NCBI GenBank assembly: GCA_020746835.1
Contig: JAGPNK010000002.1
Location: forward strand, 62,001 to 126,000
DNA: 64,000 bases
Source: Stachybotrys elegans
Lineage: Eukaryota; Ascomycota; Sordariomycetes; Hypocreales; Stachybotryaceae
Direction of reading: 5' to 3'
The notes under the pieces: generated by a model
Database searches by the model: none
What the model was told of the DNA's origin: nothing
The model's input: the letters and a program-made list of their open reading frames with translations, nothing else
Shown: piece after piece, positions 1 to 64,000 of the stretch
How positions within the stretch are numbered: position 1 is the stretch's first letter
Layout of the letters: the number at the start of each line of letters is the position of its first letter
Program-made: the position numbers and the translations under genes

Positions 1-3000
1 TCCAGGGTCTGGTTTATCTATTCTGTCTGGCTGTCTGTCTGTGGGTGAAACGCTATTGATAACCTCCTTTTGATCTGGGTTTGGTAGTATAGTTTTGACT
101 AAAAGGCGCTGGTGAATATGGGGCCCCTGTCTGATACTATCCTGTTAGGCGATCTAAACTGTAGTTTTACGTGGTAGTGAAACACCTCTGCGAGCTCTGC
201 TGTGTCTAGGTGGGAAGACATAGGGATAAAGAGTGAGTATTTGGTATAGTGGTCCACTATTACCAAAATTGTGTCAACTTCCTGCCTATTTTAATCCACT
301 ATTGGTAGCCCTGTAATAAAGTCTATTGAGAGTTCATGCTAGGGTCTGCTTGGGATAGGTAGGGACTCTAATGTACTATATGTAGGGTGTTGTTAAGCTA
401 TAATCCCTTGGTAGACTGCGTAGGTTGTTACCTAGTCTAGGACTTCCTTATAGATACTCTTCTAGTGGAACTGTTGTTGTATAAGCTCTGTTGTTCTGTT
501 GGTGCTGAAGTGTCTTGCAAGTGGGTTGTTGTGGTATAGTTCTAGTATCTCCTGTTGGATGGCTGGGTCTTTAGGTATATAGATACGATCCTTGTATGTG
601 ACTAGTCCTGACTGGCTGACTGCCCGGTAGGGGGATCTCTCTCCTGGCTTCTTGGATGTTATCTTGGCGTGGACCTTCTGTGTTACTAGATCCTTCCCCT
701 GTGCTGCCTGTATTAGGTCTACTAGACCCTTAGTTATGGTTGTGCTTTGGGTAACCTGCTGGCATAGGACTGTTCTGACTGTTTGTTATGGCTGGTGTGG
801 TACGCTTCCTTCTTGTGGTTCTTGTGTGGGGCATTCTCCTTTCTGTTGGTAGTTTTTTATAGGGTATTTTCCTTTCCATTGTTAATGTTCCTTAGGGTAT
901 TCTCCTTCCTGTATGTGGTTCTGCTTGGGGTATCCTTCTTTCTATAGCAGTGGGCTGTCTAGCTATTTTAAATCATCCCTTTTAATAGGGTTTTATATAG
1001 TAGCCTGTACCTAAGCCTTTTAAGCTGCCTTAATCTTGAGTTTTAGCTCTAGGAGTGGGTTTAGTAGTGCTTTTTCTCTCTCTCTATAGTTTGGTTTTCT
1101 TAATAGTCTATTAGTAGGGTTGCTTTTTTCTAACCTATATCTAATAATAAAATCATAGGGCATTAAGAATATATACTATTGTACTTGCCTTTTATTAAGC
1201 TAGGGCTGGCTTATAAATTGCTATAGGTTTTAGTAGTCTATAAGTACTTTAATAGGTTGTACTATCCTTTTAAAGTAGTAGTGCCAGTGTTTAAATAACT
1301 TTATAATGGCTATAAGTTCCTAATCTAGTATACTATAGTTTAGCTCTAGGCTTTTAAACTTTTAGGACTAAAATGCAATAGAATAGTGTTTTCCTTTCTT
1401 ATTGGGCTGTAATAGAATCCCAGCTATAGCTCTCTTAGATATATTAGTTTCTACTCTTACTGCTTATTTAGGGTTAAAGTAGTGGAAAAGGGGCGCTTGT
1501 TGAAATGCCTAGATAAGGTTCTTAAAGGTCTATTCTTTCTTAGGGTTTAGTATTACTATACTAAGTTTTCTTCTATTCTTGCTTTCCTTAAGTAGGCTAT
1601 ATAGTGGCATAGTAATATTAATATAACCTTAAATAAACTATTGGTAAAAGTTATAGAACCTAAGAAATACCTGGATTTTATAGTAGGAGTGGGGTTATTG
1701 CTATTTCTTAATAGTAATGACTCTAATAGGGTCTATAGTTATACCTTTATTAAATAGAATAAATCCTAGGAACTTAACCTTATATTAGTAGAAAGTATAC
1801 TTAGATGGTTTTGTAAATAACTCTATCTATTAGAGTTACTTAAGTACTTACTAAATGTAATATATATAGGTATCCCTATCTTTTAAAAAGATAAAGATAT
1901 TATCTAGATAGGTAATATAGACTATATTAAGGAGTCTATAGAGTGCTTAGTAAATGTATAACTGAAAGGTAGTGGGTATATTAGTAAGGCTAAAGGGCAT
2001 GACTAAATACTTAAAATGACTATAGTGGGTATAAAAGGCTGTTTTCTACTTATCTCCTTCTTAAATCCTAATACAGTAGTAGGTGTCCTTAATATTAATC
2101 TTTATAAACCATTTATATTTTTAAATCTGGTTTAAAATCTCTAATACTAGGGGGAAGGGGTGTTAATTCTTCTCTATAACTCTATTAAGTCTATAGTAGT
2201 CTATATAGAGTTAAAGCCCCCTATCTTTCTTAGGTATAAAAAGAATAGGTATTCTTACTAGGCTTTTAGAAAGGTATATAAATCCCTTCTATAGATACTT
2301 ATTAAGGTATTTATATAAGTATTGCAGTTTCTTAGAGAAGAGTAGGTATATAAATCCATAAGGCAGTTTGCCTTCCTTATTAAGATTAATAGTGTAGTCT
2401 ATATTCTTGTGTTTTAGAAGTATACTAGTGTTATTAGCTGTGAAGATATTTTAAAATACTTAGAGTTTAGGTAGTAATTTATTAGTCTTTAGTATTAGTA
2501 TATTCTCTCTAGGTAGAAGGTAGGGTTTTTTAAAGGTTTAAATAGTAAAGATCTTAGCTAATTTCTATAGGGCTTATTAAATATCAGGCTAAAGGATTAG
2601 TATAATATTGCTATGTTAATACTTAAATCACTATTAGTAGGCGTCTAGGTTTAGGTATACTAAGTAATTTTATAAAAAGGTTATAGATAGTAGTAGTGGG
2701 GTGCTCTTTAGTCTTAGGTCCTGATTAATCCCTGTGTATACTTATATTATCTGTTTTTCTTATCCCTTACTGTTTATAATGGTAATTGGTACTTTCTATG
2801 TGTTATAGACCTGGATAGTAGACTAGTCTGCTGCTCTCAGTCCTTGCAGTCGGGCTTTAGATCTCTATAGGCCATGCTATTAGGCAAAGGCTTCACTAAT
2901 AAGGTCTGCCTTAGCTCTACTATTTAAGTTAGTGTATATCTATAGGGACTCTCTCTCTTGTATAGCGATATAAGTGATTATCTATCTTGTGATCCTTAGT

Positions 3001-4079
3001 TCTGGTTTTATAACCGTGGGGTAGGTCTTTCTTATAGTTAATCTCTGTTTTTCTAGCGGGGCTCTATAGGTGCTTGCTTTACTTTTCTAGCTACTAATGG
3101 TTATAGATAGTCCTATATAATATAGCCTAGTTACTAATATTAATAATATTAAACTTCTTTTTATTTTGTTTTCCCTTTTAGTTGTAGAGGCCTTAGAGTA
3201 TAGTTAGGGGGTACTAGTAGTGCTTCTAGTTGTTCTCTTAGGGGGTATTATTCTATATTATAGTAGTCTCTCTTATGCTTCTATAGGCCTATAGAGTTCT
3301 AGAATGTTTAGGCTATCTCTATAAGGTCTTCTCTCTATTCTAGGATATTTTTAGTTTAGACTCTAAGCTTAATCTTGTCTTTTAGTGGCTATATTAGTTT
3401 AGTAAAGTAGAATATTACCTAGTCTTTCTTATTATTGTATTTCTTATATTACTTTAGTAATATAAAGTAGAGATGGAAGTCCTAGGGTAACTAGTAGTCC
3501 CCTTAGTGTGTATTTTCTAACTGTTATTAAATATTAATCTTCTAGCTTATAGTATTCTATAGTAGGGTTAAGGTTTAATTTTGGAATTTAGCCTAATTAC
3601 TCTTAGCTTTCCTCTAGTCTTCTTCTTTTATCTCTTCTAGATACTTATACTAATATTATTAATAGTTTTAGTCTATATTATTAATAGTATAAAGGATCTT
3701 TTAGTTATTTTTATAGTATTTCTAGAGTACTCTTTTAAAGGTATAGCTAAGATCTGCCACCTAATTGTCTCTTTTGTAAAAGGTAGTATTATGTTTTAGT
3801 AGTATAATGTTCTTTATCTTAATCTTACTACTACTATTACTACTAAAGAATATCTTGTATTAGTCTTAATGTAGAAGTCACAATTCTGTACTATATGTTA
3901 CTATTATCCCTAGGGATTTAAGTAACTCCTTTTTATATTGTCTTGTCTTGGCTATTTTCTTGAGAATTATAATGTGTTCTTAGATTGTAATGATTTGGGC
4001 CTCCCTGTTTTAGAGTGTTATTAGGGTAGGGTTTGCTGTTTCCGCGGTGGCGGTTAATTTAGTCACTGTTTATATCATG
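1..4079 (-). mobile_element. RIP-degraded Ty3/gypsy retrotransposon (gag-pol, truncated by the window edge)
   Basis: Reading the minus strand through many stops gives recognisable gypsy Pol pieces in the right order. A gag-like start lies near 4,079. The reverse transcriptase N-terminal block (IPKKDRGL then LYIDYYRLNRV) is at about 2,170-2,245 and the catalytic YLDDI block appears as YLDNI at about 1,895-1,916. The RNase H core (APLFHYFNPK, RAIAGILLQP) is at about 1,380-1,510, an integrase zinc-domain segment (HNNPLARHF) at about 462-545, and the integrase core (RLSIAFHPQTD) at about 1-60. Asp-to-Asn and Trp/Gln-to-stop changes are the G-to-A and C-to-T kind expected of RIP. The first kilobase is clearly less AT-rich than the rest. 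The integrase C-terminus and one LTR lie outside the window. Domain order is certain; the upstream limit is approximate. Confidence 0.85.
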
Positions 4080-4377
4080 TTGTTATTAGGGTAGTGACTT
4101 AGTGTAGTATTAGAGCTAGGTTGCTTGCTTGTGGATCTTGTTATAGATGCTATTTTGCTAGGTGACTATTTAAGAGAAGCTTTAGAATTATTATGGGACA
4201 CTAGAGTTAGGTAGTAGTATAGAGTATATTAGCTAGTTATTCCCTTAATATAGAGACTGAAGCTTGAGGCTTTAGTCTAAAGGGGCTAAGGGCCCCTTTT
4301 AACTAGATTCTATAGTAGTTATACTATATTATATAGGGGGTAGGGCCTGGGGCCCTGCCCCTGTAATATATTAGGCA
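4080..4377. other. Region upstream of the degraded gypsy gag
   Basis: No gene seen. It is mixed in composition and holds short GC-rich palindromic stretches around 4,285-4,300 and 4,335-4,365 (for example GGGGCTAAGGGCCCC and GGGCCTGGGGCCCTGCCC). These could be part of the gypsy 5' untranslated region or LTR, but no matching second LTR is visible inside the window. Confidence 0.4.
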
Positions 4378-7300
4378 TATAATAACTATAGCTATAAATA
4401 GTATTATAGCTATATTAGGCTAGAAATATATAATTATATAAGGCCTAGCTTTAAAATAGAGTTTAAGAAATATATATAAAAAAACCTTTACTTTTACTAT
4501 TATCTCTCTTTTTTTTTTCTTTTTATATATACTATTACTACTAAATTTAATATTTATTAATACTATATATAGTAATACTATAGATTTAACTAGAAGTTAA
4601 AATACTAAGGGTATTTTAAGTCTCTAAGAATAATTTATATTACTTAAGGCTATAAATAATTAAACTATTAATACTTAAGTAAGTCTATTTATTTTAAAAG
4701 GCCTTTAAGAAATAGTATTATTAATAGTTTATATTAATAGACTAGGGCTTTTAAGCCCTTTAAATAATAGTTTAAAAGTTTAAATTTAAACTCCCTTTAG
4801 AACTAAAGGGAAAAGAAAAAGGCTAATAGACTAGTTAAGTATATAAAGGCTATAAAAATATAATAGTCTAATTTATATTTTAGAGCCTATTTATTCTTTA
4901 TAACTAATATATTCTGGCTAGAGAAGAATAAAAGGCTATTAAACTATTAGAATTATAGAGATAGTTATCTAGTATATTACTTTAGTAAAGGGAGGTAAAG
5001 GGCCTTTTTAATATTAATTATTTCAGGCTATATAAAGCCTAGATAATATTTAATATATTCTTAACTTTTAAATGAAAGACTCTGCTTATTAATTATATTA
5101 CTATTAGTCTATTTATAATTATATTTATAACTATAGCCTTTATAACTACTAAAGGGATATTTCTTTTATATAATTAAAGCCTTAATATAGTGCTTGGAAT
5201 ATAGATAATTAAGTATATTATATAATAGGCAATTGGGCATTTATATAATCTATTTAACTTTAGTATAGCTAGAAGGAAATACTTACTATTCCCCCTTAAG
5301 TAGTCTTTGCCCTATACTTAGAGAGGAAAAGAATAGTATTAAATAATAAAGAGATTATTAAATAACATTTTCTATTAACTAAAGCTAGAGAATAATAAAG
5401 GGGCTATAGTAGTAATAATAATAGTAAGATTAGTAAACTTAATGTATATATATACTATTTATTAGTCTATTTACTATTATATTAAGTATTATTTTATAAA
5501 TAATAAAAATAGTAGTATAAATACTTTAGTTCTTATATATATTTTAATAAAGCTAGCTAAAAGTACTATTATTAAAAGTAATATATTAAAATTAGAATAT
5601 TATCTTTATAATTCTAGTAAAAGTCCTTAAATATATAATAGCTATAACTATAAATAGTACTATAGTAATATTAAGCTAGGAATATATAATTATATAAAGT
5701 TTAGCCCTAAAATAAAGTTTAAAAAATATATATAAAAAGGCCTTTACTCTCTTTATTATCTCTCTTTTTCTCTTTTTTCTATTTATACACTACTAGATTT
5801 ACTCTCTATTAGTAATAAACTCATAATAAACTAACTAAATAATTAAAATACTAAAGATATTTTTAAGCTAAATCCCCCTACTAAATAGCCTAAGGTTATA
5901 TATAGTTAGACTACTTAAATATAAATAAGTTTATTTATTTTAAAAGACTAAGAAATAGTATTATTAATAGTCTATATTATATAATAAACTATACTCTTTA
6001 AGCCCTTTAAAAGACTTTTAAATTATTCTAATTTAAATTATTAAAAAATAAAAGGTAAAAAAACAGAATTCTTTTTTAAAGTAATTAAATATCTCTAGCC
6101 TAAAAAATAGCTAGGTACTAAAGCTAAACTAAAAATAACCTTTAAAAATAGACTTTAATAAACTATCTATTATACTACTTAATAAAGAAATTTAAGTATT
6201 TTAAAAAGGCTTAAATAATATTTAATATATTTTTAATTTATAAATAGAAAACCTTTTGCCTTATTAATTATATTACTATTAGTCTATTTATAATATAGTA
6301 AGTATATTTAGTATATAAAAAATAATAATAGTATATATAAATAATAGTGGCCTTACTACCTATAGAAATAAAGAATAATATTAAATAATAAAGGGATTAT
6401 TAAATAATATTTTCTATTAGCTAGAGCTAGAGAATAATAAGGGGACTATAGTAGTAATAGTAATAGTAAGTATAAGTATATATAGTTAGAGAGACCTATA
6501 GTTAGTAGACTAGTCTCTTAATATATATATATACTGTTTGTTAGTATATATTCTAATAAGGCTAGCTAAAGGTAATATACTAAGAGTAATATACTAAGGT
6601 TAGGATACTATATATACTATAATTCCAATGGAAGTCCTTAGACTATATAGGCTTATAATAAAGAAGTATATAATAGCTATAGCTATAGATAGTACTATAG
6701 CTATATTAGGCTAGAAATATATAATTATATAAGGCCTAGCTCTAGAATAGAGTTTAAAAAATATATATAAAAAGGCCTTTACTCTTTCTATTATCTCTCT
6801 CTTTCTTTTCCTTCTATTTATACACTATTAAATTCACTCTCTATTAGTAATAAGCATAATAAATTAAATGAATAACTAGAATGCTAGGGGCATTTTAAAT
6901 CCCCCTACTAAACAGCCTAAGGCTATATATAGCTAGATATAAATAAGTCTACTTATTCTAAGAGGCTTTCTTTAATCTATTAATAAATAGTATTACTAAT
7001 AGTAATAAAACCCAGTATTTAAGCCCTTTAAATATCTATTAGATTATTCTAATTTAAATTATTAAAAAATAAAGAATAGAAAGAAAGAATTCTTTTTTAA
7101 AAAGACTAAATAGTTACTCTCTTACTAATAAAGACTAGAGCTAGACTAGAAATAACCCTTAGAAATAGGCCTTAATAAACTAGTATACTACTTTAATAAA
7201 GAGAGATAGAGGGCTTTATAATATAATACTAAGTGTTTTAGACTATATAAAGCCTAAATAATATTTAATGTATTCTATAGATAGAAAACCCTACTTATTA

Positions 7301-7765
7301 ATTATATTACTATTAGTCTATTTATAATTATATTTATAACTATAATTCCTATAGTATATAGTTAAAGCCTTAATATAGTCTAATGTAAATAATTAAGTAT
7401 ATCTATTATATAATGGGCAATTAGGCATTTATATAACCTATTTAACCTTAGTATAGCTAAAAGAAAGAAAAGACTTATAGCCCCCCTATTCCCCCCCCCC
7501 CCCCCTCTAAGCAGTCTTTGCCCTATACTTAAGGGGGGCTATTAGTCTATTTATAATTATATTTATAATTATAGTCCCTATAGCTATAAAAGAAATATCT
7601 CCTATATAGTTAAAGCTTTAATATAGTCTAATATAAATAATTAAGTATATTATATAATAGGCAATTAGGCATTTATATAATTTATTTAACCTTAGTATAA
7701 TTAAAAAGAGAACCTTATTAATACCCCTTCTTTTTTAAGTAGTTTTACTTTATACTTAGAAAAAT
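4378..7765 (+). repeat. Head-to-tail array of an unclassified ~1.2-kb repeat (RIP-degraded)
   Basis: The same ordered blocks recur in one orientation. A block with TAGCTATA..AGTACTATAGC followed by GAATATATAATTATATAAGGC and a TATA-like stretch (ATATATAAAAAGGCC) begins at about 4,378, 5,634 and 6,671. A terminal block (GGCAATTAGGCATTTATATAA to CCTATACTTAGG) ends near 5,320, 7,535 and 7,765. A 5' block (AGTATTAAATAATAAAG..ATTATT) starts near 5,325 and 6,360. Copy junctions include 6,293, where a truncated copy abuts a new copy beginning TAATATAGTA. No open frame survives. Mutations are almost all transitions to A/T. Full-length relatives lie at 9,842-11,080 (plus) and 54,929-56,102 (minus). I cannot assign a class: no clear terminal inverted repeats and no TG..CA ends are visible. 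Confidence 0.75.
7491..7505 (+). repeat. Poly-C tract (15 C)
   Basis: An uninterrupted run of 15 C sits just before the terminal block of one copy of the 1.2-kb repeat, next to a shorter CCCCCC run. It stands out in DNA that has otherwise lost nearly all C. Other copies have only 4-5 C at this point, so it probably expanded by slippage, or is an assembly artefact. Confidence 0.8.
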
Positions 7766-9841
7766 AAGAATTTATATAAGTAATTAAAGAATATAAATAA
7801 ATATATATAAAAAAAAGTTAGTAAAAGTTATTATAAATAGTATAATTTAATTTTATTCTAGCTAAAAAAAACTTTTTAATTCTAGTAAAAATAAAAATAA
7901 AATATTAATAATAATACTATTTTAAAATACCTTTCTATAAATATATTACTTTAAGATATTTATTATAAACTTAGTTTTTTTATTATAGTATTACTTTACT
8001 TAGTTAACTTTAATTAAAATTAATAAATATTAAATAGTATTATAATTTAAAGACTTAATATAAGTATTAGTAAGGTAAGAACTTTTTAATTAATTAAAGA
8101 GTTTAAAAAGTTATATTTAAATAAAATTATATTTAAATATTAAAAGTATTATAATAAAGAAAAGAGTATATAATATAAAGTATAAGTAATAGAAAGTAAA
8201 TAAATAGTAGAGATAGTACCTAGTATTTTAGTAATTAATATAGTTATAAATAGTAGAGAAAAATAATAATAAAGCCATTATTAGGCTGTCTATATAGGGT
8301 AGCCGACTGGCTGAATGGCTGACTAGCCGAGCTATAGATAGCTATAACTTTATTATAAGCTATATAACCATACATAGACATATAATATAATAGAATGTCA
8401 AGCTGGCTCGTAGATACACATATATATATATACGTATAAAGGGTTAGGGCGGGGTTAAATAAAGTTACTAACGCTATAAAAGCCTTACTATAACTATAAC
8501 TATAACTGTGCCTAGATAGAGAACGCTACTAGTAATGTAAATGGAAAGCTTTAACTAATGACACTGGAAAAGCCATTGCTCTAGGCTGCTAATAGAGAAA
8601 AGCTTATTCTGCTTTTAGTCTATAGCTATATAAAGCCCTTAAGCCTCTAGCTTAAAAGAGAAGAATTCCTTATCTATATTACTTAAACATCTATTAATAT
8701 AGAATTAAATAATAATAATAGTAATAATATAGTAGAGAGATAAAATCCCTTTACTACTTTAATAGCTATAATAGTTCTAGCTACTACCTTTATTTATATC
8801 TCTAATAATATTATTATTAAGGTAAGTCTTTTTAAATAGTTTAATAATAGTATTACTAATAGTCTAGAAATAGAATAACTTTTATATATTTCTAATATAT
8901 AGTAATTTTAATAAAGAATTATACTTAAAGTCTAAAAAAAAAAGTAAAGAAAGGGATAAAAAGCTAGAGAAAAACCTAGAGATAGAGTTAGAATATATTA
9001 AAAGCAATAGTAAATACTAGCTATAAGGCTAGCTTACTTTAGAAGCCCTAATAAAATTGGCTTGGTTTTTTAATTAGGGTTTTTAATTAGTTTTTTAAAT
9101 TGGTTTTTAAATTAATTACTCTTACTATTTTTAAATTATATGCCTAATGCCTTTATAATATAATATTATAAAGAGCTATTAATAAACTATAGTAGCTAAA
9201 GTATAAGTAATATATTAGAAGCTATAGTTATATATAAAAGTATATAATATATTAAATACTATAGTTATATATAAAAGCTATATACTAAGCTATAAAGAAG
9301 CTATAGCTATATAAAAAGGCTAATATATAATATAAAGGAGCTATAAGAGAAGTATATAATATAGAGAACTTACTTAGTTAGTAATATATATAGAAATAAG
9401 TCTAGAGTAAGCTAGAAAAGATAGTAAAAAAAAAACAGTATAAGCCTTTTAAATTTTATACTCGGGAGGGTTAAAAGTATTATATCTATATATTAATTGC
9501 CTTTTTTAATTCTATAAGTAATAAAGCTATTATTATTTATATATACTATTATTCTTTTTTCTATACTAAATATACCTATTATATTATATATAAATTTATT
9601 TTATTTAATTATTATTTAATTTAATATTTTTATATATTTATTTTATTATTATATTTATTATTATAATATATTTCTATTTTACTATATTAATTTAAATACT
9701 TAAAGTTAATTAAATAAATTATATTTTATTTTAGTATTTTTTTTAACTTTTATTAAATAATAAAATTAAGTTTTTAATTTTATTATATTAAAAGAATAAT
9801 AATTATAATATACTAGTTTTAATTATAAATTATTATAAATA
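7766..9841. other. AT-rich relic DNA with no gene
   Basis: No coding capacity is seen; stops are dense in all frames. Two things stand out. About 8,284-8,610 is noticeably less AT-rich than its surroundings and carries repeated GCTGACTAGCCGA/GCCGACTGGCTGA-like words. About 9,510-9,600 is a reverse-complement fragment of the 5' end of the 1.2-kb repeat found at 9,842. The rest is A/T with scattered remnants. Confidence 0.6.
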
Positions 9842-11080
9842 TAATATAGTAAATATATTTAGTATAGAAAAAAAACAATAGTATATATAAATAATAGTAG
9901 CCTTACTACCTATAGAACTAAAGAATAGTATTAAATAATAAAGGGATTATTAAATAATATTTTCTATTAGCTAGAGCTAGAGAATAATAAAAGAGCTATA
10001 ATAGTAATAGTAGTAGTAACTATATATAAGTGTATACAGTTAGGGGGACCTATAGTTAGTAGACTGGCCTCTTAATGTATATATATACTATTTGTTAGCC
10101 TATTTATCTAGCTCTTATATATATTCTAATAAGGCTAGTCTTAAAGGTAATATACTGCGATTCCAGTGGAAGTCCTTAGGCTATATAGGCAATAAAGAAG
10201 TATATAATGGCTATGGCTGTAGATAGTACTATAACTACATTAGGCTAGGAATATATAATCTAGTATATAAAGCCCAGCCCTAGAATAGAGTTTAAGAGAT
10301 ATATATAAAAAGGCCTTTATCTCTCTATTATATATCTCTCTCTTTCTTTTCCTTTTATCTATATATTAAAATCTTTATTATTAATAATATAGTAGCTCTA
10401 TATTCTTAATAGAGAATATAAACTAAAATGCTAGAAATAGTATAATCTCCCTAGAGTAGGGATACTAGTAGCTTGCTTAGACTAAAGATAGCTAAACTAT
10501 AGAGATAAATCTATTTATTCTAAGAGACTAAGAAATAGTATTACTAATAGTAATAGACTAGGGCTTTTAAGCCCTTTAAATAATAGTTTAATAGTTTAGA
10601 CCTAGGCCTTCTCTAGAACTAGAGAAGTAAGAAAAAGATAAATAAAACTAGTAAGCCTACTAAAGCCTTTTTTAAACAATAGGTCTATATTTTAAAGCCT
10701 ATTAAACTATTAGAATAGTAAGAATAGCTAGTATACTACTTTAGTAAAGAGAGATAAAGAGCTTTCTTTAAGTATTTTAAATTAAAAGGCCTAGATAATG
10801 TTTAATATATTCTCAATCTATAGATAGAAAACCCTTATTAATCGTACTGTTATTAGTCTATTTATAACTATATTTATAACTATAGTCCCTATAGTATATA
10901 GTTAAAGCCTTAATATAGTCCCTAACTGAGGTTAGATAAGCAAAGATTATAAAGATTTATATAATAGCTATATAATAGACAATTAGGCATTTATATAACC
11001 TATTTAACCTTAGTATAACTAAAGGGAGAACCTTACTAATATCCCTTCCCCTTTAAGTAGTTTTACCCTATACTTAGGGG
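9842..11080 (+). mobile_element. Full-length copy of the unclassified ~1.2-kb repeat
   Basis: It starts with TAATATAGTA, the same terminus as the nested copy at 54,929-56,102, and ends with CCTATACTTAGGGG. All internal blocks are in the same order as in that copy. It is heavily RIP-altered and has no open reading frame of note. It carries a promoter-like TATA stretch (ATATATAAAAAGGCC) near 10,305. The 3' limit is uncertain by about 10 bases, because the G run and following GTTAC are not shared with the other copy. Confidence 0.75.
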
Positions 11081-11650
11081 GTTACTATAAATATATAATA
11101 AAGAATTATTATTTTTAAAAAAAATAAAGTTTAAAAAAACTTTATAAACTTTCCTTTTTTAATTAATTTAATAAATTTATTTTTACTTTAATTATTAATA
11201 AAACTATTAATAAAGTATAAATAAAGCTAAAGTTTATAATAAACTCTATTTTTTAATTAGCTATTTTAATATATATATATTAAATAAGCTTTTTTTATAT
11301 ATAGTAAATAGCTTTTAAATAGCTATATTAATAACTAAACTTAATATATTATATTCTTTTTAAAATTCCCTCTAATATTAAATAATTCATTATTATTATT
11401 ATACTTTTATAGTTATTTATACTGCCTAACTATTCTCTAGCTTTAGTCTATTAGTACTTTAGTAGTTTACTATTATATTTATTAACTATAATAAACATTT
11501 TATAGTTAAATTCTATTTTTATAGTTTTATATTTATACTAATAGTAAGTTAGTATCTAATTACTATTATATAGGTCTAAGGTATTATTAAGCAGTAGATT
11601 TAGCTATATAAATAGAGAAGTGTTTAGTTTAGTATTATTAGATAGCTTAA
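11081..11650. other. AT-rich DNA up to the isochore boundary
   Basis: No gene is seen. Composition stays extremely A/T until about 11,640-11,700, then changes abruptly to normal GC. This marks the left edge of the gene island. Confidence 0.7.
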
Positions 11651-12310
11651 TAATCCAACCAGTAGTGCAGTACTAGCTCATCCACTTGCTTGTGTAAAAT
11701 AACATATAAATTGAAAAGGAGTTGCTTGTTGAACCTCCCACACCTCATTACCGCGCGAGTACTGCTCCCTCTACTCAACATCAAACTCATAAACACACCG
11801 CTGAGGCCGCTCAGGTAGGTATCAACGCGCCAATCCGCATTTTCACGGCGAAGCCTGGAAGATCCACACCTAAAGTAAGGGTCTCGTCAGCTCAGAAACC
11901 CGTCGGCACGTTGACTACCGATTCGGCTCTTGCATCTGTTATGGTGACAATAACAAGCTCGTAGATCCCCTAGAAGATGCGCCACGAGTCTACTCGCGTC
12001 CGAGAGGGTAATTGAGATATTTCCCAGTGGCAGTCCGCGGCGCAGATGGGCAAGCAACGTTGCGTTCAGGGTCAAGGGGAAGTCGTCCCCGCCCCAGTAT
12101 TAGTTGAAGCCGACCATTTGTCGGCTTCGTCTTCCGAACCGATGTGGAGAAACACTTTTCGGCAAGGTTCTCGGAGGGGTTCTCTTCGCTTCCGCCTTGC
12201 ACTCTGAAAGTTCATGCCGAGACTCAGTGAACCACCTCTAGTAATTCCTCAGAATCTATATGGCCTTTTATTGCTAACTCTTCTAAAAAGCCTCAAGTCT
12301 GGCTTGAGTC
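11651..12310. other. Edge of the gene island, no convincing gene
   Basis: GC-normal DNA with short open frames on both strands (11,722-11,964 plus; 11,887-12,202 minus) that resemble no family I know. They may be the remains of a gene broken by the repeats to the left. A plus-strand frame running to a stop near 12,105 looks like a C-terminal tail but has no recognisable upstream part. The perfect inverted repeat at 12,106-12,128 lies here, downstream of the NCS1 permease gene. Confidence 0.4.
12106..12128. promoter_or_regulatory. Perfect 9-5-9 inverted repeat with CCG-N9-CGG
   Basis: GAAGCCGAC and GTCGGCTTC arms flank the spacer CATTT. It contains CCG-N9-CGG, the everted-triplet arrangement some zinc-cluster regulators bind. 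It could equally act as a hairpin terminator or 3' processing signal of the convergent-side NCS1 gene ending at 12,311. Function is inferred from geometry only. Confidence 0.35.
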
Positions 12311-14195
12311 CTAGTTCAACGAGTCCTTCGTATCTGACCCATCCTTCATCTCCTCATCCAGAGCAGGCAGAGTTCCGAGGAAGGGCTCAAGCTGCTCAGC
12401 GCTAATACTCTCAAAAGACATATTACGTTCCGGTACAGCAACCTCTCCCACAAAGCTGAGTCCCCAGTATACAATGCTGCTAAGGATGCAAGTGAGTAGC
12501 CAGCCAACTTGATAGATGCGCAGCATTTCCACAGGCACGTCGACGCCAAATGTACGCGCGAATCCAGGGATGGGTAGCACGACAGCCACAAGGTAGGTGA
12601 CTGCCGCGCGCCAGTTGATGCCATGGCGGTACCAGTATCTACCCTCGGGAGTGTAGAGATCCTGTAGGTAGATGTTGCCTCTACGGCAGACGAGATAATC
12701 AGTGAGGAAGATGCCCACAAACGGACCGAGGAATATACTGTAGCCACCGAGGAACTGCAGGAACGTAGTTGCGCTACGAAGAATGCGCCATGGGCAGATG
12801 ATGAGGCCAAGAACGTATGAGATGTACATTCCTCGCTTGATGTTGATGAAACGGGGGAGCAGCACAGTCGTGTCGGCACCCCATGGAATGACGTTTGCTC
12901 TGTCGAAACGAATTAGCACCTGGATATTATAGGCGTGGAGAACTCCTTACCCTAAATTCGACCCAATAATGGAAAAAATGAAACCAAGGGATACAACGGC
13001 TACAGCGGCTCGCGCTCCGTGGTTCCAGTTGCGATCAAGAATGGCGTGGCATAGAAGCCACGGGTTCCAGATGAGTTCTCCCCAGCCTGCTCGGATAGCG
13101 CTTGCGCCAAAGATGCCCAGGGTGGCACATAGTGTGTTGCCCACGGGCAGCGCGATGAGCTGTGACCACATGGGTGCTGACTTGGTACGAGCGTAGCGCG
13201 CAAGATCCGGCTGGTTGACAATGCCTGTGCTTGTCTTACCCATGACAGAGTTGATACCTCCAAGCATGGCCCAAGCTAAGGTTGAGCCGTGGAGCGTACC
13301 AGTGTTTGCGAAGGAACCAGCTGACTGGTCGGAGCCTCGGCCCTGGAGCATGCAGTAAATGAAGAGACCGATGACTATGGGTGGCAATGCGATGGACTTG
13401 ATGGTGAACACGAGGCGGACCTTGGGGATTGGAACACTCAACAGCGGCAGAGTGGCGACCCTTGGCGGAGGTGTTAGCTTTCTTTGACAAGCTACGAGGT
13501 AAAGGAGTGATGTCGCTTGTCGCGGAGGGGGAGGGGAAACTTACCAAAACACCAACATCCCAATCAGCTCTTGGACAGTGATGTATTGGTCCGCCGGGAT
13601 CGTGTTGGGTAAGTCATGGAAAGAGTTGCCGAAAACAGCGCGGAACAACACGGCTGTAAAGTAGCCGCCTTGAACGATTTGTACGCCGACCCAGATTGTG
13701 CCGACAAGGACGCGGACAAAGACAGGGAAGTAGCCGCCAATGAGACCCCAAGGGATACGGCATGCCACGGGAAATCCGAAATGATACACCGCCGATGAGC
13801 GGGAATGCATTACCATGCCAATGGCGCCGAGGAAGTGTGAGATGAAGATGCAGATGACGGCCTGCCACGAGGTCATGCCGAGGGCCACCAGGGACGAGCC
13901 GGCTGTCCAGACACCAGTAGAGAAACCTAGTTCGTCAGCATGATGCTCGGCTCGACTCCAGCGGCAACATTGGGAAGAAGAATTTACCGTACGACCACCA
14001 AAAAGCGGCATAGTCCCACCAGCCCCAAGTCCAGTCTTTGCGCGGGCTGATGTCGAGATCTTCGTTTGTCCACGGGTTGCGGTTTTGCAGTCGGCCTTCA
14101 GCCGACTCTTTTGTCTCCACCATGGCGAGGAAGGCATCCTTGTTGGCAAAGCCCGCCTTGAAGGCGCTAGCCTTGACTTGAATGTTTTCCAACAT
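12311..14195 (-). CDS. NCS1-family permease (uracil/allantoin/nucleobase type)
   Basis: Plasma-membrane symporter of the nucleobase:cation symporter-1 family, which imports uracil, allantoin, cytosine, purines, thiamine precursors or related N-heterocycles. Exons are 14,195-13,988, 13,926-13,545, 13,436-12,951 and 12,899-12,311 (minus strand), giving 554 aa, a normal length. Splicing joins WWSYG to FSTGVWTAGSSL near the N-terminus and restores SNLGANVIPWGAD, both family signatures. About 12 hydrophobic segments are visible. The last intron could use an upstream AG at about 12,919, but only the AG at 12,900-12,901 keeps the frame. It is divergently paired with the oxygenase gene at 14,897 across about 700 bp. 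In this island it is the best candidate for uptake of an N-heterocyclic substrate. Substrate cannot be told from sequence. Confidence 0.88.
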
Positions 14196-14896
14196 GTCTG
14201 TCGCGGCAATCGTAACCTCTGCCTTTGTTCACGAACAAGACAAGAGAGTATGGAGAGGAAGAAGAAGGGGAAAGGGAAAGGGAACAGCGGTGGGCAAGAT
14301 GTGCGGCCTAGATGACGGCCGAGGCCGACAGTTGAATGGTTCATGATAGCCAGTGGGACATGCTATCGCTGGGACCTTCCAGGGGGGCTGATAAGATTGA
14401 AGCTGCCGAGAGAAGTTACTCCACACAGTTATTGAATGCTTGGGATAAATAAGAGCGAAGGTGGAGATAGATAACAGATTATGGGACTCCAAGAGAGTAG
14501 CTGGTTTAGATTGTTGAGCTAGTTCTAGTCTTGCGGAGTCATGGATCCTACGAGTCGGGTCAATCCAATGCAACAAGGCAGCCGACAGCGATAACGCTCG
14601 GTCTGCGGGCATTTTATCTTTTATGTGGCTCGTCGATAAAGCTATACTAGGATGTTGCTAGAGTAATAAACCCACTTGTGTTTCTCTGTAGCTCGTTGAA
14701 GTATTGGCAGCTCCTCCCCCTCACTTCCGTTTGGCTGACCACATCTGAGATTGTTAAGACATCTCGTGCCTTGCAGTTCAGATAAGTCTACATCCTGGCG
14801 GGTATGGCTGATACAGCAACCAAGCAGCAGCTGGCGCACCCTGTTATCCAAGCAAGAACATCTTCATACTTAGACTCGGGTAGCCGATAAGTGAGC

Positions 14897-16003
14897 ATGG
14901 CCCCTGCTGCTACTCTCAACGAACCCAAGGAGGTCGTATTCCATGCGGGCAAGGGCAAGCAAACACGTCCCGTGTTGAGCGGCGCCGACCTCAAGCCAAC
15001 GTTTGAGCACATTCCAACCGTTGACTTTCGGAATGCAACCTCAGATGTTTTTGAGGAGCGTCTCGCCGTTGCCCGTGAGGTCGGGAAGGCCTTCACCGAA
15101 GTCGGCTTCCTCTACGCGCTCAATCACGGCATCGACGCCGATCTGCAAGACCGTGTTACAACAGTCATCAAGGACTTCTTTGCCCTGCCGCATGACGAGA
15201 AGATGAAGATCCACATCAACAAGTCGCCCGCTATCAAGGGTTACGAGCCCCTGCTAGAGACGCGCATTGACGATAAGACCCGGGGCGACCTCAAGGAGGC
15301 CTTCAACATGGCTGACGATCCCTACGAGCCTGAGCAGAAGGCGCCTGCTGATCTCGACCTCTCGACTTACCCAGTCGGGCCCCTGAACCAGTGGCCGACG
15401 GAGCCGGCCGCGTTTCGGAGTACCATATATGAGTACCGCGCGGCTGCACAGGGCTTCGCGGCGGTCCTTCTCCGACTCATCGCCCTTGCCGTTGACCTCC
15501 CCGAAAATTATTTCGATCATATGGCCGTCTTTCCCATGGCTGGGCTACGGGCCCTCCACTACCCTCCTCAGGCGCCATCGGACGACGATGTCATCGGCAT
15601 AGGCGCCCATGCCGACTACTCCTGGGTTACTCTCGTGAACCAGCTGACGTCGGCGCCGGCCCTCGAGGTGCTCAATGCCAACGGCCACTGGGTTTCGGCA
15701 CCGCCCGTTAAGGACAGCCTGGTTGTCAACGTGGGCGACTTCCTGGAGCGGGCCACAAACGACCGTTTCGTCAGCACCGTGCACCGTGTCCGCAATATCA
15801 GTGGCGCGCAACGCTTCAGCCTTGCATACTTCTTTAGCCCGAGCCACGAAGTCATGATACGCACGTTGCCAACATGCCTAGCCGAGGGGGAGACGCCCAA
15901 GTACCCTGATATCAAGGCTGGGGAATGGCAGAGAGAAAGGCTGCTCAGAGCCCGAGTCAATCATCCTGCAAGTAAAGCAGCGCGAGAGAGGGGGGAGATA
16001 TAG
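14897..16003 (+). CDS. 2-oxoglutarate/Fe(II)-dependent oxygenase (isopenicillin-N-synthase-like)
   Basis: Soluble non-haem iron oxygenase that hydroxylates, desaturates or cyclises a small molecule, usually consuming 2-oxoglutarate and O2. Single exon, 368 aa from ATG 14,897; a GTG two codons upstream is in frame but not needed. The N-terminal DIOX_N region (about 38-150, with VGFLYALNHGI) precedes the 2OG-FeII_Oxy core. Iron ligands are visible as H238 and D240 in GAHADYS and H296 in STVHRV. R306 and S308 in RFSLAYF would bind 2-oxoglutarate. It shares a divergent promoter with the NCS1 permease. All catalytic residues are intact. The family covers both biosynthetic and catabolic enzymes, so substrate is unknown. 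Confidence 0.9.
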   Translation: MAPAATLNEPKEVVFHAGKGKQTRPVLSGADLKPTFEHIPTVDFRNATSDVFEERLAVAREVGKAFTEVGFLYALNHGIDADLQDRVTTVIKDFFALPHDEKMKIHINKSPAIKGYEPLLETRIDDKTRGDLKEAFNMADDPYEPEQKAPADLDLSTYPVGPLNQWPTEPAAFRSTIYEYRAAAQGFAAVLLRLIALAVDLPENYFDHMAVFPMAGLRALHYPPQAPSDDDVIGIGAHADYSWVTLVNQLTSAPALEVLNANGHWVSAPPVKDSLVVNVGDFLERATNDRFVSTVHRVRNISGAQRFSLAYFFSPSHEVMIRTLPTCLAEGETPKYPDIKAGEWQRERLLRARVNHPASKAARERGEI

Positions 16004-16141
16004 TAGAAGCAGAATACCAAATACTCCCTTCTCAATTTTGACATAGTAGGTTTCAAGGCAATAGTTCTTCAACGACTAGTTAAATACTTCCACTGAATAA
16101 AAACAAAAATATCTCGCGCATCATGCACCTATCGCCAGGCG

Positions 16142-17114
16142 TTATCTGGCCATATCTGAACTAGATAGAGTAGCGCACTTTGCCTTTGCCTGAAGCACCT
16201 TGTCTAACTTTTGTCGTGTCACAATGCCACAGAAGAGGAAGTTTCCAAACATGACTAAACACAAACCCGTCGTAATAGAGGCCATCTGCAGTCGCGTCAG
16301 TTCGGGTCCAAAGTAGGATAGACACGTGGATCGTGGGTTGCATTTTGGAGATCAACTGACCGGAATTGTCATGCGACTCCAATCTCCTTCCAGGGTTTCG
16401 AAGATGGGCGATAGTATGTGTAGGGCGTAGCCGAGGAAGAATAGCAACCACGCATAGCTCATCAGCATCGTCGAGCTCTGCCAGATCCAGATCATCTGCA
16501 GGCTGGCCTGGTACCGGCCTTGGTCGTCCATTCGATTACATGATAGGACCAGGCTCATACAGGCCTTCATCACCTGTTGAGTGTAGACATCATCGAGCGC
16601 CGAGGGGGTCGGCACGTCTTGTGGGAACTCGCGGAGCAGCCTTTGCTGGACAGAACTGACGAGCGAGAAGAAGGATGCTATTAGACTCCAGTGCCAGAAC
16701 ATCTTTGCAAGCCAGAAGCTCTGCTCGACGGAGGGCCAAGAGAAGACGCCGATGACGGCGGCAGCCGATATAGCGGCCTAGATCAATTAGCAGCCGCAAT
16801 GTGCGGGAGACGGCGAGCAGGGCACCTACTGCGTTCCGCACAAAGGTAGACTCTTCGACTTTCCTCGACCGAAACTCGTACAGCAGCCGGGGAAGCCCGT
16901 CTTTGGTATGTTGGCACTTCTGGATGCCTGCAATTGGGTCCAAGGTGAAGTAATGGAGGGCCCCGCGGTACGTCAAAGAGCCGATCTTGCAGACCCAGTA
17001 GATGAAAGCGCTAGCGTACGAGCGGAGGTATGTCTTGGAGACGGATGCCGGAGCGGCCGGTTTTTTCTCAGCCATTGTCCCCGCATTCCGCCGGGGGCTG
17101 AAGAATGGGAGCAT
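16142..17114 (-). CDS. Uncharacterised fungal membrane protein
   Basis: I do not recognise a named family. The model has three exons (17,114-16,830, 16,777-16,361, 16,285-16,142), all phase 0, giving 281 aa. Intron 1 has a GTAGGT donor, a GCTAAT branch site and a CTAG acceptor, and its removal restores one long frame. Intron 2 is 75 nt with CTGAC before CTGCAG. The N-terminal about 100 residues are mixed; hydrophobic segments follow around ISAAAVIGVFSW, FWHWSLIASFFSLV, LMSYAWLLFFLGYAL and, near the C-terminus, GLCLVMFGNFLFCGI. This suggests an integral membrane protein of about four spans. An alternative start at 17,075 (MAEKK) is as plausible. It is divergent from the gene at 17,939. Confidence 0.6.
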
Positions 17115-17938
17115 GTCTCACGGGCAGCAGCGATACGGCGTAAGGAACATGACCGCCAGGACATGGAGTAGAATTCATCAGATACCTTCGAGGGCGGCAC
17201 AATGAAGTATTGGCGAACGGAGTTTATGGTTCGCCGATAATGTCCGGCTGGTTTGCCTCACCTATTAGCTGCCCCTAGCCTACAAAAGTTGCGGCTGAGC
17301 CTGTTCGCAGTAAGATGCAAGGATATGTTCCTTTGTAGTCACATAGCTTAAAGAAATGGCTGGTCATCAACTACTAAAGATAGAGATAGGCCCAGGGGGC
17401 CTGTCGACTCAGCCACTAAATGACGACATCACTGTCAGCAGTCTCTTGTCACTGCAAGAAATGCACGATAAGTTATACGTCCCATATCGATTATTAATCT
17501 ACTGAGCTGGTGCTTCCTTATTTTAGCAATCATGGTGTCTCGGCTGGGAGCACAAGTCTGGGGAGATACTTGTCGCGTCAGGTAGTTCAAGAGAGACAGG
17601 AATAATCTCTCCAGGAGCTGGCTCCTGCTGGCTGACACCCTTGTCAGCTAGGTGCCACAGTCACGGAGAAAATGCTCCTACCTCTTCTGTACGTACAAGG
17701 CTAAGCGAGCCTTGCCGTCTTATTCTACACTTCGGTGTTAACATGTAGCTGGGGGGAGTGGAGCCTGTTGCTGAAAAGGGGGGATGTTTGCCACCGGGTT
17801 GTTCAATATAAGCCTCCAACAGGATACTATTGCTCATTTTTGTCTTGTTTTCCTATACTATGAGAGTGGGAAGTTTGGCATATCGTGAAATATACTCGCA
17901 ACCTGGCTCAAAACTCTCCTAGAGCGGCTATCAATAAG
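17115..17938. other. Divergent intergenic region
   Basis: About 820 bp between two divergently transcribed genes. No convincing gene. A short upstream frame ATG 17,860 to TAG 17,922 (20 codons) precedes the start of the next gene and could act as an upstream ORF in its leader. GCCGATAATGTCCGGC near 17,233 has CCG/CGG triplets, but I cannot show it is a site. Confidence 0.4.
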
Positions 17939-18672
17939 ATGCAGAGGGACGTGGTTTTATTTCGGAGGCCAATTAATTCTCTGGCCAACGTCCCCGTCCT
18001 CAACAAGTGGCTAAAAGCCGAGATCAACCACTGGGCTGTCTGCGTCGGCGATACATGTTACGAAGTTGCCTCGACACCCGCCGGCGCCCCGAGTCACAGT
18101 CTCTTTATTAGGTCCAAGTCGGAGTGGCTCCAGCTAGTAGAGGAGCGCGGAACTTTGTGCACTAGGCAGGAGATGGGTCCATGTGTCACTAACTGGCCTG
18201 ATGATATGATCGCGAAATGCGGTAAGTGGCCATCCTGTGCGATGGAAATGATCCCATATTGCTCGCTGAAGTTGGCCCCAATGCTGATTCATCTTGTTGC
18301 CCTACAGCCGACGAAATATGGACCAAACTCTTCGATAGCAAGTACGAGAACTTCATGCAAAACTGCCAAGAGTTTGCATTCTGGCTTCTCTGTTGCATTG
18401 TCATCAACCTCAACCAGAAGCAGATCAAGGATCGCTGGGAGAGCTTCAACCCCGATCGTGTAATCCCGGCCCTGTTAACAGGCGGTGGCGCTGGTTTCGT
18501 GGGGGGTACAGCCCTGGCCGGTGCGGTCTCTGACGCTGCCCTCACCTTTGGCGTCGTCACGAGCACCCTCGGAGCAGTCGGCTTAACAAGCTTTTTCGTA
18601 GAGAGACATAAGAGACACAAGAAGGGGAAGGAGTTGGCACGCTCCTGGCGGGCTCAAATGGGCGGGCCCTAG
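17939..18672 (+). CDS. NlpC/P60-LRAT-like papain-fold protein with hydrophobic tail
   Basis: Two exons (17,939-18,221 and 18,308-18,672; 86-nt intron with GTAAGT donor and CTACAG acceptor) give 215 aa. H31 in NHWAVCVGDTCYEV and C114 in MQNCQEFAFW match the His and Cys motifs of the permuted NlpC/P60 group (LRAT, H-REV107, YiiX), where HWA(I/V)YVGxG and NCEHF carry the catalytic pair. A Gly/Ala-rich hydrophobic segment (about 150-190) followed by a basic tail (ERHKRHKKGK) resembles the C-terminal anchor of H-REV107 phospholipases/acyltransferases. I infer a membrane-tethered thiol acyltransferase or phospholipase-like enzyme. ATG 17,939 is the first in-frame ATG after a stop-free GTG-led stretch. 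Activity is not proven from sequence. Confidence 0.65.
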
Positions 18673-19402
18673 GTTTCCGTGTCATACTTTTACGGGAATT
18701 GACCAGAAACTGTGCCATCTCCCTGCTTGGCCGTACACTCTTCTAATTCATCTCAGCCTATCGTTTCTCGATTGGGCAAGCTGGGGAGGGAAAGAATTGT
18801 TGACAGTGGAACTGAGACAACCTACACTTCTACGTCGATGCTGGGTACCGGCAGCTCAAGAACATGACTGTACCCACAATCATCTCAGTCTGGTGCCTCG
18901 CTTGGAAGGGTGGTATGAAAAGACCAGAGGCTGAAAATTGGTTCGTGGAGGGATACTGTTCCCCCGAATACCGTGAGCGCCATCGAGAAACTCGATGATC
19001 CCAATACGGCGTGCTGGTTCCTGCATTAAATGCAGTACGGTTTATCCGGGTTTCTTCCAGCACTTCGCTTGAATATTTTGCGCAAGCTACTCATTCTCGC
19101 ATTCGGTGATAGGGTCATCCTGATAGTCACCTCGCTAGGACTACAGCAGCCGAAATTCTTGTTTGCAGACACAGCAGTTAATAAATACGCATTACTCTAT
19201 ATAATAGTTCAGATGCTTGAAGAGCAGCAAAACCGAGTAATCGAAAGAAGCTAATAACCCGTAGAACTATCGATGGCTACCGTGTTACCCGCAGGACGAA
19301 GACCAGAGACAGACAACGGAAGAATCGTCAAACTGCCAAGTTTACTGATTGGCCGGAGCCTAAGAACAATGGGGATTCATGATTTCTTCTATCTCGACAA
19401 TA
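18673..19402. other. Convergent intergenic region
   Basis: About 730 bp between the 3' ends of the LRAT-like gene and the epoxide hydrolase gene. Only short non-homologous open frames are present. I see nothing I can support as a gene. Confidence 0.5.
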
Positions 19403-20771
19403 CTAATCAATTAAACTTCCAAAGAACTCCTGTACGTCTTGGGCGTAGATCTCCGGATGAAGCTCGACCGGGAAATGACCGCCGAAGGGACGGGTCACCA
19501 GGAAAGTCAGGTTGCTGACACGTTCAATCCATTCCGCAGGCTGTGATTCAAATGTCAGAAGGGCTCAAAACGGGCGAGCAATGTCAAACCTACTGTATTG
19601 AGCATAAGGGCCAGCTCAGGGAAGGGGCCGTTGATGGATTGCCATTGACTGACTCCGGTAGCAACGTCAGACTTAGGAAAGTCAATGTTCTCGGGCTAAA
19701 GTAAAGTGTCCAAGTCAGCCGCAAAGCATTGGAACTGCTTTCCCATAGATTTACCTTTAGCCACTCAAGATATGTCCTGAGATTACCATAGGCTCCTGGA
19801 AGCCAAAGCATCATGGTCCGTGTAATGACCTCTTCGAAAGAATAGTGATAGCCATCGCTCGAAAATTGCAGATGATGCCAGATCCACCCAGCGTAACCCA
19901 CAGGACTATCCGTCAGGGCCTGGCCCAGCTTCAGGGGACCTTGGGACTGGATGCTCATATATGCCCCAACCACGTTCTGAAAAGCCAAGACAGTCGATAT
20001 GTAGTCATTCTCAGCGTCGCTAGTCTGGCCGTTGCCAAATCGCTCAATATCGGTGGCATTTGGCTGGGCAAAGTAGAAGTCGGTGAAGTGACCGACAACG
20101 CGGTCAGGATAGTCAGCTGCCATCCACAGGGCAACCCACCACCCAGCGTCCGTCGAGATAATGCCGAATGTCTCGTAACCTAGGAGCTGCATCAAATTTG
20201 TAAGGGCGGCGCCTGCCTGTCGTGGCCCAAACCCTTCATGTGTGGCGGCTGGGCTGAAGCCAAACCCGGGGAGATCCGGCACAATGACATCGAATGCCAC
20301 GGCTTCGGCATCATCAGGATCGGGAGAGGTAAGGTAGTCGAGAGCTGGCAGCCATTCCATATGTGTTGATGGCCATCCGTGGAGCAATAAAAGAGGTATC
20401 GCGTTGGGTCGCGTGGACTTTTCGTGGACAAAATGCAAGGGCACGGGCTCTTGGTACCCAAAGCCGGCTGAGACTGTTGCCTTGTAGTGGCTGTGGTTAG
20501 AGTTGAGCTGGTCCTGGATCTTGAGCCAGTCATACTCCTCGGCCCAGTATTTTGCGAGCGCCGTCATATTTGAGGCCGGTGGCCCCTCGTACCACGTTTC
20601 ACTCGTGCCGTCTAAGAGGTCAACTGATGGCCGGTACAACTTTGCTTTGGTTCGAGCCTCGTCTAGCAGCCCCTGATCAACATCAATCTTGAAGGGGGTA
20701 GGGTGAGCGACTGGAGTGCAGGAAGGAATGCTTCCGACAACCAATGGCAAAATCCAGAATTGAGGCTTCAT
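19403..20771 (-). CDS. Epoxide hydrolase (alpha/beta-hydrolase with EHN domain), probably secreted
   Basis: Opens epoxides to diols through a covalent Asp ester. Three exons (20,771-19,755, 19,695-19,594, 19,540-19,403), all phase 0, give 418 aa. Residues 1-20 form a signal peptide-like hydrophobic leader. The EHN-type N-terminal domain follows, then HGWPS (131-135, oxyanion), nucleophile D208 in STDAGWW (the microsomal-type G/S-x-D-x-G elbow), cap-region LTDSPVGYAGW, and catalytic H395 in FGGHFPVELHPE. Reading through without splicing would lose this histidine: both small introns are needed, and both have GTAAAT/GTAGGT donors with CTGAC branch sites. It is divergent from the regulator at 21,516. 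Juvenile-hormone-type and microsomal epoxide hydrolases are the nearest families. The natural substrate is unknown. Confidence 0.88.
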
Positions 20772-21348
20772 TGTTGGGAAAAGATAATGTATTGGGAAGA
20801 GGAGGAACAGGTTTGAATATCGTACTGAGGCGTCCGGTATATGACAAGACGGCTGGATAAACGAACAGAGCTCCTATTTATTCTTCTCGATTGCTATTGA
20901 CTCTCTGATTTATCATTACCTTCTTCTAAGCTCCTTCTTCCAAACTGCTGATAAATTTGAGAATATCGGCAAGTTTGGCCGCAATTGCCACACATGGATC
21001 GACAAGTTGGAATGTCTACGATGGGTGGGCTTGCAGGCAACCAAAGTTGCTCTTCATGCTAAGCAATGTGCATCCACATATGCTGTGGGGGTTCAATGCT
21101 GTGCCCCATTCTGACAGAGATCAGTAACTTCGAGGAGGCCCCCTCGGCAACACAGTTGAGATAAAGTAAGTAGACAAAAGCCGGCGGTGAATACATGTTG
21201 GTACTAATATAGTTCGATACATGTCTCGTCACATATTAAACGTATCAGTTAAGGTACAGCCAGCAACTATTGCTGTGAACACCCGCGTTGTGTCAACACC
21301 GAACCTCTTCTTGGCTCATAAGCTCGGCTGGGCAGGTGGGTCTTGACT

Positions 21349-21367
21349 GTCGGCCAAAAAGGCCGAC
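21349..21367. promoter_or_regulatory. Inverted repeat GTCGGCC-AAAAA-GGCCGAC in a divergent promoter
   Basis: Perfect 7-bp arms around AAAAA, containing CGG-N9-CCG, the inverted-triplet format of many Zn2Cys6 regulators. It lies about 150 bp upstream of the C2HC/Zn2Cys6 regulator start and about 580 bp upstream of the epoxide hydrolase start. Autoregulation is a reasonable guess. The spacing of 9 matches the everted site at 12,106. Confidence 0.45.
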
Positions 21368-21515
21368 GGCTAGGATGGCCGATTCTTGGCTTATCATGTC
21401 GCTGATAAATCCAACGGCCAATTTCCTGGGCGGGCTGACGCCCCTTTAGCGAATGCTACCAGCTACAACCTCCACCTGATATACGGAAAGAATTTCCCCA
21501 TGCTCTTCAATCATC

Positions 21516-23177
21516 ATGGCTATTTTGAATTCGGTAGAAACTTCTGCAGCTTCCGAATTCCTTTCATTCTGCCCCCAATGTCACAAGGCATATACACTCG
21601 GTCAGTCTCTGAGTCTCTATGCGTGGAAAATATGTACCAACGCCACCTCAGAAAGCACGTTCCAAAGACACCTGAAATATTGTCGCCGAACAAATGACGG
21701 GAGCAAGCGTCGGTTACAATCTTGCGTTTCCTGCAAGTCTTCCAAGAAGAAATGCTGCGCCACCAAACCGCGATGTTCCCGCTGCGAGTTAAAAGGTTGG
21801 CCTTGTGGATATGAAGATGCGAGGCCCACGAGAGCAAGAGATCAGGCGGGACAAGCTCTCCCGGATTGGCAGGGCTCGGTTTATTCTTTTATTGATCCAC
21901 CTTCAGCAGTCAATGGCATCTTGAACCTGGAAGGAAACGATGTCGAGCTGTACGGCTCCCGCAGAGGGATCCCGCTCCCTCCCTCAGAATTTGGCCTCCC
22001 TGCGAATACAGACCTAAATTTTGGTCTCGATGTTCCTTTTGGCCCATTCGGCCAAAATCTACTACCAAGTGTATCAGGAATCGAAAGTCAAAACATCCAA
22101 GAGCATCTGACTCTCGGAAACAACTTTCCAGACCAAGTAGTAAGCCCAATTTTGCCTGACTCTGCGCTCATACCAGTACGCCGCAGCAAGCCGAGGCTGG
22201 GAATTGTTGCTTCTCTCATTGTCGACACGGTTTCGTCCTTCCCCCTGATGATGACGCGCCGAAAAACGCTTCCGCCTTTCATCCATCCCTATTGGAACCG
22301 CGTGCAGCTTCCCGAGACTCTGAGCAACTGCATCGCCATCGCGCAACTCCTTGTGGGTTGCAACGTGGATATGCTACATCAATATTGTCTAAGCGCTGCA
22401 AATGAGGCGCAGAGACTCTTGGCAGAAGTAGGCCTCACCCACTGTCGTACCCAGCTCCTTGCTACATCGCATTTGATCCAATCAACTCACATCTTGACGT
22501 GTGTAGATGGGCACAATGACTTTGTTCGAGCTTTTGAACGCTATTCAAACCACGGTGGCATATCTTACTATGGCCATCATGCAGCAAGGTCCCGATTTGC
22601 CCAGTGGAGCTCCATTGTTCATGCGTGCGTTTCGGGTAAATCAAACCCATCAACTGATTTCGCTTTCAAGTTTCTGACTTGATTCACGACAGCTTCTCAC
22701 GGCTCGATTCCGAGAACTTTGCGGAGGTTCTTTTTCCCAGACTGAAGAGCAATGCCCAAGCCTGAGCTGGGATGAATGGATATTTGCAGAATCACGAAGG
22801 CGGTAAGAGAAAGAACATAATGCACCAGAAATTAATCTTGGGTTATTCTGACATGGAGTAGCATTGCTTGTCTCTGGTTCATCATTGGTCAGGTAGTACA
22901 GGCCCATGAAGAAGTTTCCTTCCCCGCCTATAATGACTATGGATCTCTGCCTCTCATATCCACCAAAACGCTGTGGGAGGCGCGTAGTCAACAGGAGTGG
23001 GAGGCTGAGAAGGCCTTGGATGACTTCAACATGCCGGTGAGGACATTTGGTGAGCTTTTGGATTTGAAGAGATCTCCCAAAAGCCCGCTGCACGCAAAAC
23101 GTCTCCAGTCATGGGAATCAGGGACTGACAAGCTTGGGAATCTCTTGAACATTGTCACCACAATATTTTTAGACTAG
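21516..23177 (+). CDS. C2HC zinc finger plus Zn2Cys6 transcription factor
   Basis: Nuclear DNA-binding regulator. Five exons (21,516-21,600; 21,652-22,427; 22,507-22,635; 22,693-22,802; 22,862-23,177) give 471 aa with all phases consistent. Removing the 51-nt first intron, which is itself open, turns an abnormal finger into a canonical C19-x2-C22-x12-H35-x3-C39. A Zn2Cys6 cluster follows at C53, C56, C63, C70, C73 and C80. The second intron (GTAGGC to TGTAG) is required to reach the frame carrying LFELLNAIQTTVAYL. The C-terminal half (WDEWIFAESRRRIACLWFIIG) matches the fungal regulator middle-homology region. Simple ORF calls stop early at 22,680. It is followed 400 bp later by a second regulator on the same strand, so local control is likely. 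Confidence 0.82.
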
Positions 23178-23578
23178 GAATGTAGGGTCGACCCATACAT
23201 ACTGCATTCCTTCCCAACCTTACACTGAAGCCTGGCCATGAGCCCCCATGTGAAAGACCAGACGCTACGCTAACGACGATGGCTTGAGGTCAAAGCAGCT
23301 AGTGATTTGGGCAAACAGTCATATCTCAACTAGATATTTTCTGAATAAAATTACTTATATTTGAACTCCCTATTCAGCGTTGTCTGCAAATTGTCATTTG
23401 ATGTTTTGATTCCGTATCATTAGAGCAGGCCTCCTAGAAGTCGTTTGTCAGGATAGGATTTGGAATTCCCACACTCGGAGCTACTTCGGTCCATTATCAT
23501 CTAGATGTTAAGCTAGATAAGGTTTATTCACTATTATTATAACTTATCCTCCTACTCACACCAGCCCCTCCCGGCATC

Positions 23579-25311
23579 ATGGGACGCAAGCCGACTGCAT
23601 GTCAGAAGTGCGCCGCTATCAAAGCTAAATGCTCGGGTCAAGCCCCTTGCGCGAGATGCCAGAGGCTTGGTTTGCCATGCAGCCTGGCGCGCGGCGTCAC
23701 AGATAGCAACTCTACCATCCCAGGCCCTTTATCGCCTGCGGCTCAGATGGTCGCCGCCAGAGCCCGGCACATGAAGTCGTCGAATGGCTGTGCCAACTGT
23801 CGGCGTCGGAGGAAGAAGTGCGATGAGAGGAGACCAATCTGCGGCGACTGCGCCAGGCTGAATCTTCATTGTCTTCCCCGTTCAGATCAGTCCTTATTTG
23901 AGCCTCTGGCCACTTCGCCGACATCCACCGCAGAGGCGAGTGGAGGCGCAGAGATATCCGATGAATCGGATGACGATACCGACGTGGCCCCGATCCTGAA
24001 TTGGTCAGACATCATACTCGGCGAGATTGAGATGGAAAACTGCCCTCAGAGCCTGGCTCATAGCAGTGCCCTCAAAGTTCTTCCCGATAAAAGGGCCAGT
24101 GATGAAGCTCCACCGCCCGAGGGCATTACACTGCCGCCCATTGCTCTGAGCAAGTACGCCGGCATCAACCCGGCAGCTCAGGACAGCTGGACCGCGGGCG
24201 AGCGGCACTTGCTGAACCATTTCATTCAATCAGTCGCCCGTTCCATGTCGATGGTGGAGGACAGATACAATCCATTTATTCGCCTCATTGCGCCCAAGAT
24301 TTTCGAGAGTAAAGCCATCCGCAATGCTGTGGCTGCCTTATCGGCTACGCACCTCTCCAAGGTGTACCCCGATTTTGTGAGGAATCAGCTGATGCACCGA
24401 GACATGGCCCTGGAAAACCTGAAGGCGATTCTCGAGATCCCAGAGGAGGCCGCGGCGGCCCTTGGCGCGACACTGATTCTTTGTCTGTGCGAGGTATTTC
24501 TTCACCCTTCACAAATACGCCAGCTTGTCTGACAATGCGCAACAAGATTTATGAGGGACACTCCAGAAAGTGGCTGCTCTATCTTCATGGTGCCAGAGCT
24601 CTCCTCGCTCAATTCAGGAGACAAAGATTAGAACCATTTGTTGAGTTTCTAGTGGATCTCTACAATTACATCTGCTGCATCGCCCCGGTGACCACTAAAG
24701 ATGTACCCCGTCCATTTGGGAAAAGGTTTGGCCTCTACCAGCCAGGTGAGAATGGCGTACATGCTTTGTTTGGAAAAGAGCCGGCTCTCTATTCAAGTAT
24801 AGCACGTGTCAATCGCATCATCTCTCAGCAACTTGCCGAGCATAATTCAGGATCAAACCCTACCCTAGAGGCTGCTGAAAGAGAGCTTCAGAGATGGTCA
24901 CACCTTCAGGACGCCAATTCGGAACACGAGGCAGCGGCTTATGCTATCTTGTCGGCCACAGTACTACGACTACGCGAAGTCTCAGATCCGGATTTGGATA
25001 TCGAGAGCTCACGAATACAAGTACCTGTCAACAACATCACCTCGGCATTATCTCTCATTCGGCCAGGCTCCCCGGCTGAATCACACTTATTATTCCCCAT
25101 CTTTATGGCTGGTGTGAATAGTATTACAAAAGCAAGTCGTCTGGTAATTGAGTATAGGATCACTGTCGCCGAGAGAACAATCGGCGCCGGGACAGTGTCA
25201 GCTGTTCACCGCCTGCTTGATCAACTTTGGCGCAGAGTCAATAACGGTGGCAAAGTACTGGGATGGCGAGAGATTAAAGATGACGAGATGCCGGGATGTG
25301 TACTATTTTAG
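23579..25311 (+). CDS. Transcription factor with two tandem Zn2Cys6 clusters
   Basis: Two exons (23,579-24,493 and 24,547-25,311; 53-nt intron with CTGAC and a CAAG acceptor) give 559 aa. Cluster 1 has C8, C11, C18, C24, C27 and C34. Cluster 2 has C71, C74, C81, C88, C91 and C98 in GCANCRRRRKKCDE context. Both have the full C-x2-C-x6-C-x5/6-C-x2-C-x6-C pattern. The rest resembles the Fungal_trans_2 domain (CLCEIYEGHSRKWLLYLHGA across the splice junction). Most fungal regulators carry one cluster. It ends 95 bp from the convergent PhyH gene and sits between the epoxide hydrolase/regulator pair and the oxygenase genes. Target genes are unknown; the repeated motifs at 27,021-27,233 are candidates. 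Confidence 0.85.
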
Positions 25312-25405
25312 TCTTATTTTTCTCTACAGTCTGATTTGATGTACTCCTTAATACAGAATAGCCACCCTACCCCCATTGTCCCATGCTTTGCCCGTAGACC
25401 AGTAC

Positions 25406-26480
25406 TTAGTAGGGAAGCGCGCCCGCGAGGCGCAGAAGCTGGTCAGACATGACAGGCAATTCCAGGGGAGCATCTCGGTCGCGAGGATCCCTAGTACCAT
25501 CTTCCAGGTACGTCTCGGTGGCCCGGGCAATAATGTTATCATGAGGCCAGTTTGTCGTGCCTCCAAACTTTTCAAATACTTGCTTCTTCAATGCAAGCTG
25601 CTCAGGAGAAGCCAGTCTTGCTGGCGTAAAAGCTGCATAGATGACTGTTCGGATCTGGCTGCTCTTCTCTGTTGGCTCGGCGCCGTAGTGAATTGTACGG
25701 CTGTCCCACAAGATCAAGTCGCCCACGTCGGCGCATACCTTGTGGGAAACGCAGCCTTTGGATTTAAACCAGTCCAGCTGCTCATTGGAGAACAAGTAGC
25801 GATCCAGTGGCGACCAAGTATTTCTATCAGTCTGCGTGTCGAAAAACTCCTCAATGAGAGCGTGACTGCCGGTATATACCACCAGACCACCATCCTCTGG
25901 ACCTGCTGGCGAGAGGTTTATGATACCTTGCACGCAGTGAAGTCCCTTCCGAAGGGGACTCTGGTCGACGTGCTCCCAGGCGCCCTTGCGTGGGACGTCA
26001 GCTCTGTTGGGGAAAGTGACATTGAGACTGTCAAAGCTGGCGAGCAGTTGGTCGGTTCCCCAGATCCTTGCGAAAGCGTCGACAACACCAGGCTCCATCC
26101 TCGCATCCCACATGAACTTCTCGTGGGCGACTGCATACGAATGAAACGTGTTGATTTTACTTTGCACCGGGAGATTTTCCTTGATCCATGTTGATGGGTT
26201 GTTGAAGTCGAGATCTGTGCCAAAGGACTTGAGCCAATCGTACGCCTTTTCCTGATATTGAACCGCGCGGTCCTTTGGGATACAGTTCTTGACGACAGCA
26301 TATCCATTCTTTTCAAGGTCAACCTGCCAATCCAGCATAGGCAACGCCCTATCAGGACCATATTATGAGCATACGTCTCTAGAAAGAAGACACCATCACG
26401 TTTGCTTACTTGTTGACAGTCTTGGTGGGAGCGGGTACCAATGCTGGCGAACTGTCCAGAGCAACTGCACTAGGTGCCAT
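25406..26480 (-). CDS. Phytanoyl-CoA-hydroxylase-family (PhyH) 2-oxoglutarate dioxygenase
   Basis: Non-haem Fe(II)/2-oxoglutarate oxygenase; family members hydroxylate acyl-CoAs, ectoine precursors, halogenated or other small metabolites. Two exons (26,480-26,410 and 26,348-25,406; 61-nt intron) give 337 aa. The short first exon supplies a natural N-terminus ending TKTVNK; without it the frame opens at a non-ATG codon. Iron ligands are H150 and D152 in WEHVDQSP and H244 in TIHYGAEP. R257 in QIRTVIY would hold 2-oxoglutarate. The sequence also shows GLHCVQGIINLSPAGPEDGG, typical of the fungal PhyH group. It is divergent from the MFS transporter at 27,950; four copies of a repeated motif lie between them. 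Substrate is unknown. Confidence 0.88.
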
Positions 26481-27052
26481 GGTGAGGACAGGAATTTGGA
26501 GTTGCAGAGATAGTGACGTGGGGAGGACAGCAAGAGTCGGGTTGCAATTCGCCTCAAGATAAGCACAACGATCAGGTATCAAAAGGACGATACGAATGCC
26601 GCAGAAACCGGCTTGATATACGTTGAAACCCGTCGCAATAACTAAACAAGGAGCTCCCTACTCGTACGATTGCCGTCGTAAAATCGTCTGTCGCTTGGGG
26701 AAAATGATGGATATGCTTCGATTTCCGATCATGAGCGGGGTATGACTTATCAAGGACATGGCGACATGGATCCCCTCCGTCTTGGTTAAATTGGAGGTTG
26801 CGGAGGAGGAGCCGTAGATAGTGCATTATTCGGTCCATGCTTCGTAGAGTGGCGACAATCAACGTTCCCCGTTCAGTCAGTCATCTGATATCACCACTAC
26901 GTGACAGCTATGATCAAGTGGGATCGGTAACGTAGCTAATCTAGCCAATCAAGCTCGGCAAGCAGGGAGGTTGGTTGGTCAAACCTTTTCCACCCCACAT
27001 GGTGCTACAGGGAGAGTTTTCCCGTCGTATTGGGAGGAGGATTTCCCGTCGT

Positions 27053-27075
27053 GTTCGAGATAACGGATCTCGAAC
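27053..27075. repeat. Perfect 9-5-9 inverted repeat GTTCGAGAT-AACGG-ATCTCGAAC
   Basis: Arms 27,053-27,061 and 27,067-27,075 are perfect. On the minus strand the distal arm forms a tRNA B-box-like word (GGTTCGAGATCC, 27,076-27,065). It could form a hairpin at the end of a tRNA-like transcript or be a regulatory palindrome. Confidence 0.5.
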
Positions 27076-27136
27076 CCCCCATCGTTATCAGACATACGCC
27101 GTTGTATGGCTTACGCCACGCTCAATCCCGTCGTAT
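27053..27136 (-). repeat. tRNA-like / SINE-like sequence with A-box and B-box
   Basis: On the minus strand TGGCGTAAGCC (27,118-27,108) resembles a pol III A-box and GGTTCGAGATCC (27,076-27,065) a B-box, about 30 bases apart as in tRNAs. Between them CTGATAA resembles an isoleucine-type anticodon loop. The anticodon stem does not pair well and the acceptor stem is not evident, so it is not a functional tRNA. A degenerate tRNA or tRNA-derived SINE head fits better. Confidence 0.4.
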
Positions 27137-27949
27137 TGGCAATGAAATTTTGAGATAGCCTCCATAATTATGCACGTGCCGTCATTACGCTGTATTATTT
27201 ATTTGTTACTAGGGCTAGCGAATCCCGTCGTATCTATCTCGCCCCCAGACTTTGACTCCGAGCCTAGATCTGGATGCCAGAGCCACTACTTTATCGGAGC
27301 CACAAGCCGATAGTCTGGGGTCAATTGATCGGCGCGATTCGTCTAGTTATTAGCACATCAAGCCTCACAATTGGGTGGAGCCAGGCATTAGTGAAAGGGG
27401 GCTTGTTGCGTCCGTTATCTCAAAGGTGGATGGGTTGCAAAGTAATTTTCGCTCTTCTTTCTTTTCGGCTATTGTTCCTTGCATTGCTCTCATGTCCTAC
27501 AATCCCAACAAAGCCGTATCGTGACGCCCCACTGCTGGCACATCCACAGACAGCCAGGCATGGCTTCTAGACGTCCCTGACTCAACCAAGTTTTTACTTA
27601 TCATCTGTCGTGGGTAGGGAATGGGGACGCCAATGACGAATCGATGCTTGTTCATTGGCCGAGGCAGACTGACCCTGACACTCAAACGGCTTCTCCACGT
27701 CTGCTCAGCTATCTTGCTCTCCTCCCCCAAGCATAAGCCAAGACTAGGTCTATCGCGGGAAGAGATCCGAGAGAATTTCACTCTCAAGACCCTTGCTGCC
27801 GCTGATAAAGAATCGGAAATGGACTTGAAGCGCATGCCAACCAAAGTACTAAAGAGACCGTCATAACCACCCTGAAAGGATCCGTGTACCGTCAGCAACA
27901 CGGCCCTCGACTTCACATCATACTTTCCGCCTCCTCCCAGTTATTCACC

Positions 27950-29686
27950 ATGATATTACGCCCCGGCAAGGTTGTGAGGAGACAGTGGGAGCAGCCTCCT
28001 CGCACCGTCGTCGAAGCCAGCGAGACCCATGCTCCCTGGTACAAGGATGCCGGCGTGAGGAAGCTCATGGTTCCAATCGTCTTGATCTACTTGACCCAAG
28101 TCTGCACTGGGTTTGACGCGACATTGACTGCCAACTTGCAGAGCTTTCCCGAATGGAGACGCGGTACGTACCAATACATTGAAGCAAGGTACTGCTGGAG
28201 TGGTTACATGCTGACCGATGGTCAAGAAATGGGCACACCTACCCCACGCCAGCTTGGTCTCATCACAGCCATATACTTCATCGGATGTCTCTGTGGAAGT
28301 GTACCTGCACAGCTCATCACCGATAAATAGTAAGCTGCTCCCTCAGATCGCCCCCGGTATGGATCGCGGGGCTGACTCGCGTGACGCGGTCGGAGATGGG
28401 GCCTTATTGCTGGCCAAATTCTTACCATCGCCGGCGCCGGCTTTCAGGGTGGCAGCCATGGAAGGGCCCAGTACATGGGCTCTCGTTTCATCCTAGGCTT
28501 TGGCATTGCATTCGTAACCTGCGCCGGCCCTGCCCTGCTCTCTGAGCTCGCCCACCCTAGATTCCGAGGCACTCTCGTTTCGCTCTTCAACCCGTTCTGG
28601 TACTTGGGATCCATCACCGTTGCATGGACGTGCTTCGGAACCAGCCACATGGACTTGACGAGCCAGTGGAGCTGGAGAATCCCCTCGATCCTACAAGCAC
28701 TCTGCCCCACCATTGTGCTATGCTGCTCCTTCTTGATTCCAGAGTCTCCTCGATGGATGATCTCCAAAGGCTTCAGGGACGAAGCGGCAGCGACCATTGC
28801 AAAGTACCATGGCAATGGCAATGTGGATGATTCTCTTGTCAAAGCTCAGCTGGATGAGATTCAGGCTGCTGTCGAGCTGGCTCACGAGGGCATCACGTGG
28901 AGAGACTTGTTCGCCAGCAAGAGCAACCGAAATCGACTGCTCATCGTTGTCTGCATGACCTTGATGACGCTTTGGTGCGGTCAGAACATCATCACCTACT
29001 ACTTCAGTAGTATCTTGAACAGCATTGAGATTACCAACACGACTGCCCAGTAAGTTTACTCCATCGAGTGATCGGGACTACAGAGTACTAATCATATTTG
29101 TTTTTACAGAACCGGCATCAACGGCGGCCTCAACATTGTCAATCTTATTTCATCCTTCATCGGCGCCTACCTTGCTGACCGCATTGGCCGGCGCAAGCTG
29201 TGGATGTCATCCTACATTGGAATGATCACCATCTTTGTACCATTCATTGCTTTATCCGCAGTGTACACCCAAAGACACCAGCCAGGCGAAGGCTATGGAG
29301 TTGTCGTCTGTCTCTTTCTCTTCGACATTATGTACAACGTGGCTTGCAATCCTCTGCTGTACTCGTACGCCACAGAGGTGATGCCCTTCCATATGCGATC
29401 TCGAGGCCTGGCGGTCAAGAACCTGGTGGGCCAGGTTGCTCTCATCACCAACATGTATGTCAACCCCATCGCACTCGCGGCCATTGGGTACCAATACTAC
29501 ATCTTCTTCCTCGGTTTGAACTGCTTCTGGCTCTTCATAATCTGGTACTTCTTTGTGGAGACAAGAGGATACACGCTGGAGGAGATTCAAGTTTTTTTCG
29601 AGGATGTTCTGGGCCCGAGCACCATGGTTATCGAAGTCAGGGACAGCATGGAAAAAGAGACGCCGCCAACCCCGAAGAAGGATTAG
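27950..29686 (+). CDS. MFS sugar-porter-type transporter, splice acceptor of intron 2 apparently lost
   Basis: Membrane importer of the fungal sugar-porter (lactose/hexose permease-like) group. Exons are 27,950-28,163, 28,227-28,329, 28,387-29,049 and 29,110-29,686, giving 518 aa. Family motifs are present: DKYGRRWG, PESPRWM, ADRIGRRKLW and the final FFVETRGYTLEE. The problem is intron 2. It starts GTAAGC at 28,330, and the exon that restores DKY-GRRWG begins at 28,387, preceded by CG rather than AG. The AG at 28,395 keeps frame but creates TAA; the AG at 28,346 does too. So the gene is either a recent pseudogene, spliced non-canonically, or carries a sequence error. The other introns are normal. 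It is divergent from PhyH. Confidence 0.75.
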
Positions 29687-30074
29687 ACATATGAGATACT
29701 AGTGCAGAGCTGAATACAGTCTACAATAACCCGCGCACACTCCTGTACTTTGCTAAGTAACCTCCGTATCCGTTGCCGGTTGTTTGAGAATCTGAAGCCA
29801 TACTTCGCATATCTATATTTTTATCCTTGTGATGTAGTCTGTGACTGGGGAGGGCTCCTACGAGTGTGACTCTAAGAAAGATGGAAAATTCCCTTGACTG
29901 TATCTCTCGATCGTTTGAATAGTGATTCAAAGGTTGTTCCACCAAATTGAACCACTCAAAATATTAAATTTGAGTTTGCATCGCTCCGTACTGCAAGTTT
30001 AGAAGCAGATAAACGACGCGTCAGCCTCTTTGTCAAGTTTATTATATTTCTATGTGCTACCTGAAATGCTGCTT
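29687..30074. other. Convergent 3' region
   Basis: About 390 bp between the ends of the MFS and FAD monooxygenase genes. No gene or clear terminator-like structure seen. Confidence 0.5.
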
Positions 30075-31420
30075 CTACGGAGCCTCAACTGCCAGAGGAG
30101 CCGCTGGCTCTGTACGTATAACTCTCTTCTGAATTAGCGGGCTGTCGTCGTTTATCTTCTTGTATTCGTGTGCGTCCAGACAGGCCGTTCGGCTCCTGAG
30201 TACAGCAGGTGCAGCTCTCTCTACCATGCCCTTTGTGTAGGCTTTGCAGGCGTCGCTTATTTCGCTGCTCTCTGTATCGGCCTTGGTGAGTACCGGGAGG
30301 ATGTACGATACAAGTAGATGCACGTCTGCGATGCCGTGGTTCGCAGCCTCACCCCTGTACATGGTCATGGCATGTGCAGAGTCACCCACTAAGATAACAC
30401 AGTCGGAGCCAGAAATGGCATTCCAGTTATCTTGTGGGGGAACCCAGTCTTCCAGAGTGATAGTCTTCACATCTGTGTCATCCGGGATTGACTGCACGAT
30501 CGTTCGAAACGGGTCAGCCCAGTTGTGGGAGATCCGCTTCATCGCTTTCACTCGCTCGATACCCTTTGCAGGAATCTCCAGGGGCTCAGATTCGCCCAAG
30601 AAGCCTGGCCGGTAGGGCCAAGACACGAGGATTTGGCACTCGCGGCTATCGTCCCCCCGGCCACTAGATGCTGGACTGTCGAGAAAGGAGAACCAGTGAG
30701 CGGCATCAGTCTTTGGGTCGCCTCCTTGGAAGAAGAATGGGTCCAGCTTTCGGACTGGAGCTGTGAGCTCTTTGGGATAGATGGTACTTGCGCCAAGCAG
30801 TCGGACTGGCAGCTGGTAGTTATTGTGCACAGCAGGGTCCGGGAAGAGCGAAGAGCGCACGCGGGAGCGAGAGCCATCGCACCCGACAATAAGACACCCC
30901 TCAACGGTATGAGATCCAGAAGGAGTGCTGAAATTTGCCGTCGCCGACCCATCTGCGCCTGCTTGGAATGACTCAAAGGTATGATTCCACTGCAGAGTCC
31001 TCGTTAGCACCAGAAATTCGAACTGGTCAATCATGCGATGAACCTTACCTTAATCGGGATGCCGTCCATCAATACTCGACGGAATTTCTCCCTGGCCATC
31101 CGAATTCTCTTACTCGGCGGAACCTGCCACAAGGCTTCCGCCGTGACCAGGTTGAAGAAGAGAAAGTTTCCATTTTCGCCATTGCGGGTTGCGTCGCCAT
31201 CAACGTACGCCTCAGGCAGGCGACCAATGATGCGTTGAGGCAGCAGCTCCAACAGAGAGGACAAGGCCCAGTGGATGGTGATACCCCAACCTTTGCCGCG
31301 GTGCAGGGGATCAGGATCTCGCTCATAAATGACAACGGGTATCGATTGCTTGATGAGAGCCTGGGCAAGCACCAGGCCAGTAATCCCGGCACCCACGATG
31401 ACAACTGGTTTCTGTGACAT
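30075..31420 (-). CDS. FAD-dependent monooxygenase (class A flavoprotein hydroxylase)
   Basis: Uses NAD(P)H and O2 to hydroxylate aromatic or heteroaromatic rings. Two exons (31,420-31,049 and 30,989-30,075; 59-nt intron with a perfect GCTAAC branch site and CTGCAG acceptor) give 428 aa. The GAGITG Rossmann motif is at residues 10-15, the DG motif in GCDGSRSRVR at about 161-170, and the GD motif in VGDSAHAM at about 325-332. These are the three signatures of the aromatic-hydroxylase group. It is divergent from the HOD-like dioxygenase across 590 bp. In bacteria, AqdB and PqsH, flavin monooxygenases of this class, make the 3-hydroxy-4-quinolone that HOD-type enzymes then cleave. An equivalent role here is inference. 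Confidence 0.88.
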
Positions 31421-32010
31421 GATTGCGAGTGAAGAGGAAGTGCTGACACTGCGATATGTGCTCCAAGCAACGTGATGTCGTGATGTTATAGCCAACTGTT
31501 TGAAGCTAACGATGGGAAAGTTTCATACAATCCCGTCGTATCCGGAATTGAATCACGACCCCATTCCAGTGTGTGGAGAGAGCTTATCGGTTGTGGAGCT
31601 GCATCTGTTAGCTCGCGTCCATGACTCGGGTAACCTCGCGCGCACATACATGCTGGGGTCCCCATATCCACGGAGTATGCTGAGGCTTACGGTGTAGGCA
31701 TCATGCTTATCTGCCTGCATTCTGTTTCATTCTATCAGACCGTGCCGCAAATGAAGAGGCTGATCTCTATCTACAACTCTTTCCCCTCCTTCATAAGGAG
31801 TCGGCTTTCGGCAAGACCATGGCCGGCCAGCCCACCGGTCTCGGATAATGCGCTTACCGTGGAACAGTATCGGACCGAAACCGGTCTCTCCGCGTTTACT
31901 CCAGGGCATATCTAAAACCCAGCTGAACTCCCAATCGCCCTCCAGTTTCACAGCTTCACGTATTCTCTATCAGCTCATTCTACTCCTCCCACCTGAGATA
32001 TCTTACCATC
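31421..32010. promoter_or_regulatory. Divergent promoter between FAD monooxygenase and HOD-like dioxygenase
   Basis: This 590-bp region holds the fifth CCCGTCGTAT word (31,532-31,541) and two direct copies of ACCGGTCTC (31,834-31,842 and 31,880-31,888). CGGACCGAAACCG (31,871-31,883), rich in CGG/CCG triplets, overlaps the second copy. A TATA-like TATCTAAAA lies near 31,909, about 100 bp before the dioxygenase ATG. Shared control of the two genes is likely from the arrangement. Confidence 0.45.
31834..31888 (+). promoter_or_regulatory. Direct repeat ACCGGTCTC x2 upstream of the HOD-like gene
   Basis: Identical 9-mers at 31,834-31,842 and 31,880-31,888, start-to-start 46 bp, about 125-175 bp upstream of the ATG. 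The spacing places them on nearly the same helix face. Possible regulator sites, not demonstrable from sequence alone. Confidence 0.35.
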
Positions 32011-32835
32011 ATGTCTCAACATATGTACCTCACCAAGACAATCAACGGGGTCGAGATATGCTATGATCAAGCCGGATATGTTGAGGGGCCCCCTGTTGTC
32101 ATGCTGTCGGGTTGGGCGCACGACATGCGTGTCTACGAGGGCATGATTCCGCACCTGATCAACAACCACCGCATCATTCGATTCAACTGGCGAGGCCACG
32201 CACCCAACAGAGACTACACTGCCGATTTTGGTGTTGAAGAGCAAGTCAAGGACACCATCGGTCTCTTGGAAGCACTTGGTGTTGACAAGTTTTACCTCAT
32301 TTCTCATTCTCACGGTGGATGGCCAGCGCTCGAACTCGCCGACAGGCTAGGAAAGGACCGAGTGTTGTCACTCCTAATGATTGATCAAATCATGTCACCG
32401 CCTCCTCCTGAGTTTGCCAGTGGGCTCAAGGCCATGCAGGATCCCGAGACATGGTTGGCAACGCGCAAAGGGCTGTTCGACAACTGGATGTCGGGCAGCG
32501 ACAACAAAGCCGTGCAGGACCACCTTGTGTATTGCATGGGTAGTTATGGACACGACATGTGGTCGCTCTCGTGCCGCGTCATAGAAGGCGCATACGAAAC
32601 TCACGGCTCACCCATGCATCGCATGCGCAAGATTGCCAACCCCCCGCCTATCCGTCATATCTTCTCTCACCCCCACAACTCTCCAGAGTACCACGCTCTG
32701 CACGAGGAGATGGCAAAGGAAAACAGCTGGTTCTCCTACACAGATTTAAAGGGAGAAACACACTTCCCAAGTGTTGAGATCCCGGAAAAAGTGTGCGAGG
32801 AGCTAGAATCCTTGATCGCAACAATTGGCAAATAG
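32011..32835 (+). CDS. Cofactor-free 2,4-dioxygenase of the HOD/QDO type (alpha/beta-hydrolase fold)
   Basis: Likely cleaves a 3-hydroxy-4(1H)-quinolone-like ring with O2, releasing CO and an N-acyl-anthranilate-type product, without metal or cofactor. Single exon, 274 aa, the size of bacterial HOD. The residues known for HOD are all present at nearly the same numbers: W35 and H37 in GWAHD, H99-S100-H101 in SHSHGGW, D125, W159 in GLFDNW, and H251 in GETHFP. The family-specific stretches VIEGAYETHGSPM and PIRHIFSHP are also present, whereas ordinary esterases lack the His-Ser-His elbow and paired Trp/His. It is divergent from the FAD monooxygenase and 223 bp from the end of the carboxylesterase gene. 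Family assignment is strong; exact substrate is inference. Confidence 0.85.
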   Translation: MSQHMYLTKTINGVEICYDQAGYVEGPPVVMLSGWAHDMRVYEGMIPHLINNHRIIRFNWRGHAPNRDYTADFGVEEQVKDTIGLLEALGVDKFYLISHSHGGWPALELADRLGKDRVLSLLMIDQIMSPPPPEFASGLKAMQDPETWLATRKGLFDNWMSGSDNKAVQDHLVYCMGSYGHDMWSLSCRVIEGAYETHGSPMHRMRKIANPPPIRHIFSHPHNSPEYHALHEEMAKENSWFSYTDLKGETHFPSVEIPEKVCEELESLIATIGK

Positions 32836-33058
32836 GCACATATCTTTAGCTTAACGAGAGTATGACATTGGTCCAAATGCTATAAGCACATTTCTACAAA
32901 CATTTTTCATCTATCAGGCTGTCCAACGTGTCATATCTGGGTCAACACGAGGATGAGCGTTGCATATGAAGCAAATAATATTATTCGGCGCAACGCACGA
33001 AAGGGCCTGGATAATTTCTCGACAAGATGTATCATTATTGACGTCTATGCTATCAAAA

Positions 33059-34354
33059 TCAAGCTGAGAACTGAAAATCGTTGTTGATGACAATTTTTTC
33101 GCTGGCAAGCTTCTCCCCCTTGGCAAACGCAACCCAAAGGCTTTTTACCGCATCACCAAGGGTCTCCAGTGCTTCCTGAGATGCAGCCCCCCGAAGAGAT
33201 GGTGCATCTTTCCACGCGGACCAGTCGCCTAGGAGAAATGGAAGGTCGATGCAATGCGTAGCCTTGAGCTTGTCGCTCTCACTTGGATACCATGCCATCT
33301 CATAAGTGGGCGGCCGTTCTCCAAGCTCGGCAGTCATCCGCTGCACCAGTCGGTCCGTTGAACCCTTGAAAAGGTTGCTGAGGTACTCCAATGCCTCCTC
33401 CCTCGTGTCGATCTGTGTAAATGCGGAGGCCTCATCAGATGTATATCCAAGAAACATGGGACGCTGTTTGGCAGCAGATATGAAACTAGTGATGGCCTGA
33501 TCCCGTGGTGGCAGAGGATACTGGCCATAGACGGGACCAAAAGCAATGAGAACAGGCGCAGCTGCTCTGGCGATACCCAGGAGTTCCTTTTGAAGGTCGA
33601 GTATTGCCAGAATACTGATAGTCGACGCAGTATCAGGGTTAATCTGAAGGCTGCTGTGCTGAGACATGGCAGCTACCACTTTATCCATATCTTCATCCTC
33701 CACTGAGCCCTGTGGAGGGCTCTGCAAGATCCCACGATGGAACAGAATTTTCGCATCATCAATGGTAGACAAACAGAATATAGCCTCAGCGCCTGCCGAT
33801 TGGCCAAAAAGGGTCACGTTGCCCGCATCTCCACCGAAGCCGCTGATGTTTCGGTTTATCCACTTCAAAGCTGCGACTTGGTCCATCAACCCTAGGTTCG
33901 CCGGAGCGACGTTGGGAATAGGGACATAGCCCAGCACGCCAAGCCGGTGGGTGACTGTGACAGCGACAACACCCTTCTTGGCCAGAAGGTGAGGGCAGTA
34001 GGCGTCGAGATCTCCACCTCCGCTGACGTATGCCCCCCCATGGAGGAAGACCATGACGGGAGCATTGTGAGCAGACGCTGGGGCCACGACGCTCACGTGT
34101 AGACAGTCTTCGTCCTGAGCTCTACCCTTTTCCAAGTCCCCGTTGACAACACCCAGCCGCGATGGAAGCTGTGGGCATAAAGAAGCTGGTCCTGTGCAGT
34201 CCTGGACCTCAGTCCAACTGGAAATTGGCTCAGGCTCAGAGAACCGGGCCGCTCGTGCATACTTGACTCCCCTGGCGCGCACGAGGTTCCCGTCGGCGAG
34301 AGCAGTAATAGGTCCACCAGGAAGTTGAACAACGACTTTGTGAGGAGAGTCCAT
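33059..34354 (-). CDS. Type-B carboxylesterase / amidase-like hydrolase
   Basis: Hydrolyses esters or amides. Single exon, 431 aa. Oxyanion motif HGG is at 105-107, nucleophile S186 in FGQSAGA, acid E308 in YTSDEASAF and H367 in KATHCIDLPF, the normal triad order of the family. DEDCLHVSV (81-89) is the type-B signature 2 region. It is shorter than typical secreted members (about 550 aa) and lacks a signal peptide, so it is probably intracellular, which suits a metabolic role. It lies tail-to-tail with the HOD-like gene. In bacterial quinolone degradation AqdA, also an alpha/beta-hydrolase, releases anthranilate from the N-acyl product. I infer but cannot show a comparable step. Confidence 0.88.
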   Translation of the reverse strand: MDSPHKVVVQLPGGPITALADGNLVRARGVKYARAARFSEPEPISSWTEVQDCTGPASLCPQLPSRLGVVNGDLEKGRAQDEDCLHVSVVAPASAHNAPVMVFLHGGAYVSGGGDLDAYCPHLLAKKGVVAVTVTHRLGVLGYVPIPNVAPANLGLMDQVAALKWINRNISGFGGDAGNVTLFGQSAGAEAIFCLSTIDDAKILFHRGILQSPPQGSVEDEDMDKVVAAMSQHSSLQINPDTASTISILAILDLQKELLGIARAAAPVLIAFGPVYGQYPLPPRDQAITSFISAAKQRPMFLGYTSDEASAFTQIDTREEALEYLSNLFKGSTDRLVQRMTAELGERPPTYEMAWYPSESDKLKATHCIDLPFLLGDWSAWKDAPSLRGAASQEALETLGDAVKSLWVAFAKGEKLASEKIVINNDFQFSA

Positions 34355-34915
34355 GCTTGGCTTTCAATGGATGGATGAGTTATAATCGGTTATCTGAGAT
34401 AAAAAGGATGTTTCGCAAACAGCGCTTCAGTGGCCTTGTCTACGCATTGGGGAGGTGTATAGTAGTGGTGACGAGGCGTTCGCGCTGCTCCTTATCTTGG
34501 CCGTCGCATTCCCGACGGGCTTTGACATCGGGCTTTGGTCGGGAATTGCGGATGTGTTCCTCATATCTATAGTAAAGTGGGCTATGGACAGGTGCGATAA
34601 AGCTCTTTTATCTCTGCCACCCTCGAGCAATCAGTGTGAAGATAGCGCTGTGGAGACGTATGACCGAGTCTCCCGTACCCCAATGGGATAGAGATACGTA
34701 ACTTTGAGGAGCCTCCTCTAGCGATAAAGCCCATACCAAATCAGTAGATAACTTTCGATACAACAAAGAATATTAGACTAGGAAAAGTGAGGCATATGGC
34801 CATAGCTATGGGATATTAGCCGAATAGTGTTACATGCTGCCCTCTCTCACTCGGTTGTTGAAGTGATTGGGCTAGTCAAAAGGCTGTGATACCCTCTTTG
34901 GTGAGCCTACAAGCC
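34355..34915. other. Intergenic region between two minus-strand genes
   Basis: About 560 bp upstream of the carboxylesterase and downstream of the MFS exporter. It has no supported gene. CCCCAATGGGATAGAGAT at 34,678-34,695 is closely matched by CCCTAATGGGATAGACAT near 48,400-48,417, upstream of the dehydratase gene. Confidence 0.4.
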
Positions 34916-36675
34916 TTATTTCTTTTGTTTCTCTTCCATTCCGTAGTCAGTCTCCAGCTCATTCCGCATATGCACTTCTTTCAGAATGTTCACAAACAGG
35001 AATCCCATACCGGCGAAGGCAAGTGACACCAGCCAAGTGAGGCGCAGGCTCTGTGCAAAAACCCGGATAACCTGGATACGTGAATCGGAAGAAAGCATCC
35101 CAAGGAATTCCGAGGTGGCGTGCTCATATGCCTGGCCACTGGAAATATCTGCTGCAACTGCGGCATCATCGATGAGTGTATGTGCGAGTTCATTGGAGCG
35201 GGTGTTGAAGATGGTGGCTGCAATGGCCGTTCCCCATACCGTGCCAAAGCTACGAATAAACGACCACGTTGCTGTTGCTAACGCTGTATCTGATTCGCTT
35301 AGTGGAGCTAATAGGGCTGGCAAAAGCGTGGGAATGAGCATGCCAGATCCCAGGGAGTAGACGACCTGGAAACCAACCCAATCCTGGGTGCTGGAGCCCT
35401 CGTCCAGGAGGCTGAACAGGCCGAGGCCAACGAGAGTTATCGCCCAAGAAGCGTAGTGGATGGGCTTGTAGCGGCCAAGCTTGGACATGAGACCTCCCCC
35501 AATGCCCGCCGCAGGGAGGATGGGGAGGACTGTTGCCAGGATCTGGAGACCCGAATAGCTAGGCGACGAGCCGAGAACGCCTTGAAAGTAGACGGGCATG
35601 AAGTAGAGCTGCCAAATGCTGGTGATTCCGAGGAAGAAGGTCATGAAAAGAACGCCAACAGACGTTCGGTTCGAAAAGATATGCAGCGGGACAGTGGGAT
35701 TAGGGGCGAAACGGGACCCTTCAAAGACAAGGAAGCCACCCAGACCAGCAATGCCCATACACAAAGGCACCAATACCTGGTACGATGACCACGAGTACAG
35801 CACCCCTGCCCACGACAAGACGAGGAGAATCGACGTGATGGCCCCGATGAAGATAACATTCCCCGTCCAATCAATCGATGATATCTTCGAAGCCAGGTTG
35901 GCCTCCTTCTGATACCGGACATTGAGGAATAAGAATAACGTGAGAAGGGCAGCGCCGCCCACTGGCAATGCCAGATAAAAGGTCCAGCGCCAGGACGCGT
36001 ACTGAACAATGAGACCAGCAAAGAAGGGCCCGAGTGCAGTGCCCAAGAAGATCATGCCCATGACAATGGCAAGATATTTGCCGCGCTCTCTCAGTGGCAC
36101 TACGTCGCAGATGATGAGCTCAGTGAGCACGGTGGTGCCGCTGGCGCCAAGGCCTTGAATAACGCGACCGGCGATGAGGGTTTCTATGTTGCTTGCGCCC
36201 CCACAGATGCCGCTGCCGAGGACGAATATTCCAGTAGAGATGAGCATGGGCCAGCGGCGACCGAAAACGTTGGCTAGCTGTCCGAACAGCGGCTGTGTTG
36301 CTGTCCTAAATAGGGGAGTTCCGGTCAGTCGAGTTTTGTACAGGGCCTCGCATCACCCAAAGCGTGTACTCACATGGCGAAGAGATATCCATTCACAACC
36401 CAGATGTAGAGGTGGCCACCACCGAGATCGTTGACAATCGACGGAAGCGCAGTCGACGTGATGGTCCCTTCCAAAGCCGTGAGCAAGCCCGCCAAACTGA
36501 CAGATGCCAAGAGAGCCCAAAATCTCCAGCCCCTTTTGAATGGGGGCAAAGGCGTGGCCTGGGAGATTTCTGAAGCCTCGAGGCAGGTAGCCTCTGGAGA
36601 GGAATTCATGTTATTCCCCCGGGACATAGAATTCCTTTCGCCTCTGTCTGGAAGCTCTTGCATGTTTTCAGACAT
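34916..36675 (-). CDS. MFS exporter, DHA2/14-TM drug-efflux type
   Basis: Proton-driven efflux pump of the plasma or vacuolar membrane. Two exons (36,675-36,374 and 36,305-34,916; 68-nt intron with CTGAC and TTTAG) give 563 aa, normal for the 14-span group. The cytosolic N-tail (about 50 aa) precedes TM1. Motif A appears as GQLANVFGRR after splicing, and motif C-like GTALGPFFAGLIVQYASWRW is present. The upstream codon at 36,696 is TTG, so ATG 36,675 (MSENMQ) is preferred. It is divergent from the AflR-like regulator. Such pumps commonly protect fungi from a toxic cluster metabolite or an external toxin. Confidence 0.9.
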
Positions 36676-37764
36676 TTCTTGTCGAATGTTGGTCAAGGGC
36701 CGTATTCTTGTGAGGGGTTGAATGGGTAGATGTAGAACGTGGGAGGTTTGCTCACTCGCAGCTACTCTATACTTATATTATTCTGAGAACAGGTGCGCAC
36801 ATGAAATAAGAAAAAATAAAACGTAGAAAGGGGGCTTCACGCAGCCGAAAGGGGCCACCTATTCGGCGTAGGTGAAGCGGAATGTCCGATGGGTTCGGAG
36901 ACCTTTTTCGGAGACTACGGATTGCCTGATTAGGAAAGTTCGGATGGTTCATCGCTAGCACTCATAATCCATCTCATTATACCTTAGAAAACTCCAATTC
37001 CGCATGACTCACGTCAATTTTATGTATGAATTCATTCTTATGTATGCGTTCCTCTATCGCTCGATACATCAAGGAAGGCTAACGGTGTAGCAGCCTGGTT
37101 TCGTGCCTTGGAGGTTGAATGTTGGCAAACGAAGTACGTGGAAGCCTAAGCCCGGAATGCTCATATTACCTGGTTCCTGCTGTAGTAGGTCGTCGCTTAA
37201 ACTTGTTGATTTAACTCCTTTGCCACCTGTCCTCGGCTCTGACTCGATATCACCATCCGCGTCTCCTATGCAACGCTCGGATACTTGATGGATGTCTTTC
37301 CTGCGTTTGTAGTTAAAACGCTTGTAATTGATAAACTCTGCGTCTGATCATCATCGTTAGTAGTGGCAGCCCCCCCCCCCAAAAAAAACCAGCTAGGTAC
37401 CCCGAACTAGCCATGACGGACCAAATGGGTAGAAATGGTCCCACGTCAAGACTGACACAAATCCTCGTAGTGGCGGACTTGTCTTGCACGGGTTGTAGAC
37501 CGAGAATCTATAGATTACGGCTTGTATCAACTCATATAATAGATTATAGAGAGTTATAGGAGGACCTCAATATCACTATGAGCCGCATTCTGTATTTTGC
37601 AGGCTGACCTGATGCCCCGAGGAGTAGGATGGCCGGAAGAAAGGCTGGTGGACTTATGTCAGCACATTACACCCTGTGGCATATTTCGGCTGAGGGGCAT
37701 GCGGAGTTGAACTTTCCTCCAAAAACAGCGGCGGACCAGCGGACCAACTTCTTTAACCACCGCC
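36676..37764. other. Divergent intergenic region
   Basis: About 1.09 kb between the exporter and the AflR-like regulator. No gene seen. There is a low-complexity run of C followed by A (about 37,370-37,388). Several CCGAAA/TCGGAG words lie near 36,845-36,920 in the exporter promoter. Confidence 0.45.
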
Positions 37765-39126
37765 ATGCAGGAACACGCACGTAGGCCCCTCGCTCAACGC
37801 TCAGCCTGTGATCGCTGCCGAGAGAAAAAGCTGCGATGCCCGCGAGTGCAGGTTCAGGGCAGTGAAACATGCGTTCGCTGCGCTCGAGCCAGCGTAACCT
37901 GCGTGACTGGTGCTCCAAGGCCATTGGGGCGTTCTCGCATCAGCGCCAACAACACCTGCAAACCACAGGCACCCCGGACACCGCGCCATTCAGTATTTAT
38001 ATCCGTCAACCTGTCCAAGCCTACACCACAGGTGTCTTCTGCGTCAACTTCGGAGCTGGAGACCGCTACTGACTCTACAAAGGCTGGGGAGTCCGCCTTG
38101 GAGCGTACATCGTCACTAGAGCGCACTATGCGGCGCTCCAACTCCGTGCAGGACTCCCTCAATATCGACTCCGAGCTTTTTAACATGTTTTTCGATGACG
38201 GATTGTCCAGTAGTGAGACTCCGGATACCTTCGCCGGAACCCTGGATCTCACATCCTCCAACGACGTTGCCACACAGGCAGACTTGATCGGCGCCCATAA
38301 CCATGGTATTTCCAGCTTGGATGCAAGCATACACGATGAGGGACAGTCTATCTCTCATTTGTCTCAAATCAACGACCCGGGTTTCTATCTCAACGGTCCT
38401 TCTCAGAACCAGTCTATACTGGGCAGTCCCATGCTGATGGGGCCATCTGTCTTCTCAAGTCATATCCTCGTCCGGCTTGCCCGCCTCAACGAGGGCCTCG
38501 CCCAGCAGCTTTGTCAAGTGGACACCTTCATTTTGAGCATCCCACCTCCGAGCCTCACTCAATCGTGCGTCGACAAGGCGGGGGACTTGCAGGTTAATCC
38601 CGTGCTCCCGGCATTGAAGAGCACCTCGGAACTGACTGCTATTATCAACTATATCACCTCGCATATACAAGACAACAGATCGTCACTTTTAAGCACACCA
38701 ATTGTTCTCATGTGCGTATCTGCTCACATACAACTACTGCAGATATTCAACTCCATCTTTGAGCACGTCCACCGGTTTATGAGTCGTATACATGATGTCC
38801 TCGGCCTCTTTGAGAAGTCGCCAGGGTTCACCCAGATGAGCGGGTTCCCAGCCATGAGGGCCGACCTGTATATCAAGATCGTTATTCAAGTGGTTCAGCA
38901 CCATATAAGCGATGTCGACAGAGCGATTGGTCTTCCGGTGGACATGCGTCTTTCGTCTCAGGGGGCCCTTTCAAAAGGCTTATTAGATTACCTAGATTCC
39001 TCTGATCTAGCTCAGACCCTCATGGACCAGGCTTGCCATCCCTCGGAGAAATCGGGAAGAGACCTTGTTGCATCTTTGCGCATAGGGATTAGGAACGTGC
39101 TAGGCCTCATCCAGGATGTGGCCTAG
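37765..39126 (+). CDS. AflR-like Zn2Cys6 transcription factor
   Basis: Nuclear regulator. Single exon, 453 aa. The N-terminal cluster is C15-x2-C18-x6-C25-x10-C36-x2-C39-x6-C46 in SACDRCREKKLRCP context; the ten-residue loop is the long form seen in AflR-type proteins. A Ser/Thr-rich linker (about 70-140) follows. The C-terminal half includes HILVRLARLNEGLAQQLCQVD and resembles the AflR regulatory domain of secondary-metabolism regulators. It is divergent from the DHA2 exporter and ends 240 bp from the convergent permease gene. As the third regulator in the island it may control the right half, but no target can be read from sequence. Confidence 0.87.
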   Translation: MQEHARRPLAQRSACDRCREKKLRCPRVQVQGSETCVRCARASVTCVTGAPRPLGRSRISANNTCKPQAPRTPRHSVFISVNLSKPTPQVSSASTSELETATDSTKAGESALERTSSLERTMRRSNSVQDSLNIDSELFNMFFDDGLSSSETPDTFAGTLDLTSSNDVATQADLIGAHNHGISSLDASIHDEGQSISHLSQINDPGFYLNGPSQNQSILGSPMLMGPSVFSSHILVRLARLNEGLAQQLCQVDTFILSIPPPSLTQSCVDKAGDLQVNPVLPALKSTSELTAIINYITSHIQDNRSSLLSTPIVLMCVSAHIQLLQIFNSIFEHVHRFMSRIHDVLGLFEKSPGFTQMSGFPAMRADLYIKIVIQVVQHHISDVDRAIGLPVDMRLSSQGALSKGLLDYLDSSDLAQTLMDQACHPSEKSGRDLVASLRIGIRNVLGLIQDVA

Positions 39127-39366
39127 GTTGTATCTGTTATTGGGCTATCGGATTCACTGATTATCTGACACTGTTTTGTTCATGTGAGCAACGGGGCAAC
39201 CATCATCGTTCGCACAGGCTCTTAACATCTTTCGATTATTCCTTTCCCCTCCGTGCGCCACCGGCTCTATAATACTATTGTACGAGTTCTGATAGGAACG
39301 AAACCTATTTCCCTAGCTTGCGAAAACAGTTTGTCAAACCCAAGCCTTGTGTCTAGAGTGTTTCAA

Positions 39367-41198
39367 TTACGCCTTTTCCTCAAGGTCTTTCTCCACGACG
39401 TTCTCCGTGTGGCCTTGTCTTCTCCGCGGCTCGCGGCCAAGCTCATCGTGGGTGGCATCCCACTCAGCCAACTCTGCATTAGGCACACGCAGGAGACGGT
39501 GCGTATTGGCGCCGTTGTCGTCCACATTCAGCACTTGAGAGCGGATGGTGTAACTACCCCAGCGTGGAAGGAGAACCATCCAGAAATAGTAGTAGGCACC
39601 GCAAACGAAAATAATGGCGATGCCAACAATCATATACGTACACCACAGGCTGCAACTTGCGTTTAGTATCCTAGACTTCATCTCGGTTAGGGCGGGTATA
39701 CTTACAAGCTGACAGTGCCGGCATAGATACCACCAGCAGGTGGAATCCAGGGCATGGCTACCAGATATACCTGGGCAAGCAGGTATAGAATGACGCAAAT
39801 CCACCAGGCACGGAAGTCGGACCGAGGGGTTCCGGATCGCTCGCGGCGGCGACGGATGAGTATCAGGCCTGCGCCCATGGCGGCGTGGAAGATGGCGTCC
39901 GGGTAGGACTTGAGGGAGACGACAAACTGGAATGCGTCACCGGCTGGGGGTGCGACAATCATGAGGAAGGTGAAGCCCCATTTGAGGAGGTAGGGACCAA
40001 TCGGCGTTCCAAACGGCTTGGTCGAAACCCAGAACTCTGTCCAGGGGAGGACGCCTTGGCGTGCAATCTCGCGGATCTGACGCGACTGGTTGATGAGCAC
40101 AGCCAGCAAATTGCCGAAGGAGCTAAGGAGAACGCAAAAGTTGAGAGCCGACTCGGCAGAGGAGCCAAAGGCAGTGCGGAAGAAAACAGCGGCGGCAAGC
40201 TCGCTTGACTCGATGAAGACGTCCTTGGGTACTGCAGCGAAGTAGGCAATGTTGCAGAGGAAATACAGGGTGAAGACGAGAAGCAGCGAGATTGTGGCAT
40301 TCTTCTTGAGCGTCGGGATGGGGTTCTTGATTTCGTTGGCCATGCTGAAGGCATTCTGCCATCCGGAGAAGGCAAAACTGATGTTAACCATGGCTTGGGA
40401 CAGGCTGTAGCCGCTCGACGTGGTGCCGGCGAAGCCGTCAATGAAGTTGATGCCAGGATTGTCGATGCGCGGCACATGGCCTCCAAGGATAACCAATCCT
40501 GAGATAGCAATGAAGATCAGGAGCAGAAGTTTGAGGGCACCGATGACATTAATTGCCCACAATGAATATCTGTTGTGTGAGATGACGGCGATGACGGCCA
40601 AGGTGTAAGCGGCGATAGCCACGCCCTTGAGCTCCCAGGGGTCTGGCGCGCGACCAACGATGCGCCACAGGTAGTTTGACAGGACAATGGCGTTGCTGCT
40701 GCTGAAGGAGAGCAAAACGGACTGGACAGCGTAGGCGACAGGAAAGAAATGCTTGGGCCTGGGATAACCTTGCTCAAGCCAGACGACCTCAGAGCCACTT
40801 CGGTTGGGGAAGTAGCTCGTGAATTCCATGTGGACTGCGAGACCTGCAATGGCTAGGATGAAGCCGATAACCCAGTAGACAAGGGCCAAGCCAATCGAAC
40901 CCGTGAGCCGCAGAATCGTGGCGGGCGTGGAGAAGATACCGGTGCCGACCATGTGGTTCACGTTGAGGAAGATGATTGTGAGCCAGTTGACGTGGTAGCC
41001 CAGAGGCGACTGCGTCTCAACCGGCGCTCCAGCTGCCTCCTGGTAGCCCGAGGTACCATTGCCAGCCGTCTGGCGTACATAGGCCAGCTCTCCATCGTGG
41101 ATGACGGACGCCTCGCTGCTGGAGTGATAGTCGCTCTCGCCGCTGTCCGAGGCGACCAGGGCTGTAGTTTTCGGCTTGAGTGCTGACAGGAACCCCAT
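39367..41198 (-). CDS. Amino acid permease, high-affinity methionine permease (MUP1)-like
   Basis: APC-superfamily importer of the LAT/MUP1 group, for methionine, cysteine or other amino acids. Two exons (41,198-39,706 and about 39,649-39,367) give about 591 aa, close to MUP1. Signature NHMVGTGIFSTPATIL lies in TM1 and FSGWQNAFSMANEIKNP in the middle; about 12 hydrophobic spans. The intron acceptor is ambiguous: AG at 39,656 or 39,650, six bases apart, both in frame, differing by two residues. The upstream in-frame TTG at 41,258 is not a likely start; ATG 41,198 (MGFLSALK) is. The long acidic N-tail fits the regulated endocytosis of MUP1. Its neighbours suggest amino-acid or sulfur-compound use. 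Confidence 0.87.
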
Positions 41199-42411
41199 GA
41201 TGTTGGCGTATATCGTAACAGTGAACCAGGCAGGCAGGCAGGCAAGCCAAGAGATCAAGAAGCCGCCCTCAGCCTTTTATCTTTTACCTCTTCACCTACT
41301 CGTCCCAAGAGAAACGAGCTAACCAACCGACAAAACATCATCCTACTATCGCCCCCAGTTGACGGCCCCCACTGGCACAAAAAGACTTCATGGGTCAGAA
41401 GCATCCTCCCGTTGCCCCTAATAAGGCGTCATCCGAGGACTATTAGCAATAGCGGAGACCTCCCGCGCACCTCCTTCCCTTCTGGGCCGAGAGTGGTCTG
41501 GTTGTCAGTTGGTTGTAGGTAGAGCTGGCAAGCAATAAAGTCAGAACTTGTTCAACTGAGTCTTGGACTCCCTTGGCCCCTTTTACCCGTGCCGTTCCTT
41601 CGTTTTCGCTAAGGAGCGAAGCTAGAGAGGAAAACTTGGCAACACGTGCCATGGATTGCATCATTCCGGCCATGATGCTCTCATCGGCAGGGCTAAGACT
41701 CTCTCCCTACTGAATTTCTCCACTGGCCCGGGCCAAGCCAGCAAGCTCGTATCTGCATCGTAACAGGTTCGACGTCTTCGCACCCGCGGGAGACACGACG
41801 TTCCCGCCAAGCCACTTTTATGTAGAGTCTAGTAGTCTTGCGTGCTTGCTACAGGAATCACACAATAATGAGTGGGGTTCACTACTCTGTATTCCAGCAA
41901 AGTATCGGAAATTCCCACATAATTTGTGGGTGGTGTAACAGATGCTCGCAAAAGAGAACGAATGCTGTACCAATTACTGTAGGAGGAATCATCACATAGA
42001 GGGACAGGAATATGGTAAAAGGTGAGTATTTATTTGCTATTCTGGAGGATAATGATGTCTAGCTACTCAATTAATGGGTGTGACGTAGTTCTATTGCTGA
42101 AATAAAGAATGATATGGAGGGGTTGCTCTTTTAAACCTCCTACCGAATAGGTTACTACAATAGGCTCTGTTCCGTTGCGATCAATTATGCCGGATACGCT
42201 CTATAGCTATGGTAATTTTACAGCTTGCGAGCCAATACAGAGTAGCAAATACGTTGAGCCTTGCTGACGATGGTTGCTTCATCTAAGTGGAGATGCGAGG
42301 CTTAGTCCCAAACTATCACGGTCCGTTATTAGGTAAAAGACTATGAGCTTATTTTAACTACTCTGACAACTTTACGCACTAACAAAGCCCATCGCTCTAG
42401 GCGACTTCCAT
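41199..42411. other. Intergenic region
   Basis: About 1.2 kb upstream of the permease and downstream of the TauD gene. A minus-strand frame at 41,443-41,673 has no family resemblance and atypical composition; I do not call it. The segment 41,880-42,400 is moderately AT-rich. Confidence 0.45.
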
Positions 42412-43901
42412 CTACTTCTTGGCAGGTGTGCTCTCACTACGGGTGTGCGGTTCGAGGGGGAACGTCTGCAGCTCTGGAGTCACACCACCATAGACACGAT
42501 CCCACCTCGAGGCAAGTGGAGCAGGTGTCTCCCACGCGTACTCTGGGTCACGGAGCCACTGGCGCAACAAATGTCTCCTAGAAATAATCAGCATTGCTCC
42601 TGCGGTAATTACCATGACTTTTGGTGAGAACTCACGTATTTGCCTTGGTATCCGTGTACCCGTCGCGTGCGTGGAATATAGCCACATTGTTGACATACTG
42701 AATATCTCCCTTCTCAAAGTTCGTGGACACGCTGAACCGCTCGCCCAGGAAGTGCAATGCGTCGAGAGCCTCGGCCTGACCTTCCGTGATAGGCGGCAGA
42801 TGACTGCCACGTGGGAGTTCGCCGAAGCCGACGTAATAGCGTCTGCCGTACTGAAGCAGCACCCGATCCGGTGTCTTGCCGTCAGCGCTCTTCGGCTGGT
42901 GGTACAACAGGGGCCGGCTCATGAACCTGTCCTTATCGTCTACGGTCTTGGTGAACCTGAATGATGTCAGCAACCATAATTCCTTTTCTGACCCTTGCTG
43001 GAAGTCAAGGGGATAAACTCACAACTCAGCCTCCCATATTCCACTCAAGGTGTGGATGAGGTCGGGCCTGGTGGCAGCAAGGTGATTGTAAACTCGCCAA
43101 GTGCTGGCCAGACGACTAGCTCCTCCCTCAGCAGCGGTTGACAGCGCAAACAGCGACACAATATCGCCTGAGTCGGTATGGAAGACCTGCTTATCTGACG
43201 TGTATGCAGGGGTACCGATCTTGATCTTCTCTTTATCCCTGATGTCCCCAAGCCCGGATCGAACATCCTTGATATGGCCCACAACAACGTCGGCGCGCTT
43301 ACCCTCGAAATAGGCGTCCTGGCGACCGCGGATGGAACCAATGTGGGAGGATACACCTGTATAGATGATGATATTTTCCTCGACTGTGTAGCGGTCGACA
43401 TCGAGCCCGCGAAGAACAAAGAAGCCATGACCGAAGTGCAACTCGCGCGAAAGACGGCGCAGCTCACCGTGCAAGGTGGGTAAGGGGAATGTTTCCTGGG
43501 TAATATAGCCCTTGGCAATGTTCAGAGCTGGGGAGTGGTCAGTTATTCCCGCTCACTGTGACAGGCCTTGAAGGCGAATACAGGTACTTACACTTAAAAT
43601 GGGCGAGAGCCCGGTCAATCTCCTCGAGGTGATCAGACGACAGTACGTACGTCCAGTCATATTTGCTTGCAAGAGTCTCCCCATCCCAAACCAGGTCACC
43701 CTTGAGCTCCTTAGGGAAGCCGTCAGGCAATGTCTTGGGAAGATCCTCGGTTTGCTGGCGGCGGGCAACGCGGGCCTGGTATTTATCCCAGTCCGGGTGG
43801 TATGCGATATCCGGCTGGCCAGGTGGAGGTTTAGCGGCCTCTGTAACACTGAAGACCGGGGCACTAGGCGGAGGTAGGGCAGCTGCGACAGTAACAGACA
43901 T
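42412..43901 (-). CDS. TauD/TfdA-family 2-oxoglutarate dioxygenase
   Basis: Non-haem Fe(II)/2-oxoglutarate oxygenase; fungal relatives act on sulfonates, xanthine, aryloxyalkanoates or unknown acids. Four exons (43,901-43,592; 43,527-43,023; 42,956-42,636; 42,577-42,412) give 433 aa. Iron ligands are H220 and D222 in VFHTDSGD and H367 in AIFHARDGY. The 2-oxoglutarate arginine lies in RRHLLRQWLRD, at the start of exon 4. Fungal-type stretches AEGGASRLASTWRVYN and FEKGDIQYVNN are present. All four exon phases agree. It is the third structurally distinct Fe/2OG oxygenase family in this island. It lies between the methionine-type permease and an MDR dehydrogenase, all on the minus strand. Substrate is unknown. 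Confidence 0.87.
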
Positions 43902-44913
43902 GTTTCAACGGGGAGAAAGATGACAGTGTAGAAGAGGTCAAATGTACCACTGGTTATAACCTTTACAGCTTATTCTTCCATGTAATATTGATATCAGAGT
44001 CAGCAATGACTTGCTAGTTACTTTATACTTGTGATGTTCCTCAACTGATGCCCAGTGATGTGATCCTTAGAACTAATCCTGGTACGATGGCAGCTCCATT
44101 CAAATTGACGCCATTCATTTTAAAATGACGTGACATGTTGCACCCGCGGGATTTACCTATTAGTTTCCTGCATACCCACATTCAAACTAAAGCGGAGGTA
44201 GATTTGCAATGCAGGCGAGCAACTAGAGGTCCTGGAGTAATTGATCTATATGAATGTTAACAAGTGGGAGCAAGCCGCCAAATGGAGCTAGAGGCTATTG
44301 ATAAACAGATTCCTTGCTTTATTACCGGGCCAGTTTGCTATTACGTTAAAATATTGCTTTGGAAGGTAGCAAACTTCCTGAATTACGGCGCATTAGAAGA
44401 TATGGATTCAGCCTACATCTGCGGCATAGGCTCGGGGAACATATCTTCCGCAGCATTTGGGTTTCACACCAACGCCACACAATGGACGTTGAAGGTTGAA
44501 GACTGCGGGAAATGCCTCATCTGCTTCTGCCCATGGTCCGAAGCCGCCGGATACAGTGGGCTGGCTACCTCTATCCCTTGACATGGCGCAAACTTGGCCG
44601 CCTCGGTATGGCAAAGCATCGACAGGCATCCAGGTGAATGAGAGCAGTGACAACACATATAGTTTGTCGAATGTGCCTTGCCACTCTTGTTGTCCTTGCC
44701 TCTCATGTGCTGGGATTGCCGCGTTGGCCCATGCATGTGGAAGCAAGTGAATTCTCAAAAACTGTACATGTATTATTAAATGCGTATCTACCACTCAAAT
44801 CCTCTGGCAGCCAGCAGGGATATTGCGTGCTTTGGCTGAGGCACCTCCCATAATAGTGTTGTCGGCTACCAATCATTCCGTACGCGCCCTTCCACTAATT
44901 CGATCTCATCAGC
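43902..44913. other. Intergenic region
   Basis: About 1 kb between TauD and the MDR dehydrogenase. Short open frames on both strands (for example 44,264-44,581) have no family match and no start or splice context I trust. Nothing supported. Confidence 0.45.
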
Positions 44914-46059
44914 TCAAGATCGACCATTCGGCATAAAATAAGCCACCCTCTTTGGCCCAATCTTGTCGCTGGCATGCTGGAAGGCTTGACGCCATTCATC
45001 CAACGTAAATTTACCTGTCGTTTCAATTCCGCCCCTCTTTCCAATGGGCAATGCTCCGGTTTCCACAAGCCTGACCAATTCATCTGCTTGCTGACGAGTA
45101 TACATAAATGTCCCTTGTACGGTCAATGCCTTAAACATCATCATTGCGTAAGGGAATTCGACGTCGCCGACAATACCACCCATAATGCTGACTCGACCCC
45201 GTGGTCGAAGTGCGATAAAGACCGACTTGATGTGCGTAGCTTTTGTTCCAAGCTCTGGTGATATATCAAAATAGACGTCAGCAGGGCCCTCTGCCTGGAG
45301 AGCCGTAGCATCAGCCTGAACATCTCCAGTAATGGGGACAACCGCAACACGCCCTTCACTGCCCTCTGCTAGCTGTTTGAGCTTGTCCTCGTTCCGCCCC
45401 ATAGCAATGACTTTGCCAGCTCCAAGAGCTTGGGCAACGAGCACGGCAGCGCTGCCAAAGTTTCCCGTGGCAGGGGCTATGATAACAGTCTCCCCAGGTC
45501 GAAGATTGATGTCACTGAGACCGCCATACGCAACAGCCAGTGTGCTGATATACCCAAGATCCTCAATACCGTACCCTAGTGCCTGAAGCTTTTGCTCGTC
45601 CAGGATATGTACGCATTCAGCAGGAACTTTGACGAGCTCTGCCCAGGTCCCGTTTCGCCATTCTCCAGACATCAGAGCCTCACTCTCACGTGTGAATCCC
45701 ATGTGGATTCCCTGCAGTAGAGGAGGGGCCAAATTGTGGTCTCGGGGCCGAATAATGCCGTCGGTAAAGACAAGCATGCCTGGCTTCAAGTATGGTGTGT
45801 CGGGGGCAGGCGCAGCAACGCGACAAATTGCGTTTGTTCCGGGCACTAGAGGAAGGGGATAGCTGTAGCCCCTAGGATTGCCATTGCAGAACACATCCTT
45901 GGCATATGAAACAATGGCAGAGTATAGCGGGCGGAGAATCACTGAGCCAGCGGCCGGCAACGGTGTTGGAAGTTCCACGACGGAACCAGGCTCAGTCGCT
46001 GAGTGAAATTGCAACCCGCGAAAGGTTGGCGGAAGGTTGTAGGATTGTTGGTCAGACAT
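44914..46059 (-). CDS. MDR-superfamily (zinc-independent alcohol dehydrogenase/quinone-reductase-like) oxidoreductase
   Basis: NAD(P)H-dependent medium-chain reductase. Single exon, 381 aa from ATG 46,059; an in-frame GTG five codons upstream was not used. The GroES-like N-half contains PLVPGTNAICRV. The Rossmann motif is APATGNFGSAA (about 195-205), with IAMGRNEDKL at the end of the second strand, where Arg would favour NADPH. The catalytic-zinc Cys and the four-Cys structural zinc lobe are missing, so it should act without zinc, as an enoyl/quinone reductase or similar. Fungal isoflavone/zinc-binding dehydrogenase-like annotations cover this group. Its partner is probably one of the nearby oxygenases, by position only. 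Confidence 0.87.
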   Translation of the reverse strand: MSDQQSYNLPPTFRGLQFHSATEPGSVVELPTPLPAAGSVILRPLYSAIVSYAKDVFCNGNPRGYSYPLPLVPGTNAICRVAAPAPDTPYLKPGMLVFTDGIIRPRDHNLAPPLLQGIHMGFTRESEALMSGEWRNGTWAELVKVPAECVHILDEQKLQALGYGIEDLGYISTLAVAYGGLSDINLRPGETVIIAPATGNFGSAAVLVAQALGAGKVIAMGRNEDKLKQLAEGSEGRVAVVPITGDVQADATALQAEGPADVYFDISPELGTKATHIKSVFIALRPRGRVSIMGGIVGDVEFPYAMMMFKALTVQGTFMYTRQQADELVRLVETGALPIGKRGGIETTGKFTLDEWRQAFQHASDKIGPKRVAYFMPNGRS

Positions 46060-47241
46060 TTGTTCGCGTTTCACCCAACTCAGCAGCTTGACTTTAGTGA
46101 ACTCATTCTACTGTGAAACGAACGTTGGGCCTGTCCGCCCCTTTGTACATCTCCGTTCGGCAAAAGTGACTCGCGAGGCCGATGCTAGTGGCGTTTGAAC
46201 ATTATGTCCGGACCGGAGTTACGCGGAGGTATGTCTCATCACTCCCGTAACCGGTGACCCTCTTTAATAGTGTCGGAAAATGGATCGACCGTCTCTTTCG
46301 GCTCAGTCGGCATCATATGGCCAAGGGTAGCATTTTGAGACATGCATAGAAGCTTGCTGGAGCTGAAAAGGTGAGTCCTAATTGAATCCTATTGCCCTCA
46401 ACTATTTGAATGACTTCGGACCTGGCCAATTGAGCTTTATCATATAGTCCATGAATTCACGTGTTAGTAGAGACTGGGATTTCTCATTATCCTTGGTAGA
46501 AAGTACTTAGTGATAGTGATACCTTTCTAAGATCTACATTTGACGTTCGCTTGCCACGTCACGAGAACTCAGCCTTCGCATTGCGTCTATTGGTGGTGGA
46601 ACTTGATGGTCCAGCAGATGCCTCAATCGGTTCGCCACCATCGTGACCGTCGTGACTCACATCGAATTGCCGTGTAGCTAGCATGCAAGCTAAAACCGGT
46701 TGCTCATTTTGACCTGCTAGCAACGCTTTGAGGGCCACAGTTACCTTGTGAAGAAATGATGCATGTGGGCATAGACGAACAATGCAGAGAGAGAGAAAAA
46801 ACACAGTGAAAGCGCTATACCAAGACGTTGAATAAGAATGTCAAGAATTGGGGTCTGCTGGAAGACCGATGCAGTTAGGTAGGTGGCTCTTCATAGGGAG
46901 CCTGAGCGAGGTTTAGGGTAATGTCAGTTTTAATCGCCACAGTCAGCGTCAAGCTTTTCTCAATTGAATTTTCCAACCAATTGTCATCTATTGATCTGAT
47001 ATCGTCTTTATCGTCAGAGGGGCCTTCTCGAAGTCGCTGGTCTGTATCTCATTGGGACACAAGAACGGGAAATCCCACATACTGGCCTTGAACGTCGATC
47101 AAGGGATTTTTGCTATTTATTCAAAAACAGGGATGGGAATGGATACTTTGTCCATCCGACATCGGGGTCTGGGGTCACGAAAACAACCCATAGTTGTAAT
47201 AACATACCCGATCAACTCCCAAAGCCCAACTGAAGGGCTAC
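46060..47241. other. Intergenic region
   Basis: About 1.2 kb. A minus-strand frame at 46,559-46,804 (81 aa, hydrophobic start) is the only open frame of note. It has no family resemblance and no splice-supported extension, so I leave it uncalled. Confidence 0.45.
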
Positions 47242-48204
47242 CTAAAAGCCAGCAATTATCTGCTTCATAAGATCTCGGCTGATGTTGCCGCCGCATAGAA
47301 GGATAACGCTAGTTTGGCCGCCAAGTGTCTGGGCAGTCTTGTTGAAACCAGCAAGGGCTAACGCTGCAGAGCCCTCGACAAACATGTTTTCCTCGACAGC
47401 TAGCATCCCCAAGCTCGCTGCTATCTCTTCTTCGCTGCACTCGACAACCTCGTCGATCACCGAGCTGGCCAGAGGAAGAGTGATGGCGTCCTCGTCAACC
47501 CCCCCTGACACAGCTTCAGCCAAGGTCGGAAGATGCTCAGTTTCAACAACTTGACCGGCAGCAATTGATGCTGCTAGAGCCTTTGAGTTTGTTGCCGAGA
47601 CACCGTATATTTTGACCCGCGGGTTGAATGCTTTGAGGACAGAGCCGACGCCGCTGATTAGTCCACCACCGCCCATAGATATGAAAACGTTATCCACATA
47701 GCCGCACTGCTCCAGGATCTCAAGCCCGATAGTTCCTTGCCCAGCGACTATTTCCGGGTCGTTGTACGGCGATATGTAAGTGTAGGCCCCTGAATCTGCA
47801 AGCTGCCTGGCATACTTCTCAGCGATACCCGTTTCAGCGCCATGTAGGATCACCTCAACACCATATGATTCAATCTTCTCCCGCTTTGTGGGCACCACAG
47901 TCTCAGGAAGGACCACAGTCAACTTCCTGGATAGAATCTGCGACGCTAGTGCGGCACCAATGCCGTGGTTTCCCGATGAAGCTGTAATCAGTTGCCCCTC
48001 TCCTTCTTGCACAGAGATTTTGGACATGGCACCACGGAGTTTGAAAGATCCAGTGAGCTGAAAATTTTCAGCCTTGAAAAGCACCTTGGCGCCATGGTCA
48101 TTACCAGCCTTTCGAGCCGGAATTAGAGGTGTCTGGTAAATGTGTTTCTGAATACGACGCCTTGCTTGCACCGATGCTGCAGCGCTCTCGTAAAACGTCA
48201 GCAT
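47242..48204 (-). CDS. PLP-dependent threonine/serine dehydratase or serine-racemase-like enzyme
   Basis: Fold-type II PLP enzyme that deaminates or racemises hydroxy-amino acids. Single exon, 320 aa. The Schiff-base lysine is K55 in GSFKLRGA, the substrate loop ASSGNHG is at 75-81, the phosphate-binding SMGGGGLISG at about 177-185, and LLCGGN near the C-terminus. No ACT regulatory domain is present, so it is the catabolic or racemase-type size, not the biosynthetic isoleucine-pathway form. ATG 48,204 is the first in-frame ATG; the frame opens at TTG 48,213. It is the last gene before the AT desert and probably belongs with the amino acid permease nearby. Confidence 0.9.
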   Translation of the reverse strand: MLTFYESAAASVQARRRIQKHIYQTPLIPARKAGNDHGAKVLFKAENFQLTGSFKLRGAMSKISVQEGEGQLITASSGNHGIGAALASQILSRKLTVVLPETVVPTKREKIESYGVEVILHGAETGIAEKYARQLADSGAYTYISPYNDPEIVAGQGTIGLEILEQCGYVDNVFISMGGGGLISGVGSVLKAFNPRVKIYGVSATNSKALAASIAAGQVVETEHLPTLAEAVSGGVDEDAITLPLASSVIDEVVECSEEEIAASLGMLAVEENMFVEGSAALALAGFNKTAQTLGGQTSVILLCGGNISRDLMKQIIAGF

Positions 48205-48480
48205 CTTTGGCAATATATTCAGATAGGAAGATCGGAAATAAGAGTGAGCTCAAAAGATAAAGAACTTCGTTATGGCACGGTAAATGCTATGCGGTGTTGA
48301 TAGAAGGGGTGGTATGAAGAACCAAATGATGTGCTCTGCGGGATTGAAGGGGCAGAATGAAGCAAATCGGCTACTTTAATAGAATTCCTGATGCTCTGCC
48401 CTAATGGGATAGACATTAGTGACTCGCAGGAGGCTCCGTTATGAGTCATCTTGAGTCTGACTGTTACGGTGGTATATAGT
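48205..48480. promoter_or_regulatory. Promoter of the dehydratase gene and right edge of the island
   Basis: GC-normal DNA up to about 48,480, where composition switches to almost pure A/T. CCCTAATGGGATAGACAT near 48,400 resembles a word at 34,678. Confidence 0.35.
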
Positions 48481-51034
48481 AAAAAAAGGTCTATAAGTAA
48501 GCAATGCCCCCCACCTGCCTGACCTATATAACTGCTCTAATTTATATTTTAACTTTAAATTGTAATAATATAGTAACAATAGTATTTTAATTATTATAGC
48601 TTTAAGATATAGATTTATAATATTAATTATTTTATTATATATATTAAATTTAACTTATAGAGTATATAGATAGTATATACTTAAATAAAATAGTATATTA
48701 TACTATTAAAGCTCTTATAATATCTATAATTTCTATTAACTTTATTAACTCTATTAATTCTATTAACTCTATTAACTTTATTAATTCTATTAGCCCTATT
48801 AATTTTATTAACCTTAACCCCTTAAAGAAACCTAACTCTATACTTTCTCTATAGCTTTATAAATATATAAAAAGTATATAGAGAGAAGAAAGATCTTATT
48901 ATATAGTTTCTTAAGCTAATTATTTACTAAACTATACTAGTATTATTTTTTTAAGTAGCTTTAATATACTTTTAATAGTTAATTTACTTCTAGCTTTTCT
49001 ATTGCTTTATTTACTAACTCTAACTCTTTTAATAAACTAACTTTTTCTTTTAACTATAGCCTTTATACTAATTCTTTTTTTTTCTAACTTATTTACTTAA
49101 TTAGTTTCTTTATCTCTTTAAATAAATACTATTATAAAAAGATAAATATTTAGAATAGCTTTTAAATCTATATTTACTAAAGCTAGTCTATTAAATATAG
49201 TAAAGTTAATTATTAATAGTTTAGTTTCTTTCTTTATATTTACTATATTCTTTAAATACTTTTAAAATAGCTATTACTTTTTAAACTTTAATTTTAATAG
49301 ATTTAAAAGCTTTTATTCTTTAATAATATAAAGGTTAAGCTAAATAATAATATAATTATCTTTAAAAGCCTAGTTAAATATATTATCTTTAGAAAAAAAG
49401 TTATAAAAGTTATTAACCCTAATATTATATATAATAAAGAAAAAGGCTTTTATTTTTAACTAGGTATTTCTTTTCTATTTAGTTTTAAAAGATATAAAGT
49501 TAAAGTTATTAAAATTAAAATAGTTAGATAGATATTTATTAAAAAACTCTTAGTTATTAAATATTTAACTTTAATCTAGAGAATTATTAGTAAATTAATT
49601 AATTCTAATAAATATTAGTTTTTTTAACTATTTAATAAAATAAAAAGACTATTAAACCTAATAGAGTACTTTAAAAAGCCTTAAATAAACTACCTTTAAG
49701 TAAAAAGCTAGTAATATAAACTACTTTAATTTATAGTAATAGTCTATATAGATTATTAAAAAAGAACTTTAATATTAATACTTTTATTTTAGCTAAGGCT
49801 TTTTTAATATTAGTTTAGAACTTATTAATATTATATAATCTCTATTTATATATACTAATTAGTATTAAAAATCTTAATAATATATTTCTTTATAGTATAT
49901 ATAGTATTATTTACTCTATATAAATTTTTTATTATAGTTAGCTTACTTAATTAAACTTCTATTTACTATTATTAATATTATTATTAAAGACTATAATTAA
50001 CTAATTAATAACTTAACTAAGTATAGTTAATTAATATATAGTAATTAAAGAGACTTTAAAGTCTATAATATAAAGTAAAAAAGTAAGAGTTTATAGTAAT
50101 ATAAAGTACTTATAGTATTAAAGATATTTTACTTTACTATAACTTATTTATATATATTAAAAATAGTATTAATTAATTAGTCTATTTATAAGTATTTAAT
50201 TAATACTAAATATAACTATTTAAGAAGTACTATAATATAGTTATAAATAGCTTACTTTAATAGAAAGTATATATAAATATAGTATACTAACTCTATTAAG
50301 AGAAAAAGAATTTATAAAATATAGAGAAAACTATTTTTAAACTATTAATTAGTACTATATAGTAAGATTAACTATAATACTTTTAAGTTTAACTTTATAG
50401 TCTTTTTTATTAGTATATTAATATTATAAAAGCTATTTTAAATATTAAAAGCTAGAGTTAAAAACTATAAAAAGAAATATATTATTTCTAGCTTTTTAGA
50501 AATTAAACTAATAATTTATAAAAAGAAATAGTAATAAATATAACTCTTTATACTATTAATTATACTTATTACTATATTTATAATAAAGATATTTTAATAT
50601 ATAAATAAAGTAAAAATATATTAAAGAAGACTCTTTAGCTTTATAATAAAGTTAACTTTACTTATATTAAAGCTAGAAAGTTTTCTTTTATTACTTTTTA
50701 AAATATAAATAGTAATAAGTATAACTACTAGACTATTATAATATTATATAGCTATAAAGTAATTACTTAGAAAAGTACTATATTATTTTAAATTATAAAG
50801 ACTTAAGCCTACTTTAAATAGTTTAATTAGTAAAGGAATTAAATAGTTAAAGTAATATTTTAATAGTTTTATAATATTACTAAATTTAGTTTAATTTTAA
50901 ACTAAAAATATAGAATTAATTAATAAAGGCTATATAATTCTAATAGTTTACTCTAATTATAATTTAATAAAGGATTTATAATATTATAATAGTAATAATA
51001 ATTTTATATTACTAGGACTAATATAATAATCCAG
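48481..51034. other. RIP-degraded AT-rich DNA, no gene
   Basis: Dense stops in every frame and very few C or G. It contains a 9-bp tandem repeat at 48,732-48,812. No protein domain could be read in either strand. Probably old transposon remains. Confidence 0.6.
48732..48812 (+). repeat. 9-bp tandem repeat (about nine units, YYTATTAAY)
   Basis: Units such as TCTATTAAC, TTTATTAAC, TCTATTAAT and CCTATTAAT follow each other without gaps for 81 bp. The length is a multiple of three, so it may be the remains of a tripeptide repeat in a decayed coding sequence, or simply a minisatellite. Confidence 0.7.
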
Positions 51035-51390
51035 TCTATTTTAGTTTAGAGTAAATAAAAATAAATTAGTAATTAAAATTTTAAAAAGCTAAGTTAGGTT
51101 TATATTATAATATTAATTATAGTATTATATTTAGTAATATACTATTTACTAAGAGTAAAAGTATAATTAAATTATATTAATAATTAGTAAGTATTTTAAA
51201 AAAGTTTATAATATTTATCTTTATATATTTATATAGTTTAATATATTAATAATAGTTAATTATAACTAATTATATTCTATTAATATATATAGAGTTAATA
51301 CTTATTAACTATAGTTAATTATATACTATTAATTTATATATATTATATAACTTATAGTTTTATAATTTTTTTTATTTAATTATATTATAA
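51035..51390 (-). repeat. Long terminal repeat, left copy
   Basis: Matches 59,670-60,030 in direct orientation with scattered transitions. Given the minus-strand reverse transcriptase, this is the 3' LTR. Confidence 0.7.
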
Positions 51391-54300
51391 TATAATATTT
51401 CTTTTAAATAGTTTAGTTTTTAAAACTACTCTTTATAATTACTTTAGTTAAGTAAATAACTTTTTTTCTTTATTATTATATTCTTATATATTACTAAATA
51501 TATATTTAAATTTAAAGTTATTACTAAGTATTATTATACTATTACTACTTATATAATTAAATTTAGTTTTAAAATACTTTATTATATATATTACTTTTAT
51601 TTAAATTATTTTTATATTATTATTAAAAGTAAATATTAATATAACTATTATATTAAGTTAAAATAGTTAAATTATAACTTTAATAGTATTTCTATATAAA
51701 CTTATAAATTATTTTTTCTTTATATATATTTTATTATTATTTTTTAATAAATATAAATTACTTATATTTTCTATAAAAAGAATTATTTAAAGAAATAAAA
51801 AGAGTAAGTAAAAATAGATTTTCTAAAGACTTTAGTTTATTTATAATATCTTTATTAGTAAAAAAAAACACTTTATACTAAAATAGTAAAAATACTTTAT
51901 TATAAAGTAAAGAACTTAAATAAATTAAAAGTAATAGAAATTATAAAAGTTTAAAAGTATAAGACTTTTTTATTTAAAATCTAACTATTAAAGAACTATA
52001 TTTCTATTAATTAAAGTTTTCTATTAAATCTCTCTAGCTTTAATTTTAAGATTATATTTTTAAATACTTTTATATTTTCTTTTAAATATTTATAAAATAC
52101 TATAATAGTTTTTATATATTATTTAAATTAGAATAGTTTTTTTATTTAATATAGTACTTTATTTATCTTTCTTTTATTTATAAGTCTAGGATTTTTTTAA
52201 CTTTTTATTTCTTTTAAAGTATAATAATTAAATTTAACTATCTTTTTATATATATTATATTTACTATAGTTTTAAATAGAAATATATAAAAAACTAAATA
52301 TATTTATATTTTATTTAATATATTAAGTTTATAATTATTTTTATTTATTTTATTTATAATTTTATAAAGTTCTAAATATTAAATATTAAGTTTTTTATTT
52401 AGTTATATTATTAAAATATTTTTATTATAAAGTAAACTATATTTTTCTTTAAAAAAGTTAGTCTTTTTAATTTTTTTTATTATAATATTTAGCTATTTAT
52501 TATTATATAAAGAAAAGTTATTTTTATAGTTTATTATAAAGATTCTATAGATTTTCTATTTTAATAATTACTTTTAGTATATTTAGTTCTTTTTTAGTTT
52601 TATAAAATAATTCTAATATAAACTTAAAGTTAGCTATTATTAGAGTTATTTTTATACTTTTATTAAATACTATATTATAAATATATTATATTATTAATAG
52701 CTTTTCTAACTAATTATTTTATTTATAGTTAATATAGTATTATAAATATACTTTTAGTATTTAATTTATTTATTTAGTTTATTTATTTACTAAAAGTCTT
52801 TAGACTATTATAAGCTTATAATTTAATTTTATTCTAGTTATAAAACTTTACTAAAACTTAAATATAAATAATAATTCTCTATTTAAAATAATATTATTTA
52901 ATAGTTTATATATATTAATAATTATTTATAGAAAAATATAAAAGAACTATTTTATATTTATTACTTTTTAATATAATATAAAGTAAAAAAACTTTATAAG
53001 TCTATTTATAATAATAAAAATATTATTATATATTACTTTAGTAATAAAGTTATATAATAAAAGTAATTTTATATTAAAGTTTATTAATATTAAGTTTTAT
53101 AGTTATATAAAGACTAATAGAAACTATAGTAATTTATATAATTTATAATATTATACTTTATTAGTTATATATTTATAGTATTTTTTAATAACTTTTTTAA
53201 CTTATTTCTTTATTTTAGTAAAAATATATTTTTTTTAAAATTATTTTATTATTTATTTACTTTAGAGTATTTATAAAATAGTAACTTATATATTTCTTTA
53301 ATAAGTTTAAATTATTTAGTTTTATTTTTAATAATAGTAAGTTTAACTTATTATATTAATATAATCTTTATTTATTTATTTTTATTATTAAACTATTATT
53401 TACTTTTATAATTTTTAATATATAGTAGTTATATTATAAAATAAAATTCTTAAAGTATATATTAATATTATTATTTAGTTTATAAACCTTTTTAAATTCT
53501 TATTTTACTTTTTTATACTATTTTTAATAATATTATTTTATAATATAATATTTTAATTAATAAAATAAAATTATCTTTTATTAAAATATTACTTTATTTT
53601 TTATTTTAGAATATATTATATATAAAATAATAAAAACTAATTTAGTTTTAATTATTATAGCTTTTATAAATATTCTTATAATAATATTAATAGCTTTATT
53701 ATACTTTTAATTTACTTATAGTATTCTTTTAGTATTTTTTCTAATAGTTATTTTTTAATTAAAGTTTATTTTATATTAAGATTTAGTTTTAATTAATAGT
53801 ATTTACTTTACTATTTTTTATTTTTTTTAATAAATTATAATATAATTAAATTCTAATATATATTCTATATATTTTAATTATTATTTACTAAATTATTAAA
53901 TTATTATAAAGTATATAATATTTTTATAATTAATATAGATTTTTATTTAGTATTTATTTTTAAATATATAATATTTAAATTCTTTTATAATATTAATAAT
54001 TACTAGAAATTCTTTATTATAAATTAAATAGTTAAGTTTTAGTTTATATAGTTTATATAAGTAAAATATAATTAAATATAATTTACTATTTTTATTATAT
54101 TATTTAATTTAGATTTTAAAAATAAAATCTAAAGTATTAGTTTTTAAATTTACTTTTTTATTAAAGTTAAATATTTAAATACTAATTTATTAAAAATAAA
54201 TTCTTTAATATATTTAAATACTTTTATTATAGTTTATTTTAATATTAAATAAAGTTATTATTAATAACTTTTTTTTATTATATTTATAAGAAATATAGTA

Positions 54301-54928
54301 ATTTTTTTAAAATTTTTAAAAAACTTTTAATAATAATTAGTAAATTCTAAAAAGGTTTATATTTTCTTAATATTAATAGATTTCTTTTATTTAATAATTA
54401 TTATAATTTTCTTTAGATTTATTTAGATTTTATTATAAAATATAATATATTTTAAAAATTCTATTTTTTATATAGAATTTACTCTTTTTTAATTCTATTA
54501 ATAAATTTATATTTTTAAATAATTTAAATATTATATATATATATTCTTATATTCTTTTTTATTATTTAAAAAAATAAAAATATTATTAAAATAATATATT
54601 ATAAAGTAATTAAAATACTTTTTTAAAATATTATTAATTATTTTTTAAAATAAAGTTAGTATATTAATAAGTTTAAAGAGTATTATTAAGTATTTAAATA
54701 GTTTATATTTTATTTAAAATATTATTTTCTATTTATTTATTTTTTAATTTAAATAAAATTATAGACTTTTTTAAAGTTTAAAGCTATAAATATTCTTTTT
54801 TATATAGTTAGTTTTTTATTTTATTAATTAATAAAAGTAATTTATAATCTTTTAATATAATTTTATTTAGCTATTAATAATTAACTATAAGTTATAGTTT
54901 ACTATTTTTTTTAATATAAATATAATAA

Positions 54929-56102
54929 TCCCTAAGTATAGAGTAAAACTACTTAAAGAAAAAGGAATATTAATAAGGTTCTCTTTTTAATTATACTAAG
55001 GTTAAATAGATTATATAAATGCCTAATTGCCTATTATATAATACACTTAATTATTTATATTTTAAAAACTATATTAAAGCTTTAACTATATAGAAGATAT
55101 TTCTCTTATAGCTATAGGGACTATAGTTATAAATATAGTTATAAATAGACTAATAGTAGTATAATTAATAAAGGTTTTCTATTTATAGATTAAGAATATA
55201 TTAAATATTATTTAGGCCTTTTAATTTAAAATACTTAAAGAAAGCTCTTTATCTTTCTTTACTAAAGTAATATACTAACTATTTTTACTATTCTAATAGT
55301 TTAGCTTTAAAATATAGGTTTATTATTTAAAGAAGGCTTTAGTAGGTTTATTAGTTTTATTTATCTTTTTCTTATCTCTTTAGTTCTAAGGGGGATTTAA
55401 GTTTAGACTATTAGACTGTTATTTAAAGGGCTTAAAAGCTCTAGTCTATTAATATAAACTATTAGTAATACTATTTCTTAGTCTCTTAGAATAGATAGAC
55501 TTACCTTTATTTAGCTATCTCTAGCCTAAGGCATAGTAGGCTGCTAGTGTCCCTACTTTAGGGGGTTATACTGCCTCTAGTATTTTAGTTTATATTCTCC
55601 ATTAAGTGTTAATAATAAAGATTTTAATATATAGATAGAAAGAAGAAAAAGAGAGAGGTAATAGAGAGATAAAGGCCTTCTTATATATATTTCTTAAACT
55701 TTATTCTAGGACTAGGCCTTATATATTAAATTATGTATTCCTGGCCTAATATAGCTATAGTACTATTTATAGCTATAGCTATTATATACCTATATAGCCT
55801 AAAGACTTCTATTAGAATCGTAGTATATTACTTTTAAGCTTAGTTTTATTAGAATATATACTAATAAATAGTATATATATATATTAAGTTTACTAACTAT
55901 AAGTCCTCCTAACTATATATACTTTTACTACTACTATTACTATTATAGCCCTTTTATTATTCTCTAGCTTTAGCTAATAGAAGATATTATTTAATAATTC
56001 CTTTATTATTTAATACTATTCTTTAGTTTTATAAATAGTAAGGCTACTATTATTTATATATACTATTATTCTTTTTTCTATACTAGATATACCTACTATA
56101 TT
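54929..56102 (-). mobile_element. Nested copy of the ~1.2-kb unclassified repeat with 13-bp target duplication
   Basis: The reverse complement matches the copy at 9,842-11,080 block by block, from TAATATAGTA (at 56,102) to CTATACTTAGGG (at about 54,930). ATAAATATAATAA occurs exactly at 54,916-54,928 and again at 56,103-56,115, directly flanking the element. This fits a target-site duplication and fixes the true ends of the family at 1,174 bp. It splits the reverse transcriptase of the surrounding LTR element, so it inserted later. The variable, fairly long duplication suits target-primed retrotransposition, but no ORF or poly-A tail is visible. The AT-rich background weakens the duplication somewhat. 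Confidence 0.75.
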
Positions 56103-59100
56103 ATAAATATAATAAAGTAATTTATTAAAAATTAAAATATTTATATATAACCTTTATATAGGTTTTTTCTAGATATTCCTTTAGTATATTACTTTTTTAT
56201 TATTAAAGTTATAAATAGAGTAAAAATCTAGTTTTATTTTATTTTTAAAGTATATAATATAGTTTTATTATAAATATTAAAATAGTTTAGTTTTTAATTT
56301 TTTTTAAAAAGCTTTTTATACTTTTAGTATTATTATAAATATTCTTTAGTTTATTTTTTTAACTATTAGTTTATATTTTTAAATCTTTATTAAATTATAT
56401 AAACTAATATTTAAAAATCTAATTATTTTTAATATTATTTTATATATTTTTTTTATTATTTATATTATATTTCTTTTAAAAGCTATTTTTCTTTTTATTT
56501 TTAATATTTTATTACTTAAAGTTTAAAATCTTTATTATAATATTACTAATTATTAATTATATTACTTTAAAGGCTTATATTTAGCTAGTATATTAATAAA
56601 TTAATAGATTATATTATTTAAACTATAAATATTTTAAAACTATATTATAGTTTTTAATTAATATAATATTAAAAGTAATATTTTATTTTTATTTTACTAT
56701 AAAGATTTTAAATTAATTAATCTTTTATTTTATATAGTTTTTATTATAATTAAATATTCTTTTTTAAAATCTTTTATTAAATATAATTTTATTTATTTTT
56801 TATAGTAACTAGAATTAATTAATAATATTTAGTTTAATTAAATTCTTTTAACTTTATTATTTATAAAGGTAATAAACTAATTCTTTTTTATTTATATTTA
56901 AATTATTATTTTTAATTATTATATTATTTTTATTAAGCTTATTACTATATATAAAGCCTTTTATTTATTTATTTTTTAATTATTATTTTATTTATAGTCT
57001 TTTATAAATAGTATTATTTATTTTTTATATAGTACTATTAGTTAATTTTAGTTTCTTTATATACTTTATATTTAGAATATAAATATCTATTTAATTCTTT
57101 TTTTAATATATTCTCTATTATATATATATAGTATTAGTTATATAATTACTATATTATTAATAGTTTATTTTATTACTTTATATTTACTAGTTTTATTATA
57201 TTATACTATTTTATAATAGTTTAGTTATAACTTATATAAAAAAGTATTTATTTTATACTTTTTATACTAATATTTTTATAATTATAATAGTAATATAAAA
57301 CCTATAAAATAGTATAGTATTATTAATAGTATTAATATAAAATTAAATTATATATAGAATTTTTATTTAAATATTTATTAATATTTATATTATAGAGATT
57401 CTATATAAATAGAATATTTTATTAGTATTCTATTATTAAATTATAGTATTTATTTTTTTACTATAATTTATACTTTTTTTATTTTTTAATTATTATTATT
57501 TCTTTAAATATTAATATTATTTTTAATATTTATTTTAAATACTATAAATTAATATATTATTTTAATAAGTTTTTATTTATTTTATTTTATTATTTTTTAT
57601 AACTTTTTTTTAGTTTTTTAAAAATAAAGTTAAAATAAAAATCTATTAATACTTTAATAACTCTTTCTTTTTATTATTTATTATTTATTATATAATTATA
57701 ATTATTTACTATTCTTTTATAAAGTTATTTTATTTAATTTTTAGTATTAATAATTATTTTATTTACTCTTTAAAGTATATTATATAAACTTTCTTTTATT
57801 TTATTTTATTTAGTTTTTATTTAATAAACTTATATTATTACTTTTTTTACTATTTTTAATTAATTTAAATTTATTTATTTTATATTAACTTCTATATATA
57901 TTCTATTTAATATATATAATTTATTCTAGTTTTTATTTATTTATATTATTTTTATTAATTTTAAACTTTAAATACTTATAACTTTATATTTTTTTTTATT
58001 AATTATTTAATTATTAGTATTTAATATAATTTTAACTTTAGTAATTACTTTAGTAAAATTATATATATAATTCTATAGATTTTATTATAAAAGTAAATAT
58101 ATATTAAATTATTTTTATATTATATATATATTAATAATAATAATTATTATTTAAAAATATAACTTTATTTTTTAATAAGATATTTTATTTATTTTTTAAA
58201 TTAAAATTTTTTTTTATATATTATTATAAATATTTTAATATATAAATAAAAGAATATTATAATAAATATTATATAATTCTTTTTTTAATATTATTATATC
58301 TTTATATAGTATATATTTTATTATAAATAAAACTTATTATTTTTTTATTTTTATATATTTAATATTAGTTATTATAATATATAGTTTAATATATTATTTT
58401 ATATAAAATTATTTTAATTACTATTATAATTATTTTAATTTTAGTTTATTTTTTTATATTAATAATAGTATTTTTTTTTAAATATTTTAAAATATATTTT
58501 TTATTTATTTTAGAACTTTAATATTTATATATAAAGTATTTTTTTTATTATAATTATAATATTTAACTTTTTTTTATTATATTTTTTTTTCTTTATATTA
58601 TTAATTTTTATAAATTTTATATATATTTTTTATAAAATAATATTTTATTTTTATTTTTAATTTATTATTTATTAAAAATATATAAATATATTTTAATATT
58701 TTTTTTTACTTTTATTAATAAAATTATTTATTAATATAAATTACTATAATAATATATTTTAATATTATATTAAATAATTTATTTATTTTTATAAATTTAT
58801 TTTTAACTTTATTTTTTAATTTAATATAAATAAAATTAATAATAATTTTTTATTTTATTTTAAAATAGCTCTTAACTATTATATTTTTTAATATAAAAAG
58901 TAATAAATTTAATTTATTATAGATTTTATAATTTTATTATTATTTATTATTTTTATTAATAATACTAAATATATTTTATATTTATTTTTTAAAGTTTTTA
59001 AAATTTTTATAAATTTATTTAATTTTATAATTTTATTTATTATTATTATTTTTATTTTTATTAAAAAACTTTTATTATTTTTTAAAAATTAATATAAATA

Positions 59101-59669
59101 TTTTTTAGTATTTTTTTTAAATTATATAATTATAAAATTAACTTTAGTTTTTTTTTTTTTAAATATTTTTAAAAAGTAAATAAATAAATTTTAAATTATA
59201 TAAAAAAATTCTTAATTTTTAAAAAGTTTTTATTAAATTTATTAAATTTATTAATTTTAAAAATATATTTTTTTATATATTTTTTAATTTTTTATTTATA
59301 TTTAACTTTAATAATTATTTAAATAATAATATTTATAATATTAATAGTAATATTATAAATATTAATATATTTTAATAAAATATTATTTTATTATTATAAA
59401 AATTATTTTATTTATTAAGTATATTAATTATATTCTATATAGCTATAATATTATTTAAATATTTTTAAATTAATTCTTTAGTATTAATTATATTATTAAA
59501 GTAGTTTTTAATATTTAAAGCTTTACTTAGATTTTTATATTATTAAAGAGTATATTAACTATTATAATATTTTTATTAATTTAAAGTATTATATAGTATT
59601 TTAAAATATTATATAAATAGTATATAAAAACTATTTAAATAAAAGCTATTAATATATAATAATTTATTT

Positions 59670-60030
59670 TATTTTAGTTTAAAATAAGTAAAGGTAAATT
59701 AATAACTAAAGTTTTAAAAAACTAAGTTAAATTAATATTATAATATTAATTATAGTATTATATTTAATAATATACTTTTTACTAAAAGTAAAAGTATAAT
59801 TAAGTTATATTAATAGTTAGTAAGTATTCTAAAAAAACTTATAGTATTTATCTTTATATATTTATATAGTTTAATATATTAATAATAGTTAATTATAGTT
59901 AATTATATTTTATTAATATATATAAAGTTAATATTTATTAACTATAGTTAATTATATACTATTAATCTATATATATTATATAACTTATAGTTTTATAACT
60001 CTTTTTATTTAGTTATATTATAATAACTAA
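59670..60030 (-). repeat. Long terminal repeat, right copy
   Basis: Direct repeat of 51,035-51,390. It is the 5' LTR given the minus-strand pol. The sequence becomes less AT-rich just beyond 60,040 (TAGTAGCGGGATAG), supporting an element edge here. Confidence 0.7.
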
Positions 60031-62270
60031 CTAGTATTATTATATAATAGTAGCGGGATAGAAAAGTGAATAGAGTAAAAGGATGTTTAGTAGGAGATAT
60101 ATAGTAAGCTTAAAGGTAAATTACTTAATAAATACTAATTATTCTCTATCTCCTTTTCTCTAAAAGAGTAAGGTCCTTAGGCTATTTATACTATTATCTA
60201 GCTACTATATTATAACCCTTATATAGCTAGATTAGAATATAGAGATACCCTATACTACTATTGTTCTAGCTATATAAATAGCTTTGCTTTTACTATTAAA
60301 TAGTAGCTCCTATATACTATTCCTTAGCTATATTCCTTGTCTATAGCTACTATAGCAGCCTTAGGCACCTACTTCTAGTCTAGGCCTATAATAGGCTACC
60401 CTCCCTTTTATATATCTATTCTTAGGTATAGAGAATAATTAGCTAATGCCTTATAGCTTTCTAGCTAGTTCTTCTCTAGTCTAATAGTCTAGTGCCTTAG
60501 CTTCCTTTGCCTTACTAGTAGTTAGTAGTATAGTTATTAGTATATTACTAGCTTTATTATAGTTAATAGGGTACTTAGAGTTTATTTATAGTATAATATA
60601 TATATAGGTATATAAATAGAACTGGCTAGAGATAGGTTCTTAGGGTATAATCTTATTATATATTATAAAAGGGTGGTTTATAAAGTTACCTTAGGTAGAT
60701 ATAGTTATTAATACTTTTAAAAATATTCTTATAATACTATAAGATATTTGCTAGATATAAATGGCTAGCAGTTACCTAGTTTTATAGTATATTCTGTCTT
60801 TATACTACTATACTCTTAAGTCTTTTTTTCTTTTTTCTTTAACACTACTTTCCTAACTATAAGGCCTAGATTATACTACTATATAAGGCTTTTAGCTAAT
60901 CTTATAATAGCTTTATATATTTCCTATAGTATTTAGTATATATATAATAACTTTATCTATTCTTTACTACTTATACTAATCTTTAGCTTCTAGGGCTTTA
61001 TTTATATTAGTAAATAATCCTATAGAGGATTATTCTTTCTTATCTATTTTCCCTTATACTAAGGTATTGTTACTAGAGCTAGAGGTACTAGTAGTAATCT
61101 TCTTGTGTTTATATAGCTTTATAGCTCTAGTAATTAAAGCTAAGAGTAAGGCTAACTTCTGTCTATAAGTTGTCTTTATTTCTACTACTTATAGTTTACT
61201 TACTAAATAATAGCTGGCCTATTATATACTATTACTGCTTGACTGTGACTATAACTTGAGATTATATAGATACTATATCTAAGCCTTATTATAATAATAT
61301 AAATAGTAAGTGATTTACCTTATTTTTATAGTTTCTCTATCTTAACTTTACTATTAAGTAGATTAACTAAGTATTACTATTGTTATTTAAATAATAAGCT
61401 ATATAAGGAGCTTACTAGTAAGCCTATTAAACTTACCTAGAACCTTACTGCCCTTTTATTAGCTATAGTTCCTAATCTTCTAGTTATTAAGCTTGTATAA
61501 GCTAAAGGGAAGAAGGTACTATAGATATTTAAAAAGAAGAAAGGTACCTTAGCTATTTAAGCTAGCTAGCTAGTAATAGTATAGGAGTAGTAGTAATACT
61601 ACTGATTTAAAGTACTATAGGTTTAGTATAAGATTAATATAGCTAATAGTGCTTAAGCTATAGCTAAAGCCCAGTACTAGCTAGCTACTATAATAACCTA
61701 ATATATCTCTCTATTTAGAAATCTTAAGGTTTTAGTACTTTCTCTCTAGGTATACCTTTCTTTAGTACTAGTCTAAGTTAAGAATAATAAGGCCCTATTA
61801 GAGCTTAAAGAGGATAAAGAGTAAAGTAAGTGCTATTTTCCTTTATAATAGTAGTATATTCTCTACACAAAGTATAGTATTAATAAGGGTTTAAGGGTTT
61901 TATTAATTAACTACTTTAGTATTTTATTCTATTCTCTAGTATTTAAGGTTCTTTTCTAAGCTTTTTACTTACTTAGCTCTAGCTAGATGCTAGCCTTATC
62001 TTACTAGTATAATTTTTAGAACTTTTTTAAGCTTTTGCTTTACTAGCTACTATTATTAGTATAATTTTTAGAACCTTTCTAGCTTAGGGTTTCCCTTTTT
62101 TAAACCTTTAGCTATCTTATAGCTCCTTTTCTATAAGGCCTTTACTACCCTTTTGTTTAAAGTCTAGCTTTATACTTATTAATAACTTTAGTTATAATAA
62201 AGTCTTACCTTTTCTACTAGATATTCTTAGACTTAGAAAAGTTCTTTTACTTTACCTTATATTTATAATA
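60031..62270. other. Degraded repeat DNA, moderately AT-rich
   Basis: Less depleted in G/C than 51-60 kb but full of stops. No domain could be read with confidence. It probably contains the downstream part of the minus-strand gypsy element whose integrase lies to its right. Confidence 0.45.
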
Positions 62271-64000
62271 TATCTAATTCTCTCTATATGCTAGGATTTT
62301 TTAATTTCTTAAGTTTCTTTAGTAAGGAAAAGATATTAATTTAGTTTAGTAGATTTTCTTTCCTTACTATAATATAGCTTTAGGTTACTAATATTAAAGA
62401 TATTATATATTTTTATAGCTAATAGTAGTCATACTTAATAGGCTAAGTAGTATAGCTTAATAATATATTTAATTTAGTAAAAGCTAATAAACTTTTTTAT
62501 AAACTTTTTAATAGATGCTTTAGGTTTATATATTTAGTTAAGATAATAATCTAATTACTTTTCTTAAACTCTTTAGTTAGTTGCTTCTTATTATAATACT
62601 TTAAGTATACTATTTATATCTTTTATAGCTATTATAAGGTAGTAACTTTTACTATCTCTAAATCCTTAACTTATTATACTACTAAACTATTCTTATTTAC
62701 TTTATAATATATAACTAAAATCTAGCTAGATCTATAAGGTATATAATCTAATAGTAGCTATATTAGTACTATACTACTTTCTTTATATATAGCTATATTC
62801 TATATAAAAGTAGCTATTAAAAGTAGGTTAATCTAATCCTTTTATAACTATTTATAATAAACTCTAATATAATATTTAACCATTTAGTTTATTTACTCTA
62901 TTTAGCTATTAGTTTATAGGTAGAATATTATATTAAGATACTATTTATATATAATAAGATAGTAGAAGGTTTATTACTAGAATGCTTTTATAAAGATTTA
63001 TATATAGTCTATTATAATGCCTTTTAGTAAACTAAAGTAAAGAAAAACATTCTCTAGTAGTAGGGTTATTAATACTTTATAGATAATCTCTTTGTTTATT
63101 AGAATAAAGATTATATACTTTATTAGCCTATTTACTATAACTAATAGAAAGTTATACTTCCTTTTTTAAACTATTACTCTAGATAAGTCTATAATAAAAT
63201 CTATTAAAATCTCCTTAAATAGTATAGTTAGGATTAAAAGTACTACTAACTTACTATAGAGTTAATAGTACTATATCTTGTTTATTTAGTATAAGTTATA
63301 TGTTTTTATATATTACTTTACTTAAGCTTTTATTTCTAGCTAAAAGTAAAACATAGTAATATATTTCAAGGTTTTTATAACACTCTAGTACTTTATAATA
63401 GGGTTATTATATAATAGCTAGAGAATTTTAGTTCTTAAGCCCTATAAGATAAAAATCCACTTCTTGTAATATAGAAAGCTAGAGTCTTTTAATAACTAAT
63501 GGCTTTTATCTATTAAGCTAGCTAGTAATATATCTATATATTATAGCTTTTCTTAGGTAAAGGTATTTCTCTATTACTTTTATTAAATAGTTTTATTTAA
63601 AGACTTATTTAATAGTTTATTTATTATAGTTATACTTCTTTAATTACCCTATGTTTCTCCTTTTAGATTACTCTTTTAGATTCTAGTAAAACTATTACTT
63701 ATTACTAGCAAGTTATCTATAGAAACTATTACATTATATATAGACTAAAGGTAGGTTTAATGTATTTATTCTCTCCTAGTATTAGGACTATTTATTAGAT
63801 ATAACCTATCTAGTATACAGTTCCCTTTAGAGCTCTTCTAGTACTACTAGATTATAGGTTTTTTTTATAATTCCCTAAGGGTTTTTTTAACTTGTTATAG
63901 AATTGCTACTAAAACACAGCTACTATATAGTTTGTATTTTAACCTTCTACTTTATAGAAGTTAACTTTATAAGATAATAGATCTATAGGGTTATATACCC
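62271..64000 (-). mobile_element. RIP-degraded Ty3/gypsy element, integrase region
   Basis: On the minus strand from about 63,230 to 62,830 a broken integrase core can be followed: DFIIDLSRV (for DFITGLPRV), LLVIVNRLIKYIIFI, LLLENVFLYFSLLKGIIIDY (for GLPKGIVSDRG), then YYIRVYYK with INLLLIATF. A downstream segment YYNKKQLTKEFK corresponds to the post-core region of gypsy integrases. RNase H and reverse transcriptase would lie beyond 64,000. Changes are of RIP type. Confidence 0.7.

Follow-up and report, generated by a model that had tools for sequence, protein, structure and literature searches.

What does a relative of the bacterial cofactor-free quinolone dioxygenases do in the genome of a fungus, and do the genes beside it belong to the same task? 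Enzymes of this family (3-hydroxy-4(1H)-quinolone 2,4-dioxygenases, HQDs) have so far been studied in bacteria, while the gene discussed here lies near the middle of a 64,000-nucleotide stretch of contig JAGPNK010000002.1 of Stachybotrys elegans (Hypocreales), which we will call the window. The analysis confirmed that it is a true fungal member of the family. Two recurring neighbour genes, overlooked in the preliminary description of the locus, are the best clue to the pathway, and we consider it probable that the enzyme works together with them as a quinolone-degrading module. The features of the locus are:

30075 to 31420, minus strand: FAD-dependent (group A type) monooxygenase gene, 428 residues, two exons, divergent from the dioxygenase gene
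30990 to 31048, minus strand: monooxygenase intron, 59 bp, GT..AG, with a CTAAC branch-like site
31421 to 32010, no strand: intergenic region shared by the monooxygenase and dioxygenase genes, 590 bp
31834 to 31842, plus strand: ACCGGTCTC, copy 1
31880 to 31888, plus strand: ACCGGTCTC, copy 2
32011 to 32835, plus strand: HQD-family dioxygenase gene, single exon, 274 residues; dyad H251-D125, elbow H99-S100-H101-G-G-W104, HFPSVEIP at 251-258
33059 to 34354, minus strand: type-B carboxylesterase gene, 431 residues, PF00135 at E 3.7e-62; GQSAG at 184, SDEASAF at 306, THCIDLPF at 366

The dioxygenase frame translates into 274 residues and a stop, with no internal stops. In the alignment with HOD and AqdC, residues W36, H38, H100, S101, H102, D126, W160 and H251 of HOD correspond to W35, H37, H99, S100, H101, D125, W159 and H251 of the window protein, so that the catalytic residues sit exactly where the preliminary description had placed them. 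H99, S100, H101, W104, D125, W159 and H251 are conserved in all 62 other fungal or unnamed metagenome homologues, including both members of the general-base dyad (H251-D126 in HOD), and W35 and H37 in 61 of them, the remaining row having a gap at these two positions. The Wullich abstract (AEM, 2020) is said to define HQDs by H-x(2)-W at the nucleophile elbow and by HFP-x(4)-P around the catalytic histidine. The first pattern is found here as H101-G-G-W104 (both residues in 62 of 62 other rows) and the second as HFPSVEIP (present as a pattern in all 63 fungal or unnamed rows); a motif check found neither in three other hydrolases of the same genome. Of the ligand-lining residues of HOD, as given in excerpts of PMC10548524, 16 of 19 are identical in the window protein, the mismatches being A36, M142 and C188 against C37, L143 and G189 of HOD; AqdC too departs from HOD at several of the 19 positions.

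A phmmer search against PDB sequences returned AqdC at 319 bits, HOD at 240 bits and the top non-family match at 38 bits; judged by sequence, the match to the HQD family is far beyond chance. The structure overlay shows an alpha/beta-hydrolase core with a helical cap, for which HQDs are the nearest solved structures, a Z gap of 10 placing them above the best other hydrolase listed. Automated models say less: Pfam matches are to general alpha/beta-hydrolase models only and no NCBIfam model matches at its cut-off, as expected from the earlier guess that the protein would be annotated as a plain hydrolase. That guess does not extend to all relatives, since some fungal proteins in NCBI (e.g. from Aspergillus cavernicola, Fusarium globosum and Cyphellophora attinorum) already carry the name '1H-3-hydroxy-4-oxoquinaldine 2,4-dioxygenase'; in the tree they cluster with the protein of the window, and the likeness to HOD in their naming is one of database names alone.

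A search of the same genome found no second close copy of the dioxygenase, its three other matches being partial and 20-33% identical. The protein-search matches included none identical to the window dioxygenase, whereas the proteins of both neighbours were returned (the spliced monooxygenase matches P0069 of Stachybotrys elegans at 100% over 100%), which may mean that public annotation lacks the gene or models it in another way. Sarocladium strictum has three different family dioxygenases (P0008, P0010 and P0040), two near that of the window and one in another subclade.

For the family tree we used 84 rows, some of them near-copies: 63 fungal or unnamed and 21 others (12 AqdC-type, including AqdC of M. 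abscessus, 7 HOD-type, a Pantoea protein and the unnamed P0067, which is counted as bacterial), with ordinary hydrolases and P0068 excluded. The fragment P0066 is excluded from all trees. Among the 67 dioxygenase rows 19 have fungal names and two are from Nocardia, and rows lacking an organism name were grouped with the fungi by tree position. A branch supported at 100/99, and recovered in 100% of 200 bootstrap trees, sets the 63 fungal or unnamed rows apart from all others. With midpoint rooting, the root falls at the Pantoea/P0067 pair, and the fungal rows join the actinobacterial AqdC-type rows at 98/89, with the HOD type outside. This kinship fits an old inter-kingdom transfer, which would be possible in either direction. 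Adding three ordinary hydrolases of the same genome and P0068 (88 rows) separates all HQD-like rows from the four hydrolases at 96/93, so that sequence search, tree and overlay together bear out the family assignment first made from the letters alone. In this larger tree the hydrolases attach inside the fungal set, the fungal rows then needing two label changes, and two hydrolase rows and another hydrolase branch hit the length limit of 10; as such long rows join inside the fungal set, the root, and hence the transfer direction, is not fixed by the 88-row tree. The Pantoea row, from Pantoea agglomerans plasmid pSUH1_A (L021, 4935-5723), is a distant HQD relative at about 28% identity and turns up on 12 plasmid records of Pantoea, of which six come from onion. 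It has neither the HFP-x4-P nor the H-x-HGGW pattern and its chemistry may therefore differ.

What of the neighbours then? The carboxylesterase gene lies downstream of the dioxygenase on the opposite strand, and the 590-bp region between the dioxygenase and the divergent monooxygenase is presumed to be a two-way promoter. It holds the only two exact copies of ACCGGTCTC in the whole window (0.09 expected; one of 100 shuffles reaches two); with one mismatch allowed there are nine against 4.2 expected, none of them from the esterase start (34354) to 38000. The motif is a possible site for a Zn2Cys6 regulator, selected after viewing the sequence and so carrying no evidential weight. Both partners belong to large families, with 14 own-genome matches for the monooxygenase and 32 for the esterase, the window's own genes included.

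The same genes recur together in other fungi, as locus tags indicate. Sarocladium strictum has esterase, dioxygenase and monooxygenase as NLU13_6386, 6387 and 6388, and Penicillium lagena has monooxygenase and dioxygenase as N7510_006583 and 006584; esterase and dioxygenase are two tags apart in Thyridium curvatum (E0L32_004543 and 004545) and in Aspergillus nanangensis (FE257_000071 and 000073). For the wider set of matches, sharing of a contig was deduced from equal base counts of the contigs on which dioxygenase, monooxygenase and esterase matches lie, the partner matches being the best 120 of 572 and the best 120 of 529 (119 monooxygenase rows have a base count). Among the matches listed, a monooxygenase lies on the same contig for 6 of the 67 dioxygenase rows and an esterase for 10 of 67; the contigs concerned number 12 in total, and all three genes are found on four (8,339, 389,362, 2,762,016 and 3,555,488 bases). 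Shifting the contig sizes gave chance matches of 0.08 for the monooxygenase and 0.12 for the esterase. Two doubtful matches had been removed: P0050, whose 2016 bases are too short for both genes, and P0034/P0190 (3489 bases), which paired a 63% dioxygenase with an 88% esterase. A shared contig above 1 Mb is weak evidence unless locus tags are close.

The association is not universal. For the majority of the 67 dioxygenase rows the matches listed include no partner on the same contig, many of these contigs being short, and dioxygenase and monooxygenase lie apart, on different contigs and with distant tags, among the matches listed for Penicillium macrosclerotiorum (N7462_005868 and N7462_003501) and Cyphellophora europaea (HMPREF1541_01806 and HMPREF1541_10195). 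Conversely, monooxygenase and esterase occur with no listed dioxygenase on four contigs of 14,054, 40,193, 50,209 and 3,470,598 bases (P0185/P0222, P0117/P0191, P0073/P0200 and P0086/P0228, respectively), and so this pair may also exist alone.

A dioxygenase beside genes of these two classes suggests that fungi possess their own set of genes for quinolone breakdown, of the kind known as aqd in actinobacteria. There AqdB is the HHQ 3-monooxygenase, AqdC the PQS dioxygenase and AqdA the N-octanoylanthranilate hydrolase, according to excerpts of PMC5332414. The aqdABC path leads from HHQ to PQS, N-octanoylanthranilate and finally anthranilate. As in aqdRABC of Rhodococcus erythropolis BG43 and M. 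abscessus, a type-B carboxylesterase, an FAD monooxygenase and an HQD adjoin at the fungal locus. However, the fungal genes are separate, lie on both strands and one has an intron; Zn2Cys6 genes are near the set, and no TetR gene was recognised among the frames scanned. On Rhodococcus pRLCBG43 and in Prescottella the carboxylesterase and FAD oxidoreductase genes precede the dioxygenase, and by tblastn AqdA- and AqdB-like genes are both present in L005, L008, L009, L010 and L020, while L006 has a cut AqdA and L007, a short contig, no AqdB match. L011, L015 and L016, which are of the HOD type, have an AqdB-like gene only, and L012-L014 have neither. HOD/MeqE itself (Arthrobacter Rue61a pAL1), a 3-hydroxy-2-methyl-4-quinolone dioxygenase, is flanked by genes for an FAD monooxygenase, another alpha/beta-hydrolase and a molybdenum hydroxylase, with no type-B esterase annotated within 6 kb.

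At the level of the individual proteins the likeness to aqd is uneven. By BLASTP the fungal dioxygenase is 54% identical to the Prescottella protein and 42% to HOD, and the esterase 34-35% identical to AqdA; the monooxygenase has no match to AqdB at E up to 10, its best one being to the pAL1 monooxygenase (E 7.7, 51 residues). In a FastTree tree of 123 esterase rows, which excludes five of the 120 matches as shorter than 360 residues (among them P0214 and P0222, whose contigs are shared with partner genes), eight AqdA rows form a clade of their own (100) apart from the fungal rows. Fungal esterases with a same-contig partner fall into several subclades, all apart from the AqdA clade; such rows number 13, one being that of the window and three (P0191, P0200 and P0228) being linked to a monooxygenase only. 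With only the dioxygenase close to its aqd counterpart, we rejected transfer of the whole operon from actinobacteria, and the gene set looks separately assembled around a related dioxygenase. Tentatively, we propose an ascomycete quinolone-degrading cluster that has the same enzyme classes as aqdABC but was assembled independently, in which a dioxygenase held in common with actinobacteria through an old transfer, in either direction, came to be combined with flavin monooxygenases and carboxylesterases of fungi, with a pocket suiting smaller quinolones.

With all three proteins assigned to their families, their active-site motifs found intact and the genes seen together repeatedly in other fungi, a route through the module can be proposed. 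The FAD monooxygenase would hydroxylate carbon 3 of a 4(1H)-quinolone. As the conserved residues and fold suggest, the H251-D125 pair of the dioxygenase would then remove the 3-OH proton, O2 would combine with the bound substrate close to W35 and H101, and the ring would open to an N-acylanthranilate and carbon monoxide with no cofactor. The type-B carboxylesterase would finally cleave the amide to anthranilate and an acid. Given the missing AqdB match and the position of the esterase outside the AqdA clade, the roles suggested for monooxygenase and esterase rest on class and position, and the order of the steps is likewise putative.

Which quinolone would be the substrate? In overall sequence the window dioxygenase is nearer to AqdC than to HOD/QDO, and at 38 columns without a residue common to nine AqdC-type and seven HOD-type rows the fungal rows side with AqdC at 29, with HOD at 8 and with neither type at 1, by a crude majority tag in which several columns rest on few rows. 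The cap and elbow are different. At HOD positions 157 and 177 all 63 fungal or unnamed rows have F/Y and M/L/F, against V/A/L and S/A/C/T in the nine AqdC-type rows. The window protein has the bulky F156 and M176 where AqdC of Mycobacteroides abscessus (PDB 6ra2, 6ra3, 6rb3) has V and S, so the small residues that we took as the mark of the AqdC type are absent. Its elbow residue is Ser, as in HOD and 62 of 62 other rows, instead of the Ala of AqdC, AqdC2 and the Prescottella and N. farcinica proteins. The likeness to HOD/MeqE thus includes the catalytic residues, the elbow Ser, F157 and M177, and in excerpts of PMC10548524 M177 of HOD contacts the ligand. The carbon-2 pocket is therefore probably smaller than that of AqdC, with the HOD-like look at two cap positions giving, as a first guess, a quinolone with a small carbon-2 group. 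Counting against the small pocket, HOD cleaves PQS, if weakly (PMC9687290; also PMC5145850, both in part).

A doubtful but real possibility is that the enzyme acts on a plant or fungal quinolone, as food or as a tailoring step of a metabolite. The HOD-like cap positions agree with this, and the named rows span Sordariomycetes and Eurotiomycetes. Permeases, PhyH- and TauD-type oxygenases and Zn2Cys6 regulators near the dioxygenase point the same way. However, the scanned frames of the window yielded no recognisable PKS, NRPS or anthranilate-activating gene, and a term search in the S. elegans metabolite paper (PMC4413796) returned no 'quinol-' word.

The genes just mentioned belong to what the preliminary description called an island, which is a block of normal GC at about 11.75-48.4 kb (~37 kb) between very AT-rich blocks. 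The latter occupy positions 1-11700 and 48400-64000 of the window and have a GC content as low as 5% when read in 2-kb steps; the opening 2 kb are milder at 37%. Genomes with this two-part make-up occur in fungi that undergo repeat-induced mutation. Between 11700 and 48400 we recognised a purine/allantoin-type permease, a sugar-type MFS, a second MFS and an amino-acid permease; a 2OG oxygenase, an epoxide hydrolase, PhyH, a TauD-type oxygenase, a zinc-type dehydrogenase and a PALP enzyme; and three Zn2Cys6 genes.

It is unlikely, in our opinion, that the enzyme serves to quench bacterial alkylquinolones (PQS, long-chain signals and respiratory poisons of Pseudomonas and Burkholderia) in a soil mycoparasite, as S. 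elegans is described in part of PMC4413796. The enzyme classes are the same three as in aqdABC, the sequence is nearest to AqdC types overall and the best named bacterial matches are Nocardia proteins at 54-55%. An HQD of Nocardia farcinica degrades PQS (PMC8961568, in part), as does HOD, though weakly; the N. farcinica protein P0064, 55% identical to the window dioxygenase and not implied to be the one of that study, differs by its Ala elbow and by L and A as the two cap residues. Against this stand the bulky cap residues of all 63 fungal or unnamed rows, position 177 being one that lines the substrate in HOD (PMC10548524, in part), and PQS is thus not an obvious substrate. The earlier suggestion that a fungal member could disarm a bacterial signal therefore keeps PQS as a possible substrate, AqdC being nearest overall, but is not favoured by the two HOD-like cap positions.

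Rather improbable, too, is a dioxygenase that alone acts on quinolones, with incidental neighbours or with a monooxygenase acting later, e.g. on anthranilate, because co-location among the matches listed exceeds chance in the contig test and tags are near-consecutive in four fungi. An ordinary esterase or other alpha/beta-hydrolase with an HQD look, to which S100 at the elbow and some nucleophilic ability of the HOD serine in hydrolase-like reactions (PMC10548524, in part) might point, is highly improbable given the Z gap of 10, HFP-x4-P in all 63 rows, the absence of both patterns from three other hydrolases of the genome and the 96/93 split.

HQDs are already known as a family, and so are fungal members with HOD-type names in NCBI. 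In a literature search with most subscription papers outside its scope, we found no study of a fungal HQD and no fungal quinolone-degradation or three-gene cluster; the search also returned no functional test of the NCBI-named fungal dioxygenases and no eukaryotic pathway of quinolone-ring catabolism. The Wullich abstract reportedly speaks of HQD candidates from all domains of life, and fungal ones may be listed there already. The question can be tested directly on three proteins of 274 to 431 residues. If true, the fungal clade and its recurring partner genes would mean that fungi are able to open quinolone rings. The clade would also give a lead to the compound that they encounter, be it a bacterial signal, a plant alkaloid or a metabolite of their own, and be a source of new enzymes for signal quenching or CO-releasing chemistry.
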